From Microbacterium sp. M28 (lineage in GTDB: Bacteria > Actinomycetota > Actinomycetes > Actinomycetales > Microbacteriaceae), in NCBI RefSeq assembly GCF_025836995.1, contig NZ_CP107546.1:992001-1056000 (forward strand): DNA of 64,000 nucleotides, in the 5' to 3' direction. The notes under the pieces were generated by a model, which worked only from the letters and a program-made list of their open reading frames with translations, was not told the origin of the DNA and ran no database searches. Both the position numbers and the translations under genes were made by a program. Shown here one piece after another: positions 1 to 64,000 of the stretch (its first letter is position 1; each line of letters opens with the position of its first letter).

Positions 1-81
1 CGTCGGGATGTCCAGGGGGTTGTGTGCGCCGAGCCCGCTGCGGCAGGAGCCGGCGGTCGTAGGCGGGCGTAGCATGGTGGG

Positions 82-216
82 ATGAGCGATCCTCAGACTC
101 CAGAGGCCACGACGGCTGCGCAGCCGCTCGTCTCGCCGATCGGACTCGATCTCTTGGGCGACACCGACGCGGGTGCCTGCAGCGGTGGATTCTGCGTGCT
201 GCCGACCGAGAAGTGA
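82..216 (+). CDS. Small Cys-containing protein, 44 aa, function unknown
   Basis: A 44-codon reading frame runs from ATG to TGA. The N-terminal half is rich in Pro, Thr and Ala, a hydrophobic stretch follows, and the C-terminus carries CSGGFCVLP, two cysteines four residues apart that could bind a metal or form a disulfide. A TAGCAT -10 hexamer lies at 70-75, exactly six bases before the ATG, which fits leaderless transcription as at many genes in this window. It is convergent with the DHA2 exporter, with a strong hairpin between the two. I do not recognise the family. The promoter spacing and terminator argue that it is a real gene. Confidence 0.6.
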   Translation: MSDPQTPEATTAAQPLVSPIGLDLLGDTDAGACSGGFCVLPTEK

Positions 217-222
217 CACAGG

Positions 223-256
223 CTGCGTCCGCCCCGCCGAGACGGGACGGACGCAG
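223..256. terminator. Bidirectional hairpin terminator
   Basis: Nine-base arms CTGCGTCCG (223-231) and CGGACGCAG (248-256) pair perfectly, and an inner CCCG/CGGG pair extends the stem after one mismatch. The hairpin sits in the 45-base gap between two convergent genes. There is no clear U-tract, as is common for GC-rich actinobacterial terminators. Confidence 0.6.
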
Positions 257-261
257 GACCG

Positions 262-1737
262 TCAGTGTCCGCCGTGGAAGCCCTCGCCAGCGTCGTCCGC
301 CGGCTTGCGGACGAAGCCCGCGAGCGCGACGGCCACCAGCGAGATGATCGCGGCCAGGAGGAACGCGGTGCGCGCACCCGGTGCGCCGGCGGCAGCCGTC
401 GACAGCCCGTCAGCCTCGCCTGCGTACAGGATCGACGAGTAGACGACGGTCATGACAGCGACACCGGCCGCGCCGGCGACCTGCTGCAGGGTGTTCAGGA
501 CGGCGGAGCCGTGCGAGTAGAACCGTCGCTCCAAGGATCCCAGCGACGCTGTGAACAGCGGTGTGAACGACATCGCGAGGCCGACCGACATGACGGTCTG
601 CACGATCACGAGCATCCACCACGGAGTGCTCTCGCCGACCGTCGAGTAGAAGAACAGCGCTCCGGAGATCATGATGGTTCCCGGCACCAGCAGCGTCCGC
701 GTGCCTCGTGCGTCGTAGACGCGCCCCATCACGGGACCGAGCAGACCCATCAGCACCGACCCGGGCAGCAGGATGAGACCGGACTGCAGCGCGTCCAGGC
801 CGGCGACGTTCTGCAGGTACTGCGGCAGCAGCGTGAGGGTGCCGAACATGGACAGCGCCACGATGGCCATGATGATGACCGCGATCGTGAAGTTGCGTGA
901 ACGGAACACACGCAGGTCCAGCAGCGCGTCGTCGATGCGCTGCAGCATGAGCTGACGCCAGATGAACAGGGCGAGGGCGATTGCACCCACCACGAGAGCG
1001 ACGACACCGGTGGTGGCGGCCCCGGCGCCGTGGCCGCCGAACTGGCTCAGGCCGTAGACGATGCCGCCGAAGCCGAACGCGGCGAGCGGGATCGAGAGCA
1101 CATCGAGCGGGACCTTCTTCGTCTCGCCGAGGTTGGTCATCCACTTCGCGCCCATGGCGAGGGCCACGATGGCGATGGGCAGCACGATGCCGAACAGCCA
1201 GCGCCAGCTGAGGGTCTCGAGTACGGCGCCGGCGAGGGTCGGGCCGATGGCGGGAGCCAACGAGATGACGAGGCCGACGCGGCCCATCATGCGGCCACGG
1301 GACTGCGGTGGCACAACATTCATCATCGTGGTCATGAGCAGCGGCATCATGACGCCGGTGCCCGCGGCCTGGATCACGCGACCCGCGAGGAGCACCGTGA
1401 ATCCCGGAGCGACGAGGCAGACCAGGGTGCCGAGCGTGAACGCGCTCATGGCGGCGATGAACACCTGTCGCGTCGTGAAGCGCTGCAGGATGAATCCGGT
1501 CGTCGGGATCACGACGGCCATCGTCAGCATGAAGGCGCTCGTCAGCCACTGTCCGAGCTCGGGCGGCAGGCCCAGGTCCTCGTTGAGGTGCGGGATCGCG
1601 ATCCCCATCGTGGTCTCGTTGAGGATCGCGACGAACGCGGCGACCAGCAGCAGCCAGATGACGCGCATGTCCGAGGGCGCGATCATCGGTGCGGCTTTGG
1701 CGGGGGCGGTGGGTATGGAACCAGTGGTTGTGGCCAT
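262..1737 (-). CDS. DHA2-family MFS drug exporter (EmrB/QacA, LmrB-like)
   Basis: The 491-residue protein is a predicted 14-helix proton-coupled efflux pump of the inner membrane. The first helix begins near residue 27. The DHA2 hallmarks are LNETTMGIAIPHL in TM1, the cytoplasmic loop after TM2-3 and the antiporter motif C region SLAPAIGPTLAGAVL near residue 160. Length and order match lincomycin or multidrug exporters of the LmrB/EmrB type. A GGAGA ribosome site lies six bases before the ATG. The gene is divergent from the ABC exporter at 1897, and no regulator gene is adjacent. The substrate cannot be read from the sequence. Confidence 0.88.
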   Translation of the reverse strand: MATTTGSIPTAPAKAAPMIAPSDMRVIWLLLVAAFVAILNETTMGIAIPHLNEDLGLPPELGQWLTSAFMLTMAVVIPTTGFILQRFTTRQVFIAAMSAFTLGTLVCLVAPGFTVLLAGRVIQAAGTGVMMPLLMTTMMNVVPPQSRGRMMGRVGLVISLAPAIGPTLAGAVLETLSWRWLFGIVLPIAIVALAMGAKWMTNLGETKKVPLDVLSIPLAAFGFGGIVYGLSQFGGHGAGAATTGVVALVVGAIALALFIWRQLMLQRIDDALLDLRVFRSRNFTIAVIIMAIVALSMFGTLTLLPQYLQNVAGLDALQSGLILLPGSVLMGLLGPVMGRVYDARGTRTLLVPGTIMISGALFFYSTVGESTPWWMLVIVQTVMSVGLAMSFTPLFTASLGSLERRFYSHGSAVLNTLQQVAGAAGVAVMTVVYSSILYAGEADGLSTAAAGAPGARTAFLLAAIISLVAVALAGFVRKPADDAGEGFHGGH

Positions 1738-1896
1738 GACGTCTCCTTGCGTTCAGGACGGGCGGACGGCCACCGGCGGAACCGTCAGATCCGGCATCCG
1801 CTCGAGGGCAAGCCTCAACAATAACGACGGGGTGGGACGTCGCATTCCCGATATCTGAACGATTCCCGAGAATTCTTCCGGCGTTAGGCTGACCGC

Positions 1897-3966
1897 ATGA
1901 GCATGGGCGGCGGACACGGGGGCGGTGGGCGCGGCGGCGGTGCGGCGTTCCGCGGGGTCGATGAGGCGGCGCAGAAGCGTCTGAATGCCGAGGCGCCGCG
2001 TATCCGGGGGCTCGGCCATCGCGTCATCGGGCTGTTCCGTCCGTATCTCTGGCGGATCGTCATCACGGGGATCCTCGTGGTCGCAGGTGCGGCGATCGCG
2101 GTCATCCCACCGCTGATCGTGCAGCGCATCTTCGACGATGCGCTGTTCCCTGTGGACGGTTCGCAACCCGACCTGTCCCTGCTGGTGCGGCTCGTCGCCG
2201 TCATGATCGGACTGTTCCTGCTCTCGGCGGTGATCGGAGTCGCGCAGACCTGGTTCACCTCGACCGTCGGCAACAGGGTCACGGGCGACCTGCGCGTGAA
2301 GCTGTTCGAGCACCTGCAGGAGATGGAGCTCGGGTTCTTCACTCGGACCAAGACCGGCGTGATCCAGTCCCGTCTGCAGAACGACGTCGGCGGTGTCTCC
2401 GGCGTGCTCACGAACACCGTCACGAGCATCCTCGGCAATACGGTCACGGTCGTCGCCTCACTCGTCGCGATGATCCTGATCGACTGGCGGCTGACGCTGA
2501 TCGCCGTGGTCATCATGCCGTTCCTCATCATCGTGCAGCGGCGCGTCGGCCAAGTGCGGGCACGCATCGCGGGGGAGACCCAGGAGTCGCTGAGCGAGCT
2601 GACCAGCATCACGCAGGAGACGCTGAGCGTCTCGGGGATGCTGCTGTCGAAGTCGTTCAACCGGCAGCGCGCGGAGTCGGAGCGGTATCAGGCCGAGAAC
2701 CGCAACCAGGTCGTGCTGCAGGTGCGCAGGGCGATGAGCGGTCAGGGGTTCTTCGCGGTCGTCCAGGTGCTGATGGCATCCGTGCCGGCGATCATCTACC
2801 TCGTCGCCGGATACTTCATCACGGGGGGCGTCGATGCCATCACCGCGGGAACGGTCGTCGCGTTCACCACGGTGCAGGCCCGGCTGCTGATGCCCCTGAT
2901 GGGCCTCATGCGCGTGGCGCTGGACCTGCAGACCTCCGCCGCCCTGTTCGCGCGCATCTTCGAGTACCTCGATCTGGTCCCGGCCATCCAGGACGCGCCG
3001 GATGCCGTCGGCATCGCACAGGCGCCCGGACCGCGCGGGCGGGTGGAGTTCCGCGACGTCGTCTTCCGGTATCCGGATGCCGCGGCGGACGCCACGCCCA
3101 CGCTGCAGGGAATCTCCTTCGTCGCCGAGCCCGGCCAGCACGTCGCGTTCGTGGGCCCGTCCGGCGCGGGCAAGACGACGGTGCTGTACCTCGCACCGCG
3201 CATGTACGAAGCGGCGTCCGGTCAGGTGCTGTTCGCCGGCGCTGACGTGCGCACGCTCACTCAGGAGTCGATCATCGACGAGATCGGGATCGTGTCGCAG
3301 GAGACGTATCTCTTCCACGCCACGATCCGCGAGAACCTGCTGTACGCCAGACCGGACGCCATCGAGGACGAGCTCGTCGCGGCGTGCGAGGCGGCCAACA
3401 TCCACCACATCATCAGCGGCTTCGAGAAGGGGTACGACACCGTGGTCGGCGAGCGCGGATACCGGCTCTCCGGCGGGGAGAAGCAGCGCATCGCGATCGC
3501 GCGCGTGCTGCTGAAGGATCCGCCCGTCCTGCTGCTCGACGAGGCCACGTCCGCGCTGGACACCGTGTCGGAGCGTGTCGTGCAGGAGGCACTGGACGAG
3601 GCCGCGCGCGGACGGACGGTGCTGTCCATCGCGCATCGACTGTCGACGGTGATCGGTGCCGATGTCATCCACGTGCTCGAGGCGGGGCAGATCGTCGAAT
3701 CCGGCAGCCACTCCGAACTGCTCGCCGCTGGTGGGCTCTACGCCGACCTCGCCGCCCAGCAGATCGCCGCGTCCCGCATCGTGGGCGCGGAGGAGGCCGC
3801 GGAGGCCGACACCAGTGCATCGGGCGGCGTGGCGGCCGGGCTCGCGGCGCGCCGGGCGGATCGTGCTCCCGAGGACTCGGTCGCAGCGGATGCCGTCGAG
3901 GCGCTCACCTCGCCTGTGCCGTTGCTCGGGGTTGCGGATCCGCGGGTCGAGCCGCCGGAGGCGTAA
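1897..3966 (+). CDS. ABC exporter half-transporter (fused membrane and ATPase domains)
   Basis: The 689-residue protein is a type IV (B-family) ABC exporter that works as a dimer in the inner membrane. It starts with a Gly-rich stretch, has a six-helix membrane domain at about residues 45-340 and an ATPase domain at about 375-615. Walker A is GPSGAGKTT near residue 419, the signature is LSGGEKQR near 523, Walker B is VLLLDEATSALD near 545 and the switch is SIAHRLSTV. About 70 Ala- and acid-rich residues follow the ATPase. TAGGCT at 1885-1890 lies six bases before the ATG and supports leaderless expression. Lipid or drug export is typical of the family, but the substrate is unknown. Confidence 0.9.
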   Translation: MSMGGGHGGGGRGGGAAFRGVDEAAQKRLNAEAPRIRGLGHRVIGLFRPYLWRIVITGILVVAGAAIAVIPPLIVQRIFDDALFPVDGSQPDLSLLVRLVAVMIGLFLLSAVIGVAQTWFTSTVGNRVTGDLRVKLFEHLQEMELGFFTRTKTGVIQSRLQNDVGGVSGVLTNTVTSILGNTVTVVASLVAMILIDWRLTLIAVVIMPFLIIVQRRVGQVRARIAGETQESLSELTSITQETLSVSGMLLSKSFNRQRAESERYQAENRNQVVLQVRRAMSGQGFFAVVQVLMASVPAIIYLVAGYFITGGVDAITAGTVVAFTTVQARLLMPLMGLMRVALDLQTSAALFARIFEYLDLVPAIQDAPDAVGIAQAPGPRGRVEFRDVVFRYPDAAADATPTLQGISFVAEPGQHVAFVGPSGAGKTTVLYLAPRMYEAASGQVLFAGADVRTLTQESIIDEIGIVSQETYLFHATIRENLLYARPDAIEDELVAACEAANIHHIISGFEKGYDTVVGERGYRLSGGEKQRIAIARVLLKDPPVLLLDEATSALDTVSERVVQEALDEAARGRTVLSIAHRLSTVIGADVIHVLEAGQIVESGSHSELLAAGGLYADLAAQQIAASRIVGAEEAAEADTSASGGVAAGLAARRADRAPEDSVAADAVEALTSPVPLLGVADPRVEPPEA

Positions 3967-3996
3967 TCCCTGACATCGGATCTTTCGGTGAGATGC

Positions 3997-4025
3997 TTGA
4001 CCTGAGCTGGGATAGTGCGCAAGAT
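3997..4025 (+). promoter_or_regulatory. Candidate promoter for the fucosidase gene
   Basis: TTGACC (3997-4002) and CAAGAT (4020-4025) are separated by 17 bases and end 44 bases before the fucosidase ATG. The -35 matches five of six consensus positions; the -10 is weaker. Confidence 0.4.
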
Positions 4026-4069
4026 TGGCCGAGATACATCCGACCTCTGGCCAAGAACGGTAACCCTGC

Positions 4070-5380
4070 ATGACCGACAAGACCTGGACCGATCTGGATC
4101 ACGACCTGCCCGAATGGTATGAGCGTGCGAAGTTCGGGATCTTCATCCACTGGGGCGCGTACTCCGTGCCGGCGTGGGCCGAACCGATCGGAGCTCTCGG
4201 CGAGGTCGAGGACGACGACACGTGGTTCGCGCACAACCCGTACGCCGAGTGGTACTTCAACACCATCCGCATCCCTGGCAGCCCCGCGCAGAAGCACCAC
4301 GAGGAGACGTACGGCGGCGCGCCGTACGACGAGTTCCTCGACCGCTGGACGGCGGAGCGCTTCGATCCGCAGGCGTGGGCGGCGCTGTTCGCACGGGCCG
4401 GCGCCGAGTACGTCGTGCCGACCACGAAGCACCACGACGGCATCACACTGTGGGACGCACCGGGAACCGGGTCGCGCAACACCGTGCAGCGGGGTCCACA
4501 GCGCGATCTGGTCGGAGAGATCGCGCAAGCCGTGCGCGACGAGGGAATCCGATTCGGCGTGTACTACTCCGGCGGTCTCGACTGGTCGATCACCGACCTG
4601 CCGCCGCACCGGACTGGCGAAGAGGTGCACACGCTCCGGCCGAATGACGCCGCGTACCACTACTACGCGTTGGCCCACGTACGAGACCTCATCGATCGGT
4701 ACCGCCCCGATGTGCTGTGGAACGACATCGAGTGGCCGGATGCCGGCAAGCACCGCGGGCGCGACGGACTGCACGAGATGTTCCGCGAGTACTTCGCCGC
4801 CAACCCGGACGGTGTCGTGAACGATCGGTGGGGCAGTACCTACTACGACGTCGCGACAACCGAGTACTCCGCAGGCAAGGCGAACGAGGACAAGGACGTC
4901 TGGGAGAACAACCGTGGCCTGGGGTGGTCGTTCGGGTACAACCGGCTCGAGTCCCCCAAAGAGACCCTCGACCCGATGCAGCTGGCCAAGCACTGGACGG
5001 ATGTCGTCTCGAAGGGTGGCCGACTCCTCCTCAATGTCGGACCGACCGCCGAGGGTGAGATCCCTCAGCTGCAGCAGCGGACGCTCGAAGGGTTCGGACA
5101 GTGGAAGCGCGATGTCGCCGAGGCGGCATCCGTCACCGGACGCACGACGCAGGTTCAGCGCGACGACGCACGGTGGCGGCGCGACTGGGAGACGCCGACC
5201 GAGCGGATCGTGTTCCTGGAAGATCCGGGCGAGCACCGGGTAGGAGCGGCAGGCATCCACCTCGATCGCGTCCGCGTGCTCTCCGGAGACGTGGTCGTGG
5301 AGCGGGACGGCGACGAGGGGGTCGTGCGGATCGCCGGTCTGACGCACGGCCCAGCGGCCGTGGCTTTCGCCCGCAGCTGA
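4070..5380 (+). CDS. Alpha-L-fucosidase, glycoside hydrolase family 29
   Basis: The 436-residue enzyme should hydrolyse terminal alpha-linked L-fucose with retention. The GH29 barrel is clear from WYERAKFGIFIHWGAYSVPAW at residues 13-33, TKHHDGITLWD near 121 and the nucleophile motif VLWNDIEWPD, in which Asp219 aligns with the catalytic Asp of the family. RLLLNVGPTAEGEIP near residue 320 is another signature. No signal peptide is visible, so the enzyme is probably cytoplasmic and acts on imported fuco-oligosaccharides or fucosides. No fucose catabolic genes are adjacent; the neighbouring SDR is convergent. The C-terminal 80 residues fit a small beta-sandwich. Confidence 0.92.
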   Translation: MTDKTWTDLDHDLPEWYERAKFGIFIHWGAYSVPAWAEPIGALGEVEDDDTWFAHNPYAEWYFNTIRIPGSPAQKHHEETYGGAPYDEFLDRWTAERFDPQAWAALFARAGAEYVVPTTKHHDGITLWDAPGTGSRNTVQRGPQRDLVGEIAQAVRDEGIRFGVYYSGGLDWSITDLPPHRTGEEVHTLRPNDAAYHYYALAHVRDLIDRYRPDVLWNDIEWPDAGKHRGRDGLHEMFREYFAANPDGVVNDRWGSTYYDVATTEYSAGKANEDKDVWENNRGLGWSFGYNRLESPKETLDPMQLAKHWTDVVSKGGRLLLNVGPTAEGEIPQLQQRTLEGFGQWKRDVAEAASVTGRTTQVQRDDARWRRDWETPTERIVFLEDPGEHRVGAAGIHLDRVRVLSGDVVVERDGDEGVVRIAGLTHGPAAVAFARS

Positions 5381-5404
5381 GGTCGGGTCGGCGGCCCGTC
5401 GGCG

Positions 5405-6178
5405 TCAGTGCGCCGACAGGCCGCCGTCCACGAACAGCGAATGCCCGGTGACGTACGCGGAACCCGGTCCCGCGAGGAACACGGCGGCGCCGGCGAAGTC
5501 CTCGGGCAGGCCGTTGCGACCGATCATCGTGCGCGCCGCGAGCGCCGCGACCTTGTCCGGTTGCTCCTGCAGTCGCGCGTTCAGCGGCGTCAGCACGAAC
5601 CCGGGCACGAGCGTGTTGCTCGTCACGCCGGTGCCGCCCCACGCCTCGGCCTCTGACCGCATCAGCGATTCGACCGCGCCCTTGGAGACGCCGTAGATCC
5701 CGCTGCCGACGAATGCGCGATGCGCCTGCTGGGAACTGATGTGGATGAGCCGGCCGTAGCCTCGGTCGGCCATTCCAGCCGCGAACCGCTGCCCCAGCAG
5801 GAACGGAGCGAGCGCGTTCACGGTCATCGTGGCATCCCAGTCGGCTTCGGTGATGTCCGGGAAGGGCGGGCGGATGTTGATGCCTGCGGAGTTGACGAGG
5901 ATGTCCGGTTCGCCGAACGGTTCGGGCGCGGCCTCGGCCACGGCGTGGATGCCGGCTCGAGTGCCGAGGTCGCCGACGACACCGGCGGCGCGGCATCCGG
6001 CTTCGGTGAGCTCGCGCACCGTGGCATCGATGCGGTCCTGTCCGCGCGCGACGATCACGGTGGCCGCACCCGCGCGTGCGAGGGCTGTGGCGATGCCGCG
6101 GCCGATGCCGGAGCTGCCGCCGGTCACGACAGCGGTGCGGCCGGCCAGGGAGAAGAGCGAGTCGAGATACGTGGTCAT
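5405..6178 (-). CDS. SDR-family NAD(P)-dependent oxidoreductase
   Basis: The 257-residue classical short-chain dehydrogenase has a Rossmann motif TGGSSGIGRG near residue 17, NSAGIN near 93, a catalytic Ser in HISSQQ and YGVSK near 158-162. The ATG at 6178 gives MTTYLDSLFSLAGR, the normal lead into the first strand, so this start is preferred over upstream ones. A 31-base gap separates it from the upstream glycosyltransferase, so the two may share a transcript. The family is close to gluconate 5-dehydrogenases and 3-oxoacyl reductases, but the substrate is not readable. The C-terminal GGLSAH is usual. Confidence 0.85.
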   Translation of the reverse strand: MTTYLDSLFSLAGRTAVVTGGSSGIGRGIATALARAGAATVIVARGQDRIDATVRELTEAGCRAAGVVGDLGTRAGIHAVAEAAPEPFGEPDILVNSAGINIRPPFPDITEADWDATMTVNALAPFLLGQRFAAGMADRGYGRLIHISSQQAHRAFVGSGIYGVSKGAVESLMRSEAEAWGGTGVTSNTLVPGFVLTPLNARLQEQPDKVAALAARTMIGRNGLPEDFAGAAVFLAGPGSAYVTGHSLFVDGGLSAH

Positions 6179-6209
6179 GGGTCTCCTGAGTTGAGGGCGC
6201 GCAGGGACG

Positions 6210-7151
6210 TCACCAGCGGAGCGCGGCCGCGAGAGCGGGGTCGGGGTGGGCGTCGGCGAACTCGGGGTATGACCGCAGCTCGTCCGTGAACGCCGCGACC
6301 TCCGCGGCGTATGCGGGGTCGGGGTGGGTGCCGGCGATCTCCTGGAGCGGCGGCACGTCCATCGCGAGGATGAGCTCCAGCCTAGCGGCCACGGCGGCGT
6401 GCGCCCCGGCATCCCGAAGCACCCGGATGCCGCCGCGCAGGGCCGTCAGGTAGTCGCGGAGCACCGGCAGCTGCGCCTTGCCCTGCGTGATGGACGAGCC
6501 GTCGGCGCGCAGTCGCCAGCGGACCACGACATCGGGGATCACGTCGAAGGCGCGAGCGGCGGTGTACATGCGCTGCGCGACGATCTGGTCCTCGTACGCG
6601 ACGCCCTCGGGGAACCGCAGGCCCGCCCACAGGTCGCTGCGGCTGATCTTCGACCACGCCACGATGTTGGCCGACGCCTTCGGGTGCTCGAGGATCGTCG
6701 TCCCTCGGCGCTCCGGATCCGTGGCTGCGGCGACCCAGGGCTGGACTCGCCCGGGGACGTACGCGCCGCGGTCGTGGCGGGAGCGGACGTACGCGCCGGC
6801 GACGAAATCGCTGCCGGTGTCGTCGAGCGTGCCGATGAGGCGGGCGAGCGCGGTCGGGGTCAGCTCGTCGTCGCCGTCGAGGAATCCCACGAAGGCGGTG
6901 TCGACCCGCTCCAGCCCGACGTTGCGCGCCGCTCCCAGTCCGATGGAGCGTTCGTGTCGGAGCACCTCGAAACGGGGATCGGATGCCGCGGCATCGGCGA
7001 AGATCTCACCGGTGGCGTCGACCGAGCCGTCGTCGATGAGCAGAGCCCGCCAGCGCTGTTCGGTCTGTGCGCGCAGAGAATCGAGGGCCGCCGGGACGAA
7101 CGCGGCGATGTCGCGACCGGGGACGATGAGCGTGACGAGCGGGGCGGGCAC
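6210..7151 (-). CDS. Family 2 glycosyltransferase (GT-A fold)
   Basis: The 313-residue protein has the GT2 N-terminal pattern: VTLIVPGRD at residue 6, LLIDDGSVDAT near 37, GAARNVGLE near 73 and the metal-binding FLDGDDELTP near 90. It probably transfers a sugar from a nucleotide donor to a cell-surface polymer or lipid acceptor. No transmembrane segment is obvious. The GTG start at 7151 is preceded after exactly six bases by TAGACT, consistent with leaderless transcription. Acceptor and donor are unknown. Confidence 0.85.
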   Translation of the reverse strand: MPAPLVTLIVPGRDIAAFVPAALDSLRAQTEQRWRALLIDDGSVDATGEIFADAAASDPRFEVLRHERSIGLGAARNVGLERVDTAFVGFLDGDDELTPTALARLIGTLDDTGSDFVAGAYVRSRHDRGAYVPGRVQPWVAAATDPERRGTTILEHPKASANIVAWSKISRSDLWAGLRFPEGVAYEDQIVAQRMYTAARAFDVIPDVVVRWRLRADGSSITQGKAQLPVLRDYLTALRGGIRVLRDAGAHAAVAARLELILAMDVPPLQEIAGTHPDPAYAAEVAAFTDELRSYPEFADAHPDPALAAALRW

Positions 7152-7264
7152 GTCCCGAGTCTAGGGCCGCCGCGCGTGCACAACTCCGCAGAGTCCGTGA
7201 CCACAGAACCGACGAGCCCGCGATGATGCAAGAGCGGCCAGCGGCGCCTCGCAACGGTGAGGAG

Positions 7265-8395
7265 TTATGAACCGGAAACGGCGCGCACCGCATCAGCGAC
7301 CAGCGCCGCGAGCTGCGCCGGCGCTTCGGCGGGCAGCGGAGTGCGGCCGAACGTGAACCGCACCGACGTCTGGGCGACCTCCGGCGCGATCCCGCAGGCG
7401 AGGAGCACGTGCGACGGCTCATCGCTTCCCGCGGCGCACGCCGACCCGCTCGACGACACGACGCCGCGCCGCTCCAGCTCCAGCAGGACGGCTTCGCCGC
7501 TGACCGCGGCGAACGTGAAACTCGCCGTGCCGGGGAGCCGGGCGTCGGCGGCACCGGTGAGCGACGCCTGCGGGACGGTCGCGAGCACCGCCTCGACGAA
7601 GGCGCGGGTGCGGTCGCCGACCGCCGCCGATACGGCCTCGCGTTCCGCCTCGGCGAGTTCGAGGGCAGTGGCCAGCGCGACGGCGCCGGCCACGTTCTCC
7701 GTCCCGGAGCGTCGTCTGCGCTCCTGCCCGCCGCCGTGCAGCAGCGGCTCGAGCGGAATGCGGCCGCGGACGGCGAGAGCGCCGATGCCCTTGGGAGCGC
7801 CGAGCTTGTGACCGGCGAGCGAGAGGGCGTCGGCGCCGAGCCCGGCCAGCGGAAGCCACCCGGCGGACTGCACGGCGTCGGCGTGCAGCACGGCACCGGT
7901 GGCGTGCGTCACCGCGGCCAGCGCTGCGACGTCCTGCACCGTCCCGATCTCGTTGTTGGCGTGTCCCAGCGACACCAGGGCGGTGTCCTCTCGGATGACG
8001 TCGGCGAGGGCATCCGAGGTGATGCGACCGTGCGCATCCACCGGCACGGCCGTGACCTCTGCACCGTGGAACCGTTCGAGGTAGCCGGCGGACTCGAGAA
8101 TCGACTCGTGCTCGATCGGCGACACCACGAGATGACGGCGACGCGACGCGAGCACGATCCCCTTGACGGCCAGGTTGTTCGCCTCGGTGCCGCCCGCCGT
8201 GAAGATGACGTCGCCCGCCCGCATCCCGAGCGCGCGGGCGACGCGCGCGCGGGCGTCCTCGAGCGCGCTCGCCGCGGCCTCGCCGACCGTATGGTGGCTC
8301 GACGGGTTGCCGAACACGCCGGTCAGGAACGGACGCATCGCCTCGAGAACCTCCGGGCGCACGGGCGAGGTCGCGGCGTGGTCGAGGTAAAGCAT
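7265..8395 (-). CDS. nadS: Cysteine desulfurase NadS, last gene of the NAD operon
   Basis: The 376-residue PLP enzyme converts cysteine to alanine with persulfide formation. DHAATSPVRP at the N-terminus, GGTEANNLAVKG, HADAVQSAGW, the PLP lysine in SLAGHKLGAPKG and the active-site cysteine loop SSGSACAAGSDEPSH all fit the NifS/IscS group. The ATG overlaps the nadC stop by one base (TGATG). In Corynebacterium glutamicum an equivalent nadS follows nadA-nadC, and the inferred job is to supply sulfur for the 4Fe-4S cluster of NadA. The same arrangement supports that role here. Confidence 0.87.
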   Translation of the reverse strand: MLYLDHAATSPVRPEVLEAMRPFLTGVFGNPSSHHTVGEAAASALEDARARVARALGMRAGDVIFTAGGTEANNLAVKGIVLASRRRHLVVSPIEHESILESAGYLERFHGAEVTAVPVDAHGRITSDALADVIREDTALVSLGHANNEIGTVQDVAALAAVTHATGAVLHADAVQSAGWLPLAGLGADALSLAGHKLGAPKGIGALAVRGRIPLEPLLHGGGQERRRRSGTENVAGAVALATALELAEAEREAVSAAVGDRTRAFVEAVLATVPQASLTGAADARLPGTASFTFAAVSGEAVLLELERRGVVSSSGSACAAGSDEPSHVLLACGIAPEVAQTSVRFTFGRTPLPAEAPAQLAALVADAVRAVSGS

Positions 8396-9246
8396 CAACC
8401 GATCCGCAGATCCAGCCCGAGATCCAGGGCCCGCGCCGAATGCGTGAGCGCGCCGACGGAGATCACGTCGACCCCGGTCTCGGCGATCGCGCGGACGGTG
8501 TCGAGATTCACGCCGCCGGATGCCTCGACGGTCGCCCGCTCTCCGATGAGTCCGACGCCGGCTCGCAGGTCGTCCAGCGAGAAGTTGTCGAGCAGAACGG
8601 TGTCAGCACCACCGTCCAGCACCGCGGGGATCTGGTCGAGCCGGTCCACCTCGACGACGACGTGCGTCGTGTGCGGCAGGCGGGTGAGGGCCTCACGCAG
8701 CGCGGTGGCGAGGTCGGCGCCAGTGCTGGTGAGTACCGCGAGATGGTTGTCCTTGGCCATCACGGCATCCGACAGCGAATACCGGTGGTTGCTGCCGCCG
8801 CCGGAGATCACCGCGTGCCGCTCGAACGCGCGAAGTCCGGGCGTCGTCTTGCGCGTGTCGGCGATGCGGGCGCCCGTGCCGTCGACGGCGTCCACGTACG
8901 TCGAGGTGAGCGTGGCGATCCCGCTCATGCGCTGCACGAAGTTGAGCGCGACCCGCTCGGCCGTAAGCAGGCTCCGTGCCGGCCCGGATGCCGAGGCGAG
9001 GACGTCACCTGCGACGAAGGCGTCGCCGTCGCCCACGTGCAGGTCGACGGTGACGGCGGGGTCGGTCAGCGTGAACGCGGAAGCGAACACGTCGCCGCCG
9101 CTGACGACTCCGGCTTCCCGCGCGACCAGATCGGCGGTCGCGGACGCGTCTGCGGGCAGCAGCGCCGTGCTGGTGAGGTCGCCCCACGGGGCGTCCTCCT
9201 CGAGGGCGGCGGAGACGACGCGGGTGAGGGTGGCTGCAGTGATCAT
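8395..9246 (-). CDS. nadC: Nicotinate-nucleotide pyrophosphorylase (carboxylating)
   Basis: The 283-residue enzyme joins quinolinate to PRPP, giving nicotinate mononucleotide and CO2. EEDAPWGDLTSTAL at residue 15 is the family N-terminal motif, NFVQRMSGIAT and the dinucleotide loop ADTRKTTPGLR follow, then GGGSNHRYSLSDAVMAKDNH, and VEASGGVNLDTVRAIAETGVD at the end lines the phosphate site. The length matches the family (about 280-290). The ATG overlaps the nadB stop by four bases (9243-9246), so translational coupling is expected. Confidence 0.94.
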   Translation of the reverse strand: MITAATLTRVVSAALEEDAPWGDLTSTALLPADASATADLVAREAGVVSGGDVFASAFTLTDPAVTVDLHVGDGDAFVAGDVLASASGPARSLLTAERVALNFVQRMSGIATLTSTYVDAVDGTGARIADTRKTTPGLRAFERHAVISGGGSNHRYSLSDAVMAKDNHLAVLTSTGADLATALREALTRLPHTTHVVVEVDRLDQIPAVLDGGADTVLLDNFSLDDLRAGVGLIGERATVEASGGVNLDTVRAIAETGVDVISVGALTHSARALDLGLDLRIG

Positions 9247-10763
9247 CGGGCTCCGATCAGGGAACGTTCGCGGAAGTGGGCGCCCACCGATTCGGTGCGC
9301 GCGAGGGCGGCGGATGCCGTCGCCTCGGCGAGCAGGAGCAGGTTCGCGTCCTCGTGCTCGGCGGGGGAGGCCGGCGACACGGAGGCCGACTGCCAGGCAT
9401 GGATCGTGGCGAGCGCGTCGGCCAGGCCTTCGTCCCTGCGGAGCAGGCCGACGTGATCCCACATCAGCTGCTGGAGCGCGCGGCGGGAGAACGCGGGTGC
9501 ACCGTCGCCCTCGGTCGTGGAGCGAGTCGAAACGCGGTCAGCGCTATACAGCCGTCCCCGCGTTTCGACTCGGTCGGCTCCGCCGTCCTCGCTCGACGAA
9601 CGAGAGAGCGCGACGGCGGCGGCCGCCGCGCGGGCGCCGAAGACGGCGCCTTCGAGGAGCGAGTTCGAGGCCAGGCGGTTGGCGCCGTGCACGCCCGTGC
9701 GGGCGGTCTCTCCGGCGGCGAGCAGCCCGTCCAGGGTCGTGCGTCCGTCGAGGTCGGTAACGATTCCGCCCATGAGGTAGTGCGCGGCAGGCGTGACGGG
9801 GATCGCCTCGCGCGACCAGTCGAAGCCGCGCCGTCTCGTGACACGGTCGATCGTCGGGAAGCGCTCGGCCAGCCGCCGCGCGCCGAGTGCCGAGGCGTCC
9901 AAGCGGACCGGGGCGCCCTGCCGTCCCGCACGCCGCGCGATCGCGCGTGCGACCACGTCGCGCGGAGCGAGTTCGCCGTCCGGGTGCTCGTCGAAGCAGA
10001 ACCGGTGTCCGTCCTCGTCGATCAGTGTCGCGCCCTCCCCGCGGACCGCTTCCGAGATGAGGAAGGGGGCACCGTCGGCCAGGATCGTCGGATGGAACTG
10101 GACGAACTCCAGGTCAGCCACGGCAGCGCCGGCGCGCATCGCGGCGGCGATCCCGTCGCCGGTGGCGCCGACGGGGTTGGTCGTGTGCGCGAACAGCTGT
10201 CCTGCACCGCCGGTCGCCAGGATCACGGCATCCGCAGGCTTCTCGACGACGATCCCGTCGAGAAGGAGCCGCATGCCGCGGACGGAACCGGCAGTCATCA
10301 GAAGGTCGATGAGGAAGGCGCTCTCGACGATCTCGATGCCTGCCGAGCGCACGGCCGCGGTCAGGGCGCGGGCGATCTCCGCCCCGGTGGCGTCGCCACC
10401 GGCGTGGACGATGCGCGCGGCGCTGTGCGCGGCCTCGCGTCCGAGCAGCAGGGCGCCGTCATCCGCACGGTCGAAGGCGACGCCGCGGGCGATCAGCTCG
10501 GCGATGCGGGCGGCGCCCTCCGAGACGAGCACCTCCACCGCGTCCGGGTCGCTGAGGCCTGCGCCGGCCGAGATCGTGTCCTCCGCGTGCGCAGAGGCGG
10601 AGTCACCGGCCCCGTACACACCCGCGACGCCGCCCTGTGCGAGAGGCGTGCTGCCGTCGCCGAGCGCACCCTTCGCGAAGATCGTGACCGCGTGCCCGGC
10701 CTCGTGCGCGTGCAGCGCGGCGGTGAGCCCGGCGATGCCGCAGCCGACGACGGCGATGGTCAT
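9243..10763 (-). CDS. nadB: L-aspartate oxidase with an in-frame repeat insertion
   Basis: The 506-residue flavoprotein oxidises L-aspartate to iminoaspartate for NadA. The FAD-binding start is VVGCGIAGLTAALHAHEAG. GGAGQLFAHTTNPVGATGDG, EFVQFHPTILADG, AAHYLMGGIVTDLDGRT and ASNSLLEGAVFGARAA are family motifs in order. The ATG overlaps the nadA stop by four bases (10760-10763). Residues about 387-418, between the FAD domain and the C-terminal helical domain, are an Arg/Ser/Glu-rich stretch encoded by a palindromic repeat that does not look like family sequence. The catalytic motifs are intact, so activity is likely retained. Confidence 0.93.
   Translation of the reverse strand: MTIAVVGCGIAGLTAALHAHEAGHAVTIFAKGALGDGSTPLAQGGVAGVYGAGDSASAHAEDTISAGAGLSDPDAVEVLVSEGAARIAELIARGVAFDRADDGALLLGREAAHSAARIVHAGGDATGAEIARALTAAVRSAGIEIVESAFLIDLLMTAGSVRGMRLLLDGIVVEKPADAVILATGGAGQLFAHTTNPVGATGDGIAAAMRAGAAVADLEFVQFHPTILADGAPFLISEAVRGEGATLIDEDGHRFCFDEHPDGELAPRDVVARAIARRAGRQGAPVRLDASALGARRLAERFPTIDRVTRRRGFDWSREAIPVTPAAHYLMGGIVTDLDGRTTLDGLLAAGETARTGVHGANRLASNSLLEGAVFGARAAAAAVALSRSSSEDGGADRVETRGRLYSADRVSTRSTTEGDGAPAFSRRALQQLMWDHVGLLRRDEGLADALATIHAWQSASVSPASPAEHEDANLLLLAEATASAALARTESVGAHFRERSLIGAR
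9511..9606. repeat. Palindromic REP-like repeat inside nadB
   Basis: Two 15-base arms, CGAGTCGAAACGCGG (9523-9537) and CCGCGTTTCGACTCG (9558-9572), are perfect inverted repeats around a 20-base loop. They are flanked by GGTCGTGGAGCGAG on the left and CTCGCTCGACGAACGAG on the right. The words GTCGT(T/G)GAGCGAG and TCGAAACG are, from memory, the hallmark of an abundant intergenic repeat in Microbacterium genomes. Here the element is read through in frame in nadB. Confidence 0.72.
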
Positions 10764-12094
10764 CGTGCGCTCGCAACCACCGGGGGCTTCGCGGCCAGCA
10801 TCCGCTCCAGCGCGACGCGCGCCGGATCGGCGACGTCGCTCGTCACCTCGATGCGGTTGACGACGCGGCCCGCGACCAGTTCCTCCAGCACCCACGCGAG
10901 GTAGCCGGGGTGGATGCGGTACATCGTCGAGCACGGGCACACCACAGGATCGAGGCAGAAGATCTCGTGCTGCGGATACTGCGCTGCCAGGCGACGCACC
11001 AGGTTGATCTCCGTGCCGATCGCGAAGGTGGTGGGTTCGGTGGCAGCGTCGATCGCTCGGCGGATGTAGTCGGTCGAACCGGCCTCATCCGCGGCGTCGA
11101 CGACCTCCATGGGGCATTCGGGGTGCACGATGACCCTGACCCCGGGGCGCTCGGCGCGCGCCTGATCGATCTGGGCGACCGTGAAGCGCCGGTGGACGGA
11201 GCAGAAGCCGTGCCACAGGATCACGCGTGCGTCCTCGATCTCCGCTTCGGTCGATCCGCCCAGCGGCTTGCGCGGGTTCCACATCGGCATCTGCGACAGC
11301 TCGACGCCCATGCCCTTCGCGGTGTTGCGTCCGAGGTGCTGGTCCGGGAAGAACAGCACGCGCCGACCGCGCTCGAACGCCCACTCGAGAACCGTCGCGG
11401 CGTTCGAGGACGTGCACACGATGCCGCCGTGGCGGCCGACGAAGCCCTTGATGGCAGCGGAGGAGTTCATGTACGTGACGGGGATGACCGGCACGCGGCC
11501 GTCTTCGTCCTCGGCATCCAGATCGCCGAGCACCTCGGCCAGCTGCTCCCAGCATTCCTCGACCTGGTCGATGTCGGCCATGTCCGCCATCGAGCATCCG
11601 GCTGCGAGATTCGGCAGGATCACCGCCTGGTCCGCTCCCGAGAGCAGATCAGCGGTCTCGGCCATGAAGTGCACGCCGCAGAACACGATCGCCTCGGCAT
11701 CCGGTCGGCCCTTGGCTGCTGTGGCGAGCTGGAACGAGTCGCCCACGTAGTCGGCGTGCTGGACGACCTCCTCGCGCTGGTAGAAGTGCCCGAGGATGAC
11801 CACGCGGTCGCCGAGCGTCTGCTTCGCGGCGACGATGCGCGCGTGGAGCTCGTCCTCGCTCGCGTCGCGGTACGCCGTCGGCAGCTCGCCCTGCCGGGGC
11901 GCTCCGGTCGGGATCACATCGCCCATCGACGAGCCGGGTCCGTACCCGGGGCGGGTGTCGAAGTCCCACGGGCCGAGCGCAAGATCGGTGCTGCAGGTGG
12001 CGTCGACGCTGGTGCCGTCGACGATGGCCTGGATGGCGTGGTCGACGGACGGGTCCGTGCGCAGACGGGAGACGGGGACGAAGGCGGTGCTCAT
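10760..12094 (-). CDS. nadA: Quinolinate synthase A
   Basis: The 444-residue iron-sulfur enzyme condenses iminoaspartate with dihydroxyacetone phosphate to quinolinate. VILGHFYQREEVVQHADYVGDS is the family start, and the cluster cysteines sit in FCGVHFMAE, AAGCSMADM and DPVVCPCSTMYRIHP. MNSSAAIKGFVGRHGG and VHPECPMEVVDAAD are further matches. It is longer than the roughly 350-residue E. coli enzyme because of an N-terminal extension of about 90 residues, usual in Actinobacteria. The ATG at 12094 is chosen because a nearby upstream ATG is in a different frame and stops within five codons. It is first in the enzyme operon, 70 bases after the regulator. Confidence 0.94.
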   Translation of the reverse strand: MSTAFVPVSRLRTDPSVDHAIQAIVDGTSVDATCSTDLALGPWDFDTRPGYGPGSSMGDVIPTGAPRQGELPTAYRDASEDELHARIVAAKQTLGDRVVILGHFYQREEVVQHADYVGDSFQLATAAKGRPDAEAIVFCGVHFMAETADLLSGADQAVILPNLAAGCSMADMADIDQVEECWEQLAEVLGDLDAEDEDGRVPVIPVTYMNSSAAIKGFVGRHGGIVCTSSNAATVLEWAFERGRRVLFFPDQHLGRNTAKGMGVELSQMPMWNPRKPLGGSTEAEIEDARVILWHGFCSVHRRFTVAQIDQARAERPGVRVIVHPECPMEVVDAADEAGSTDYIRRAIDAATEPTTFAIGTEINLVRRLAAQYPQHEIFCLDPVVCPCSTMYRIHPGYLAWVLEELVAGRVVNRIEVTSDVADPARVALERMLAAKPPVVASAR

Positions 12095-12164
12095 GGGGTG
12101 CTCATTTCCTCGGGAGCTCGGGTCGGGTTCGGGGCGTTGCGGTCGGATGCCGGGATACGGAGTC

Positions 12165-12875
12165 TCAGCGGGAGACGAGCGGGCCGCGATCGGCGAGCTC
12201 GACGTCGGTGTTGTAGCGGTACAGGCGGGCTGGGCGGTGGCTGCCCGTACGGAAATCGTCGGTCGGCACGAGCGTGCCGGTCGCTTCGACCTGTCGGCGG
12301 AAGTTGGCCGGATCCAATCGGCGGCCGAGGATCGTCTCGTAGGCCTCGCGCAGGTCGGACAGGGTGAACGTCGGGGGAAGGAAGCCGTGCGCGACCCGGC
12401 TGTAGCCGACCTTGTTGCGCAGTCGCCACAGCGCGTAGTCGACGATCTGGTTGTGATCGAAGGCCAGCTGCGGGAGATCGACGGCGTCGAACCAGCGGAC
12501 GTTCTCCGGCGCGTTGCCCGCCGCGATGTGCGCGGCGCTCTGAGCGTCGACCTCGTCCTGTCGCAGCAGCGCCCAGTACACGATCGACACGACCCGGCTG
12601 GGGGAGCGGTCCACATCGCCGAACGCGTACAGCTGCTCGAGATAGCTCGGCGCGAGACCCGTCGTCTCGGCGAGCGTGCGCGCCGCGGCCTGCTCGAGCC
12701 CCTCGCTCGGCACCAGCCAGCCGCCGGGGAGAGCCCACTGGCCCTGATGCGGGTCCCTCGTGCGCAGGACCAGAGGAAGCGACAGCACCGGGGTGCCGTT
12801 CTCGCCACGGCGCAGCGTCAGGATCACCGTCGACACCGCGACGCGGATGTCGGCTTCCCCAGTTCTGGTCACCAT
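12165..12875 (-). CDS. ndnR: NrtR/NdnR-type transcriptional regulator of NAD biosynthesis
   Basis: The 236-residue protein has a Nudix-like N-terminal domain (about residues 8-140) and a winged-helix C-terminal domain (about 150-225), the NrtR arrangement, in which the Nudix part senses ADP-ribose or NAD and the C-terminal part binds DNA. The Nudix box reads GWLVPSEGLEQAAARTLAET and then TGL: both glutamates of the REUxEE core are Thr, so hydrolase activity is unlikely. The ATG at 12875 has a GGAGG eight bases upstream. In C. glutamicum, NdnR represses ndnR-nadA-nadC-nadS; the same layout here, with nadB added, supports an NAD-responsive repressor. Confidence 0.85.
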   Translation of the reverse strand: MVTRTGEADIRVAVSTVILTLRRGENGTPVLSLPLVLRTRDPHQGQWALPGGWLVPSEGLEQAAARTLAETTGLAPSYLEQLYAFGDVDRSPSRVVSIVYWALLRQDEVDAQSAAHIAAGNAPENVRWFDAVDLPQLAFDHNQIVDYALWRLRNKVGYSRVAHGFLPPTFTLSDLREAYETILGRRLDPANFRRQVEATGTLVPTDDFRTGSHRPARLYRYNTDVELADRGPLVSR

Positions 12876-12920
12876 GACTTTAACCTCCGGGAACGATCTT
12901 AGTGTCACCGTGACCAGAAC
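12862..12920. promoter_or_regulatory. Inverted-repeat operator candidate at the ndnR start
   Basis: The 11-base arms GTTCTGGTCAC (12862-12872) and GTGACCAGAAC (12910-12920) are perfect reverse complements 37 bases apart and straddle the ndnR ribosome site and start codon. Each arm is also part of a short dyad, GTCACCATGAC (12868-12878, one mismatch) and GTCACCGTGAC (12904-12914, perfect around a central C). Paired sites like these suit cooperative or looping binding of an autoregulator; NdnR is the obvious candidate. Confidence 0.6.
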
Positions 12921-12980
12921 ATCAATCCGCCGACGTCATATGTCGGAATCCGAAACGTTACGCGCCCGTGATGTGGACTC

Positions 12981-13036
12981 TTGTCTCGGCGCTGCAGGAT
13001 TTGTTAGGTTACTGTCCTAACAAACCCCTTCGGGGG
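12981..13036 (+). promoter_or_regulatory. Promoter with overlapping palindromic operator before importer 1
   Basis: TTGTCT (12981-12986) and TAGGTT (13005-13010) form a -35/-10 pair with an 18-base spacer. The -10 lies inside a perfect 9-base inverted repeat, TTTGTTAGG (13000-13008) and CCTAACAAA (13016-13024), so a bound repressor would block polymerase. The GTTAGG..CCTAAC half-sites resemble ROK-type sugar repressor sites; that is inference. A CCCC-UUCG-GGGG tetraloop hairpin (13025-13036) directly follows and would sit at the mRNA 5' end. Confidence 0.6.
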
Positions 13037-13089
13037 CTCGACGACGAGCAGCACCCTCCAAGCAGAGAAGCATCGAGAGGAAACATCAC

Positions 13090-14787
13090 ATGATCCGCAA
13101 TGGAAAGCGCCGTGTCGCGATCACGGCGATCGCGGGGGCATCCGTCCTCGCACTCGGCCTCACCGCCTGTTCGGGCGGGGGCGGCGACGACACCGGCGAC
13201 GGCGGAGACGCAGACACGACGCTGCGCGTCTGGGCCGGCAGCCAGACGCCGATCGAGCCGAACTTCAACCCATTCGCTCCGACCGTGCTCCACGGCGCAC
13301 TCGGGCCCATCCTCGAGCCGCTGTTCTTCTTCAACAAGACGGCCGACGAGCCGGCGACGGGGATGATCGGCGAGTCGTACGAGTACAACGAGGACGGCAC
13401 GGTCATCACCGTGAAGATCAAGCCGGACCTGAAGTGGAGCGACGGCGAGCCGCTGACCGCGGAGGACGTCGCCTTCACCTTCACGTACGAGGGCAACAAC
13501 CCCGAAGGACAGGGCCTCGTCTCCGCGGAGCCCCAGGACGACACGACCGTCGTGCTGACCTACTCCGCGCCGCAGTTCACCTCCGAGTGGCAGCGCATGG
13601 GCGGCACGTGGATCCTCCCCGAGCACGTCTGGAGCGAGGTCGACGACTTCGCGACCTTCACCAATGAGGAGCCGGTCGGATCGGGCGCCTACGTCGTCGA
13701 CAGCGTCACGAGCGAGTCGTACGTGCTCATCGCCAACGAGAACTACCGCGACGCGGACGACCTCGGCGTGGGCACCGTGCAGTACATCGCGGTGGACAAC
13801 AACCAGGCCGCACAGGATCTGCTCGCCGCCGGTGAGCTGGACTGGGCGGGCATGTTCATCCCGAACCCCGATTCCGTCACGGGCAACGGCAAGATCGACT
13901 GGATCAACACGCCCCAGGACCCGACCGTGCTGTACACCTGCGCCAACGCCGACCTCGGCTGCACGGGTGAGCAGACCGACGTCGCCGTCCGTCAGGCGCT
14001 GAACATCGCCATCGACCGCGGCACGATCAAGCAGAAGGCGTTCGTCGATCTCACGGGTGACATCTCGCCGACGTACGCGCTGCTTCCGCGTGATGAGAAG
14101 TGGGTCGCCGACCCGGCCAACGAGGTCAGCCCGCAGAGCCCGGATGCCGCGGGCGCCGGGGCCATCCTCGAGGCCGCGGGTTACACCAAGGACGCCGACG
14201 GCATGTACGGCAAGGGCGGCACGCCGATCGAGCTCGACCTGATCTCGGTGGACGGCTGGACCGACTACAACGACGCCGCGAAGCTGATCGCCGAGCAGGC
14301 CGGCGAGGCCGGCATCACCATCAACGTCGGCACCGTGCAGTGGCAGGAGTTCTCCGATGCGCGTCAGACCGGCCAGTACGAGCTGATCGTGGGCGGCATG
14401 ATCGGGACCTCGGTCGCCGACCCGTTCCAGATCTACCGCGACTGGCTCGGCGGCACCGAGGTCCAGTCGACCGGCCCGGTCGGCGAGGAAGTGCCGGCAG
14501 GCCGCTGGAACTTCAGCCGCTACAACAACCCCACCGTGGATGCCGCGATCGCCGCCGCCAACGCGACGAACGACGAGGCCGTGAAGATGGAGCAGTACGC
14601 CACGATCCAGACCGAGATCGTCCGCGACCTCCCGTACATCCCGCTGGTGATCAACGCCACCCAGACCTTCTACAACGCGAAGGACTTCACGGGTTGGCCG
14701 ACGGAGGAGGACCTGTACGCGTTCCCGCCGTCCTGGGGCTCCGTCTCGGCCGGATTCATCCTGCCGCAGCTGCAGCCGGCCGGCTGA
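13090..14787 (+). CDS. Solute-binding lipoprotein, family 5 (peptide or oligosaccharide importer 1)
   Basis: The 565-residue extracytoplasmic binding protein begins with a basic signal peptide and a lipobox LTAC with the lipidated Cys near residue 28, followed by a Gly/Asp linker. LKWSDGEPLTAEDVAFTF near residue 118 is the family 5 motif, and the length fits. The C-terminal LPYIPLVINATQTFYNAKDF, with GWPTEEDLYAFPPSWGS, resembles family 5 proteins that bind beta-linked oligosaccharides as much as those that bind peptides, so the ligand is open. It is the first gene of a five-gene operon behind a palindromic operator and is followed after 41 bases by the permease. Confidence 0.88.
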   Translation: MIRNGKRRVAITAIAGASVLALGLTACSGGGGDDTGDGGDADTTLRVWAGSQTPIEPNFNPFAPTVLHGALGPILEPLFFFNKTADEPATGMIGESYEYNEDGTVITVKIKPDLKWSDGEPLTAEDVAFTFTYEGNNPEGQGLVSAEPQDDTTVVLTYSAPQFTSEWQRMGGTWILPEHVWSEVDDFATFTNEEPVGSGAYVVDSVTSESYVLIANENYRDADDLGVGTVQYIAVDNNQAAQDLLAAGELDWAGMFIPNPDSVTGNGKIDWINTPQDPTVLYTCANADLGCTGEQTDVAVRQALNIAIDRGTIKQKAFVDLTGDISPTYALLPRDEKWVADPANEVSPQSPDAAGAGAILEAAGYTKDADGMYGKGGTPIELDLISVDGWTDYNDAAKLIAEQAGEAGITINVGTVQWQEFSDARQTGQYELIVGGMIGTSVADPFQIYRDWLGGTEVQSTGPVGEEVPAGRWNFSRYNNPTVDAAIAAANATNDEAVKMEQYATIQTEIVRDLPYIPLVINATQTFYNAKDFTGWPTEEDLYAFPPSWGSVSAGFILPQLQPAG

Positions 14788-14828
14788 TCACCCACTGATG
14801 CTCGGGAGCAGGAAGTCGAAGAAGTGAC

Positions 14829-15824
14829 ATGAAGTACTATGCCCGCCGGATCGGGTTCTACATCATCACGTTGTGGGCCGCGATCTCTCTCAACTTCCTG
14901 CTCCCTCGTCTGATGCCGGGCGACCCGGCCGACATCATGATCGCCAAGCTGCAGCGCAGCGGCGGCGAGGTGTCGGAGACCACGGTCCGCAACATCAAGC
15001 TGCTGCTGGGCTCGGATGACGCATCGATGTGGGAGCAGTACATCGGCTACTGGGGTCGGATGCTCCGAGGGGATCTCGGGATCTCCGTCACGAAGTATCC
15101 GACCCCGGTCGCCGAGCTCATCGGGCAGGCGCTGCCGTGGACGCTGATCCTCGTCGGCGTCGCGACCGTCATCTCGTTCATCCTCGGTATCGCGCTCGGT
15201 GCGTGGGTCGGGTGGAAGCGCGGCACCTGGGTCGATCATCTGATCCCGGCGACGACCATCCTCCAATCCATCCCGTACTTCTGGCTCGCGCTGGTGCTCG
15301 TCGCCGTGTTCGCGGTGGGACTCGGGTGGTTCCCGATCATCGGCGGCTACAGCGTCTTCGACTTCCCGAGGGGGCCGGAGTGGAGCTGGGCGTTCTTCGC
15401 GGATGCCGTCCACCACGCGATCCTGCCCGCGGTGACCATCGTGATCAGCTCCGTGGGCGGCTGGCTGTTCGGGATGCGCAACATGATGGTGTCCACGCTC
15501 GCGGAGGACTACGTCACCACCGCTGAGGCCAAAGGGCTGCGACCGCAGCGCATCCTCACGATGTACGCGTCGCGCAACGCGGCCATCCCCTCGATCGCCG
15601 GGTTCGCGATCACGCTCGGGTTCGTCGTGGCCGGCTCCATCGTCATGGAGCAGGTCTTCACCTACCCGGGCATCGGGAAGCTCATGTTCCAGGCCGTGCA
15701 GAACAGCGACTACGCACTGATGCAGGGAGTCTTCCTCGTCATCACGCTGACGGTGCTCGCCGCCAACTTCATCATGGACCTCGTCTACGGATACATCGAC
15801 CCGAGGGCACGCCACAATGTCTGA
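14829..15824 (+). CDS. ABC importer 1 permease (DppB/OppB type)
   Basis: The 331-residue inner-membrane permease has the DppB N-terminal pattern YYARRIGFYIITLW, then FLLPRLMPGDPADIM, and the EAA cytoplasmic loop TTAEAKGLRPQRILTMYASRN near residue 235 that contacts the ATPase. About six helices are expected. DLVYGYIDPRAR at the C-terminus is typical of the family. The stop overlaps the next permease by eight bases. Confidence 0.9.
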   Translation: MKYYARRIGFYIITLWAAISLNFLLPRLMPGDPADIMIAKLQRSGGEVSETTVRNIKLLLGSDDASMWEQYIGYWGRMLRGDLGISVTKYPTPVAELIGQALPWTLILVGVATVISFILGIALGAWVGWKRGTWVDHLIPATTILQSIPYFWLALVLVAVFAVGLGWFPIIGGYSVFDFPRGPEWSWAFFADAVHHAILPAVTIVISSVGGWLFGMRNMMVSTLAEDYVTTAEAKGLRPQRILTMYASRNAAIPSIAGFAITLGFVVAGSIVMEQVFTYPGIGKLMFQAVQNSDYALMQGVFLVITLTVLAANFIMDLVYGYIDPRARHNV

Positions 15825-16778
15825 GACCATCACGAAACCGACGTCCAATCCGATGGACACCGTCGCCCTCGTCACGCAGAAGCAGACCAGGGGCGGATGG
15901 CGCGCCATGATGCCGACGATGTCCGCCAAGCTCGTCACCGGCATCGTCATCGTGGTCGCGATCGTGCTGTTCGGCATCATCGGACCGCTCGTCACGCAGA
16001 ATCCGCGCTACTCCGGCAACGACGCCCTCCAGCCGCCGAGTGCCGAGCACCTGCTGGGGACGACCAAACTCGGATACGACGTGTTCGCCCAGCTCGCCCA
16101 CGGCACGCAGGGATCGCTGCTGGTCGGCATCGTCGCCGGACTCATCGCGATCATCCTGTCGCTGCTGTTCGGAGTGCTCGCCGGCTATGTCGGCGGATGG
16201 CGCGACGAGAGCCTGTCGCTCGTGACCAACATCGCCCTGGTCATCCCGGGGCTTCCGCTCGCGATGGTGATCGCGACGTACTTCAACACGCGCAGCTGGC
16301 TGCTCGTGGCCTTCGTGCTCGGCATCACCTCGTGGGCCGGGGCTGCCGTCGTGCTGCGGACGCAGGCTCGATCGCTGCGCAGCCGTGACTACGTGTACGC
16401 GGCGAAGGTCGCGGGGGAGAAGTCGTTCCGCGTCATCCTCGTCGAGATCCTGCCGAACCTGCTGCCGCTGCTGGCCGCGCAGTTCCTCTTCGCGATCATC
16501 TTCGCGATCCTGGGCGAGGCGGGGCTCTCGTACCTGGGTCTCGGCGCGACCGACTCGATCACGTGGGGCACGATCCTCAACGACGCGCAGTCCGGTCAGG
16601 CGCTGGGAACCGGAGCGTGGTGGTGGTTCATCCCGCCCGGCATCCTGATCGCACTCCTCGGATGCGGGCTGTCTCTGATCAACTTCGCGATCGACGAGAT
16701 CATCAACCCGAAACTGCGCGTCGCACCCGAGGCCGCACGCCGCGTCCGCAAGGCCGCGAAGACGAAGGGAGTGGGCGC

Positions 16779-16782
<4 letters not shown>
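15817..16782 (+). CDS. ABC importer 1 permease (DppC/OppC type)
   Basis: The 321-residue partner permease has an N-terminal cytoplasmic arm, TM1 at about residue 38, the DppC-specific periplasmic element HLLGTTKLGYDVFAQLAHGT near residue 75, and an EAA loop DYVYAAKVAGEKSFRVILVE. GEAGLSYLGLGATDSITWGT is the conserved loop near the last helices. It overlaps the upstream permease by eight bases and the first ATPase by four, so the operon is translationally coupled. Confidence 0.9.
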
Positions 16783-17647
<865 letters not shown>

Positions 17648-17651
<4 letters not shown>

Positions 17652-18478
17652 GCACCCTGGAAGCGCGACACCTGATCAAGGACTTCAAGCTCCGGTCCGG
17701 ATTCAAGACCACGACGCTGCACGCCGTGAAGGACGTGTCGTTCACGATCGAGGCGGGCAGGACCATCGCCCTGGTCGGGGAGTCGGGCAGCGGCAAGTCG
17801 ACGATCGCCCGCATGCTGATGAAGCTCGAGACGCCCACGGCGGGGGACATCCTGCTCGACGGCGCCCCCAGCGGAACGAGCGGCAGGGCTCTCGCGCGCT
17901 ACCGCTCGGATGTGCAGATGGTCTTCCAGGATCCGTTCGCGTCACTGAACCCGTTCCACACGATCATTCATCACCTCGAGCGGCCGCTGCGGATCCATCA
18001 TCCGAAGCTGTCGCGCGACGAGGTGCGGGCCAAGGCCCTGGACCTGCTCGAGCGCGTCCGGCTCTCCCCGGCGGAGAGCTTCGCCGAGCGCCGTCCGCAC
18101 GAGCTCTCCGGTGGTCAGCGTCAGCGCATCGCGATCGCGCGGGCGCTCGCGCCCGGCGCGCGTTTCATCGTCGCCGACGAGCCGGTGTCGATGCTCGACG
18201 TGTCGATCCGGCTCGGCGTGCTGAACCTCCTCGCCGACCTGCAGCGCGAGGAGAACCTCGGCGTGCTCTACATCACGCACGATCTGGCGACCGCGCGGCA
18301 CTTCAGCGACGAGATCCTCGTGATGTACCGCGGCGACATCGTCGAAAGGGGCCCGGCGGACGAGGTGATCCTCAACCCGCAGCACGAGTACACCAAGACG
18401 CTCCTGGAGGCCGCGCCCGACCCCGAGAACATGGGGCGGCTTCGTGACGAGGTGCGCGCGGAACTGACCGGGAGCTGA
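17648..18478 (+). CDS. ABC importer 1 ATPase (DppF/OppF type)
   Basis: The 276-residue second ATPase has Walker A GESGSGKST near residue 39, the Q-loop MVFQDPFASLNPF, signature LSGGQRQR, Walker B FIVADEPVSMLD and switch YITHDLATA. The N-terminal KTTTLHAVKDVSFTI is typical of the F-type subunit. Cysteines for the Fe-S cluster seen in some such ATPases are not visible. It is the last gene of the operon and stops three bases before the convergent GNAT gene, leaving no room for a dedicated terminator. Confidence 0.92.
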
Positions 18479-18481
18479 GGC

Positions 18482-18985
18482 TCACGGCGCGGAAGGCGAG
18501 TCGAGATCCAGCGCCCAGACATTGGTCTGCAGCGTCTGGCCCCGGAACGCGAGCTCCCGCGTCGCGACGAGCGAGAATCCGGCGCCCCTGCACAGCGCGT
18601 TCGACGGCAGGTTGTCCTCCGAGGGGAAGGCCGTCAGCAGACGCTCGGTGCGGTGCTCTCGGACGTCCTGGACGAGGAGGGCGAGGGCGGCGCGGCCGAT
18701 GCCGCGGCCCTGCATCTCGGGAAGGATGAACCAGCCCGTCTCGTGCACGTCCTGATCGTCCCACTCGGTGGTCCACCAGCCGATCCCGCCGACGGCGGCC
18801 TCGTCGTCCTCGACCACGAACATCCGCGCCGCGCCCTCCCGCCACAGCCGCAGGTACCTCTGGTTGCGCTCCTGGACCTGATCGTCGGTCTCGGGACCGG
18901 CGAGGTGCGCGGTCATCTCGGGTGTGTTGGCGCGGTACAGCAGCGGCAGGTCGGACGGGGCCCATCTCCTCAGACGCACGGTCAT
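18482..18985 (-). CDS. GNAT-family N-acetyltransferase
   Basis: The 167-residue protein begins VRLRRWAPSDLPLLYRANTP, the usual RimJ/RimL-like start, and has the acetyl-CoA pyrophosphate loop PEMQGRGIGRAAL near residue 89 (the Q/RxxGxG/A motif). NALCRGAGF near residue 129 is the conserved motif B region. The acceptor substrate is unknown. CATACT lies six bases before the ATG, so a leaderless mRNA is possible. It is divergent from the gcv riboswitch transcript. Confidence 0.82.
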   Translation of the reverse strand: MTVRLRRWAPSDLPLLYRANTPEMTAHLAGPETDDQVQERNQRYLRLWREGAARMFVVEDDEAAVGGIGWWTTEWDDQDVHETGWFILPEMQGRGIGRAALALLVQDVREHRTERLLTAFPSEDNLPSNALCRGAGFSLVATRELAFRGQTLQTNVWALDLDSPSAP

Positions 18986-19018
18986 GCCGCCAGTATGCGC
19001 TCCGATACCGACATCGCG

Positions 19019-19047
19019 CTGTCGACGCCCTGGCTCCGGGCTATGCT
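19019..19047 (+). promoter_or_regulatory. Candidate promoter of the gcvTHP transcript
   Basis: CTGTCG (19019-19024) and TATGCT (19042-19047) have a 17-base spacer. The start of transcription would fall near 19054, about 18 bases before the first glycine aptamer, which is the expected placement. Confidence 0.5.
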
Positions 19048-19071
19048 GTTCGCATAACTGAAGAAGGCCCC

Positions 19072-19318
19072 ACGACCCGTGCGGGAGAGCCCCGGTGAAG
19101 CCGTCCGGGCACCGAAGGAGCAAGCCTCCCCGCCAATCTCTCAGGTACCGCGTACCGCGCCGGTCGGGCCACTCTGGAAAGCGATGCCTCGCGCAGCGAG
19201 GGATCCGCCGACGGTGAAAGCCCCTCGCGGGTGAAACTCTCAGGCCAATGACAGAGGGGGAGTTCTCGGATACCGTGCAATCAGTACGGCATCCTTCCGA
19301 TCCACACGGGAGAACTCC
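19072..19318 (+). promoter_or_regulatory. Tandem glycine riboswitch controlling gcvTHP
   Basis: Two glycine aptamers lie in series. The first (about 19072-19166) shows GCGGGAGAG, CACCGAAGGAGCAAGCC and CCAATCTCTCAGGTA. The second (about 19171-19260) shows CTCTGG with closing CAGAG, GCCGACGGTGAAAGC and AAACTCTCAGGCC. These are the conserved GGAGAG / GCCGAAGG / CTCTCAGG elements. After aptamer 2, GGAGTTCTC (19259-19267) is perfectly complementary to GAGAACTCC (19310-19318), which covers part of the GGGAG ribosome site and abuts the gcvT ATG. This suggests control of translation start rather than termination. Confidence 0.93.
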
Positions 19319-20419
19319 ATGACCCCAGCTCGGTACACACCTCTGCGCGAGCGTCACGAAGCGCTCGGCGCATCGTTCACCGACTTCGGCGGCTGGCAGA
19401 TGCCGGTGCGCTACACCTCGGACCTCGCTGAGCACCACGCGGTCCGGCAGGCCGCCGGACTCTTCGACATCTCGCACATGGCCGAGTTCCTCATCGAAGG
19501 AACGGATGCCGCGGCCTACCTCGATCACGCGCTCGCGGGGCGGATCTCGACCATGGCCGTCGGCAAGGCGAAGTACTCGCTCGTGCTCGCGGAAGCGGGC
19601 GGGATCGTCGACGACGTCATCGTCTACCGCCTCGCCGACGACCGCTTCCTGATCATCTCCAACGCCGGGAACCGGGATGCCGTGGCCGAGGCGCTGCCGC
19701 AGCGCACCGGGACGTTCGACGTCGCGGTCTCCGACGTCTCGGACGGCTACGCGCTCCTGGCGGTGCAGGGACCGGCCGCCGAGGCGATCGTCGCGGCGAC
19801 CGCCGGAATCGACGAGGTCTCGGTCCCCTGGGACGAGCAGAAGTACTACGCATGGGCCTCGGCCACCTACGCCGGCGTGCCGCTGCTGATCGCACGGACC
19901 GGGTACACCGGCGAGGACGGCTTCGAGCTGCTCGTCCGCGCCGCGGACGCCCCGGCGCTCTGGGATGCCGTGGTGGCGGCCGGACAGCAGCACGGCCTGG
20001 TGCCGGCGGGGCTCGCCGCCCGCGACACGCTGCGTCTCGAGGCCGGCATGCCGCTCTACGGGCATGAGCTCTCCCTCGACACGAAGCCGGCGCAGGCCGG
20101 ACTCGGCAGGGTCGTCGCCGCCGACAAGGAGGCGTTCGTCGGCAAGGACGGCGTCGCCGCGGAATCCGACGCCCGCGTCCTCACCGGGCTGTCGGCCGAG
20201 GGCAAGCGCGCAGGCCGGGCGGGATACGCCGTGGTCACCGAAGACGGCGCCGTCGTCGGCGAGATCACCAGCGGCGCGCTCAGCCCGACGCTCGGCCACC
20301 CGATCGCGATGGCCTACATCGATCCCTCGGCGCTCGCCGCCGACCTGTTCCTGGATGTGCGGGGCACGAAGATCCCCGCCGTCGTGACCGATCTGCCTTT
20401 CTACCGGAGGACGAAATGA
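19319..20419 (+). CDS. gcvT: Glycine cleavage system T protein (aminomethyltransferase)
   Basis: The 366-residue protein transfers the methylene carbon from aminomethyl-lipoyl GcvH to tetrahydrofolate and releases ammonia. [23 protein letters not shown] at the start, [31 protein letters not shown] with the catalytic Asp, [16 protein letters not shown] and [14 protein letters not shown] are the family motifs, and the length is typical. It is first in gcvT-gcvH-gcvP behind the riboswitch, and its stop overlaps gcvH by four bases. Confidence 0.96.
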
Positions 20420-20793
20420 CCGACCTGACCACCCTGAAGTACAGCGACGAGCACGAGTGGGTCGCCCTGACGGGCGATGTCGCGACCGTCGGCATCACCG
20501 ATTTCGCCGCTGACGCCCTCGGAGACATCGTCTTCGTGGAGCTCCCCGCCGTCGGCACCGAGATCAGCCGCGGCGACGTCTTCGGCGAGGCCGAGTCGAC
20601 CAAGTCGGTCTCCGAGCTCTACGCCCCGGTCGCCGGCACCGTGACCGAGGTCAACCAGGCCGTCGTCGACGACCCGGCTCTGCTGAACTCCTCGCCGTTC
20701 GAGGACGCGTGGCTGATCAAGGTGACCGTCGCCGACGGTGCGACCGACGGTCTGCTCGACCGCGACGCGTACGTCGCGCTGACCGAGGGCTGA
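20416..20793 (+). CDS. gcvH: Glycine cleavage system H protein
   Basis: The 125-residue lipoyl carrier shuttles the aminomethyl intermediate between GcvP and Gcv[21 protein letters not shown] opens the fold, and the lipoylated Lys is in [20 protein letters not shown] near residue 61. Length and the C-terminal helix are standard. It overlaps gcvT by four bases and is followed by gcvP seven bases later. No lipoate enzymes are adjacent. Confidence 0.97.
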
Positions 20794-20800
20794 TCGCGCA

Positions 20801-23728
20801 GTGGTCTCCTTCGCCGACCGTCACATCGGGACGACCTCCGAGACGCAGCGGCTCATGCTCGACGCGCTCGGCATCACGGATGCCGAAGCTCCCGTCGAGC
20901 AGCTGATGCGCCAGGCCGTTCCCGCGTCCATCTTGTCCCCTACGCCCACTCCAGACAGCGCTGGCGCGCTGCCCGGAGCCTCCGGGCTCGGGGCCCCTGC
21001 ACCGGGTGACACGATCATCCCCGCCGCCGCCAGCGAGGCCGAAGCGCTCGCCGAGCTGCGTGCGCTCGCCGCCCGCAACACCGTCAACACGCCGATGATC
21101 GGTCTGGGCTACTACGGCACGATCACGCCGAGCGTCATCCAGCGCAACGTCCTGGAGAACCCGTCCTGGTACACGGCGTACACGCCGTATCAGCCCGAGA
21201 TCTCGCAGGGACGGCTCGAGGCGCTGATCAACTTCCAGACCATGGTCTCCGAGCTGACGGGGCTGACGACCGCGAACGCGTCCATGCTGGACGAGTCGAC
21301 GGCCGTCGCCGAGGGGATGCTGCTGGCGCGGCGCGCGTCGAAGGCCACCACGAACGTGTTCGTGGTCGACTCCGGTGCGTTCCCGCAGACCAAGGCGCTG
21401 CTCGCCACCCGCGCGGATGCCGTCGGCATCGAACTCGTCGAGCGCGATCTCGCCGCAGGCGAGGCGCTGCCGGATGAGCTGTTCGGAGTGTTCGTGCAGT
21501 ACCCGGCCGCCTCCGGACTCGTGTGGGACCCGTCGGCGGTGATCGACGCGGCTCACGTCGCCGGAGGCCTCGCCGTCGTCGCGGCGGACCTCCTGGCGCT
21601 CACCCTGATCGCCTCGCCCGGATCGCTCGGCGCGGACGTCGCCGTCGGCACGACGCAGCGCTTCGGCGTTCCGATGGGCTTCGGCGGACCGCACGCCGGG
21701 TACATGGCCGTTCGTCAGGGCCTCGAGCGGCAGCTCCCCGGCCGCCTCGTCGGCGTCTCGGTGGATGCCGACGGCAAGCCGGCCTACCGTCTGTCGCTGC
21801 AGACGCGCGAGCAGCACATCCGCCGCGAGAAGGCGACGAGCAACATCTGCACCGCGCAGGTGCTGCTGGCCGTCATGGCCTCGATGTACGCGGTCTATCA
21901 CGGCCCAGACGGACTGCGGGCGATCGCATCCGAGACGGCGGCGAAGGCCGCCCTGCTGCGCGACTGGCTCGTGGAAGCCGGCGTCGAGATCGCCTTCGAC
22001 GCCTTCTTCGACACACTGTCGCTGCGTGTGCCCGGCCGTGCAGCCGAGTACGCTGAGCAGGCGCACCACGGCTACGGCATCCTGTTCCACGTCGCGGACG
22101 GTGACACGCTCGGCATCTCGGTCGACGAGACGACCACTGTCGCGGAGCTGCACCAGATCGCCATGGTGTTCGGCGGCAGGCAGGAGCGGGCTTTCGGACT
22201 CACCGGCGACGCCAACGCGCTGCCGGGCGCGCTGCGTCGCCAGGACGAGTACCTGACGCACCCGGTGTTCCACGTGCACCGCTCCGAGACCGCCATGATG
22301 CGGTACCTCAAGAGTCTCGCAGACCGCGACTACGCGCTCGATCGCGGCATGATCCCGCTGGGGTCGTGCACGATGAAGCTGAACGCGGCGACCGAGATGG
22401 CCGCGATCACGTGGCCGGAGTTCGCGGGCATCCACCCGTTCGCCCCGGCATCCGACGTCGCCGGCTACCTGGAGCTCATCGATCAGCTCGAGGGCTGGCT
22501 CGCCGAGGTCACCGGATACGACGCCGTCTCGCTGCAGCCGAACGCCGGTTCGCAGGGCGAGCTCGCCGGGCTCCTGGCGATCCGCGGGTTCCACCTCGCG
22601 AACGGCGACGACCACCGCACGGTGTGCCTCATCCCGTCGTCCGCGCACGGCACGAACGCGGCATCCGCGGTCCTTGCCGGGATGAAGGTCGTCGTGGTGG
22701 CCTGCGACGAGCTCGGAAACGTCGACCTGGACGATCTGCGCGCCAAGATCGCCGCCAACGCGGACGAGCTGTCGGCTCTGATGATCACGTATCCGTCGAC
22801 GCACGGCGTCTACGAGCAGCAGGTGGTCGAGATCACCTCCGCCGTGCATGACGCCGGCGGACAGGTGTACGTCGACGGTGCGAACCTCAACGCGCTGCTC
22901 GGCTACGCCCGGTTCGGCGACCTGGGCGGAGACGTCTCGCACCTGAACCTGCACAAGACGTTCGCGATCCCGCACGGCGGCGGCGGACCCGGTGTGGGTC
23001 CGGTGGCGGCCAAGGCGCACCTGGCGCCGTTCCTGCCCTCGCACCCTCTCGCCCAGCGCGCGGAGCACTTCGGCGGATTCGTCTTCGACGGCGGCGTCGT
23101 CTCGGCGGCTCCTTACGGATCAGCAGGCATCCTGCCGATCTCGTGGGCGTACGTGCGGATGATGGGTGCGGCAGGGCTGCGCGACGCGACGGCTGCGGCT
23201 GTCCTGTCGGCGAACTACATCGCCGAGCGTCTGCGCGAGCACTTCCCGGTGCTGTACACGGGCGAGAACGGTCGCGTCGCGCACGAGTGCATCCTGGATC
23301 TGTGTCCGCTCAAGGAGGCGACCGGCATCACGGTCGACGATGTCGCCAAGCGCCTCATCGACTACGGCTTCCACGCGCCGACGATGTCGTTCCCGGTCCC
23401 TGGGACTCTGATGGTCGAGCCGACGGAGTCCGAGGATCTCGGCGAGATCGAGCGGTTCATCGAGGCCATGATCATGATCAAGGCCGAAGCGGAAGCCGTG
23501 GCCGCCGGTCGCTGGGGTGCCGGTGACAACCCGCTCGTGAACGCGCCGCACACCGCTGTGTCTCTGATCGCGGGGGAGTGGAACCACTCCTACACCCGTG
23601 AGGAGGCTGCGTACCCTGTGCCGGCGCTCGTCGCAGGGAAGTACTGGCCGCCGGTGCGGCGCATCGATCAGGCGTACGGCGACCGCAACCTCGTGTGCGC
23701 GTGCCCGCCGATCGAGGCGTTCGCCTGA
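20801..23728 (+). CDS. gcvP: Glycine dehydrogenase (decarboxylating), P protein
   Basis: The 975-residue single-chain P protein decarboxylates glycine on PLP and passes the aminomethyl group to Gcv[22 protein letters not shown] starts the protein, [19 protein letters not shown] lies near residue 97, the N-lobe ends near 430, and the C-lobe carries the PLP lysine in [23 protein letters not shown] is the start, with no better ATG at the right place. Residues about 45-72 are a Pro/Gly/Ala/Ser-rich insertion between PASIL and the conserved [14 protein letters not shown]-like motif, which most homologues lack. The rest is intact, so function is expected. Confidence 0.96.
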
Positions 23729-23734
23729 CGCGTC

Positions 23735-23767
23735 CCCGGCGTGCCGGCATCATGCCGGCACGCCGGG
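23735..23767. terminator. Bidirectional terminator between gcvP and the TetR gene
   Basis: A 16-base arm (23735-23750) and its perfect reverse complement (23752-23767) form a near-complete palindrome that fills the gap between the convergent gcvP and TetR stop codons. No U-tract is present on either strand. Confidence 0.75.
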
Positions 23768-24379
23768 TCAGTCGCGCAGATCAGGCGGTGCGATCGCGAT
23801 CAACGCGTCGGCCAGCTCTTCCGCCGTGCGTTCGCGACCGTCCGTCAACCACCAGGAGATCGCAGCGAGCGTCCCGGCAGCGATATAGCGGGCTGTGACC
23901 TCCGGGTCCGCGGCGAGCGTCACTCGCGTGCGCAGGGTGATGAGCACCGACTCGGTGAGTCCGGTTGCGAAGCCTTCGACGAAGGCCGGGTCGGACGTGA
24001 GCAGTACGCCGTAGGTCGTGCGGTGGTCGGCGATGAAGCGGGCGATGTCCAACAGCACCTGCCGGTTGACCGCGGTCTTGGACGCGCCATCGACGATCGC
24101 GACGCGGGCCTGGGCGATCAGCGATTCGCTGAAGTCGCTGAGCGCCGTCGCAGCGAGGTCGCCGATCCCGGAGAAGTGCGCATAGAACGAGGACCGGGTC
24201 GTCCCCGCCTCTCGAACGATCCTCGCCACCCCGGCCGTGCGCACTTCGTCGGCGTCGACGAGCCTTCTGAACGCGTCGAGCAGCTTCCGTCGCGTCTTGA
24301 GCACGCGTCGATCGCTGCTGTCCACGCGTCGCGTCCGCAGGGTCTCCTGTTTGGATCCGGCCTCGATCATCCCCGCCAT
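23768..24379 (-). CDS. TetR-family transcriptional regulator
   Basis: The 203-residue regulator has an N-terminal helix-turn-helix, RRKLLDAFRRLVDADEVRTAG followed by VARIVREAGTTRSSFYAHFSG, at about residues 28-70, then a helical ligand-binding domain. The C-terminal half matches the TetR_C type with ISWWLTDGRERTAEELADAL. It is last in the DUF5058-amidohydrolase cluster, 58 bases after the hydrolase, with a strong hairpin between. The likely targets are this cluster and itself; a perfect palindrome at 27724-27734 upstream of the cluster is a candidate site. The ligand is unknown. Confidence 0.85.
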   Translation of the reverse strand: MAGMIEAGSKQETLRTRRVDSSDRRVLKTRRKLLDAFRRLVDADEVRTAGVARIVREAGTTRSSFYAHFSGIGDLAATALSDFSESLIAQARVAIVDGASKTAVNRQVLLDIARFIADHRTTYGVLLTSDPAFVEGFATGLTESVLITLRTRVTLAADPEVTARYIAAGTLAAISWWLTDGRERTAEELADALIAIAPPDLRD

Positions 24380-24393
24380 TCTCCCCGATCAGC

Positions 24394-24428
24394 AGGATGC
24401 CGGGGCGAGCGAGCCGCCCCGGCATCCT
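24394..24428 (-). terminator. Strong hairpin between the amidohydrolase and TetR genes
   Basis: Fourteen-base arms AGGATGCCGGGGCG (24394-24407) and CGCCCCGGCATCCT (24415-24428) pair perfectly around a seven-base loop. On the minus strand it lies directly after the amidohydrolase stop and before the TetR start. No U-run follows, so it may stop most transcripts or simply lower TetR expression. Confidence 0.55.
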
Positions 24429-24437
24429 GTGCGCCGT

Positions 24438-25892
24438 CTAGGCCGGGCGGTACGACGGGCGCAGCGACGGCGGGATGAGTCCTTTCGGCAGCGGCTTGTC
24501 GTAGGGCGTGACCGCGATGATGTCCGCGAACTCCCGCTGCGCCGCGGCCAGCAGCTCGGCGTCGGTGAACAGATCGATCGCTGTGGCCGCCATGACCTTC
24601 GCCCCGTGGATCATGCCCTTGTGCGCGGCCGCGGTCTTGCCCTGCGCGACCATCTGCCAGGAGTGTCCTGGCGTGCCGACGATCGCGGTCCCCGCTCCCA
24701 TCTGCACCGTCGGGGTGACCCAGCTCACGTCGCCGACGTCGGTCGAGCCCGTCATCTGCGGGCGCAGGGCGGCCGGCGGCAGCGGCAGCACCCCGTCGAA
24801 GTACGCGGGGCTGTCGGCGGGGATGCCGAGCTGGCGCTTCATCGCCTCGGCAGCCCCATCGGGGAGGCCGGCGGACAGGACCCGTCCATAGGCCTGGTCC
24901 GCTTCGTCGAAGTCGACCCCGCCGAGCTCCTCGAACACCGCCTGCATGTGCTTCTCCAGCGTCGCGTTGGGCAGCACTTCGGCGCAGGCGCCGTCGAACT
25001 CGATCTCCACCTCGGTCTCCGTCATCATCGCCGCGCCGTGGGCGACCTTCTTGACCCGTTCGTACAGCGTGCGCATGCGCGCGACCGTGGGCGAGCGCAC
25101 GATGTAGTAGAGCTCGGCCGTCGCCTGGACGACGTTGGCCGACGTTCCGCCCGCGTCGACGAAGGCGTAGTGGATGCGATCGGTGTCGTCCATGTGCTCG
25201 CGCAGGAAGTTCACGCCGACGTTCATGAGTTCGGCCGCGTCCAGGGCGCTGCGGCCGTGCTGGGGGTTGGCGCCGGCATGAGCGGCCAGACCCCGGAACC
25301 GGAAGTACGCCTGCGTGTACGCGAGGGTCTTCCACTGCGCAGCGGAGGCGAGGGGCATCGGATGGTTCGTCACGGCCGCGTCGACGTCGTCGAAGGCGCC
25401 GGCGGCCACCATGAACGTCTTCCCGGCTGCTCCCTCCTCAGCCGGGCAGCCGTAGTAGCGGACCGTCCCCGGCAGGCCGGCGGTCTCGAGATGCCGAGCG
25501 GCGGCGACGGCGGCCAGGAGCGATCCGGAGCCGAGGAGGTTGTGGTGGCAGCCATGACCCGCGTCGCTGCCGCTGTCCGGATCCGGGGTGCGTTCGGTCG
25601 CACCCGCCGCTTGGCTGAGCCCGGCGAGGGCGTCGTACTCGCCGAGGAACGCGATGACCGGCGATCCGGCGCCCCACTCGGCGCTGAACGCGGTCGGGAC
25701 GCCGCCCGCGGCCCGGGTGATCCGGCCGCCGAACTCTTCGGCGGCCGCGATCTGCTTGGCCATCGACGCGTGTTCTTCCCAGCGCAGTTCCGGCTCGGCC
25801 CAGATGTCGTCGCTGAGTCGGACGAATCGCGGCGAGAGCTCGTCGACGATCGGGGCGATGTCGGCGACGGTCGTTGTCGTTTCGGTGATCAT
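24438..25892 (-). CDS. M20-family amidohydrolase (AbgB/aminoacylase-like)
   Basis: The 484-residue di-metal hydrolase belongs to the M20D group with AbgB and N-acyl amino acid amidohydrolases. Metal and catalytic motifs are EPELRWEEH near residue 33, the histidine-cysteine cluster GHGCHHNLLGSG near 112, PAEEGAAGK near 152 and TNHPMPLA. RFRGLAAHAGANPQHGRSALDA, in the lid domain, is also typical. A GGAGG lies seven bases before the ATG. It follows two membrane proteins after 25 bases under the same glycine riboswitch. Cleavage of an amide releasing an amino acid, plausibly glycine, is inferred from the regulation; the true substrate is unknown. Confidence 0.86.
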   Translation of the reverse strand: MITETTTTVADIAPIVDELSPRFVRLSDDIWAEPELRWEEHASMAKQIAAAEEFGGRITRAAGGVPTAFSAEWGAGSPVIAFLGEYDALAGLSQAAGATERTPDPDSGSDAGHGCHHNLLGSGSLLAAVAAARHLETAGLPGTVRYYGCPAEEGAAGKTFMVAAGAFDDVDAAVTNHPMPLASAAQWKTLAYTQAYFRFRGLAAHAGANPQHGRSALDAAELMNVGVNFLREHMDDTDRIHYAFVDAGGTSANVVQATAELYYIVRSPTVARMRTLYERVKKVAHGAAMMTETEVEIEFDGACAEVLPNATLEKHMQAVFEELGGVDFDEADQAYGRVLSAGLPDGAAEAMKRQLGIPADSPAYFDGVLPLPPAALRPQMTGSTDVGDVSWVTPTVQMGAGTAIVGTPGHSWQMVAQGKTAAAHKGMIHGAKVMAATAIDLFTDAELLAAAQREFADIIAVTPYDKPLPKGLIPPSLRPSYRPA

Positions 25893-25917
25893 GTTCGGTC
25901 CTCCAGGACTCGGTGTT

Positions 25918-26688
25918 TCAGGAGAGGTCTTCGGCGGCGGGCTTCGGCTTCTTCTTCCCGACGGGGAGGATCAGCGCGAAGACGACGGTCGCGATCACGG
26001 AGAGCGCGATGCCGAACAGGGCGACGGCGGGGAACAGCGGCGTGAGCACGAGCTGGACGACGACGCCGACGACGACCGCGATCGTGAGGATCCGGATGTT
26101 GGGGTTCGACGAGATCATCTGCACGACGACCGCTCCCATCACCGCCGGCAGCACGAAGGTCTGCACTTGGGTGATGACTTCAGGGGGGAGCAGCCGCAGC
26201 AGCAGGGACCCGAAGAGGCCGACGAACACGAGCAGACTCACCAGATGCGTCGCGGCGGCGCCGCAGATCGCGAGAACGGCCGCGAGCTGGCCGCGCTTGG
26301 TCTCCGGCTTCGCCCCGATGGCGGACTGGGCCACGATCGCGGCCGGAACGAGCTTGTTGCTGATGTTGCCGATCATGAACGCCTGGTACATGCTCGCCGC
26401 CCCGAGGATCGGGAAGTACGAGAGAGGTTCGATGAACCAGAGCACGCCGAAGGCGAAGGCGATCGCCACGACACCGGCCGCGACCGCGGACACCTGAACG
26501 CCGAACTCGATCGCGAGCACGAGGGGTCCCGCGAGCATGAGGACGAGCGCGAGGATCATCGTGATCCGCCCCCACCGAGACGTCGTCGTGTCGAACTGCT
26601 TCCAGGCCCCTGCGGTCACGGGCGAGGTCGTCGGGGAGGTGGATGTCGACATGAGGGATGCTCCGCTCTGCTGCGCTGGGACGTTCAT
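25918..26688 (-). CDS. Polytopic membrane protein, partner of the DUF5058-like protein
   Basis: The 256-residue protein has a polar N-terminus of about 40 residues, Ser/Thr-rich, then about six to seven hydrophobic segments with short loops and a Lys-rich tail (GKKKPKPAAEDLS). IGNISNKLVPAAIVAQSAIGA near residue 100 looks like a re-entrant or loop motif. The ATG at 26688 overlaps the stop of the upstream membrane gene by four bases, which favours it over a later ATG at 26652. It is an uncharacterised family to me. Its obligate coupling to the DUF5058-like gene suggests a two-component transporter or channel for the substrate of the M20 hydrolase. Confidence 0.7.
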   Translation of the reverse strand: MNVPAQQSGASLMSTSTSPTTSPVTAGAWKQFDTTTSRWGRITMILALVLMLAGPLVLAIEFGVQVSAVAAGVVAIAFAFGVLWFIEPLSYFPILGAASMYQAFMIGNISNKLVPAAIVAQSAIGAKPETKRGQLAAVLAICGAAATHLVSLLVFVGLFGSLLLRLLPPEVITQVQTFVLPAVMGAVVVQMISSNPNIRILTIAVVVGVVVQLVLTPLFPAVALFGIALSVIATVVFALILPVGKKKPKPAAEDLS

Positions 26689-27446
26689 TGGATGCCTGCG
26701 TTCGATACGAGGATGCCGACGCCGATCGCGACGATCATCGATATGCCGAGTGCCCACTCCTTGAGCCAGTCCTGGCGGAAGGCCTTGGCGATCCAGAGGC
26801 AGAGGAGCATGACGAGTGCGCTCGCGATGGCGACGATGGCGACCGCGAGTCCCTTCTGCAGCTGCTGGATGCCGAAGGTGCCGAAGGCGCCGAGCAGCGC
26901 GGCGGTCGGGATGATCGCCATCGCGCCGCCGGTGGTTGCAGCCTGCTTCGCCTCCAGACGGTCGGTGCCGCGCTTGAGCAGCGGCGTCACGATGAGTGTG
27001 ACGAGCATCCACCCGGATCCCGCGAGGGCGATGCAGAGCATCACCGTCGCGAAGACCTGCTGCGTGTAGCCGTCGCCGCCGAGCACGACGCCCTGGGTCT
27101 CGGCGGCGATTCCGGCCGCGCCCACCTCGAACGCGGCTGAGCCGATCAGGCCGATGCGGGTGAGCACTCCGGGTGTTCCGAAGACGCTGAGCAGAGTGAC
27201 GGCGATCAGCGCCACAGCCATGGAAGGGCCGATCGCCGCCACGGCGCCGGAGCGGAACGAGCGCTTCACATCGGTCGCGCTCATCTCGACGGCGGGGGCC
27301 GCGCGTCTGGCAGCGCGGTAGTAGATGATCGTCTGCGCGGCTATCACGGCGAAGACGCCTGCCGCGCACAGCCAGAGAACCGGCTGATTCGCCGCGGCCA
27401 GGATATCGGTGGAGTTCGGATCGAGGACGATGGGGACGAAGGACAC
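26685..27446 (-). CDS. DUF5058-like membrane protein, first gene of a glycine-riboswitch operon
   Basis: The 253-residue protein starts with an extracytoplasmic segment and TM1 at about residues 20-43, then AARRA and five further hydrophobic segments, ending in a helix MIVAIGVGILVSNAGI. SFRSGAVAAIGPSMAVALIAVTL near residue 66 and GSAAFEVGAAGIAAETQGV near 102 look like conserved core elements. The N-terminus, with NQPVLWLCAAG and an Arg-rich loop, matches my memory of DUF5058 (PF16481), whose function is undescribed. The GTG start has GGAGA ten bases upstream. The preceding leader is a tandem glycine riboswitch. Confidence 0.72.
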   Translation of the reverse strand: MSFVPIVLDPNSTDILAAANQPVLWLCAAGVFAVIAAQTIIYYRAARRAAPAVEMSATDVKRSFRSGAVAAIGPSMAVALIAVTLLSVFGTPGVLTRIGLIGSAAFEVGAAGIAAETQGVVLGGDGYTQQVFATVMLCIALAGSGWMLVTLIVTPLLKRGTDRLEAKQAATTGGAMAIIPTAALLGAFGTFGIQQLQKGLAVAIVAIASALVMLLCLWIAKAFRQDWLKEWALGISMIVAIGVGILVSNAGIQ

Positions 27447-27470
27447 GGGCGGTCTCCTTGCGTAGAGCTG

Positions 27471-27662
27471 CCGAACTCCGGGCGGAGTTCCGGTTCCCCT
27501 CTGTCCGTTGTGCCTGAGAGTGTCGCGCTGTGCGCTTCCCCTTCGGCGGGCCTCGCGAGGCCTCTCTCCAGAGTTCCCCAGTCAGCGGGTCCTTCTGCCT
27601 GAGAGATTGGCGGGTGGCTTGCCCCTTCGGCGTCCGCATCTCGTGCGGATCTCTCCCCGGTG
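27471..27662 (-). promoter_or_regulatory. Second tandem glycine riboswitch, controlling the DUF5058/M20 operon
   Basis: Read on the minus strand, aptamer 1 (about 27662-27586) contains CCGGGGAGAG, GCCGAAGGGGCAAGCC and CAATCTCTCAGGCAGAAGGAC. Aptamer 2 (about 27574-27497) contains ACTCTGGAGAG, GCCGAAGGGGAAGC and ACTCTCAGGCACAACGGACAGAG. These are all conserved glycine-aptamer blocks in order. A GC-rich hairpin, GGAACTCC with GGAGTTC (27490-27473), follows aptamer 2, 25 bases before the GTG start, and is the likely expression platform. Whether glycine turns the operon on or off cannot be read directly. Confidence 0.93.
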
Positions 27663-27723
27663 ACTGTTCGGGCGTCGGTCGCGGATGTGCGACCGCCGGT
27701 GTTTCGTGTTGTGGGTCAATAAT

Positions 27724-27734
27724 GGACATTGTCC
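27724..27734. promoter_or_regulatory. Perfect palindrome, candidate TetR operator
   Basis: GGACATTGTCC is an 11-base dyad (GGACA-T-TGTCC), set in an AT-rich stretch about 60 bases upstream of the second glycine riboswitch, where the operon promoter should lie. The only regulator in the cluster is the TetR protein at 23768-24379. The 27447-27952 gap between genes holds the riboswitch, this palindrome and the promoter of importer 2, and nothing else I can support. Confidence 0.45.
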
Positions 27735-27859
27735 GATTACAGCGGAAGACCGGTGCGGTTACGGGTGTGTAACGGTCCGCCGGCGCGGGGGGATCGCCGT
27801 CGAAAAGGCGGCGCGAGTATTTTCCGACCGCTCGTTCAGTAACAGTTGATTAACGGAGA

Positions 27860-27889
27860 CTGCCGCTGAAGCACTGACGGGCTTACGCT
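27860..27889 (+). promoter_or_regulatory. Candidate promoter of importer 2
   Basis: CTGCCG (27860-27865) and TACGCT (27884-27889) are spaced by 18 bases. This would start a leader of about 57 bases before the binding-protein ATG. Confidence 0.4.
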
Positions 27890-27952
27890 CTGAGTATCGC
27901 GACGTACTCGACGAGGAGTGCGCGTTCATCGATGTCCACAGGAGGACACAAA

Positions 27953-29587
27953 ATGAAGCGAAACAGAGGCGCCCTCGCAGGCGCGGCGCTGCTGACCGCA
28001 GGCTTGATCGCACTGGCCGGATGCTCGTCGGGCGGTGATCCGGATCCCGAAGGCGATTCCGGCGCCGCGGCCGACGCGGACGCGATCATCACGACGAACG
28101 GCACAGAACCCGAGAACCCGCTCATCCCGACCAACACCAACGAGGTCGGCGGCGGCAAGATCCTCGACAACATCTTCGCCGGCCTGGTCTACTACGACGC
28201 CGAGGGTGCGCCGGTCAACGACATGGCTGAGGAGATCATCGTCGAGGACCCGCAGCTCATCCGCGTCAAGCTCAAGGAGGGGCAGACCTTCACCGACGGG
28301 GAAGAGGTCACGGCCGACAACTTCATCAAGGCGTGGAACGAGGGCGCGAAGCTCTCCAACGCCCACCTCTCGAGCTACTTCTTCGAGGACATCGAAGGCT
28401 TCAGCTGGGACGCGGACTCGGAGCTGACGGGGCTTGAGCAGGTCAGCGACTACGAGTTCACGATCGCGCTGAACAAGCCGGCCGCGGACTTCGCGCTGCG
28501 CCTGGGCTACTCCGCCTACTACCCGCTCCCTGACGTGGCCTTCGAGGACATGGCGGCCTTCGGGGAGAGCCCGATCGGCAACGGACCGTACATGCTCGCG
28601 GACGAGGAGGCCTGGGAGCACGACGTCAAGATCGAGCTGGTCCGCAACGACGACTACCAGGGCGGTCGCAAGCCGGCCAACGGTGGTCTGACGATCAACT
28701 TCTACGCCACGCAGGATGCCTCGTACGCCGACCTGCTCGGCGGCAACGTCGATGTGATCGACGAGATCGCACCCGTGTCCCTGCCCACCTTCCAGGACGA
28801 CCTCGGCGACCGTGCGGTGAACCAGCCGTCCGCGCTGTTCCAGTCGTTCACGATCGGACAGTTCCTGCCGCACTTCGGCGGCGAAGAGGGCATCCTGCGG
28901 CGTCAGGCCATCTCGATGTCCTTCGACCGCGCGCAGATCACGGAGAAGATCTTCTTCGACTCCCGAACGCCGGCATCCGACTTCACGTCCCCGGTCATCG
29001 ACGGCTGGACCGACGAGCTCGAGGGCAAGGAGGTGCTCGAGTACAACCCGGAGAAGGCCAAGGAACTGTGGGCCGAGGCCGACGCCATCTCCCCGTGGGA
29101 GGGCGAGTTCAAGATCGCGTACAACTCCGACGGCGGCCACGAGGAGTGGGTCGAGGCCGTGACGAACTCGATCTCGAACACGCTCGGCATCGAGGCGTCC
29201 GGTGAGCCGTACCCGACCTTCGCCGCCATCCGCGAGAAGGTCAACGACGGAACGATCACGACCGCGGCCCGCTCCGGATGGCAGGCCGACTACCCGGGGC
29301 TGTACAACTTCCTCGGACCGCTGTACGCCACCAACGCCGGTTCCAACGACGGCGATTACAGCAACCCGGAGTTCGACGAGCTGCTGAGCTCGGGCATCAG
29401 CAACACCGATGTCGACGCTCAGGTCGAGGACTTCAGCAAGGCGCAGGAGATCCTGCTCAACGACCTGCCGGCGATCCCGCTCTGGTATCAGAACGTGACC
29501 GGTGGGTACGGAGAGAACGTCGACAACGTGACGTTCGGATGGAACTCCGTGCCGATCTTCCACGAGATCACGAAGGCCGCCGAGTAG
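27953..29587 (+). CDS. Solute-binding lipoprotein, family 5 (peptide importer 2)
   Basis: The 544-residue lipoprotein has signal peptide MKRNRGALAGAALLTAGLIA and then LAGC, with the lipidated Cys near residue 24. The ATG at 27953 has GGAGG eight bases upstream and is preferred over an ATG seven codons earlier. VKLKEGQTFTDGEEVTADNF is the family 5 motif near residue 105, and ARSGWQADYPGLYNFLGPLY, with NDLPAIPLWYQN, matches OppA-like peptide binders. The paralogue at 13090 is clearly different. It is first of a four-gene importer set and is followed by a strong stem-loop before the permeases. Confidence 0.9.
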   Translation: MKRNRGALAGAALLTAGLIALAGCSSGGDPDPEGDSGAAADADAIITTNGTEPENPLIPTNTNEVGGGKILDNIFAGLVYYDAEGAPVNDMAEEIIVEDPQLIRVKLKEGQTFTDGEEVTADNFIKAWNEGAKLSNAHLSSYFFEDIEGFSWDADSELTGLEQVSDYEFTIALNKPAADFALRLGYSAYYPLPDVAFEDMAAFGESPIGNGPYMLADEEAWEHDVKIELVRNDDYQGGRKPANGGLTINFYATQDASYADLLGGNVDVIDEIAPVSLPTFQDDLGDRAVNQPSALFQSFTIGQFLPHFGGEEGILRRQAISMSFDRAQITEKIFFDSRTPASDFTSPVIDGWTDELEGKEVLEYNPEKAKELWAEADAISPWEGEFKIAYNSDGGHEEWVEAVTNSISNTLGIEASGEPYPTFAAIREKVNDGTITTAARSGWQADYPGLYNFLGPLYATNAGSNDGDYSNPEFDELLSSGISNTDVDAQVEDFSKAQEILLNDLPAIPLWYQNVTGGYGENVDNVTFGWNSVPIFHEITKAAE

Positions 29588-29605
29588 TAACGGCGGATCG
29601 AGCGC

Positions 29606-29636
29606 TACGGGGCGGCGAGAGCATCGCCGCCCCGTA
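29606..29636 (+). promoter_or_regulatory. Intercistronic stem-loop after the binding-protein gene
   Basis: Arms TACGGGGCGGCGA (29606-29618) and TCGCCGCCCCGTA (29624-29636) are perfect 13-base complements with a five-base loop. It sits between the binding protein and the first permease with no U-run after it. Such a hairpin can protect the upstream mRNA or stop most transcripts, giving more binding protein than permease. Confidence 0.7.
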
Positions 29637-29681
29637 TGACGCTCCCTGTCGAGCCTGCTCGCTATCCCGAAGGGACAGCGA

Positions 29682-30608
29682 ATGCTCACCTACATCATCC
29701 GGCGCCTCCTGCAGGTCATCCCCGTGTTCTTCGGCGCCACGCTTCTCATCTACGCACTCGTCTTCGCGATGCCGGGCGATCCGATCCTGGCTCTGTTCGG
29801 TGACAGGACACCGAATCCGGCGCTGCTGGCGGCGCTGCACGAGCGCTACCACCTGGACGAACCGTTCCTGGTGCAGTACTGGTACTACATCACCGGTGTG
29901 CTGCAGGGCGACTTCGGTGTCACGTTCTCCGGGAGGGCGGTCGGCGAAGTGCTCGCCGAGACTCTGCCCGTGACCGGGCGCCTGGCCGTCATGGCGATCG
30001 GCATCGAGTTCGTGCTCGCGATCGTCATCGGCACGATCTCGGCACTGCGCAAGGGCAGGCTGTTCGACAACACGTCGCTCGTGATCGCGCTGCTGGCCAT
30101 CGCCGTGCCGATCTTCGTGCTCTGCTTCCTGGCGCAGTACTTCCTCGCCATCCAATGGGGTTGGTTCCGCCCCACCGTCGGGGCCCAGAACGACTGGGGG
30201 GATCTCTGGCTGCCCGCCATCGTCCTCGGCATAAGCCTCTATCCGGTGAGCATGCGCCTCATGCGCGGCTCCGTCATCGAGACGCTCGGCCAGGACTGGG
30301 TGCGCTCGGCCTACAGCAAGGGCCTGTCCCGCTACCGTGTGCTGCCCGTGCACGTGCTGCGCAACTCCCTCCTGCCCGTCATCACCAACTCGGCGACCAA
30401 CTTCGGGGTCCTGCTGGTCGGTGCGACCGTGACCGAGGGCATCTTCAACGTTCCCGGCGTCGGCAACACGCTGTACCAGGCGGCGATCCGCGGAGAGGGG
30501 CCGACCGTCGTCTCCTTCGTCACGGTGTTCGTTGTGCTCTACGTGCTCGTGAACCTCATCGTCGACCTGCTCTACGGCCTACTCGACCCGAGGATCCGCT
30601 ATGTCTGA
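29682..30608 (+). CDS. ABC importer 2 permease (OppB/DppB type)
   Basis: The 308-residue permease begins MLTYIIRRLLQVIPVFFGAT and has FAMPGDPILALFGD near residue 29, HERYHLDEPFLVQYWYY near 50 and the EAA loop VRSAYSKGLSRYRVLPVHVLRN near 207. The length is normal for OppB. The last codons overlap the next permease by eight bases, as in importer 1. Confidence 0.92.
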   Translation: MLTYIIRRLLQVIPVFFGATLLIYALVFAMPGDPILALFGDRTPNPALLAALHERYHLDEPFLVQYWYYITGVLQGDFGVTFSGRAVGEVLAETLPVTGRLAVMAIGIEFVLAIVIGTISALRKGRLFDNTSLVIALLAIAVPIFVLCFLAQYFLAIQWGWFRPTVGAQNDWGDLWLPAIVLGISLYPVSMRLMRGSVIETLGQDWVRSAYSKGLSRYRVLPVHVLRNSLLPVITNSATNFGVLLVGATVTEGIFNVPGVGNTLYQAAIRGEGPTVVSFVTVFVVLYVLVNLIVDLLYGLLDPRIRYV

Positions 30609-31542
30609 CTCCACCTCACGCACGCACTACGTCGCCCCGGTCGTGACCGAGACCATCGCGGTCGACGCGGTCAGAGTCGCCGAGAAGCCCAGCAACCTGT
30701 GGCGCGACGCCTGGCGCGATCTGCGGCGCCGTCCGCTGTTCTGGTTCTCCATCGTCCTCGCATTGATCTTCATCGTGATGGCGGCGTGGCCGACCCTGTT
30801 CACCCCTGTCTCGCCGCGGCAGTGCTCGCTCGACTACAGCAACGAAGGGCCCGCACCCGGGCACCCGCTCGGATACACGTTCCAGGGCTGCGACATCTAC
30901 GCCAGGATCGTGTGGGGGGCGCGCACATCGCTGTCGGTCGGTCTGCTCGCGACGCTGCTCTCCTCCACCATCGGCCTCATCATGGGGGCGCTCGCCGGGT
31001 TCTACGGCGGCTGGCTGGACGGTCTGCTCTCGCGCATCGGCGACATCTTCTTCGCCATCCCGTATATCCTCGCGGCGGTCGTCGTGATGACCGTGTTCTC
31101 GGACTACCGATCGGTCTGGACGCTCTCGCTCGCGATCGGCGGATTCGCGTGGGCCGCCAGCGCCCGGGTGCTGCGCGCCGAGGTGCTGCGGGTCCGACAA
31201 TCCGATTTCGTGATGGCTTCCCGAGCTCTGGGCCAGTCGAAGTTCCGCACACTGCTCAGCCACGTGCTGCCCAACTCGATCGCGCCGCTGCTGGTGGTCA
31301 CGACCCTCGGCCTTGCGACCGCGATCGTGGCCGAGGCGACCCTGTCTTTCCTCGGCGTCGGCCTGGGCGGCTCGATCGTGTCGTGGGGCAATGACATCAG
31401 CAAGGCGCAGGCAGCGCTCCGCGTCGCACCGGCATCCCTCATCTATCCGTCGATCGCGCTCACGCTGGCCGTGCTCGCGTTCGTGACACTGGGCGAGCTG
31501 ATCCGCGACGCCCTCGACCCGAAGGCGAGGGCACGCCGATGA
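30601..31542 (+). CDS. ABC importer 2 permease (OppC/DppC type)
   Basis: The 313-residue permease has a 40-residue cytoplasmic N-terminus, RRRPLFWFSIVLALIFIVMA as TM1, the OppC periplasmic element HPLGYTFQGCDIYARIVWGAR, and an EAA loop FVMASRALGQSKFRTLLSHVLPN near residue 203. ATLSFLGVGLGGSIVSWGND precedes the last helices. It overlaps the ATPase gene by four bases. Confidence 0.92.
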   Translation: MSDSTSRTHYVAPVVTETIAVDAVRVAEKPSNLWRDAWRDLRRRPLFWFSIVLALIFIVMAAWPTLFTPVSPRQCSLDYSNEGPAPGHPLGYTFQGCDIYARIVWGARTSLSVGLLATLLSSTIGLIMGALAGFYGGWLDGLLSRIGDIFFAIPYILAAVVVMTVFSDYRSVWTLSLAIGGFAWAASARVLRAEVLRVRQSDFVMASRALGQSKFRTLLSHVLPNSIAPLLVVTTLGLATAIVAEATLSFLGVGLGGSIVSWGNDISKAQAALRVAPASLIYPSIALTLAVLAFVTLGELIRDALDPKARARR

Positions 31543-33212
31543 GCCGCTATCCGCAGGCCGACCTCCAGGCCCCGATGCTCCGCGTCCGAGACCTGAAGGT
31601 CGCCTTCCACACGCAGGACGGCGAGAACGAGGTGCTGCACGGCATCAGCTTCGACGTCATGCCCGGCGAGACCCTCGCGATCGTCGGCGAATCCGGATCG
31701 GGCAAGTCGACCACGGCGACGGCGATCGTGAATCTGCTCCCCGGCAATGGGAAGATCACCGGCGGGACGGTGGAGCTGGAGGGCCGAGACCTCACCGCGC
31801 TGAGCAGCAACGCGATGGAGGAGGTTCGCGGTCGCGACATCGGCTTCGTGCCGCAGGACCCGATGTCGAACCTCAACCCGGTGTGGAGCATCGGCTTCCA
31901 GGTGAAGGAGGCGATCCGCGCCAACGGGATCGTGCAGGGGCGCGCCGCCGTCAAGGAACGCGCGATCGAGGTGCTGCGCCAGGCCGGGCTGGCCGACGCG
32001 GACCGACGCCTGCATCAGTACCCGCACCAGTTCTCCGGCGGCATGCGGCAGCGCGCGCTGATCGGCATCGGACTGGCAGCCGACCCGCGTCTGCTCATCG
32101 CCGATGAGCCGACCTCGGCCCTCGACGTCACCGTGCAGCGCGTCATCCTCGACCACATGGCGAAGCTGACGAGAGAGAAGGGCACCTCCGTTCTGCTGAT
32201 CACGCACGACCTCGGCCTCGCGGCCGAGCGCGCGGAGAAGATCATCGTCATGAACGGCGGCAACATCGTCGAGGCCGGTCCCAGCAGCCAGATCCTCACC
32301 GACCCGCAGCATCCCTACACCAAGCGATTGGTCGCAGCAGCCCCCAGCCTCGCGTCGCAGCGCATCCAGGCCGTCGTCGAGGATCGCGGAGTCGAGACGT
32401 CGGACCAGCTGGCGGCGATCCCTCCGACCGTCCGCGTACGCGGGCTGGTCAAGGACTACAAGATCCGGCAGGGCGGCTTCCGCAGCATCCCGTTCCGAGC
32501 CGTCGACGATGTGAGCTTCGACATCCCGCGCGGCAAGACGCTCGCCCTGGTGGGGGAGTCCGGATCGGGCAAGTCCACCGTGGCGAAGATGGTCCTCAAG
32601 CTCGAAGAGCCCACCGACGGAAGCATCGAGATCGACGGCATCGACGTCTCGCGTCTGTCCAACGCGCAGGCTTTCGCCCTGCGCCGTCGGATGCAGCCGG
32701 TGTTCCAGGACCCGTACGGGTCCCTCGACCCGCTGCGCAACATCGGCAACACGATCGCGGAGCCCCTGAACATCCACGACGTGGGGGACACGGCGTCTCG
32801 GCGCGAACGCGTCAGGGAACTCCTCGACCAGGTCTCCCTGCCGCAGGCGCTGGCGACGCGGTATCCCAACGAGCTCTCCGGCGGACAGCGTCAGCGTGTC
32901 GCGATCGCCAGGGCCCTCGCGCTCAAGCCGGACATCGTGGTTCTCGACGAGGCGGTCTCGGCGCTCGACGTGCTGGTGCAGGACCAGATCCTGCAGCTTC
33001 TCGCCGAACTGCAGTCCGGCCTCGGCCTCACGTACCTGTTCATCACCCACGACCTCGCCGTCGTGCGCGTCTCGAGCGATCTCGTGTGCGTGATGGAGCA
33101 GGGCAGGGTCGTCGAGCAGGGGACGGTCGACGAGATCTTCGCCGATCCGCAGCAGGCCTACACGGAGAGGCTGCTGGCGGCGATCCCGGGGGCTGCGGTC
33201 CTCGATGGCTGA
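31539..33212 (+). CDS. ABC importer 2 fused double ATPase (OppD-OppF fusion)
   Basis: The 557-residue protein holds two complete ABC domains, replacing the separate D and F subunits of importer 1. Domain 1 (residues about 8-270) has GESGSGKST, FSGGMRQR and LLIADEPTSALD. Domain 2 (about 295-550) has GESGSGKST, LSGGQRQR and IVVLDEAVSALD. Each has a Q-loop (VPQDPMSNLNP and VFQDPYGSLDP). The fusion is common in Actinobacteria and fixes a one-to-one ratio of the two ATPases. It overlaps neighbours by four and eight bases. Confidence 0.93.
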   Translation: MSRYPQADLQAPMLRVRDLKVAFHTQDGENEVLHGISFDVMPGETLAIVGESGSGKSTTATAIVNLLPGNGKITGGTVELEGRDLTALSSNAMEEVRGRDIGFVPQDPMSNLNPVWSIGFQVKEAIRANGIVQGRAAVKERAIEVLRQAGLADADRRLHQYPHQFSGGMRQRALIGIGLAADPRLLIADEPTSALDVTVQRVILDHMAKLTREKGTSVLLITHDLGLAAERAEKIIVMNGGNIVEAGPSSQILTDPQHPYTKRLVAAAPSLASQRIQAVVEDRGVETSDQLAAIPPTVRVRGLVKDYKIRQGGFRSIPFRAVDDVSFDIPRGKTLALVGESGSGKSTVAKMVLKLEEPTDGSIEIDGIDVSRLSNAQAFALRRRMQPVFQDPYGSLDPLRNIGNTIAEPLNIHDVGDTASRRERVRELLDQVSLPQALATRYPNELSGGQRQRVAIARALALKPDIVVLDEAVSALDVLVQDQILQLLAELQSGLGLTYLFITHDLAVVRVSSDLVCVMEQGRVVEQGTVDEIFADPQQAYTERLLAAIPGAAVLDG

Positions 33213-33783
33213 CGGGCGGGCGGCGCGCACCGATCCCGACGTGCGCACACTGCGTCCGATCGGTGGACTCGCGCTGGTGTGCGCCGTCGCCGTACTGGTG
33301 CTGCTCCTGCTCGTCGACGCCGTCGTCCGCGGCAGCTGGGCGCAGATGCTCCTGCTCGCCCCCTGGCCGCTGCTGGTGCTGTGGGTCACCTATGAGGCGG
33401 CGGCCGCGTCCTTCGTCCGCATGGATGCCGTGGGCGTGACGGTGCAGAACGGGCTGCGCCGGACGTCGTTCGGCTGGCAGCGGGTGCGCGGCGTCGACTT
33501 CCGCTGGCAGCTGGAGTTCGCGCTCGACGACGACACGACTGCGACCGCGCTCGGTGGGCCGGCACGTGCGCGTCCGCCGCGACAGAGCGACCAGGAACGC
33601 GAGGTCGAGGGGCCGCGCGTGCCGACGGGCGTCCGCGTCCTGACCGAGATCACCGAACGACGCGACCAGGCGCCCTCCACCGCCGACGACCCGATCCGCC
33701 GCTCCTGGGACGCGCCGGCGCTGATCGCTCTCGGTGTCATCGTCGTGTGGGCGGCGGTCGCGATTCTCGTCGCGCAGGGGTGA
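33205..33783 (+). CDS. Membrane protein with bacterial PH-like domain
   Basis: The 192-residue protein has two adjacent helices at about residues 22-63, a soluble PH-like stretch with VTVQNGLRRTSFGWQRVRGVDF at about 80-100 (the usual bPH form, where local curvature follows an R-rich strand), a charged Pro/Arg/Glu linker and a C-terminal helix at about 170-188. Its ATG lies inside the last codons of the ATPase gene (eight-base overlap), so it is co-expressed with importer 2, though a transport role is not evident. Function unknown. Confidence 0.7.
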   Translation: MADGRAARTDPDVRTLRPIGGLALVCAVAVLVLLLLVDAVVRGSWAQMLLLAPWPLLVLWVTYEAAAASFVRMDAVGVTVQNGLRRTSFGWQRVRGVDFRWQLEFALDDDTTATALGGPARARPPRQSDQEREVEGPRVPTGVRVLTEITERRDQAPSTADDPIRRSWDAPALIALGVIVVWAAVAILVAQG

Positions 33784-33784
33784 A

Positions 33785-34558
33785 TCAGCCGGGCAGCCCG
33801 AACAGCGTCGGCCACGTCGCCGCCGCCCAGGGGTACCCGACGAAGACCGTGGCGTCGATGAGGAAGTGGGCGACGAGGAACGGCATCAACCGCCCCGAAC
33901 GCGAGAACAGCCAGCCGAACAGGAGCCCCATGGCCAAGTTCCCTACGAACGCGCCCGGCCCCTGGTACAGGTGGTAGCTGGCGCGGAGGATGCTCGTCGC
34001 GACGATGATCGGCCACGGACCCCAGCCGAGCTGCTTCAGCCGCGCGAACAGGTAGCCGAGGACGACGAACTCCTCCTGGATCGAGGCTCGGGCGGCCGAG
34101 AGCAGCAGGATCGGCACCGTCCACCAATGGGCATCGAGCCCGGCCGGGTTCACGGCGACGAACCACCCCAGCATCCGGCCGGCGAGATAGAGCGCGAGAC
34201 CGGGGATGCCGATGGCGAGCACCAGCAGGATGCCGCGGCCGGTGTCCCCGCCGATGCGGGTGCCGTCCAGACCCAGCCGCTTCAGGTGCGGGCGCGAGTT
34301 CTGCCAGAGCAGGAAGCACACCAGCAGCACCGGGACGAGCGAGAAGCCGATCGAGAGCACCTGGTGGATGAAGTCGAAGACCTCGCGGTCGCTGCGGGAG
34401 GGGTTCAGGGTCGTCGTCTGGTCGGCGAGCGGCGTGGTGTCGGTCAGCCGGTAGGCCAGTTGCACGATCGCGTAGATCGCGGACTGCCCCAGACCCAGCG
34501 CCAGCACGATCGCGATCTCCCACCACAGGCGCGCGCGGGATGCCGGGGGAGTCGTCAT
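33785..34558 (-). CDS. CPBP-family intramembrane protein (Abi domain)
   Basis: The 257-residue polytopic protein has about seven hydrophobic segments and a C-terminal Abi/CPBP domain. The catalytic glutamate pair is present in ASIQEEFVVLGYLFARL near residue 160, a second motif ILRASYHLYQG carries the expected His, and AHFLIDATVF gives the third. In active CPBP (type II CAAX) proteases the first motif is EExxxR; here the Arg position is Leu, so peptidase activity is uncertain. It is convergent with the PH-like gene with one base between stop codons. Confidence 0.82.
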   Translation of the reverse strand: MTTPPASRARLWWEIAIVLALGLGQSAIYAIVQLAYRLTDTTPLADQTTTLNPSRSDREVFDFIHQVLSIGFSLVPVLLVCFLLWQNSRPHLKRLGLDGTRIGGDTGRGILLVLAIGIPGLALYLAGRMLGWFVAVNPAGLDAHWWTVPILLLSAARASIQEEFVVLGYLFARLKQLGWGPWPIIVATSILRASYHLYQGPGAFVGNLAMGLLFGWLFSRSGRLMPFLVAHFLIDATVFVGYPWAAATWPTLFGLPG

Positions 34559-34656
34559 CCGTCGATCGTAAGCCGCTCAGAGAGGCTCCAGCGAGCGTGC
34601 GATATCCTGAGGAGTCGGCATCCCGGCGCATCCCACATTCTCCTGAGGACTCCTTC

Positions 34657-36567
<1,911 letters not shown>

Positions 36568-36592
36568 CCCCAGCGCATAGCGCTCGAGACGA

Positions 36593-36631
36593 CGCCCCCT
36601 GCCGCTAGGTTTGACCTAGCCGCAGGGGGCG
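36593..36631 (+). terminator. Terminator after typA
   Basis: An 18-base arm (36593-36610) pairs with 36614-36631 around a three-base loop with a single mismatch. It ends 24 bases before the glutaminase start, so it also insulates that gene. Confidence 0.75.
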
Positions 36632-36654
36632 CCGTTCATTCGAGGAGAGACCAC

Positions 36655-37665
36655 GTGGATCCGACACCGTTCCAGGAAGTGCCGCAGTCGGTGTCCACCG
36701 GGGCTCTGCCCGGATGGTTGCGTGTGGATGAGCTCGTGCGCGAGGCGCACGCGCGCTACGCGTCTGAAGCCGCGGGGTCCGTCGCGGACTACATCCCGGT
36801 CCTCGCCGCTGCCGATCCGGGGCTGTTCGGACTGGCGGTGATCGACGTCGACGGCGGTGTCCACGACGCCGGCGACGCGCTGCACGCCTTCTCGATCCAG
36901 TCGATCTCGAAGATGTTCGTGTACGCGCTCGCCATCGCCGAGCACGGCCACGCCCACGTGCGCGACGTCGTCGGAGTCAACAACACCGGCCTCGCATTCA
37001 ACTCGTTGATGGCGCTCGAACTCAACGGCGGCCACCCGATGAATCCGATGGTGAACGCCGGTGCCATCGCGACGACGGCGCTCGTGCCCGGCGCGACATC
37101 CGCAGAGAAATGGGAACGCATCCGCGAGGGGCTGTCGGCCTTCGCCGGCCGTCAGCTCCGCATGGACGGCGAGGTGTACCGCTCTGAGGCCGAGACCAAC
37201 GACCGCAACCGGGCGATCGGCCGATTGCTCGTCGGCTACGGGCGGCTCAACGAGGATCCGGATGAGATCGTCGACGTGTACACGCGCCAGTGCGCCCTGA
37301 GCGTGACGGCGCACGACCTGGCGGTCATGGGGGCGACGCTCGCGGACGGTGGCGTGAACCCCGTCACCGGCGATCGCGTGGTCTCCGCCGACGTCTGCCG
37401 CGACACGCTCGCCGTGGTCGCGTCGAGCGGTCTGTACGAGCGGTCGGGGGAATGGCTGTTCGAGATCGGGCTTCCTGCCAAATCCGGTGTGGCCGGCGGC
37501 ATCGTCGCCGTCGCACCGGGCAAGGGCGCGGCGGCCGCGTTCTCGCCTCCGCTCGACAGCGCAGGCAACTCGGTCAGGGGGCAGTTGGCGATCGGCCATC
37601 TGTCCAGAGCCCTCGGCCTCAATCTGTTCGCATCCGCGCCGGCCCGACTCGAGGAGCAGCCATGA
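36655..37665 (+). CDS. glsA: Glutaminase A
   Basis: The 336-residue enzyme hydrolyses glutamine to glutamate and ammonia by a beta-lactamase-like serine mechanism. GWLRVDELVREAHARY opens the protein, the catalytic SxxK is in FSIQSISKMFVYALA near residue 81-88, then LELNGGHPMNPMVNAGAIA, TNDRNRAIGRLL, YTRQCALSVTAHDLAVMGATLA and PAKSGVAGGIVAVAPG. The family length is 300-330. GTG start with AGGAG nearby. The stop overlaps the MFS gene by four bases, linking glutamine breakdown to a transporter. No ankyrin or STAS domain is fused. Confidence 0.94.
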   Translation: MDPTPFQEVPQSVSTGALPGWLRVDELVREAHARYASEAAGSVADYIPVLAAADPGLFGLAVIDVDGGVHDAGDALHAFSIQSISKMFVYALAIAEHGHAHVRDVVGVNNTGLAFNSLMALELNGGHPMNPMVNAGAIATTALVPGATSAEKWERIREGLSAFAGRQLRMDGEVYRSEAETNDRNRAIGRLLVGYGRLNEDPDEIVDVYTRQCALSVTAHDLAVMGATLADGGVNPVTGDRVVSADVCRDTLAVVASSGLYERSGEWLFEIGLPAKSGVAGGIVAVAPGKGAAAAFSPPLDSAGNSVRGQLAIGHLSRALGLNLFASAPARLEEQP

Positions 37666-39299
37666 CCACCCGGAACGATCCGACGACAAACCTCGAGACT
37701 CGGGCCAGCTGGTTGCCGATGGTGAGCCTGTTCCTCGCCCAGGTGCTGATGTCGTTCAACGTCGCGGCGCTGCCCATCTCCCTCGGCGGGATGGTCGAGG
37801 ACTTCGGCGTTCCGCCGACCGTCGTCAGCTCGACGATCGTCGTCTACGGTCTCGCGGTCGCCGCTCTGGTGATGACCGGGGCGAAACTGGGGCAGCGGAT
37901 CGGCTGGGTCCTCATGTTCCGCATCGTGATCGTGGTGTTCGCGGCATCCTCCGTGCTGATGATCTTCTCTCAGACGGTCGCGTGGGCCATCGCAGGCCAG
38001 GCACTGGCCGGCGCGTCGGCGGCCATCATCGTGCCCGCGCTGGTCGCGCTCATCGCCGAGAACTACCGGGGTGCGCAGCAGGCCACCGCGATCGGCGGGC
38101 TGGGCTCCGCCCGTGCGATCTCCGGCGTCAGCGCGTTCCTCATCGGCGGCACGCTGGGGACACTGGTCGGATGGCGTCCGGTGTTCATGATCGTGCTCGC
38201 GATCGCCGTCGTCGTCTTCGCCTTCAGCTTCACACTGCGCGGGGACCGAGGCGATGCGTCCGTCCGCATCGATCTGGTGGCGTCCGCGCTGATCGGCGCG
38301 GCCATCGTGCTGCTGACGCTCGGGTTCAACAACCTGAACGCGTGGGGTGCGGTCCAGGCGACCGACGCCGCGCCCTTCGACGTCCTGGGGCTGTCGCCGG
38401 CTCCCGTGTTCGTGGTCATCGGGATCATGCTTGGCCAGACCTTCTTCTGGTGGACCAGGCGTCGCATGCGCGAAGGCAAAGTGCCGCTGATCGACCTGAG
38501 CATCCTGAAGTCCTCGCGGGAACGGGCGGCCGTCTACGCGATGTTCATCGTGGTGGCGCTCGAAGCCTGCGTGAACTTCACGATCCCGCTCTACATCCAG
38601 ATCGTGCAGGGGCGGACGCCGTTCGACACCTCGTTGGCCATGATGCCATTCAACCTGACGGTGTTTATCACCGCGACGCTCGTCGTGCGCTTCTACAAGC
38701 GGTATCCGCCGCGGACGATCGGCGTCTTCGGCTTCATCCTGACCACGGCGGCACTGCTGTGGCTGTCCTTCGTCGTGACGAACAATTGGGAGACGCTGCC
38801 GACGATCCTCGGCCTGATCGTGTTCGGCATCGGGCAGGGCGCCTTGGTGACTCTGGTGTTCAACGTCCTCGTGACGTCGGCGCCGGCCGAACTCGCCGGC
38901 GATGTCGGGTCGATGCGAGGGACGACGCAGAATCTCGCCTCCGCCGTCGGGACCGCGGTGGCGGGAGCGCTGCTGGTCTCGCTGCTCGGTATCGGCGTCG
39001 CGAGCGCCGTCGTCGAGCATCCCGAGATTCCGCCGACTCTGGTCGAGCAGGTCAACATGGACGACCTGAACTTCATCAGCAACGACGACCTGCGCACCGT
39101 CCTGGATGAGACGGACGCCACAGCGGAGCAGGTCGACGCGGCCGTGGAGATCAACGAGCAGGCGCGTCTCGGAGCGCTGAAACTAGGGCTGCTGATCCTC
39201 GCCGGTGTCAGCGCCCTGGCGATTCTCCCGGCATCCCGGTTGCCGCGCTACAAGCCGGAGGAGATCCCCGACCCATCGCCGGTCGCCGCCGGAAGATAA
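37662..39299 (+). CDS. MFS transporter co-expressed with glutaminase
   Basis: The 545-residue MFS protein has the 14-helix DHA2-type plan, with a motif A-like loop GAKLGQRIGWVLMFR near residue 74 and IGGLGSARAISGVSAFLIGGTL around the motif C position. A soluble stretch of about 65 residues (HPEIPPTLVEQVNMDDLNF onward) separates the last two helices. Its ATG overlaps the glsA stop by four bases. The neighbour suggests export of glutamate or another amine, or uptake of glutamine, but family members of this type are mostly drug exporters, so the substrate is open. Confidence 0.82.
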   Translation: MTTRNDPTTNLETRASWLPMVSLFLAQVLMSFNVAALPISLGGMVEDFGVPPTVVSSTIVVYGLAVAALVMTGAKLGQRIGWVLMFRIVIVVFAASSVLMIFSQTVAWAIAGQALAGASAAIIVPALVALIAENYRGAQQATAIGGLGSARAISGVSAFLIGGTLGTLVGWRPVFMIVLAIAVVVFAFSFTLRGDRGDASVRIDLVASALIGAAIVLLTLGFNNLNAWGAVQATDAAPFDVLGLSPAPVFVVIGIMLGQTFFWWTRRRMREGKVPLIDLSILKSSRERAAVYAMFIVVALEACVNFTIPLYIQIVQGRTPFDTSLAMMPFNLTVFITATLVVRFYKRYPPRTIGVFGFILTTAALLWLSFVVTNNWETLPTILGLIVFGIGQGALVTLVFNVLVTSAPAELAGDVGSMRGTTQNLASAVGTAVAGALLVSLLGIGVASAVVEHPEIPPTLVEQVNMDDLNFISNDDLRTVLDETDATAEQVDAAVEINEQARLGALKLGLLILAGVSALAILPASRLPRYKPEEIPDPSPVAAGR

Positions 39300-39314
39300 C
39301 GAACTCATAACATA

Positions 39315-39427
39315 GTTTCCCGGGAGCCGCGAGCACGGATTCCCGGGGAAAACCCACGCAGCGTCCAGGTGGGCGATCGGTTTCGTCCAGGTCGGGGCGA
39401 CAGACTCGATCCTCGTGCCCGGGAAAC
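39315..39427 (+). promoter_or_regulatory. Structured leader with alternative pairings before a cell-wall protein gene
   Basis: GTTTCCCGGG (39315-39324) is perfectly complementary to CCCGGGAAAC (39418-39427). The same arm can pair instead with CCCGGGGAAA at 39342-39351 with one bulge. CGTCCAGGT is repeated at 39362-39370 and 39384-39392. The segment lies between the MFS stop and the secreted-protein start and fits no RNA family I can name. Confidence 0.4.
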
Positions 39428-39489
39428 GGCTCCCGATGAGCCGCCCCGCGAGGGTCCGGGCCGACGACGACCCGAAAGTCGAACCCTTC

Positions 39490-40551
39490 ATGCTGCATTC
39501 CCCGAACACCCGTGCGTCCGCGCGCGCCGCAACCCTGGCGCACGCGCACGCCGACGTCACCTCCCGCCACCCGCTCGTTCTCGGCATCGCGCTGGGCGCC
39601 GCCCTGAGCGTCGCCATCACGGCGGGTACCGCCTCTTCGGCCGCGGCCGCTGCCGAAGCCCACTCCGGCGCCATCGCTTCGCTGGCGACGGTGACGGATG
39701 CCGATCCGTTCGCGCCGGCGACCGGCGCCGTGCGTATGGCCGTGCCGATGGCCGGCATCACCGAGGACGCGCAGGTCGCCGTCGAGACGGCGCAGGCGAC
39801 GCTCGCCGACGCCGCGGCGCTGACAGCGGAAGTGGCCGCGTCGGGACTCACGCTGGACACCGCGACCACGACGATCGACACATCCGCCCTCGAGACGGAC
39901 GTGGCCGAACTCGCCGCCGTCGTCGATGACGCCGCGCCCGCCACTGCCGCGCCCGCCGCTGCGGCGCCCGCCGACCTGACCGCACCTGCGGCCGCCGCGG
40001 CAGCGGCACCTGCCCTCCCCGAGCCCGCGTCGGCCACCGAAGCGGATTCGTCGGATGCCCCTGCGGACGACGTCGAGAAGGCGCCGCTCGAGCTGGTCGT
40101 CGACACCGCCGACGTGACCGCGACCACTGCCACGATCGCTGCGGCGACGGCGACTCTGCGCGAGGCACTGACCGCCGCGCAGAAGGCGGAGGCCGAGCGC
40201 AAGGCCGCCGCGGAGCGCGCTGCGGCTGCGCAGGCCGCAGCGAACACGCCCGCGGGTGCCAAGGCCACGGCGCGCGCGATGGCAGCGAGCCAATACGGCT
40301 GGGGCGACGGGGAGTTCTCCTGCCTCGAGTCGCTGTGGACCAAGGAGTCCGGCTGGAACTACAAGGCGTACAACCCGTCGGGTGCGACCGGCATCCCGCA
40401 GTCGCTTCCGGGCGACAAGATGGCCACGGCCGGCGCGGACTGGCGGACGAACGCGACCACCCAGATCGCGTGGGGCCTCAGCTACATCGACCGCGCCTAC
40501 GGGTCGCCCTGCGCGGCGTGGGGCCACTCGCAGGCCACCGACTGGTACTGA
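39490..40551 (+). CDS. Secreted protein with lysozyme/transglycosylase-like C-terminal domain
   Basis: The 353-residue protein has a signal peptide (hydrophobic core HPLVLGIALGAALSVAITAG at residues 32-51), an Ala/Thr/Asp-rich linker of about 170 residues with coiled-coil-like TAAQKAEAERKAAAERAAAAQ, and a C-terminal domain from about residue 260. That domain reads FSCLESLWTKESGWNYKAYN, then GATGIPQSLPG and QIAWGLSYIDRAYGSPCAAW, the SLT-like fold found in aggregation-promoting factors and resuscitation-type proteins, with the catalytic Glu in TKESGW. It should act on peptidoglycan. ATG 39490 is the start that gives a normal signal peptide; GTG 39415 is an alternative. Confidence 0.8.
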   Translation: MLHSPNTRASARAATLAHAHADVTSRHPLVLGIALGAALSVAITAGTASSAAAAAEAHSGAIASLATVTDADPFAPATGAVRMAVPMAGITEDAQVAVETAQATLADAAALTAEVAASGLTLDTATTTIDTSALETDVAELAAVVDDAAPATAAPAAAAPADLTAPAAAAAAAPALPEPASATEADSSDAPADDVEKAPLELVVDTADVTATTATIAAATATLREALTAAQKAEAERKAAAERAAAAQAAANTPAGAKATARAMAASQYGWGDGEFSCLESLWTKESGWNYKAYNPSGATGIPQSLPGDKMATAGADWRTNATTQIAWGLSYIDRAYGSPCAAWGHSQATDWY

Positions 40552-40590
40552 ATCCTGCGCGACCCCGGCGTCCGCCGCGCGCAGCGCGCG

Positions 40591-41139
40591 TCATCGGAGC
40601 TCTGAGATGAGCACCGCGCTCGTTCCCGGCGCGGTGGCATCGAAGATGTGCGCGACGTCACCCGCGTAGCTCAGGTAGTCGCCGGGGTTCAGCAGCTCGG
40701 TGTCTCCGGTCGGGCCGATGTGCGCCTGACCGGAGATCAGCACCACATGTTCGACCGTGCCGGGATGGTGCGGTTCCGAGCGGCGTGGATCGCCCGGCTC
40801 CGCCTGGACCAGGTAGATGTCGCGCCGCGCTCCCGGCGGACTGGCCGAGAGCAGGGTCGCGCTGTAGGCCGCCGCGGCGGAGGGGATGCCGGCGAGATCG
40901 TCGGCGCGGATGAGGGTCGGCGCGTTGGCCTGCTGATCCACCAGTGCCGCGAACGGGACTCCGAGGGCCACGCCGAGCGCCCACAGCGTCTCCACGCTCG
41001 GGTTGCCCGCTCCGGATTCGAGCTGGGACACGGTCGCCTTCGAGATGCCGGCACGACGGGCGAGTCCTGAGACCGACAGCGACGCAGCCTCGCGCTCGCG
41101 CCGCAGCGTCCGTGCGATGCGGGTGCGGAGATGATCCAT
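40591..41139 (-). CDS. XRE-family regulator with cupin sensor domain
   Basis: The 182-residue protein has an N-terminal helix-turn-helix, LRREREAASLSVSGLARRAG and then ISKATVSQLESGAGNPSVETL, at residues about 12-55, and a C-terminal cupin with EPHHPGTVEHVVLISGQAHIG and LNPGDYLSYAGDVAHIF near residues 120-170. This is the usual HTH_3/cupin_2 regulator. It is divergent from azlCD with a shared 94-base control region, so it probably controls those genes and itself, sensing an amino acid or related small molecule. Confidence 0.88.
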   Translation of the reverse strand: MDHLRTRIARTLRREREAASLSVSGLARRAGISKATVSQLESGAGNPSVETLWALGVALGVPFAALVDQQANAPTLIRADDLAGIPSAAAAYSATLLSASPPGARRDIYLVQAEPGDPRRSEPHHPGTVEHVVLISGQAHIGPTGDTELLNPGDYLSYAGDVAHIFDATAPGTSAVLISELR

Positions 41140-41145
41140 GCGTTC

Positions 41146-41196
41146 ATCATGTCAAACGATCGTTCGCTTGACTACGCCGATGACGGTGTTCAGAAT
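41146..41196. promoter_or_regulatory. Divergent promoter/operator between the XRE regulator and azlCD
   Basis: TTGACT (41168-41173) and CAGAAT (41191-41196), spaced by 17, form a promoter towards azlC. ATCATG (41146-41151), read on the minus strand as CATGAT, lies six bases before the regulator ATG. Between them is AACGATCGTT (41155-41164), a perfect 10-base palindrome, inside the larger GTCAA...TTGAC frame (41151-41172). A protein bound there would cover both promoters. Confidence 0.55.
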
Positions 41197-41232
41197 GATG
41201 ATCGTGTGTTCATCGAATCGAACAGGATCGGC

Positions 41233-41940
41233 ATGACGGCCGAGCGCGAGGTCTGGCGCGAGGGTCTCGGCGTGGCGCTCGCGACCAGTGCGTACGGCAT
41301 CTCCTTCGGAGCACTCGCGGTGGCCTCGGGGCTCGACGTCTGGCAGACGTGCGTTCTGAGTCTGCTGATGTTCACCGGTGGATCGCAGTTCGCGTTCATC
41401 GGCGTCCTCGCGTCCGGTGGCGTCTCGGCGCTGCCGTCGGCGATCGCCTCCGCCGCGCTTCTCGGCGTGCGCAACGTCGCCTACGGCATGCGCATGTCGC
41501 CGATCATCGGCCGCGGATTCTGGCGTCGCGCCGCAGCGGCGCAGTTCACGATCGATGAATCCACCGCCGTGGCGATCTCGCAGCCCGATCCGCGGTTGAG
41601 CCGCGTCGGGTTCTGGGTCACCGGCATCGGCATCTTCCTGGGCTGGAACGTCATGACCCTCGTCGGTGCGCTTCTCGGCGACGTGCTCGGCGACCCGAAG
41701 ACCTGGGGATTGGATGCCGCGGCGGCCGCCGCGTTCCTCGCACTGCTGTGGCCTCGGCTCAAACAGCGCCAGGCGGTGGCGGTCGGTGTGGCAGCGGCCG
41801 TCGTCGCGGCATCCGTCACTCCCTGGCTGATGCCGGGCATCCCGGTGCTGCTCGCAGCCGTGGTCGCCATCGTCGTCGGCTGGTTCAACTGGCTCGGTGG
41901 AGACGTCGTGCCTGCTGCGCCCCAGGGGGTGCAGTCGTGA
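41233..41940 (+). CDS. azlC: AzlC-family branched-chain amino acid exporter, large subunit
   Basis: The 235-residue inner-membrane protein matches AzlC/YgaZ: AYGISFGALAVASGLDVWQT, the hallmark MFTGGSQFAFIGVLASGG near residue 49, and GVRNVAYGMRMSPII near 78. It exports branched-chain amino acids with AzlD. ATG 41233 is used because TREREGLG-like AERE VWREGLGVAL is the family start and the promoter predicts transcription from about 41203; a leaderless GTG at 41206 is the alternative. An in-frame ATG at 41131 lies upstream of the promoter and is rejected. The stop overlaps azlD. Confidence 0.9.
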   Translation: MTAEREVWREGLGVALATSAYGISFGALAVASGLDVWQTCVLSLLMFTGGSQFAFIGVLASGGVSALPSAIASAALLGVRNVAYGMRMSPIIGRGFWRRAAAAQFTIDESTAVAISQPDPRLSRVGFWVTGIGIFLGWNVMTLVGALLGDVLGDPKTWGLDAAAAAAFLALLWPRLKQRQAVAVGVAAAVVAASVTPWLMPGIPVLLAAVVAIVVGWFNWLGGDVVPAAPQGVQS

Positions 41941-42251
41941 GCATCTGGAGTGCGGTGCTACTCGCCGCGTGCATCTGCGTGGCCCTGAAGGCGTTCGGAT
42001 ACCTGATTCCGGCGCGCGTGCTGGCCGCGCCGCGTCCGGCGCGGATCTCCGATCTGCTCACGGTCGCGCTGCTGGCGGCGCTCGTCGCGGTGCAGACCCT
42101 CGGCGACGGCCAGTCGATCGTCGTCGACGCGCGCGTGCCGGCCGTCCTGGTCGCCGCGGTGCTGCTGTGGCTGCGCCAGTCCTTCCTCTTGGTCGTCTTC
42201 GCCGCCGCGGCGGTCGCAGCGCTGCTGCGCTGGGCGGGCTGGGCCGCGTGA
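41937..42251 (+). CDS. azlD: AzlD-family branched-chain amino acid exporter, small subunit
   Basis: The 104-residue protein has four hydrophobic segments and the AzlD pattern AFGYLIPARVLAAPRPARI followed by TVALLAALVAVQTL. GTG start overlaps the azlC stop by four bases, so the two subunits are made together. The size matches YgaH/AzlD. Confidence 0.88.
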   Translation: MSIWSAVLLAACICVALKAFGYLIPARVLAAPRPARISDLLTVALLAALVAVQTLGDGQSIVVDARVPAVLVAAVLLWLRQSFLLVVFAAAAVAALLRWAGWAA

Positions 42252-42291
42252 TGCCAGCGGCCGCCGAGGGCGGCGCCGGTAGACTCGCGGA

Positions 42292-42750
42292 GTGAACACC
42301 TGGCTCTCCCGCATCCTCTCCTGGGTCGCCGCTGCCGTCGTCGGCGGCGTGTACGGGATCGCCGGGACCATCGCGCACAGTCTGATGTGGGGTCCGGTGC
42401 CTGCAGGCCTCATCATCGCCGCCATCGCCTGCGGCGCTCTGCTCACCGCGATCCGCGCCTTGACTCATGACCGTGGAGCAACGCTCGCCGCGGGTCTCGG
42501 GATGCTGGCGACGGTGACGCTCATCTCGGGCGTCGGACCAGGGGGTTCCGTCGTCGTGGAGGACTCGATCTGGGGTCGCGTGTGGATCTATCTCGTCGCC
42601 GGGCTCGTGTTCCTGGCGGTCGCGTGGCCGCGGCTGCCGCAACCGCGCGAGCGTCGAGCCGTCGCGGGGCAGGATGAACCAGCCCCGTCGGCGCCGATCG
42701 TGACGTCGATCCCCGGCATCCGGGAGGAGCGCGTCGGCGACGGGACGTAG
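42292..42750 (+). CDS. Small integral membrane protein, DUF6113-like
   Basis: The 152-residue protein has four hydrophobic segments in the first 115 residues and a polar tail with Pro, Glu and Arg. WVAAAVVGGVYGIAGTIAHS near the start and AAGLGMLATVTLISGVGPGGSVVV are distinctive. I recall proteins of this kind upstream of fdxA in Microbacteriaceae (DUF6113), with low certainty. TAGACT (42280-42285) sits six bases before the GTG, supporting a leaderless mRNA. Function unknown. Confidence 0.65.
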   Translation: MNTWLSRILSWVAAAVVGGVYGIAGTIAHSLMWGPVPAGLIIAAIACGALLTAIRALTHDRGATLAAGLGMLATVTLISGVGPGGSVVVEDSIWGRVWIYLVAGLVFLAVAWPRLPQPRERRAVAGQDEPAPSAPIVTSIPGIREERVGDGT

Positions 42751-42759
42751 ACTGGGGGA

Positions 42760-43080
42760 GTGACGTATGTGATCGCTCTGCCCTGTGTCGATGTGAAGGA
42801 TCGCGCCTGCATCGACGAGTGTCCCGTGGACTGCATCTACGAGGGCGAACGGTCGCTGTACATCCACCCGGACGAGTGCGTCGACTGCGGTGCCTGCGAA
42901 CCCGTGTGTCCCGTGGAGGCGATCTACTACGAGGACGACCTCCCCGAAGAGTGGGCCGACTACTACAAGGCCAACGTCGAGTTCTTCGAGGAGATCGGCT
43001 CGCCCGGAGGCGCGGCCAAGGTCGGCGTCTACGACTTCGACCACCCGATCATCGCCGCCCTGCCGCCGCAGGGGGAGTGA
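42760..43080 (+). CDS. fdxA: Ferredoxin, 7Fe type
   Basis: The 106-residue protein is the actinobacterial 3Fe-4S plus 4Fe-4S ferredoxin. Cluster ligands lie in CVDVKDRACIDECPVDCIYEG and in CVDCGACEPVCPVEAIYYED, and the acidic C-terminal half is typical. It is an electron carrier in the cytoplasm. TAGACT (42748-42753) is six bases before the GTG. The gene overlaps dapC by four bases, a pairing also seen in mycobacteria (the fdxC neighbourhood), though no redox step in DapC explains it. Confidence 0.94.
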   Translation: MTYVIALPCVDVKDRACIDECPVDCIYEGERSLYIHPDECVDCGACEPVCPVEAIYYEDDLPEEWADYYKANVEFFEEIGSPGGAAKVGVYDFDHPIIAALPPQGE

Positions 43081-44195
43081 CGGTGTCGGTCCGCGATCTG
43101 GCCGACTACCCCTGGGATGCGGTCGTTCCGTTCCGCGAGCGCGCCGCACGGCATCCCGCCGGCCTCGTCGACCTGTCCGTCGGTTCGCCGGTCGACCCGA
43201 CTCCCGCGATCATCCGCGCTGCTCTGACCGAGGCGACAGACGCGCACGCCTACCCGCAGACCGTCGGCACCCCCGCCCTGCGCGAGGCGATCGTCGACTG
43301 GTACGCCCGCAGACGAGGTGTGCCCGATCTGACGACGGCGAACGTGTTGCCGACGATCGGATCGAAGGAACTCGTCGCACTGCTGCCGACGCTTCTCGGC
43401 CTGGGGGAAGGCGACATCGTCGTGCATCCGACCGTCGCCTACCCCACCTACGAGGTGGGCGCACGCGTGGCTGGAGCCACCCCCGTGCGGGCCGATGACC
43501 CGTCGGAGTGGCCCGAGGGCGCGAAGCTCATCTGGATCAACACGCCGGGAAACCCGGACGGTCGCACCTGGACTGTCGACGAACTGGCGGCGGCGGTACG
43601 CCGCGTCCGCGAGATCGGCGCGATCCTCGCCAGTGACGAGTGCTACGCCGAACTCGGCTGGGACGGTCCGTGGGCCACGCAGCCGATCCCCTCGGTGCTC
43701 GACCCGCGCGTGACCGGCGGCAGCAGGGCGGATCTGTTGAGCGTGTACTCGCTCAGCAAGCAGTCCAACCTCGCCGGCTACCGTGCCGCGTTCGTCGCCG
43801 GATGCTCCCGCGTGATCGCCGACCTGCTGACGGCGCGCAAGCATCTCGGCCTCATGCCGCCGGCTCCGGTGCAGCACGCCATGGCTGTCGCTCTGGGCGA
43901 TGACGCGCACGTGGCGGCGCAGAAGCAGCTGTACCGCGAGCGGCGCGATGTACTGCTGCCCGCGGTCGCGGCCGCCGGGTTCCGGATCGACGGCTCGGAG
44001 GCCGGCCTGTATCTGTGGGCCACGGAGGGCCGTGACGCCTGGGAGTCGATGGCGCGGCTGGCCGATCTCGGCATCCTCGCCGGTCCGGGGCCGTTCTACG
44101 GCGACGGCTCGGCGGAGCACATCCGACTGGCACTGACGGCGCCGACCGAGCGCGTGGCGGAGGCGGCGGGACGGCTGCACTCCGCGGAACTGTAG
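43077..44195 (+). CDS. dapC: Succinyldiaminopimelate transaminase
   Basis: The 372-residue class I/II aminotransferase makes N-succinyl-LL-diaminopimelate precursor in the lysine/peptidoglycan path, using glutamate. LVDLSVGSPVDPTPAIIRAAL, HAYPQTVGTPALREAI, NTPGNPDGRTWT, the PLP pocket ASDECYAELGWDG and the PLP lysine in YSLSKQSNLAGYRAAFVAG are the DapC signatures. GTG 43077 overlaps the fdxA stop by four bases. With dapD and dapE 3-5 kb away, three of the succinylase branch enzymes are in this window. Confidence 0.92.
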   Translation: MTVSVRDLADYPWDAVVPFRERAARHPAGLVDLSVGSPVDPTPAIIRAALTEATDAHAYPQTVGTPALREAIVDWYARRRGVPDLTTANVLPTIGSKELVALLPTLLGLGEGDIVVHPTVAYPTYEVGARVAGATPVRADDPSEWPEGAKLIWINTPGNPDGRTWTVDELAAAVRRVREIGAILASDECYAELGWDGPWATQPIPSVLDPRVTGGSRADLLSVYSLSKQSNLAGYRAAFVAGCSRVIADLLTARKHLGLMPPAPVQHAMAVALGDDAHVAAQKQLYRERRDVLLPAVAAAGFRIDGSEAGLYLWATEGRDAWESMARLADLGILAGPGPFYGDGSAEHIRLALTAPTERVAEAAGRLHSAEL

Positions 44196-44237
44196 ATTTC
44201 GGCATCCTGCCCCCGCATCTCTTGGCGGATGTCACAG

Positions 44238-44265
44238 TTGGCCGGAGTGCGCACTAGGCTGTAGA
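44238..44265 (+). promoter_or_regulatory. Candidate promoter of gltA
   Basis: TTGGCC (44238-44243) and TGTAGA (44260-44265) are spaced by 16 bases and lie about 90 bases before the citrate synthase start. The -35 is fair and the -10 weak. Confidence 0.35.
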
Positions 44266-44355
44266 GGCGATTCGGTCGAGATCTGCCCGGCGCACGACGC
44301 CGTGAATCGACGAGCAAGACCAACACGGTCGATACAGACGTAAGAGGAGGCCCGC

Positions 44356-45651
44356 GTGAGCGCGACGGGAGACCAGCAGGTGAAGGCGACGCTTTCGATC
44401 GACGGAACCACGGCAGAATTCCCGGTGGTCCGCGGCACGAGCGGCAACGACAGCATCGACTTCTCGACGCTGACCCGCCAGACCGGCTACACGGGACTCG
44501 ACTACGGCTTCGTGAACACGGCGTCGACGAAGTCGGCGATCACGTTCATCGACGGCGACAAGGGCATCCTGCGCTACCGCGGCTACTCGATCGAGGAGAT
44601 CGCGAAGAACTGCAGCTACCTCGAGGTGGCCTGGCTGCTCATCTACGGCGAGCTGCCCACGCCGTCCGAGCTGGCCGACTTCGACGAGCGCATCCGTCGG
44701 CACACGCTGCTGCACGAGGACATCAAGCACTTCTTCTCGGCCCTGCCGCACACCGCGCACCCGATGTCGGTGCTGTCGTCGGCCGTCGCGGCGCTCTCGA
44801 CGTACTACGAGGGTCAGACCGATCCGAACAACCCGGAGCACGTCGAGCTCAACATGGTGCGCATGCTCGCGAAGCTGCCGGTCATCGCGGCGTACGCGCA
44901 CAAGAAGAGCGTCGGACAGGCGTTCCTGTACCCCGACAACTCCCTGAGCTTCGTCGACAACTTCCTCAAGCTGAACTTCGGCGTGCACAGCGAGCCCTAC
45001 GAGGTCAACCCGGTGATGTCGAAGGCGCTCGAGCTGCTGCTGATCCTCCACGAGGATCACGAGCAGAACGCCTCCACGTCGACCGTGCGTCTGGTCGGCT
45101 CCACAGGTGCCAACCAGTTCGCGTCGATCTCCGCCGGCATCCAGGCGCTCTCCGGCCCGCTGCACGGCGGCGCGAACGAGGCCGTGCTGACCATGCTCGG
45201 GCAGATCCGCGAGTCCGGTCAGAGCGTCCAGCGCTTCGTCGAGCGGGTCAAGAACAAGGAGGACGGTGTCAAGCTCATGGGCTTCGGGCACCGCGTCTAC
45301 AAGAACTACGACCCCCGTGCCAAGCTCGTCAAGAGCGCAGCGGACGAGGTGCTCGCCTCGCTCGGCGTCAGCGACCCGCTGCTGGACCTCGCCAAGGAGC
45401 TCGAGGAGATCGCCCTCGCGGACGACTACTTCGTCGAGCGCCGCCTGTACCCGAACGTCGACTTCTACACCGGCGTGATCTACAAGGCGATGGGCTTCCC
45501 CACCCGCATGTTCACGGTGCTGTTCGCGATCGGCCGCCTCCCGGGCTGGCTGGCGCAGTGGCGCGAGCTGCAGCTCGACCCGCAGACCAAGATCGGCCGC
45601 CCGCAGCAGCTGTACACGGGGGCCGCGGAGCGCGCCTTCCCGAATCGCTGA
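44356..45651 (+). CDS. gltA: Citrate synthase
   Basis: The 431-residue type II citrate synthase condenses oxaloacetate with acetyl-CoA. GYRGYSIEEIAKNCSYLEVAWLL, MNPV-like EVNPVMSKALELLLILHEDHEQNAST with a catalytic His, GPLHGGANEAVLTML, the second His in GFGHRVYKNYDPRA and the catalytic Asp in YPNVDFYTGVIYKAMG are all present. The GTG start has GGAGG seven bases upstream (AGAGGAGGCCCGC). Length matches the hexameric bacterial type. It is monocistronic, with a long terminator after it. Confidence 0.97.
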   Translation: MSATGDQQVKATLSIDGTTAEFPVVRGTSGNDSIDFSTLTRQTGYTGLDYGFVNTASTKSAITFIDGDKGILRYRGYSIEEIAKNCSYLEVAWLLIYGELPTPSELADFDERIRRHTLLHEDIKHFFSALPHTAHPMSVLSSAVAALSTYYEGQTDPNNPEHVELNMVRMLAKLPVIAAYAHKKSVGQAFLYPDNSLSFVDNFLKLNFGVHSEPYEVNPVMSKALELLLILHEDHEQNASTSTVRLVGSTGANQFASISAGIQALSGPLHGGANEAVLTMLGQIRESGQSVQRFVERVKNKEDGVKLMGFGHRVYKNYDPRAKLVKSAADEVLASLGVSDPLLDLAKELEEIALADDYFVERRLYPNVDFYTGVIYKAMGFPTRMFTVLFAIGRLPGWLAQWRELQLDPQTKIGRPQQLYTGAAERAFPNR

Positions 45652-45667
45652 CGCGACGCCCGGACGA

Positions 45668-45734
45668 CGAAAAACCACTTCCCCCACGAGAAACCACCCG
45701 GCAGGTGATTCCTCGTGGAGGAAGTGGTTTTTCG
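45668..45734. terminator. Long bidirectional terminator between gltA and the helicase gene
   Basis: A 23-base arm (45668-45690) pairs with 45712-45734 with one mismatch around a 21-base loop. The ends are CGAAAAACC and GGTTTTTCG, giving a U-run on both strands, so it works for both convergent genes. Confidence 0.9.
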
Positions 45735-45741
45735 TGTGCGC

Positions 45742-47217
45742 TCAGGCGCGGGGTGCGCCGGACGGTCGCTGCGAACGACGACGACGGGGCGCCGGCTGAC
45801 CGGAGGCGGGAGCGTGCGAACGCTGACCGCTCTCGCTGGCGTACCGCGATACCGAACCGCCGCGGGGCACGTCGCTGCGCGCGGCACCGGATGCCGCGGT
45901 GCGACCGCCCTGGCCGCGGGCACCAGAGCGTGCGCCGCCCTGCTTCTGACCGGTGCGCTGACCGCCCTGGCCGCCGCGCGACTGTCCGCCCTGCGGCCTG
46001 CGCTGGCCCCCGCCCTGCGTCTGCTGCTGCACGGGAACCGGCTTGACGTACGCGGCACGCTCGCCGACGAGGTCGTCGACGATGCCGTCCGTCACGGGCT
46101 CGAGAGGTGCATCGATCTGCGCCTTGCGCAGGAGGTCCTTGACGTCGCGACGCTGCTCGGGGAGCACCACGGTGACGACGGTTCCGGCGGCGCCGGCACG
46201 CGCGGTGCGACCGGAGCGGTGCAGGTACGCCTTGTGCTCGACCGGCGGGTCGACGTGCACCACGAGGTCGACGTTGTCGACGTGGACGCCTCGGGCGGCG
46301 ACGTCGGTCGCGACCAGGACGCGCACGCCCCCGTCGGCCGGGTCGGCCGAGAACGCCGCGAGGTTGCGCTCACGGGCGTTCTGCGACAGGTTGCCGTGCA
46401 GATCGACCGCCGGGATGCCCGCCGCGGTGAGCGCCTTGGCGAGCTTCTTCGCCTGGTGCTTGGTGCGCGTGAACAGGATGCGGCGCCCCAGACCCGAGGC
46501 CAGCTCGTTGACGAGCGTCTTCTTGCGCTCGGCGTCGGCCAGCAGTACGCGGTGCGTCATCTCGCCGACCGGCACGCTCGCCTCATCGACCTCATGGCTG
46601 ACCGGCTTCACGAGGAAGCGGCGCGCGAGAGAGTCGATGCCGCGGTCCAGCGTCGCGCTGAACAGCAGTCGCTGTCCACCGGCCGGGGTCGCGGTGAGGA
46701 TGCGGGTGACACCGGGCAGGAAGCCCAGGTCGGCCATGTGGTCGGCCTCATCGAGGACGGCGACCTCCACGGCATCCATGAAGGCGATCTTCTGCTTCAT
46801 GAGGTCTTCCAGGCGGCCGGGGCAGGCCACGATGATGTCGACACCGGCCCGCAGCGCCTGCTCCTGCGGGCGCTGACTGACGCCACCGAAGATCGTGGCG
46901 ACCGTCAGGCCGGCGGCCTTCGCCAAGGGGGCGACGGTCGCGGCGATCTGAGTGGCCAGTTCGCGGGTCGGCGCGAGGACGAGTCCGCGCGGGTGCCCCG
47001 GGCGGGTGCGCTTGCCGGATTCGGACAGGCGGGCGACGAGGGGGAGCGCGAAGGCGATCGTCTTGCCGCTGCCGGTGCGGCCGCGGCCGAGCAGGTCACG
47101 ACCCGCGAGCGAGTCGGGGAGGGTGTCGCGCTGGATCGCGAACGCCTCGGTCTTGCCTTCGGCGGCGAGGACCGCAGCGAGGGGCGCCGGGACGCCGAGT
47201 TCGAGGAAAGTAGGCAT
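45742..47217 (-). CDS. DEAD-box RNA helicase
   Basis: The 491-residue helicase has a Q motif (FLELGVPAPLAAVLAAEGKTEAFAIQ), motif I GRTGSGKT, Ia PTRELA, II DEAD in VAVLDEADHM, III SAT, and V/VI with TDVAARGVHVDNVDLVV and HRSGRTARAG. The C-terminal 90 residues are a Gly/Arg/Gln-rich tail that should bind RNA. ATG 47217 gives the normal MPTFLELGV start. It is likely involved in ribosome assembly or mRNA unfolding in the cold. The 219 bases upstream to dapD hold no gene I can support and may be a long 5' leader. Confidence 0.94.
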   Translation of the reverse strand: MPTFLELGVPAPLAAVLAAEGKTEAFAIQRDTLPDSLAGRDLLGRGRTGSGKTIAFALPLVARLSESGKRTRPGHPRGLVLAPTRELATQIAATVAPLAKAAGLTVATIFGGVSQRPQEQALRAGVDIIVACPGRLEDLMKQKIAFMDAVEVAVLDEADHMADLGFLPGVTRILTATPAGGQRLLFSATLDRGIDSLARRFLVKPVSHEVDEASVPVGEMTHRVLLADAERKKTLVNELASGLGRRILFTRTKHQAKKLAKALTAAGIPAVDLHGNLSQNARERNLAAFSADPADGGVRVLVATDVAARGVHVDNVDLVVHVDPPVEHKAYLHRSGRTARAGAAGTVVTVVLPEQRRDVKDLLRKAQIDAPLEPVTDGIVDDLVGERAAYVKPVPVQQQTQGGGQRRPQGGQSRGGQGGQRTGQKQGGARSGARGQGGRTAASGAARSDVPRGGSVSRYASESGQRSHAPASGQPAPRRRRSQRPSGAPRA

Positions 47218-47436
47218 AGAGATGCTCCATCGGCGCGCGAGTGTGCGCGCATAGTGGGTGTGAGGTGGGCGAGGGCGCAAGAGCTGCGCACCGGTTCGCC
47301 GTTCGAAACGCCAGCCGGAAGCTGGAGCGGATCAGTTCGCTTCGGTCCTCAGAGACCCGTGACGACGACGCAGTCACCCGAAGGCAACCTCGCCAGCCTA
47401 CCAGTGCGCGCATGCCGTCGGGCGCATGCGTCCAGA

Positions 47437-48390
47437 TCAGGCGTGCAGCGCCTCGTTCAGGGTGACCCCGACGCCAGCGCGCTGCTTGGCCTCGATGGCA
47501 CCGGTGACCGAGTTGCGCCAGAACAGGATGCCGTCCCGGCCGCTCAGTTCGGCGGCCTTGACCGTGCGCTTGACGCCGTCCGCCGTGCTCGGACCGTCTG
47601 CGAGAACGACCTTCGAACCGGCCGTCACGTAGAGACCGGCTTCGACGACGCAGTCGTCGCCGAGGGCGATGCCGATGCCGGCGTTCGCGCCGAGCAGCGA
47701 GCGCTCGCCGATCGAGACTCGGACTGTCCCGCCTCCGGAGAGCGTGCCCATGATCGAGGCTCCCGCGCCGATGTCGCTGTTCGCGCCGACCACGACGCCC
47801 TGCGAGATGCGGCCCTCGACCATGACCGGCCCGAGGGTGCCCGCGTTGAAGTTCACGAAGCCCTCGTGCATGACGGTGGTCCCGGGGGAGAGGTGTGCGC
47901 CGAGGCGCACACGGGACGTGTCGGCGATGCGGACGCCCTCGGGGAGCACGTAATCGGTGAGACGGGGGAACTTGTCGAGCCCCTGCACCTGGATCCCGTT
48001 GCGCTGCAGCAGCGGGCGCAGCCGCTCGGCGTCGGCGGGGAGCATCGGACCGGCGGTGGTCCACGCGTTGTTCGGCAGGTGCCCGAAGATGCCGTCGAGG
48101 TTCAGGTCGTTCGGCTGCACCAGCAGGCGCGACAGCGCGTGCAGGCGGAGGTAGGCGTCCGCGGTCGACCCCGGCGCCTCGTCGAGGTCGATCCGCAGCT
48201 GGACCAGTTCGGTGCGGACGTTGCGCCGCTCGTCGGCTTCGGCCAGGGCATCCCACGTCGCGACCGCGGCGACGGCGTCCGTCGCCTCCAGCGAACCGAA
48301 GCCGACCTCAGGGTACCAGGCATCCAGGACCGTGCCGTCCGATGCGATCGTGGACAGTCCGACACCCCATACCGTGCGCGCGTTGCTCAT
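47437..48390 (-). CDS. dapD: Tetrahydrodipicolinate N-succinyltransferase
   Basis: The 317-residue enzyme transfers succinyl from CoA to tetrahydrodipicolinate. The actinobacterial DapD N-terminal domain ([21 protein letters not shown]) is followed by a left-handed beta-helix with hexapeptide repeats from about residue 160: [42 protein letters not shown] and [28 protein letters not shown], six bases before the ATG, fits leaderless transcription. It is divergent from dapE. Confidence 0.95.
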
Positions 48391-48396
48391 GGGACA

Positions 48397-48446
48397 ACGC
48401 TACCGCGAACGCCGCGACGGCCACGCCGGGTGGTGCGCCGTAGGCT
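48397..48446. promoter_or_regulatory. Back-to-back leaderless promoters of dapD and dapE
   Basis: On the minus strand TAGCGT (48402-48397) lies six bases from the dapD ATG, and on the plus strand TAGGCT (48441-48446) lies six bases from the dapE ATG. Only 62 bases separate the two start codons, so the -35 zones overlap and the genes are probably co-controlled. Confidence 0.55.
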
Positions 48447-48452
48447 GAGGGC

Positions 48453-49526
48453 ATGGCACTCGATCTCACCGCCTCCTCGCTCGACATCACCAGGACGATC
48501 TGCGACATCCCCAGCGTCTCCGGGGATGAGGCGATGCTCGCCGATGCGATCGAGCAAGCGGTCAGACCGCTGGCGCATCTCGAGGTGATCCGATTCGGCA
48601 ACACCATCGTCGCGCGCACGCAGCTCGGCCGTGCGCAGCGGGTCGTGATCGCCGGGCACATCGATACCGTGCCCATCAACGACAACGTGCCGACCAAGGA
48701 TGTCGACATCGACGGCGAACCTCATCTGTGGGGCCGCGGCACCGTCGACATGAAGGGCGGGGTCGGCGTGCAGCTGAAGCTCGCCGCCGAGCTGACCGAG
48801 CCCGTGGTCGACATCACCTGGATGTGGTACGACAACGAGGAGGTCGCCGCAGCCCTGAACGGACTCAACCTGCTCTCGGCCGCCCGCCCCGACCTCTTCC
48901 AGGCCGACTTCGCGATCCTCGGAGAGCCGTCAAACGGGCAGGTCGAGGGCGGCTGCAACGGCACGCTCCGCGCCATCGTGCGCACCCACGGCATGCGGGC
49001 GCACAGCGCGCGCGCCTGGGTGGGCGAGAACGCGATCCACGGCGCAGCGCCGATTCTCGCTCGGCTGGCCGAATACCGCGCCAAGGAGGTCGCGGTCGAA
49101 GGGCTGGTGTACCGCGAGAGCCTCAGCGCCGTGCGGATCTCGGGCGGCGTAGCAGGCAACGTCATCCCCGATCTCTGCGAGGTCGAGGTCAACTACCGCT
49201 TCGCGCCCAGCAAGAGCGCCGCTGACGCCGAGGCGCATGTGCGCGGCGTCCTCGCCGGGTTCGAGGTGGAGATCACGGATGCCGCAGAAGGCGCGCGGCC
49301 AGGCCTGGACGCGCCCATCGCGCAGCAGTTCGTGACGGCCGTCGGTGCCGAGCCCCGCCCGAAGTACGGCTGGACCGACGTCGCGCGCTTCTCCGCGCTG
49401 GGCATCCCGGCCGTGAACTACGGCCCTGGCGACCCCCATCTCGCGCACCACGACCAGGAGCGCGTGCCCACCGCCCAGATCGACGCCGTCGAGCGCGGCC
49501 TGCGCGCATGGCTCACCGGGGCCTGA
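48453..49526 (+). CDS. dapE: Succinyl-diaminopimelate desuccinylase
   Basis: The 357-residue M20A metallopeptidase releases succinate to give LL-diaminopimelate. Motifs are IPSVSGDEAMLADAIEQ at residue 18, VIAGHIDTVPINDN near 67, LWGRGTVDMKGGVGV near 91, DNEEVAAALNGL with the catalytic Glu near 128 and GEPSNGQVEGGCNGTLR. The actinobacterial type ends PGDPHLAHHDQERVP. It shares a short divergent control region with dapD, and its end overlaps the next gene by 19 bases. Confidence 0.95.
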   Translation: MALDLTASSLDITRTICDIPSVSGDEAMLADAIEQAVRPLAHLEVIRFGNTIVARTQLGRAQRVVIAGHIDTVPINDNVPTKDVDIDGEPHLWGRGTVDMKGGVGVQLKLAAELTEPVVDITWMWYDNEEVAAALNGLNLLSAARPDLFQADFAILGEPSNGQVEGGCNGTLRAIVRTHGMRAHSARAWVGENAIHGAAPILARLAEYRAKEVAVEGLVYRESLSAVRISGGVAGNVIPDLCEVEVNYRFAPSKSAADAEAHVRGVLAGFEVEITDAAEGARPGLDAPIAQQFVTAVGAEPRPKYGWTDVARFSALGIPAVNYGPGDPHLAHHDQERVPTAQIDAVERGLRAWLTGA

Positions 49527-50719
49527 CGCCGGTCAGGCGCTGGGCGCACCTGCCGGTCGTCGCACGCATCGCGGCGATCTACGTCGCCTCCCGGCTCGTC
49601 ACGACCGGTCTGCTCGCGCTCGCCGCTGCGCTGTCCGGCCAGGCATCGCGCTTCGGCGCCGACGCCGACGTCGCCGACTTCGTGCTCGGTTGGGATGCGC
49701 AGTGGTACTGGCTGGTGGCGGTCGAGGGGTACCCAGCCGAACTGCCGCTGACGGAAGCCGGGGAAGTCGCCGAGAACGCCTGGGCCTTCATGCCGATCTA
49801 CGCATACGCCGCCAGGATCGTCGGACTCCCGCTGGGTTCCTGGGGCGCCGGCGCACTCCTGATCTCACTCGTCGCCGGGTACTTCGCGTGCATCGCGCTG
49901 TACCGCCTGCTGCACGATCGGCTCGGTTCGGCAGCCGCGCTGTGGGCCGTCGCGTTCTTCGCATCCGGTCCGCTGGCCGCACTGTTCCAGGTCGGCTACG
50001 CCGAGGCGCTGTTCGCCATGATGCTGCTGTTCTCGGTGGATGCCGTGCAGCGGCGGCGATACGGCATCCTGTACCTGCTCATCCCGCTCATGGCGTTCAC
50101 CCGCCCGGGGATCCTCGCCTTCGCGCTCTTCCTCGGACTGCACGGCATCGCCCGCTGGCTGCGCCGTGGCCGTGAACCGCTGCCCGGCCGCGACATCGCG
50201 CACATCATCGCGCTGGGTGCGCTCGCCACCGTCACCGGCTTCGCCTGGCAGGTGATCGCCGGCATCGTCACGGGCGATCCGGGGTCGTATCTCGCCACCG
50301 AACTCGCATGGAGACGCGCCTGGGGGATGGGCGAGAGCGGATTCGTGCCCTTCCAGGGGTGGATCGAGGCGTCGTCGTTCTGGTTCGCGCACTGGGGGAT
50401 GCCGGGGCACTGGGGGTACGTCGCCCTCGCGCTGCTGGTCGCCGGGATCGCCGCGGCGCTGCTGTTCGCGCCGTCCGTCCGCCGCCTCGGGATCGACGTC
50501 CGGCTGTGGAGCGCGAGCTACCTGCTCTACCTGCTCGCGGTGTTCTTCCCGCAGTCGTCCACGTTCCGTCTGCTCATGCCGCTCAGCCCGCTGTGGGGCG
50601 CCGTCGTGCCCCGCGGGCGGGGCTACCGGATCGCGGTCCTGGTGCTGTGCCTCCTCGGGCAATGGGTGTGGATCCTCCACGTCTACGCGCTCGGAAACAC
50701 GTTCTGGCAGGTCCCGTGA
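49508..50719 (+). CDS. PIG-V-like mannosyltransferase family membrane protein
   Basis: The 403-residue protein has about ten helices and the lumenal/extracytoplasmic motif LGWDAQWYWLVAVEGYP near residue 60, in which the Asp aligns with the catalytic residue of GT-C enzymes. GYAEALFAMMLLFS and MAFTRPGILAFALFLG are conserved in the PIG-V-like actinobacterial group, which uses polyprenyl-phosphate mannose. It probably adds mannose to a lipid or protein on the outer face of the membrane. The ATG lies 19 bases inside dapE, an unusually long overlap; no later start gives TM1 in full. Confidence 0.8.
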   Translation: MAHRGLTPVRRWAHLPVVARIAAIYVASRLVTTGLLALAAALSGQASRFGADADVADFVLGWDAQWYWLVAVEGYPAELPLTEAGEVAENAWAFMPIYAYAARIVGLPLGSWGAGALLISLVAGYFACIALYRLLHDRLGSAAALWAVAFFASGPLAALFQVGYAEALFAMMLLFSVDAVQRRRYGILYLLIPLMAFTRPGILAFALFLGLHGIARWLRRGREPLPGRDIAHIIALGALATVTGFAWQVIAGIVTGDPGSYLATELAWRRAWGMGESGFVPFQGWIEASSFWFAHWGMPGHWGYVALALLVAGIAAALLFAPSVRRLGIDVRLWSASYLLYLLAVFFPQSSTFRLLMPLSPLWGAVVPRGRGYRIAVLVLCLLGQWVWILHVYALGNTFWQVP

Positions 50720-50812
50720 TCGGTTGTTCATGACGGATTCTTCCCAGCGCGGACACAGGGTCGTGGCCCTACCGATAAACTTGCTGCATACCACCGAGGA
50801 AAAGGAGCCACG

Positions 50813-50983
50813 ATGGCAGCGATGAAGCCGAGGACTGGAGACGGACCCATGGAGGCCGTCAAGGAGGGGCGCCTCATCATCGTGCGTGTTCCGCTCGAAG
50901 GCGGCGGCCGTCTGGTCGTCTCCGTGAACGACGCCGAAGCGAAGGAGCTTCACGACGTGCTCGCCGCCGTCGTGAACCCCTGA
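50813..50983 (+). CDS. DUF3117-family small protein
   Basis: The 56-residue protein MAAMKPRTGDGPMEAVKEG continues as a short beta-rich chain ending LHDVLAAVVNP. It is the conserved actinobacterial DUF3117 (Rv1211 in M. tuberculosis). A GGAG lies ten bases before the ATG. The conserved size and presence across Actinobacteria imply a core role, but none is known. It is transcribed alone, with a perfect 20-base terminator just after it. Confidence 0.93.
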   Translation: MAAMKPRTGDGPMEAVKEGRLIIVRVPLEGGGRLVVSVNDAEAKELHDVLAAVVNP

Positions 50984-51005
50984 GTCCTCTCCCGCATCCA
51001 GCGGG

Positions 51006-51047
51006 ACGAAAAGGGCGGCGGATCCGAGGATCCGCCGCCCTTTTCGT
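51006..51047. terminator. Perfect bidirectional terminator after DUF3117
   Basis: Twenty-base arms (51006-51025 and 51028-51047) pair perfectly, ending in AAAA and TTTT, so both the DUF3117 gene and the convergent O-methyltransferase gene are stopped. Confidence 0.92.
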
Positions 51048-51058
51048 GTCTTCGAGCC

Positions 51059-51697
51059 TCAGTCGGTCTCCGCGACGCTGATCAGCTGCAGCAGTCCTTC
51101 GCCGGAGGAGGAGATCGACGCCAGCACGGCCTGCGACTGCTGCGTCTCCTGGATGAGCGAACGGTAGGCGGACGTGACGGCGTCGCGCTGCACAGGGTCG
51201 GCGACCTTGCCGCCGACGAGGATCCGAGGAACCAGCACGATTCCGCCGGTGCGCACGAGGCGGAGGCCGTGCTCGACGTACTCGATCACGTTGTCGGGAT
51301 CCGCGTCGACGAGGACGATGTCGTACGAGCCCTCGTTCATGCGCGGCAGGACATCGGCGGCGCGACCGGTGATGAAGCGGGCCCTGGTGGTCGGGATGCG
51401 GGCTTCGGCGAACGCCTGCCGCGCGGCGGCGAGGTGCTCGGGTTCGTTGTCGATCGAGGTGAGGACGGCCTGCGGAGCGCCGCGCAGCAGCCAGAGACCG
51501 GAGACACCCGCGCCTGTGCCGATCTCGACGATCGTCCGCGCGTTCACGGCGGCGGCGAGCAGCGCGTACTGCGCGCCCACCAGGGGACTGATGGGAGCCG
51601 CACCGATCTCGTCGGCGCGCGCGCGGGCGCGGGCGATGGCGTCCGGCTCCGCTGTGGCCTCGCGGATGTACCGCGCGTTGGCGTCGTGCTCGCTCAT
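51059..51697 (-). CDS. O-methyltransferase (class I SAM, Rv1220c-like)
   Basis: The 212-residue methyltransferase has the SAM motif I VEIGTGAGVSGLWLLRGAP near residue 57, SIDNEPEHLAAARQAF for ribose binding and DIVLVDADPDNVIEYVEHGL near 127, as in catechol-type O-methyltransferases. The ATG at 51697 has GGGAGAT upstream. In M. tuberculosis the homologue Rv1220c sits next to sigE and upstream of tatB; here it is directly divergent from the tatB-like gene. Substrate unknown. Confidence 0.88.
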   Translation of the reverse strand: MSEHDANARYIREATAEPDAIARARARADEIGAAPISPLVGAQYALLAAAVNARTIVEIGTGAGVSGLWLLRGAPQAVLTSIDNEPEHLAAARQAFAEARIPTTRARFITGRAADVLPRMNEGSYDIVLVDADPDNVIEYVEHGLRLVRTGGIVLVPRILVGGKVADPVQRDAVTSAYRSLIQETQQSQAVLASISSSGEGLLQLISVAETD

Positions 51698-51781
51698 GGC
51701 ATCTCCCGTAATGGTGGTCTCTCCCAGATTACGTCCACGCCGCGTTCTCAGCGGACAGGCGCGGCGCGGTAGCCTGGAGCC

Positions 51782-52180
51782 ATGGGGTTCGGACTCGACG
51801 TCGAGAAGCTGCTGGTGATCGGTTTCATCGCTGTGCTGCTGATCGGTCCTGAGCGGCTGCCGCACTACGCGGAGCAGTTCGCCAAGCTCGTGCGCCGAGG
51901 CGGCGAGATGCTGCGCGACACGAAGAGCCGTGTGCAGGAGGAGATGGGCCCCGAGGTCTCGGACGTCGATTGGCGCAAGCTCGACCCCCGGCAGTATGAC
52001 CCCCGGCGCATCATCCGTGACGCGCTGTTCGAGGACGCAGCCCCCGCCCCCGTGACGCCGTCGACCACGAGCGCTGCGTCGGAGACCACGGCGACCAAGG
52101 CCACAGCCACGACAGCGGTTCGGGAGACCCCCGTGTTCTCGAAGAAGAGCCCGCCGCCGTTCGATCCCGAGGCGACCTGA
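51782..52180 (+). CDS. tatB: TatB-like twin-arginine translocase component
   Basis: The 132-residue protein starts with a single helix DVEKLLVIGFIAVLLIGPERL, in which the GPERL hinge is the TatA/B signature, followed by an amphipathic helix HYAEQFAKLVRRGGEMLRDT and an acidic, Thr/Ala-rich tail. Length and tail favour TatB over TatA. It helps move folded proteins with twin-arginine signals. TAGCCT lies six bases before the ATG. TatA and TatC are not in this window. Confidence 0.88.
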   Translation: MGFGLDVEKLLVIGFIAVLLIGPERLPHYAEQFAKLVRRGGEMLRDTKSRVQEEMGPEVSDVDWRKLDPRQYDPRRIIRDALFEDAAPAPVTPSTTSAASETTATKATATTAVRETPVFSKKSPPPFDPEAT

Positions 52181-52201
52181 TCCGACTCACCGCCGCCGGG
52201 A

Positions 52202-52702
52202 TCAGCCGATCTCGGCGCGCAGACGGGCGATGTCGGCGTCGGACACGACCGCTCGCGGCAGCGCCGTCATCGCGGAGCTGTCGCGCAGCTGAAGCATCAC
52301 CGCGTCGCGGCCTGCCCGCACGCGGCGGAACGACGAGAACGCGATCCGCGAGGTGCCGCGGGCGCTCTCCACCCGTAGTTCGCGCTGACCCACGATGACC
52401 GAGACGGTGGATCCCTCCGGCATCGTGACGGCCAGCGAACGACGCACGCTCGTGATCGTGAGGATGACGTACAGCACCATGACGCCCGCGAACAGGGCGG
52501 GCATCACGACCAGTCGCCCGGCCTGCGACGGCGCGTTCGCCAACGCCGTCCCGAACGGCGCGAGCGTCCAGAGCAGACCGGCTCCGAGCAGTCCCCAGAC
52601 GACGATCGACAGCGGGCGGGTCAACAGGAAGATCGTGGCGTCTCGGGACATGCGGGTGAGCAGATCGCGGTCGACCCTGACGCGGCGGGGCGCTTCGGTC
52701 AT
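52202..52702 (-). CDS. Membrane-anchored PH-like protein
   Basis: The 166-residue protein has two helices at about residues 26-50 and 65-85, then a C-terminal domain rich in short strands with SVIVGQRELRVESARGTSRIAF and FRRVRAGRDAVMLQLRD, which looks like a bacterial PH fold. It begins 22 bases downstream of mrp on the same strand and is probably the end of that operon. Function unknown. Confidence 0.65.
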   Translation of the reverse strand: MTEAPRRVRVDRDLLTRMSRDATIFLLTRPLSIVVWGLLGAGLLWTLAPFGTALANAPSQAGRLVVMPALFAGVMVLYVILTITSVRRSLAVTMPEGSTVSVIVGQRELRVESARGTSRIAFSSFRRVRAGRDAVMLQLRDSSAMTALPRAVVSDADIARLRAEIG

Positions 52703-52724
52703 CGTGGCATCGCCTCCCGTGGCG

Positions 52725-53843
52725 TCACGCCGGTGCGAACGGGAGCGAGCGACCGGCGAGCCCGCGCCCCTTGGTCACGACGCGCTGCGCGAGTGCGTCG
52801 ATCGCGGCGGCCGCGGCATCCGACGGGTCCTCGAGGACGACGGGCATGCCGGCATCCCCGCCCTCGCGCAGTGCCGGGCTGAGCGGGATGGACGCGAGCA
52901 GCGCGATCGGCTCGGCCGGCGTCGACAGTGCCTTCGCGACCTCGGCACCGCCGCCGGAGCCGAACAGGTCGATCACAGTGCCGTCCGGTAGTGCGAAGGC
53001 CGCCATGTTCTCGACGACGCCGATCACGCGTTGACCGGTCTGCCGGGCGACCAGACCGCTGCGGATCGCGACGTCGGATGCCGCGGTCTGCGGTGTGGTG
53101 ACGACCAGCACCTCGGCATGCGGCAGGATCTGGCCGATCGAGATCGCGATGTCGCCCGTGCCGGGCGGCATGTCGATCAGCAGCACGTCGAGGTCGCCGA
53201 AGAACACGTCCGTGAGGAACTGCTGCACCGTGCGGTGCAGCATCGGTCCGCGCCATGCCACGACGGATTCCCCGTCGCGCAGGAACATGCCGATCGAGAT
53301 CGTCTTCACTCCGTGCGCGACCGGCGGCAGCATCAGATCGTCGATGCGGGTCGGCTGCGTCCCCGCGGGGATGCCGAGGAGGCCGGGGATCGAGAATCCG
53401 TGCACGTCGGCATCCACGAGCCCGACCGCGAGACCGCGCTCCGCTAGTGCGACGGCGAGATTGGCGGTGAGGGTCGACTTGCCGACGCCGCCCTTGCCGC
53501 TGGACACGAGGATGACGCGGGTCAGGGAATCAGGGCCGAACGGCATCTGCCGTGCAGGCCGCCCCGCACGCAGCTTCTCGGTGAGCGCCTTGCGCTCATC
53601 CGGTGTCATGACACCGACGGACACGTCCACGTCGTCGACACCGGGGACGGATGCCGCAGCGCTGCGCACATCCGATTCGATGCGGTTCGCGGCGGGGCAC
53701 CCGACGATGGTCAGGACGATGGCGACGTGCGCGGTCGAGCCGCGCACGGTCACCTCGCGGACCATGTCGAGCTCGCCGATCGGACGGCGCAGCTCGGGGT
53801 CGGTGACGGCTTCGACGGCGCGTCTGACCTGCTCCGCCGTCAT
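52725..53843 (-). CDS. mrp: Mrp/ApbC-type Fe-S cluster carrier ATPase
   Basis: The 372-residue protein has an N-terminal MIP18/DUF59 domain (VRRAVEAVTDPELRRPIGELDMV and IVLTIVGCPAANRIESDV, residues 6-60) and a P-loop ATPase with the deviant Walker motif SSGKGGVGKST near residue 119, LVDADVHGFS and LLIDMPPGTGD. It is expected to carry and insert Fe-S clusters. The CxxC normally found near the C-terminus of Mrp is not seen, which is usual for actinobacterial forms. The ATG overlaps the DUF1003 stop by four bases. Confidence 0.92.
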   Translation of the reverse strand: MTAEQVRRAVEAVTDPELRRPIGELDMVREVTVRGSTAHVAIVLTIVGCPAANRIESDVRSAAASVPGVDDVDVSVGVMTPDERKALTEKLRAGRPARQMPFGPDSLTRVILVSSGKGGVGKSTLTANLAVALAERGLAVGLVDADVHGFSIPGLLGIPAGTQPTRIDDLMLPPVAHGVKTISIGMFLRDGESVVAWRGPMLHRTVQQFLTDVFFGDLDVLLIDMPPGTGDIAISIGQILPHAEVLVVTTPQTAASDVAIRSGLVARQTGQRVIGVVENMAAFALPDGTVIDLFGSGGGAEVAKALSTPAEPIALLASIPLSPALREGGDAGMPVVLEDPSDAAAAAIDALAQRVVTKGRGLAGRSLPFAPA

Positions 53844-54412
53844 CGCCTGGGGCGCCGGATCGTGATGGGGCCGGTGCGGGGAGACGGCCCGTCGGAGCCG
53901 GCATCCCGTCCGTCCGCGTGCTCGTCGTCGAGTTCGGCGAGGAGGGCGCGCAGCTCCTGACGGAGCACGTCCCGGGTCACGACCTGAGAATTGCGCTCCT
54001 CGAGCGACAGCCTCAGCGCGACGATCTCGCGCGCCAGGTACTCGGTGTCGGCGAGATTGCGCTCGGCCCGCTGACGATCCTGCTCGATCTGCACCCGGTC
54101 GCGGTCGTCCTGACGGTTCTGCGCGAGAAGGATGAGGGGAGCGGCGTACGAGGCCTGCAGCGAGAGCATGAGGGTCAGCGCGGTGAAACCGAGCGCGGCG
54201 TCGTCGAAGCGCAGGTTCTCGGGCATCAGCGTGTTCCAGCTGATCCACAGCACGCAGAAGAGCGTCAGGATCAGGAGGAACGCCGGTGTCCCCATCGCCC
54301 TCGCGACCCACTCCGTGAAGCGGCCGAAGCGGTCACGGGAGGTCGGTCGCTGCCGTGCTGTACCGCGCCCGAGGGGAGCATCGAGGCCGGCGCGGGTGTT
54401 CTTCGCCATCAT
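53840..54412 (-). CDS. DUF1003-family membrane protein
   Basis: The 190-residue protein has two helices (residues about 43-62 and 75-97) with FLLILTLFCVLWISWNTLMP and ALTLMLSLQASYAAPLILLAQNRQDDRDR, the DUF1003 signature, followed by a long coiled-coil-like acid/base helix to residue 160. The first ATG (54412) overlaps the upstream MgtE-like stop by four bases, so it is chosen over the ATG one codon on. The order MgtE-like, DUF1003, Mrp is conserved in Actinobacteria; function unknown. Confidence 0.9.
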   Translation of the reverse strand: MMAKNTRAGLDAPLGRGTARQRPTSRDRFGRFTEWVARAMGTPAFLLILTLFCVLWISWNTLMPENLRFDDAALGFTALTLMLSLQASYAAPLILLAQNRQDDRDRVQIEQDRQRAERNLADTEYLAREIVALRLSLEERNSQVVTRDVLRQELRALLAELDDEHADGRDAGSDGPSPRTGPITIRRPRR

Positions 54413-55674
54413 CGCGCGCTCCCATCCGTCGCCGGGTCGTCGATGTCGTGCGAACGCCAGTCATCCGGGAGCAGGTAGTCGAGCACGTCGTCGATGCTGA
54501 TCGCGCCGACCAGGCGGTGCGCGGCGTCGACGACGGGCAGGGAGACGAGGTCGTAGCTGGCGAGCATGCGGGCCGCCTCCGCGGCGGAGGCGGTGGCGCG
54601 CACCGACTCCATGCTGTCGTCCACGATCGCGCCGAGGCGTTCGTGCGGCGGGTAGCGCAGCATCCGCTGGAAGTGCACGACACCCAGGAGTCGGCCGGTC
54701 GGCGTCTCGAACGGCGGAAGCGTCACGAACACGGCCGCGGCGAGAGCCGGATGCAGTTCGTGCCGGCGGATCAGAGCCAGCGCCTCGGCGACCGTCGCAT
54801 CGGCCGACAGGATGATCGGCTCGGTCGTCATCAGACCACCGGCGGTGTCGGGGCCGTACGAGAGGAGCGTGCGGACGTCCTCGGCCTCCTCGGGCTCCAT
54901 CAGCTCGAGCAGCTGCTCCAGGCGCTTCTTCGGAAGCTGTGCCAGCAGGTCGGCCGCGTCATCCGGCTCCATCTGATCGAGGATGTCGGCCGCGCGCTCA
55001 TCGCCGAGCCGGTCGAGGATGTGCACCTGCTCCTCTTCGGGCATCTCCTCGAGGGCGTCGGCGAGACGGTCGTCCGGCAGCTCCTCGGCGACCTCGATCA
55101 TGCGCTGCTGGGGCAGGTCGAGAAGCGTGTTGGCGAGGTCGGCCGCGTGCAGCTCGGAGTAGGACGCGACCAGCTGCTCGGCGGACTGGGCCTCGCCCGG
55201 CGCACGGTCTTCGGCGACCTCGTTCCAGGCGGCGAAGGCGGTCGGGCCCTTCGCGAACGGGGATGCGCTCGTCTTGGGCTTGCGCAGGAACAGCTGTGTG
55301 ATGCTCCATTCGCCGAGCCGGTTCGGCTCGATCGCGACATCCTCGATGACCGCGCTGCCCGTCCCGTCGACGAATCCGACCCGACGACCCAGCAGCTCGG
55401 CCAGGACGCGGACCTCGCCGGGTCGCGGCTGGAATCGGCGGACGTTGATGAGGCCGGTCGAGATGACCTGCCCGGCGCGGATCGAGGTGACCCGGCCGAT
55501 CGAGAGGAACACGTGCCGGCGACCGGGGATCTCGACCACGAGGCCGATCACGCGCGGCGCGGCCGTTTTTCGGTACACGATGACGACATCCCGGACTTTG
55601 CCGAGCCGGTCGCCCACGGGGTCGAAGACGGCGCACCCGGCCAGGCGCGCGACGAATACCCGTTGAGTGCTCAC
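54409..55674 (-). CDS. MgtE N-domain/CBS protein without membrane domain (Rv1232c-like)
   Basis: The 421-residue cytoplasmic protein has two PRC-barrel-like parts (residues about 5-75 and 80-140), an MgtE intracellular N-domain with repeated helices (LVASYSELHAADLANTLLDLP through LMEPEEAEDVRTLLSY, about 180-285) and two CBS domains (GLMTTEPIILSADATV and VVDAAHRLVGAISIDDVL). It lacks the transmembrane half of the magnesium channel MgtE, so it is more likely a Mg- or nucleotide-sensing regulator than a transporter. GTG start at 55674. Confidence 0.88.
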   Translation of the reverse strand: MSTQRVFVARLAGCAVFDPVGDRLGKVRDVVIVYRKTAAPRVIGLVVEIPGRRHVFLSIGRVTSIRAGQVISTGLINVRRFQPRPGEVRVLAELLGRRVGFVDGTGSAVIEDVAIEPNRLGEWSITQLFLRKPKTSASPFAKGPTAFAAWNEVAEDRAPGEAQSAEQLVASYSELHAADLANTLLDLPQQRMIEVAEELPDDRLADALEEMPEEEQVHILDRLGDERAADILDQMEPDDAADLLAQLPKKRLEQLLELMEPEEAEDVRTLLSYGPDTAGGLMTTEPIILSADATVAEALALIRRHELHPALAAAVFVTLPPFETPTGRLLGVVHFQRMLRYPPHERLGAIVDDSMESVRATASAAEAARMLASYDLVSLPVVDAAHRLVGAISIDDVLDYLLPDDWRSHDIDDPATDGSAR

Positions 55675-55752
55675 GTCCCCAGCGTAGTCCGCGCGGCCGG
55701 ACCTGCGGGGGTCCACGGCACCGCCGGGGCGCACGCGTGGAAGAATGGGTGG

Positions 55753-56532
55753 ATGACCATGCTCAACCGCCCTGCAGACGGTGCCGACGTCGGCGAGACC
55801 GTCGCTTCGATGCGCGAGTACGAACGTGCGCAGAAGACGGTGTCGAAGCTCATCGCCGGTGAAGTGCCTGCGCGCGACATCGCGATCGTCGGGCAGGGCG
55901 TGCGGACGATCGAGAAGATCACCGGACGGCTCGGATACGCCACGGCCGCGCGCTCCGGTGCGATCAACGGTCTGCTGATCGGTCTCCTGCTGTCGGCCAT
56001 TCTCATGGTCGGCAACCCGGAGGTGCCGATCCAGATGTTCGTGGCGTACCTGTTCATCGGCGTCGCGATCGGCATGATGCTCAGCCTGGTCACGTTCGCG
56101 ATCGTCCGTCGACGCCGCGATTTCGCCAGCGTCACGCAGCTCGCCGCCGACCACTACGAGGTGACGGTGCTGGCGGCCTCGCTGTCGAAGGCCAGGCAGG
56201 TGCTGGGTGCCCAGCGCCCCGCCGCCGCGCGGCCGCCGGTCGATCTGAACGAGCCTCCGCGGTACGGCGAACGGGTGACGCCCGGTCAGCCGCAGAACGA
56301 CCCGGCGCCCTCCGGCCCTGCCGCGGCACCGTCGGCAGCGGCGACGTCCAGCCCCTCGCCGGTCATTCCGCCGCGTCCCGCCGACCCGCGTCCGCGGTAC
56401 GGCGAGCGGGTTTCCGACACCCAGACCTCGACGGGGTCGACTGACGCCCCTGCGGAGGGGTCCGCTGCGGATGCCGAAGCCGGCGCGCCCGAGGCCGACA
56501 CGACTCCGAGCAAGCCCACGAGCGACGACTGA
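55753..56532 (+). CDS. Membrane protein with general-stress 17M-like domain
   Basis: The 259-residue protein has an N-terminal domain (YERAQKTVSKLIAGEVPARDIAIVG, residues 22-46) of the GSP17M type, two helices at about residues 77-92 and 98-118, and a long disordered tail rich in Pro, Ala and Ser with PPRYGERV twice (near 170 and 213). AAGAAT-like AAGAAT at 55741-55746 sits six bases before the ATG, suggesting a leaderless mRNA. It is divergent from the MgtE-like gene, as in M. tuberculosis Rv1234. Role unknown. Confidence 0.78.
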   Translation: MTMLNRPADGADVGETVASMREYERAQKTVSKLIAGEVPARDIAIVGQGVRTIEKITGRLGYATAARSGAINGLLIGLLLSAILMVGNPEVPIQMFVAYLFIGVAIGMMLSLVTFAIVRRRRDFASVTQLAADHYEVTVLAASLSKARQVLGAQRPAAARPPVDLNEPPRYGERVTPGQPQNDPAPSGPAAAPSAAATSSPSPVIPPRPADPRPRYGERVSDTQTSTGSTDAPAEGSAADAEAGAPEADTTPSKPTSDD

Positions 56533-56534
56533 CC

Positions 56535-57209
56535 ATGACCGAGGAGCCGCTGCGCATCGACGTGGCGCTGCCGGCCGGGGTCGTGACGGTTCCGGCGTCT
56601 CTGTCCCAGCGCACCGGTGGCGTCGATCGCGGCACCGTCATCATCGCGCACGGCGCCGGAGCAGGGATGGAGCATCCTTTCCTCGTCGGCTTCGCCGCCG
56701 CACTGAACGACGACGGCTTCGCGACGGTCCGCTTCGACTTCCCCTACCGCGCCCAGGGGCGTCGGATGCCGGGGCCGGCCGCACATGCGATCGCGACCTG
56801 GCACGCCGTGGTGGACGCCGTCCGCTCGCGTACCGACGGTCCGGTGTGGGCGGCGGGCAAGTCGTACGGCGGCCGGATGGCGTCGATGGCCGCTGCCGAG
56901 GGGATGGATGTCGCCGGGCTCGTCTATCTCGGCTATCCGCTGCACGCACCGGGAAAGCCGGAGAAGCCGCGAGCCGAGCATCTGCCGGACGTCGCGGCGC
57001 CGCAGCTGTTCATCGAGGGGACGAACGACCCGTTCATCCAGCCTGTGGAGCAGTTCGACGCGGTCATCGAGACGTGCCGCGACGCACGCGTCGTCTGGAT
57101 CGACGGCGGAGGGCACTCGTTCGAGGTCAAGGGCAGCAAGCGTCCCACGGACGTGATCGGCGCGTCGCTGGGCCCGCTCGTGACGTCGTTCGCCATGACG
57201 CGCCGGTGA
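56535..57209 (+). CDS. Alpha/beta hydrolase of the KANL3/Tex30-like family
   Basis: The 224-residue hydrolase has the oxyanion region VIIAHGAGAGMEHPFL, the nucleophile elbow AAGKSYGGRM near residue 109 (GxSxG), an Asp in EGTNDPFIQP and the catalytic His in DGGGHSFEVKG. It starts two bases after the preceding stop, so the genes are co-transcribed. The natural substrate is unknown. Confidence 0.85.
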   Translation: MTEEPLRIDVALPAGVVTVPASLSQRTGGVDRGTVIIAHGAGAGMEHPFLVGFAAALNDDGFATVRFDFPYRAQGRRMPGPAAHAIATWHAVVDAVRSRTDGPVWAAGKSYGGRMASMAAAEGMDVAGLVYLGYPLHAPGKPEKPRAEHLPDVAAPQLFIEGTNDPFIQPVEQFDAVIETCRDARVVWIDGGGHSFEVKGSKRPTDVIGASLGPLVTSFAMTRR

Positions 57210-57228
57210 CGTCTGCCACGATGGTCGG

Positions 57229-57975
57229 GTGAGCCTCGACCGCATCGCCCTCATCTCCGACGTCCACGGGAACATGACCGCCCTGGAAGCGGTGCTCGCC
57301 GACATCGCGGGCCGCGGCATTCATCGCGTGTTCAACCTCGGCGACACGGCAGGCAAGGGGCCTCGCGGCGAGGCTGCGGTGCAGCGCTGCCGCGAGGCGT
57401 GCGAAGTCAACGTGCGGGGCAACTGGGACGACTTCCTCCCCGGGATCCCCGACGACCCGACCGCGCAGGAACCGCTGCGCTGGTGGCACGCAGAGCTCTC
57501 GGCGGAGAGCCTGAGCTGGCTCGGAGCCCTGCCACTCAGCCACGATCTGCTGATGAGCGGCAGGCGGATCCGCCTGTTCCACGCCTCGGCGGAGAGCCCG
57601 CACGTGCGGGTGCACTTCCACCACACACCAGAGGAGTTCGCGGGCATGTTCGCCAACACCGCGATGACCGGAGACGGACCGGAGCCCGACGTCGTCGGCT
57701 ACGCCGACATCCACGACGCCTACATCGAATCCACCGATCGGAAGACGCTGTTCAACGTGGGCAGCGTCGGCAATCCGCTGGACGTTCCGCAGCCCTCGTA
57801 CGTGATCCTGGAGGGCATTGCGGATGCCGAGCACGAGGCGCCCTTCGGCATCCAGTTCATCCGGGTACCGTACGACGTCGAGGCCGAGATCGCGGTGGCG
57901 GAGTCGGTGCAGATGCCCACCCGCGACGTGTGGGCGGTCGAGCTGCGCACCGGCGTGTACCGGGGCCGGCAGTGA
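57229..57975 (+). CDS. Metallophosphoesterase (YfcE/MJ0936-like)
   Basis: The 248-residue phosphoesterase has the motifs ALISDVHGNMTALEAVL (D-x-H), NLGDTAGKGP (GD), RGNWDD (GNxD), a His in LFHASAESPH and NVGSVGNPLD at the end. It should be a dinuclear-metal phosphodiesterase. It begins 20 bases after the hydrolase gene with a GTG and overlaps the next gene by one base (TGATG). Confidence 0.88.
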   Translation: MSLDRIALISDVHGNMTALEAVLADIAGRGIHRVFNLGDTAGKGPRGEAAVQRCREACEVNVRGNWDDFLPGIPDDPTAQEPLRWWHAELSAESLSWLGALPLSHDLLMSGRRIRLFHASAESPHVRVHFHHTPEEFAGMFANTAMTGDGPEPDVVGYADIHDAYIESTDRKTLFNVGSVGNPLDVPQPSYVILEGIADAEHEAPFGIQFIRVPYDVEAEIAVAESVQMPTRDVWAVELRTGVYRGRQ

Positions 57976-58400
57976 TGAGCGGATTCCATCACGTCGAGGT
58001 GTGGGTCGCCGACCGCTCGGAGGATGCCGGCTGGCGGTGGCTGCTGTCCGAGCTGGGATTCGTCCCGGAGCAGGAATGGTCGGACGGGATGTCCTGGGCG
58101 GCAGGCGGCGCCTCCCTGACCCTGACGACGTCGCCGAACCTGTCCTCAGCCGATCACGATCGCCGACGACCGGGCGTCAATCATCTGGCCTTCCACGGCG
58201 GCTCGTCGGTGCAGGTGGATGCGCTGATCCGGGCGGCACCGGCGAACGGGTGGACGCCGCTGTACGCCGATCGGTATCCGCACGCGGGCGGCGAGGACCA
58301 CTACGCCGGCTGGCTGGAGAACGCGGCGGGGTTCAAGGTCGAAGTCGTCGCGGCGCTGAGCTCGCCGGGTACGACGGACGGGGTCGAGGAGAGTCGCTAG
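57975..58400 (+). CDS. VOC (glyoxalase-fold) family protein
   Basis: The 141-residue protein begins FHHVEVWVADRSEDAGWRWL, with HLAFHGG near residue 72 and ENAAGFKVEVV near the end, giving the His/His/Glu metal triad of the vicinal-oxygen-chelate fold. Its reaction is unknown; many such proteins are dioxygenase-like or bind drugs. Its stop codon TAG is also the first half of the -10 hexamer of the next gene. Confidence 0.82.
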   Translation: MSGFHHVEVWVADRSEDAGWRWLLSELGFVPEQEWSDGMSWAAGGASLTLTTSPNLSSADHDRRRPGVNHLAFHGGSSVQVDALIRAAPANGWTPLYADRYPHAGGEDHYAGWLENAAGFKVEVVAALSSPGTTDGVEESR

Positions 58401-58410
58401 GGTATCGCTC

Positions 58411-59076
58411 ATGCCTCTCGCTCTCGTCACCGGCGCCGCACGCGCGAACAGCATCGCCGCCGGCATCGTCCCCCGTCTGCGCGCGGACGGTTGGGAGGTC
58501 GCGACCAGCGACCTCGCTGACGCCGACCACCCGTGCGATCTCTCCACCCCTGAAGGGCCCGCTGAGCTCATCGCCGACGTGGTGCGCGAACGAGGACCGA
58601 TCTCGGCGCTGATCCTCTCGCACGCGCACGACGTCGAATCCGGCATCCTGGACACGACGGCCGAGAGCTTCGACCGGCACGTGGCCATCAACGCCCGAGC
58701 GAGTCTGCTGCTGATCGCTGCCTTCGCACGGCAGATCCCGGATGCCGGGGGAGGGGTCGTCGCCCTCACAAGCGATCACACCACCGGGAACCTGCCCTAC
58801 GGCTCGTCCAAGGGCGCACTCGATCGCCTCGTCATCTCGGCGGCCCGCGAGCTCGGCCCCCTCGGCATCTCCGCGAACGTGCTCAACCCCGGTCCGATCG
58901 ACACGGGATGGATGCCGGAGGGGTTCGCGGAGTCGCTCGTGCCCGCGCATCCGCTCGGGCGCATCGGGACGCCGGCCGACATCGCCGCCTTCGTGTCGTT
59001 CCTGGTCTCGCCGGAGGGCCGGTGGGTCTCCGGGCAGCTCCTGCACGCCGACGGCGGGTTCTCGGCGCGCTACTGA
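58411..59076 (+). CDS. SDR-family oxidoreductase, divergent type
   Basis: The 221-residue protein keeps the SDR plan but with a changed cofactor loop TGAARANSIAAGIV near residue 7, like the InhA-type GxxxxxSIA rather than TGxxxGIG, and lacks the NNAG motif (LILSHAHDVESG instead). The catalytic region has LTSDHTTGNLPYGSSKGALDRL near residue 115, and the end matches SDR tails (VSGQLLHADGGFSARY). TAGGGT lies seven bases before the ATG. Substrate unknown. Confidence 0.83.
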   Translation: MPLALVTGAARANSIAAGIVPRLRADGWEVATSDLADADHPCDLSTPEGPAELIADVVRERGPISALILSHAHDVESGILDTTAESFDRHVAINARASLLLIAAFARQIPDAGGGVVALTSDHTTGNLPYGSSKGALDRLVISAARELGPLGISANVLNPGPIDTGWMPEGFAESLVPAHPLGRIGTPADIAAFVSFLVSPEGRWVSGQLLHADGGFSARY

Positions 59077-59083
59077 CCCCGCG

Positions 59084-59952
59084 TCAGCCCAGCTCCGGGG
59101 CCGCGAGCAGTCGGCGCGTGGTCGACAGCCGAGCGCGCTCATGGTCGGGTTGGAATCGACGTAGTACCAGCCCAGACCCATCGCCTGCTGGAACGCCCAG
59201 GCCGCACCGCGCAGCCATTCGCCGTCGCCGATCCCGAGCTCGCTTCGGAGGCGAGCGCGGCCGGTCGCGTCGAAGAGGTGCCAGGCCGCGACGAGATCGA
59301 GCGCACGATCGGCCGGGCCGAACGAACCGCTGTCCAGCACACCCGTGAGCCGGCCGCGTTCGACGAGCAGGTTCGGCGGGGTCAGGTCGCGGTGCGACAT
59401 CGAGAGGGCATCCGGCGAGCCGAGCTCCCTGAGCCGTTGCCACAGCGCACGCGCCCGTCCGACGTCGATCCGGCCGCCGCTGCGGGCGAAGCACTCCGAC
59501 ATCCACTCGTCGTGGTCGCGCAGATCGCCGCCGCGTCCGCGCCCGTCGAACGAACGCGCGCCCACCGGGGCGCTCCGGAGCGCTGCGATGAGCCGGACGA
59601 CGTCGTCCACCAGCGTCTGCGATGACCCGGATGCGTCGTGATCCGCCGGTGCGCCGTCGATCCAGGTCTGCAGGCTCCATGCCGAGGCGTAACGCTCGGT
59701 CGGTTCGCCGATGCCCACCGGGGTCGGCGCGGGGAAGGGGCTGACAGCGGCGAAATCGGCCATCGCGTCGGCTTCCCGCCGCAGCTCGTCCGCCGGCGCG
59801 GGATCGAACGGGAATCGGGCGACGAGTTCGTCGCCGACCCGGAAGAGGGCGTTCACCGTGCCTGCCGACGCGAGACGGCGTACGGGCAGGCGGCGCAGGT
59901 CACCGAACTGCTCGGCGATCAGACACGTCGCGAGAGCCTCATCGATGCCCAT
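59084..59952 (-). pseudogene. Aminoglycoside-type phosphotransferase with a late frameshift
   Basis: The N-terminal 270 or so residues are a normal APH/choline-kinase-like fold: RLASAGTVNALFRVGDELVARFPF near residue 26, SMSHRDLTPPNLLVERG with the catalytic Asp, and GVLDSGSFGPADRALDLVAAWHLF. After SNPTMSALG the reading frame changes near 59128. A one-base deletion would explain it, because the other frame continues LSTTRRLLAAPELG and stops at 59084, the expected family ending. Without that correction the frame would run on antisense to the SDR gene. The motifs upstream are intact. It may be a sequencing error or a true mutation. Confidence 0.75.
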
Positions 59953-59983
59953 GCCGCTCCTTCGGGGTCCGCGGGCGACGGAA

Positions 59984-60014
59984 CCGGGGCGGCGCGTCGG
60001 ACGCGCCGCCCCGG
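59984..60014 (-). terminator. Terminator after aminopeptidase P
   Basis: A 15-base arm (59984-59998) pairs perfectly with 60000-60014, just beyond the aminopeptidase P stop and before the phosphotransferase start. It is very GC-rich and has no U-tract. Confidence 0.65.
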
Positions 60015-60037
60015 GATACCGGTGTCGAAACCGTGGC

Positions 60038-61456
60038 TCAGGCCTGAACCCGGGCGATCCAGGCCTCGACCTCGTCGGCCGTCCGCGGGATGCCGGCGGA
60101 CAGGTTCACGGGGCCGTCCTCGGTCATGACGATGTCGTCCTCGATCCGGACGCCGATCCCTCGGAGCTCCTCGGGAACGGTCAGATCGTCGATCTGGAAG
60201 TACAGCCCAGGCTCGATCGTGAAGACCATGCCCGGCTCGAGGATCCCGTCGTAGTACATCTCGCGGCGGGCCTGAGCGCAGTCGTGCACGTCGATGCCCA
60301 GGTGGTGGCTGGTGCCGTGGACCATGTAGCGGCGGTGCTGGCCGCCGGCATCCGCGTCGAGCGCCTCCTCGGCCGTCACAGGCAGCAGACCCCACTCGGC
60401 GACCCGTGCGGCGATGACCTGCATCGCCGCTTCGTGCACGGTGCGGAACCGGACGCCGTTCTTCGCCGCGGCGAAGGCGGCGTCGGCCGCCTCTCGGACC
60501 GCCTCGTAGACCTTGCGCTGCACCTCGGTGAACGTGCCGTTGACCGGCAGGGTGCGCGTGATGTCGGCCGTGTAGAGGCTGTCGGCCTCGACACCGGCAT
60601 CCACGAGGATGAGGTCGCCGGGGACGACCGTGCCGTCGTTGCGGGTCCAGTGCAGGTAGCAGGCGTGCGGACCGGAGGCGGCGATCGTGTCGTACCCCTC
60701 GCCGTTGCCGTCCTCGCGTGCGCGACGGTGGAAGACCCCCTCGACGACCCGTTCGCCTCGAGCGTGCACCGCGGCCTCCGGGAGGGCGCGGATGATGTCG
60801 TCGAAGCCCTGCGCGGTGATGTCGACGGCCCGGCGCATCTCGGCGATCTCGTACTCGTCCTTCACGAGGCGCAGCTCCGAGACGAACCGCGCGAGGTCGG
60901 CGTCGTCGAGCGCCACATCGTCGGCTCCGGCGGTGAAGGCGGCGAGGTGGTCCGTCGCGATGGCGAGGTCGGCGGCGACGCCGGCGAGCGACGGGCGGGG
61001 GCCGATCCAGAACTCGCCGACCGTCGCGTCCGCGTAGAACTCGGTCGTCGTCCGGTCGGCGCGCTCGCGGAAGTACAGGGTGACGTCGTGTCCGGCATCC
61101 GTCGGGTCGAACACGAGCACGGAGTCGGGTTCGGCATCCGCCGCCCAGCCCGTCAGGTGCGCGAACGCGGAGTGCGCACGGAACGGGTAGTCCGTGTCGT
61201 TGCTGCGCTGCTTCAGCGATCCGGCGGGGATCACCAGACGCCTGCCCGCGAACGCGGCGGAGACCTTGTCCCGGCGCGCAGCCGCGTAGGCGGCCTGGGG
61301 CCGCGCCGCGGGAAGCGACTCCGGGCGCTCGGCCCATCCGGTCGAGATCGTGTCCAGGAAGCCGCGAGGGAACGGCTGCTTGCGGTTGGTGACGGGCGTC
61401 TTCGCCGCGTCGTCGTCGGTGGCCTGTGCGATCGTGTCGCTGGATCCGGTGCTCAT
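60038..61456 (-). CDS. pepP: Xaa-Pro aminopeptidase (aminopeptidase P)
   Basis: The 472-residue metalloenzyme removes the N-terminal residue of Xaa-Pro peptides. The N-terminal domain (FAGRRLVIPAGSLKQRSNDT) precedes the pita-bread domain. Metal ligands lie in LILVDAGVEADSLYTADITRT, HGTSHHLGIDVHD, EPGMVFTIEPGLYF and GIGVRIEDDIV. MSTGSSDTI is the start; GGAGG lies too close to the ATG for a classical ribosome site, so a leaderless message is possible. It is separated from the next gene by a strong terminator. Confidence 0.93.
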   Translation of the reverse strand: MSTGSSDTIAQATDDDAAKTPVTNRKQPFPRGFLDTISTGWAERPESLPAARPQAAYAAARRDKVSAAFAGRRLVIPAGSLKQRSNDTDYPFRAHSAFAHLTGWAADAEPDSVLVFDPTDAGHDVTLYFRERADRTTTEFYADATVGEFWIGPRPSLAGVAADLAIATDHLAAFTAGADDVALDDADLARFVSELRLVKDEYEIAEMRRAVDITAQGFDDIIRALPEAAVHARGERVVEGVFHRRAREDGNGEGYDTIAASGPHACYLHWTRNDGTVVPGDLILVDAGVEADSLYTADITRTLPVNGTFTEVQRKVYEAVREAADAAFAAAKNGVRFRTVHEAAMQVIAARVAEWGLLPVTAEEALDADAGGQHRRYMVHGTSHHLGIDVHDCAQARREMYYDGILEPGMVFTIEPGLYFQIDDLTVPEELRGIGVRIEDDIVMTEDGPVNLSAGIPRTADEVEAWIARVQA

Positions 61457-61498
61457 GCCTCCAGTCTCTCACTCCGCGTCGCCGCGTAGGGTGGATGG

Positions 61499-61885
61499 GT
61501 GAGCCCAGAACGCCCCGCCCAGCGCCCGTCACCCGCCGTCACCATCGTCATCGACGCGGCGCTGGTCGTCGTGTTCTGCGTGCTCGGAGGACTGTCGCAC
61601 TCGGTCGGCGAGCCGGATGCCGTCGCCCGGATCGTGGTCTCTATCTGGCCGTTCCTCGCCGCGCTCATCGTCGTGCACGCAGTCGCGCTGGCCGTGGGCA
61701 CGGATGCCACGCGGGTGGTACCGGGCATCCTGATCTGGCTCGTCACCCTCGGCGGCGGCATGGCGCTGCGGGCGCTGACCGGGCAGGGTACGGCGTGGGC
61801 GTTCGTGATCGTCGCGGCGGTGACGCTGGCGGTCTTCCTCATCGGCTGGCGCGCCGTGAACACGATCGTCCGGCGCCGCCGCTGA
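61499..61885 (+). CDS. DUF3054-family membrane protein
   Basis: The 128-residue protein has four hydrophobic segments (residues about 14-33, 46-66, 75-93, 98-118), with DAALVVVFCVLGGLSHS at the first and RALTGQGTAWAFVIVAAV near the end, as in DUF3054. TAGGGT is six bases before the GTG. Function unknown; it stops four bases before the convergent nuclease-like gene. Confidence 0.82.
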   Translation: MSPERPAQRPSPAVTIVIDAALVVVFCVLGGLSHSVGEPDAVARIVVSIWPFLAALIVVHAVALAVGTDATRVVPGILIWLVTLGGGMALRALTGQGTAWAFVIVAAVTLAVFLIGWRAVNTIVRRRR

Positions 61886-61889
61886 GCGC

Positions 61890-62909
61890 TCAGCCCACGG
61901 GCTCCAGCTGCACGACGAGCCCGCGGTGGTCGCTGCCGTCGGCATCGAGCACGACGGATCCGGTCGGCTCCCAGTTGGGGCTGGCCATGATGTGGTCGAT
62001 CGGCGCCCCGAGCAGCTCGGGGTAGGACGCCGGCCAGGTCGCCACCGCACCGTTCCCGGTGCGCGCGGCCGCGTCGCGGCAATAGCCCATGTCGCCCCCG
62101 TCGACGCCGAGCGAGGCCATGTGGTCGATCGTCGCGTTGAAGTCACCGGCGAGGATGAAATCGCCCTGAGGGCACTGGTCGGCGATCCAGGCGAGGTCGC
62201 TCTGCCAGCGATCCATCGCTTCGGGGCGGGGGGCGACCGCGTGCACGGCGACGACAGTCGGGCCGTCGCCGTCCACCGGCATCGCGACCGCGCTCGGCAC
62301 GGAGCTGGTGTTGCTGGTCCCGTCCACCGAGGACTGGATCACCGAGTAGTCGCCGAGGTCGGGGGAGATGAGGATCGTCGTCTGCCAGGCCTGCGGCCCG
62401 TTCTCGACGTCGGGGTTGAACTGCACGTGATGCACCCACATCGGATGCCCCTGCTCGCGCAGCATCACCGCGATGCGGGCGCCGACCGACTCGGCCGTCT
62501 CCGGAAGGGCGACGATCTCGGCATCCTGCTCGAGGATCTCGGCGGCGATGGCGTCGGCGGAGATGGCCTCGCCTGCGGTGTTCCAGGTGAGCACCCGCAC
62601 GCTGCCGTCGGTCTTCTCCGGAAGAGTCTCGGAACCGAGGCCGCGCACGGCGCCGATCGCGACGGATGCTCCGGCCCCGATGATCGCGACGATCAGAATG
62701 GACGCCGCGAAACCGCGCAGCGGCTTGGCGAGCAGCAGCAGCAGCGCCAGCACGGCCACGACCGCGAACGCCGCCGCGACAGCACCGCGCACCGCCACGA
62801 GCTGGGCGAACGGATAGGTCTGCTCGAGCTTGAAGAACTGCGGCCACACCACGACGGCCGTCGCTATCGCGAACAGCACGGTCAGCAGAATCCCCAGTAC
62901 TCGGAACAT
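61890..62909 (-). CDS. Membrane-anchored endonuclease/exonuclease/phosphatase family protein
   Basis: The 339-residue protein has three N-terminal helices (residues about 3-22, 38-60, 68-90) and an EEP domain from about residue 105. Motifs are RVLTWNTAGE, VALPETAES (Mg-binding Glu), HAVAPRP, LAGDFNATIDHM and DHIMASPNWEP with the final DHRGLVVQLEPVG His. It should be a Mg-dependent phosphodiesterase facing the cell exterior. Its target is unknown. Confidence 0.88.
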   Translation of the reverse strand: MFRVLGILLTVLFAIATAVVVWPQFFKLEQTYPFAQLVAVRGAVAAAFAVVAVLALLLLLAKPLRGFAASILIVAIIGAGASVAIGAVRGLGSETLPEKTDGSVRVLTWNTAGEAISADAIAAEILEQDAEIVALPETAESVGARIAVMLREQGHPMWVHHVQFNPDVENGPQAWQTTILISPDLGDYSVIQSSVDGTSNTSSVPSAVAMPVDGDGPTVVAVHAVAPRPEAMDRWQSDLAWIADQCPQGDFILAGDFNATIDHMASLGVDGGDMGYCRDAAARTGNGAVATWPASYPELLGAPIDHIMASPNWEPTGSVVLDADGSDHRGLVVQLEPVG

Positions 62910-63008
62910 CGCCCATCAGCCTAGGGGCGGGATCTGTGAATCATCTGGTGCGGCAGGCACCGCGCGGCGGATGGATCCCGCGCTCCTGGCGGGCGATACG
63001 CTCGGAGG

Positions 63009-63878
63009 ATGAGGAGCGCGCAACGGTTCGAGGGTCCCAGCGACCTGCACCTGCACTCCAATCACTCCGACGGGACGCAGTCACCGGCCGAGGTCGTCCG
63101 ACAGGCGAAGGCGCACGGCATCCGCACCCTCGCCCTGACCGATCACGACCGCACCACCGGCTGGGACGAGGCCGCACGCGCCGCCGGCGAGCTGGAGATG
63201 ACGTTCCTTCCGGGGATGGAGCTGTCCGCCAAGCACGAGTGGCGCAGCGTCCACGTCCTCGGTTATCTCTTCGATCCGGTCGATCCGGCGCTCGCCGCCG
63301 AGACCGATCGCATCCGCGGAGACCGCATCGGCAGAGCCGAACGGATCGTGCGCAACATCGGCCGCGACTACGACCTGAACTGGGAGGACGTCATCGCGCA
63401 GACGATGCAGGATGCCACGGTCGGCCGCCCGCACATCGCGGATGCTCTGGTCGCCCGCGGCATCGTGCGCGACCGAGCCGAGGCGTTCGACGGCATCCTG
63501 CACCCGCGCGAGGGGTACTACGAACCGCACTACGCGCCCGACCCGCTGACGGCGGTGCGGCTCATCACGCGCGCCGGGGGCGTGGCGATCATCGCGCACC
63601 CGGTGACGGCAGGACGAGATCGGATGATGCCGGTCTCGTTCATCGAGCGTCTGATCGCCGAGGGGCTGGGCGGGTTCGAGATCGATCACCGCGAGAACAC
63701 CGAGGACGGCAAGCGGCTGCTGCGGGCGCTCGCGGCCGAGCACGATCTCATCGTCACCGGGTCGAGCGACTATCACGGTGCCGGCAAACCCAACGTGCCT
63801 GGTGAGAACACCACGGCCGATGAGATGGTGGCGCGGATCATCGACCGCGCGACCGGCACGGATCCGCGGTATCCCTGA
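63009..63878 (+). CDS. PHP-domain metal-dependent phosphoesterase
   Basis: The 289-residue protein begins DLHLHSNHSDGTQSPAEVV (HxH metal motif), has LALTDHDRTTGWDEA, MELSAKHE, GRPHIADALV, IAHPVTAGRD and ends with SSDYHGAGKP, matching the PHP family related to nucleoside bisphosphate phosphatases. TACGCT lies six bases before the ATG. It probably hydrolyses a nucleotide or oligonucleotide phosphate. Confidence 0.9.
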   Translation: MRSAQRFEGPSDLHLHSNHSDGTQSPAEVVRQAKAHGIRTLALTDHDRTTGWDEAARAAGELEMTFLPGMELSAKHEWRSVHVLGYLFDPVDPALAAETDRIRGDRIGRAERIVRNIGRDYDLNWEDVIAQTMQDATVGRPHIADALVARGIVRDRAEAFDGILHPREGYYEPHYAPDPLTAVRLITRAGGVAIIAHPVTAGRDRMMPVSFIERLIAEGLGGFEIDHRENTEDGKRLLRALAAEHDLIVTGSSDYHGAGKPNVPGENTTADEMVARIIDRATGTDPRYP

Positions 63879-63940
63879 GCCGGGCGAACTGTCGGGATTC
63901 TCCCGGACACCTGTGCGGTCCGGCCGATAGGTTGTCCGGC

Positions 63941-64000
63941 ATGCAGCGGGCGACATCCCTGGAACGGCGCATCGACGAGGTCGCCCATCGCCTCCTCCGG
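63941..64000 (+). CDS. Start of a gene cut by the window edge
   Basis: Twenty codons, MQRATSLERRIDEVAHRLLR, are open to the end of the window. TAGGTT (63928-63933) lies seven bases before the ATG, the same leaderless spacing as elsewhere, which supports a real start. Too little is present to name it. Confidence 0.45.
   Translation, partial: MQRATSLERRIDEVAHRLLR

Follow-up and report, generated by a model that had tools for sequence, protein, structure and literature searches.

What does a tandem glycine riboswitch control when the genes behind it encode two membrane proteins and an amidohydrolase? The question is raised by a locus in a 64,000-nucleotide stretch of the Microbacterium sp. M28 genome, referred to here as the window. 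On the minus strand, riboswitch aptamer 1 (27577–27668; RF00504, 70.5 bits, E = 1.1e-12) is followed by aptamer 2 (27491–27581, 53.5 bits in a genome scan; 27499–27573, 41.6 bits in a local scan), both above the RF00504 gathering score of 32. A default whole-window scan returned one aptamer for this module, aptamer 2 being real but degenerate. Downstream on the same strand lie a DUF5058 membrane protein gene with a GTG start (26685–27446; PF16481, E = 3.5e-61), the gene of a second membrane protein, MemB, whose family is unnamed in Pfam and NCBIfam and which overlaps the first through an ATGA (25918–26688), and an M20D amidohydrolase gene of the AbgB/PM20D2/HmrA-like type (24438–25892), starting 25 bases past the MemB gene. 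The last gene of the operon encodes a TetR-family regulator (23768–24379; PF00440 and PF14278). All of these parts had been proposed in the initial annotation, and each was confirmed by profile or sequence analysis.

The glycine cleavage genes gcvT (19328–20416), gcvH (20416–20790) and gcvP (20801–23728) lie next door on the plus strand behind a tandem glycine riboswitch of their own (19072–19264, plus strand; RF00504, 60.8 and 44.6 bits), likewise as first annotated. They converge on the DUF5058 operon, so that TetR and gcvP meet tail to tail; the perfect inverted repeat CCCGGCGTGCCGGCATCATGCCGGCACGCCGGG between them (23735–23767) is a likely terminator common to both ends. These two tandem glycine riboswitches are the only ones found by a scan of the 3.37 Mb genome, and DUF5058 is single copy, which argues that the arrangement of genes and riboswitches did not arise by chance. 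On the other side, the cassette is divergent from an operon for an oligopeptide-type ABC transporter (SBP_bac_5, permeases and ATPase; 27932–33212), which in the closest congeners usually neighbours gcvP.

DUF5058 has a scattered distribution. It was found in 9 of 248 Microbacterium genomes, in 6 of 250 genomes of the family and in 3 of 397 of the phylum, the latter two counts each taking in one match below the Pfam cut-off. Scanning a genome collection with a DUF5058 alignment gave 80 loci from several orders of Actinobacteria. MemB was encoded beside DUF5058 in every one, and an M20D gene lay within 4.5 kb in 75, one of the remaining five being cut by a contig end. Five of the 80 duplicate loci taken earlier from whole genomes, and the distinct actinobacterial set, window included, comprises 88 loci. 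The same three genes are present on haloarchaeal plasmids, and in Paracoccus they occur in the order M20D, DUF5058, partner. A recurrent link of the DUF5058 pair to M20 genes and glycine aptamers, on which the initial annotation had staked its reading, was thus borne out and is strongly supported by these gene neighbourhoods. Loci L073, L080, L089 and L090 keep DUF5058, its partner and an adjacent amidase gene without an M20D. Locus L025 has two tandem M20D copies after the membrane pair (10966–13925), of which the first looks broken by a frameshift; the assembly itself seems frameshift-rich. A DUF5058 gene is also carried on a mobilizable Paenarthrobacter plasmid (L114).

The window DUF5058 protein matches its profile over the full length (1–222 of 222; 207 bits against a Pfam gathering cut-off of 28.2) and has about six hydrophobic segments by hydropathy. 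MemB matches no profile of Pfam or NCBIfam at E ≤ 1, and residues E87, N108, K112, Q121 and H148 are invariant in its actinobacterial alignment. AlphaFold2 modelling, with alignments drawn solely from the window and genome loci, gave a fair model for DUF5058 (pLDDT 80, pTM 0.68) and a poor one for MemB (pLDDT 69, pTM 0.42), too weak for a fold search. For the DUF5058 fold, the PDB gave no match at an E below 2, and the highest match probability was 0.18. Sequence searches of the PDB returned no DUF5058 relative and none that was meaningful for MemB, and comparison of the two proteins detected no kinship between them (hhalign probability 1.2). From their constant pairing and gene overlap, we infer that DUF5058 and MemB form one two-subunit transporter.

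The window M20D protein scores 234.5 bits against TIGR01891 (curated cut-off 153.75), and its relatives in the PDB include 3ram, 8xzc and 3io1 (AbgB; E = 1.1e-20). The metal-ligand residues C115, H117, E153 and H205 are kept in 80 of 80 aligned hydrolases. As it has no hydrophobic segment, the enzyme is probably cytosolic, and such a hydrolase encoded next to two membrane proteins would fit with import. Two M20D subfamilies accompany DUF5058: loci of the window clade have an AbgB/PM20D2-like enzyme, those elsewhere the canonical type. With about 25–31% identity between them, their substrates may differ across loci, which counts against a common glycine-amide function. The Arthrobacter locus L061 has the AbgB-like type within the other DUF5058 clade.

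Twelve loci have a glycine riboswitch ahead of the trio: seven Microbacterium genomes including the window, three Nocardioides (two species) and two Rhodococcus. Mapped onto the DUF5058 tree, this label changes four times, three of the changes being forced by starred branches (at least three). The Rhodococcus riboswitch loci have the canonical M20D type, so the glycine link is not bound to one hydrolase. Glycine cleavage genes lie within 8 kb of 9 of the 88 distinct actinobacterial loci, against 0.35 expected by chance in a 4 Mb genome; the corresponding Poisson value of 2e-10 overstates the significance, because the loci are related. The layout of the gcv genes varies: they converge with the trio in the window, diverge from it in Rhodococcus and three Microbacterium genomes, and run in its direction at other loci. 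Five haloarchaeal plasmids were examined, and in four of them the trio adjoins gcvT-gcvH-gcvPA-gcvPB-lpdA, in some clusters together with glyA, lipA and threonine ammonia-lyase. These four cases are related plasmid loci, which counts against the glycine-amide reading set out below. Genes annotated as TRIC channels flank the haloarchaeal trio at L120 (11158–11778) and L121 (9308–9958), and the former, from Halobellus, matches PF03458 'Glycine transporter'. A literature search on a bacterial TRIC/PF03458 glycine transporter returned nothing relevant.

The sign of the cassette riboswitch was approached through the relative conservation of its aptamers. In GCV riboswitches, which are typically ON switches, conservation is reported to favour aptamer 1; in those of transporters, typically OFF switches, it favours aptamer 2 (PMC6944388). 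All 36 pairs of leaders within the window clade, and 65 of 66 pairs among all twelve cassette leaders, showed the stronger conservation in aptamer 1. For gcv leaders of the same loci, the figure was 14 of 21 pairs, with the boundary of one leader poorly set. Since aptamer 1 is the better conserved, as reported for GCV riboswitches, the cassette riboswitch leans towards ON, i.e. activation by glycine. The initial annotation had cell glycine feed back through the RNA; a feedback that shuts expression off would not agree with this leaning. Folding of Shine-Dalgarno accessibility, over the whole leader or from the end of aptamer 2, gave small differences on which homologues disagreed, and the gcv leader control was equally uninformative. 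That the cassette riboswitch was copied from the one of the host's gcv operon was considered and set aside; the core sequences of the two leader types are distinct, and the cassette type also occurs in Nocardioides. Of the reported glycine-riboswitch targets in Actinobacteria, 74% belong to glycine cleavage and 22% to other parts of glycine metabolism (PMC6944388). A 2013 RNA regulon survey, covering only Corynebacteriaceae and Mycobacteriaceae among the Actinobacteria, groups such targets under metabolism, transporters and serine genes (PMC3766115).

The cassette is an insertion. In the eight congeners with the closest gcvP, about 200 bases separate the gcvP stop from the start of the opp solute-binding gene. 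In the window, 4 kb of cassette, riboswitch and TetR included, sits between gcvP and the opp operon, and the relatives' similarity to the window mostly stops near the gcvP stop. The nearest cassette found comes from a Nocardioides, which belongs to a different order; it shares the riboswitch, the trio, TetR and the operator, and its M20D protein is 85% identical. This near-twin, together with the insertion between gcvP and opp, makes it appear that the cassette moves as one unit with the riboswitch aboard.

Upstream of the riboswitch, the palindrome TCAATAATGGACATTGTCCGATTACAG (27716–27742) is likely the TetR operator, as judged from its co-occurrence with the TetR gene. Its 17-base form ATGGACANTGTCCGATT is found exactly once, with 0 mismatches, before the cassette in each of five genomes with a TetR-bearing riboswitch cassette, and is absent from four Microbacterium genomes with a cassette devoid of TetR; a reversed-pattern control gave near zero. 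The palindrome is also present in L036 and L037, both TetR carriers. L037 keeps TetR and operator but has no riboswitch, indicating that the two layers of control are separable.

We hypothesize that the locus is a laterally moving catabolic cassette for glycine-containing amides. DUF5058 and MemB, as a two-subunit transporter, would import the amide, which could be a glycyl or hippurate-like compound or an N-acyl-glycine. In the cytosol, the M20D enzyme would then split it to free glycine, to be burned by the adjacent glycine cleavage system. The tandem riboswitch would read cytosolic glycine and most likely raise expression with it, alongside gcv, and TetR at its palindromic operator would provide a second input, probably the substrate. 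Import, hydrolysis and burning of a glycine amide would jointly explain the regulator, the enzyme, the neighbouring genes and the archaeal clusters. The parts with their order and recurrence, the riboswitch, the operator pattern and the insertion were established computationally, whereas two-subunit transport, import, release of glycine, the ON sign and the TetR ligand belong to the hypothesis. We hold this reading as a whole, glycine-ON riboswitch and TetR included, to be evenly poised between right and wrong.

AbgT-AbgAB is a known permease-hydrolase unit, and in E. coli AbgA-AbgB-AbgT, which takes up and hydrolyses p-aminobenzoyl-glutamate, a membrane permease is joined to an M20D amidohydrolase as in the cassette. 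AbgT is a different, single-chain permease, in whose place the cassette has DUF5058 and MemB, and Pfam and NCBIfam profiles gave no AbgT match in the cassette. To our knowledge, AbgABT has no link to a glycine riboswitch or glycine cleavage, and we know of no hydrolase partner for glycine-riboswitch symporter genes. Riboswitches of sodium:alanine/glycine symporters resemble the cassette's in placing glycine RNA over a transport gene, but are OFF switches (PMC11477304). The closest described arrangement is in C. difficile, where a lysine riboswitch precedes yfcC and an M20D gene in an apparent operon (PMC11477304). There, too, genes for a permease and an M20D amidohydrolase follow an amino-acid riboswitch, with lysine and YfcC in place of glycine and DUF5058/MemB. 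The gcvTHP riboswitches share with the cassette's a tandem form and a better conserved aptamer 1 (PMC6944388), but govern cleavage enzymes, whereas the cassette riboswitch precedes a membrane pair and a hydrolase.

Other functions have to be weighed against the glycine-amide cassette. No glycine riboswitch precedes DUF5058 in 76 of the 88 distinct actinobacterial loci, which counts against that reading, and many trio loci are accompanied instead by genes for an amidase and a regulator of the AsnC type; the membrane pair as a family therefore need not be glycine-specific. These loci would suit a general scavenging of N-acyl amino acids or dipeptides, in which glycine would be just one of the products and the riboswitch an addition at loci where the release or toxicity of glycine matters. 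The swapping of hydrolase subfamilies between loci points the same way, as do the other specificities of the closest PDB relatives of the window enzyme. Such generality sits poorly with an association with gcv and glycine riboswitches that recurs across separate lineages, including archaea, and we consider it rather unlikely, if deserving of serious attention.

Alternatively, DUF5058-MemB could move glycine itself, by an uptake that glycine shuts off or an efflux that it induces, leaving the hydrolase a side role. Excess glycine is toxic, and the glycine riboswitches known before transporters are OFF switches (PMC11477304), a point that also counts against the glycine-amide cassette. However, a hydrolase that is nearly always there, a conservation of aptamers that is GCV-like and a PF03458 gene already beside the trio in the Halobellus cluster make glycine transport improbable. 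That neither predicted fold matches a solved transporter (the MemB model being weak) would also suit a membrane pair acting as a sensor or as an assembly platform for the hydrolase. We give this very little credence, as invariant polar residues lie within hydrophobic multi-helix proteins and the gene partnership resembles that of AbgT with AbgAB.

Placement of the trio under a glycine riboswitch and beside gcv, and again beside gcv in haloarchaea, suggests an undescribed route of feeding on glycine-containing compounds. A bolder proposal, which we consider less likely than not, is that DUF5058 and MemB constitute a transporter family not described before and without relatives among solved structures, serving glycine conjugates specifically in the window branch and in haloarchaea. 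If true, this would be a new nutritional route from an environmental amide pool into glycine cleavage, shared by two domains of life. A functional hypothesis is thereby available for DUF5058, a Pfam family for which an open-access literature search, with most subscription journals outside its reach, found no paper, and a second membrane family missed by Pfam and NCBIfam is brought to light. A predicted permease-hydrolase operon is added to the targets of glycine riboswitches, and its riboswitch appears to travel with it between bacterial orders. In two Arthrobacter loci (L054, 11954–12051; L058, 11958–12055), a glycine riboswitch was found with the AsnC-type regulator gene of the trio on one side and a gene for serine dehydratase on the other.
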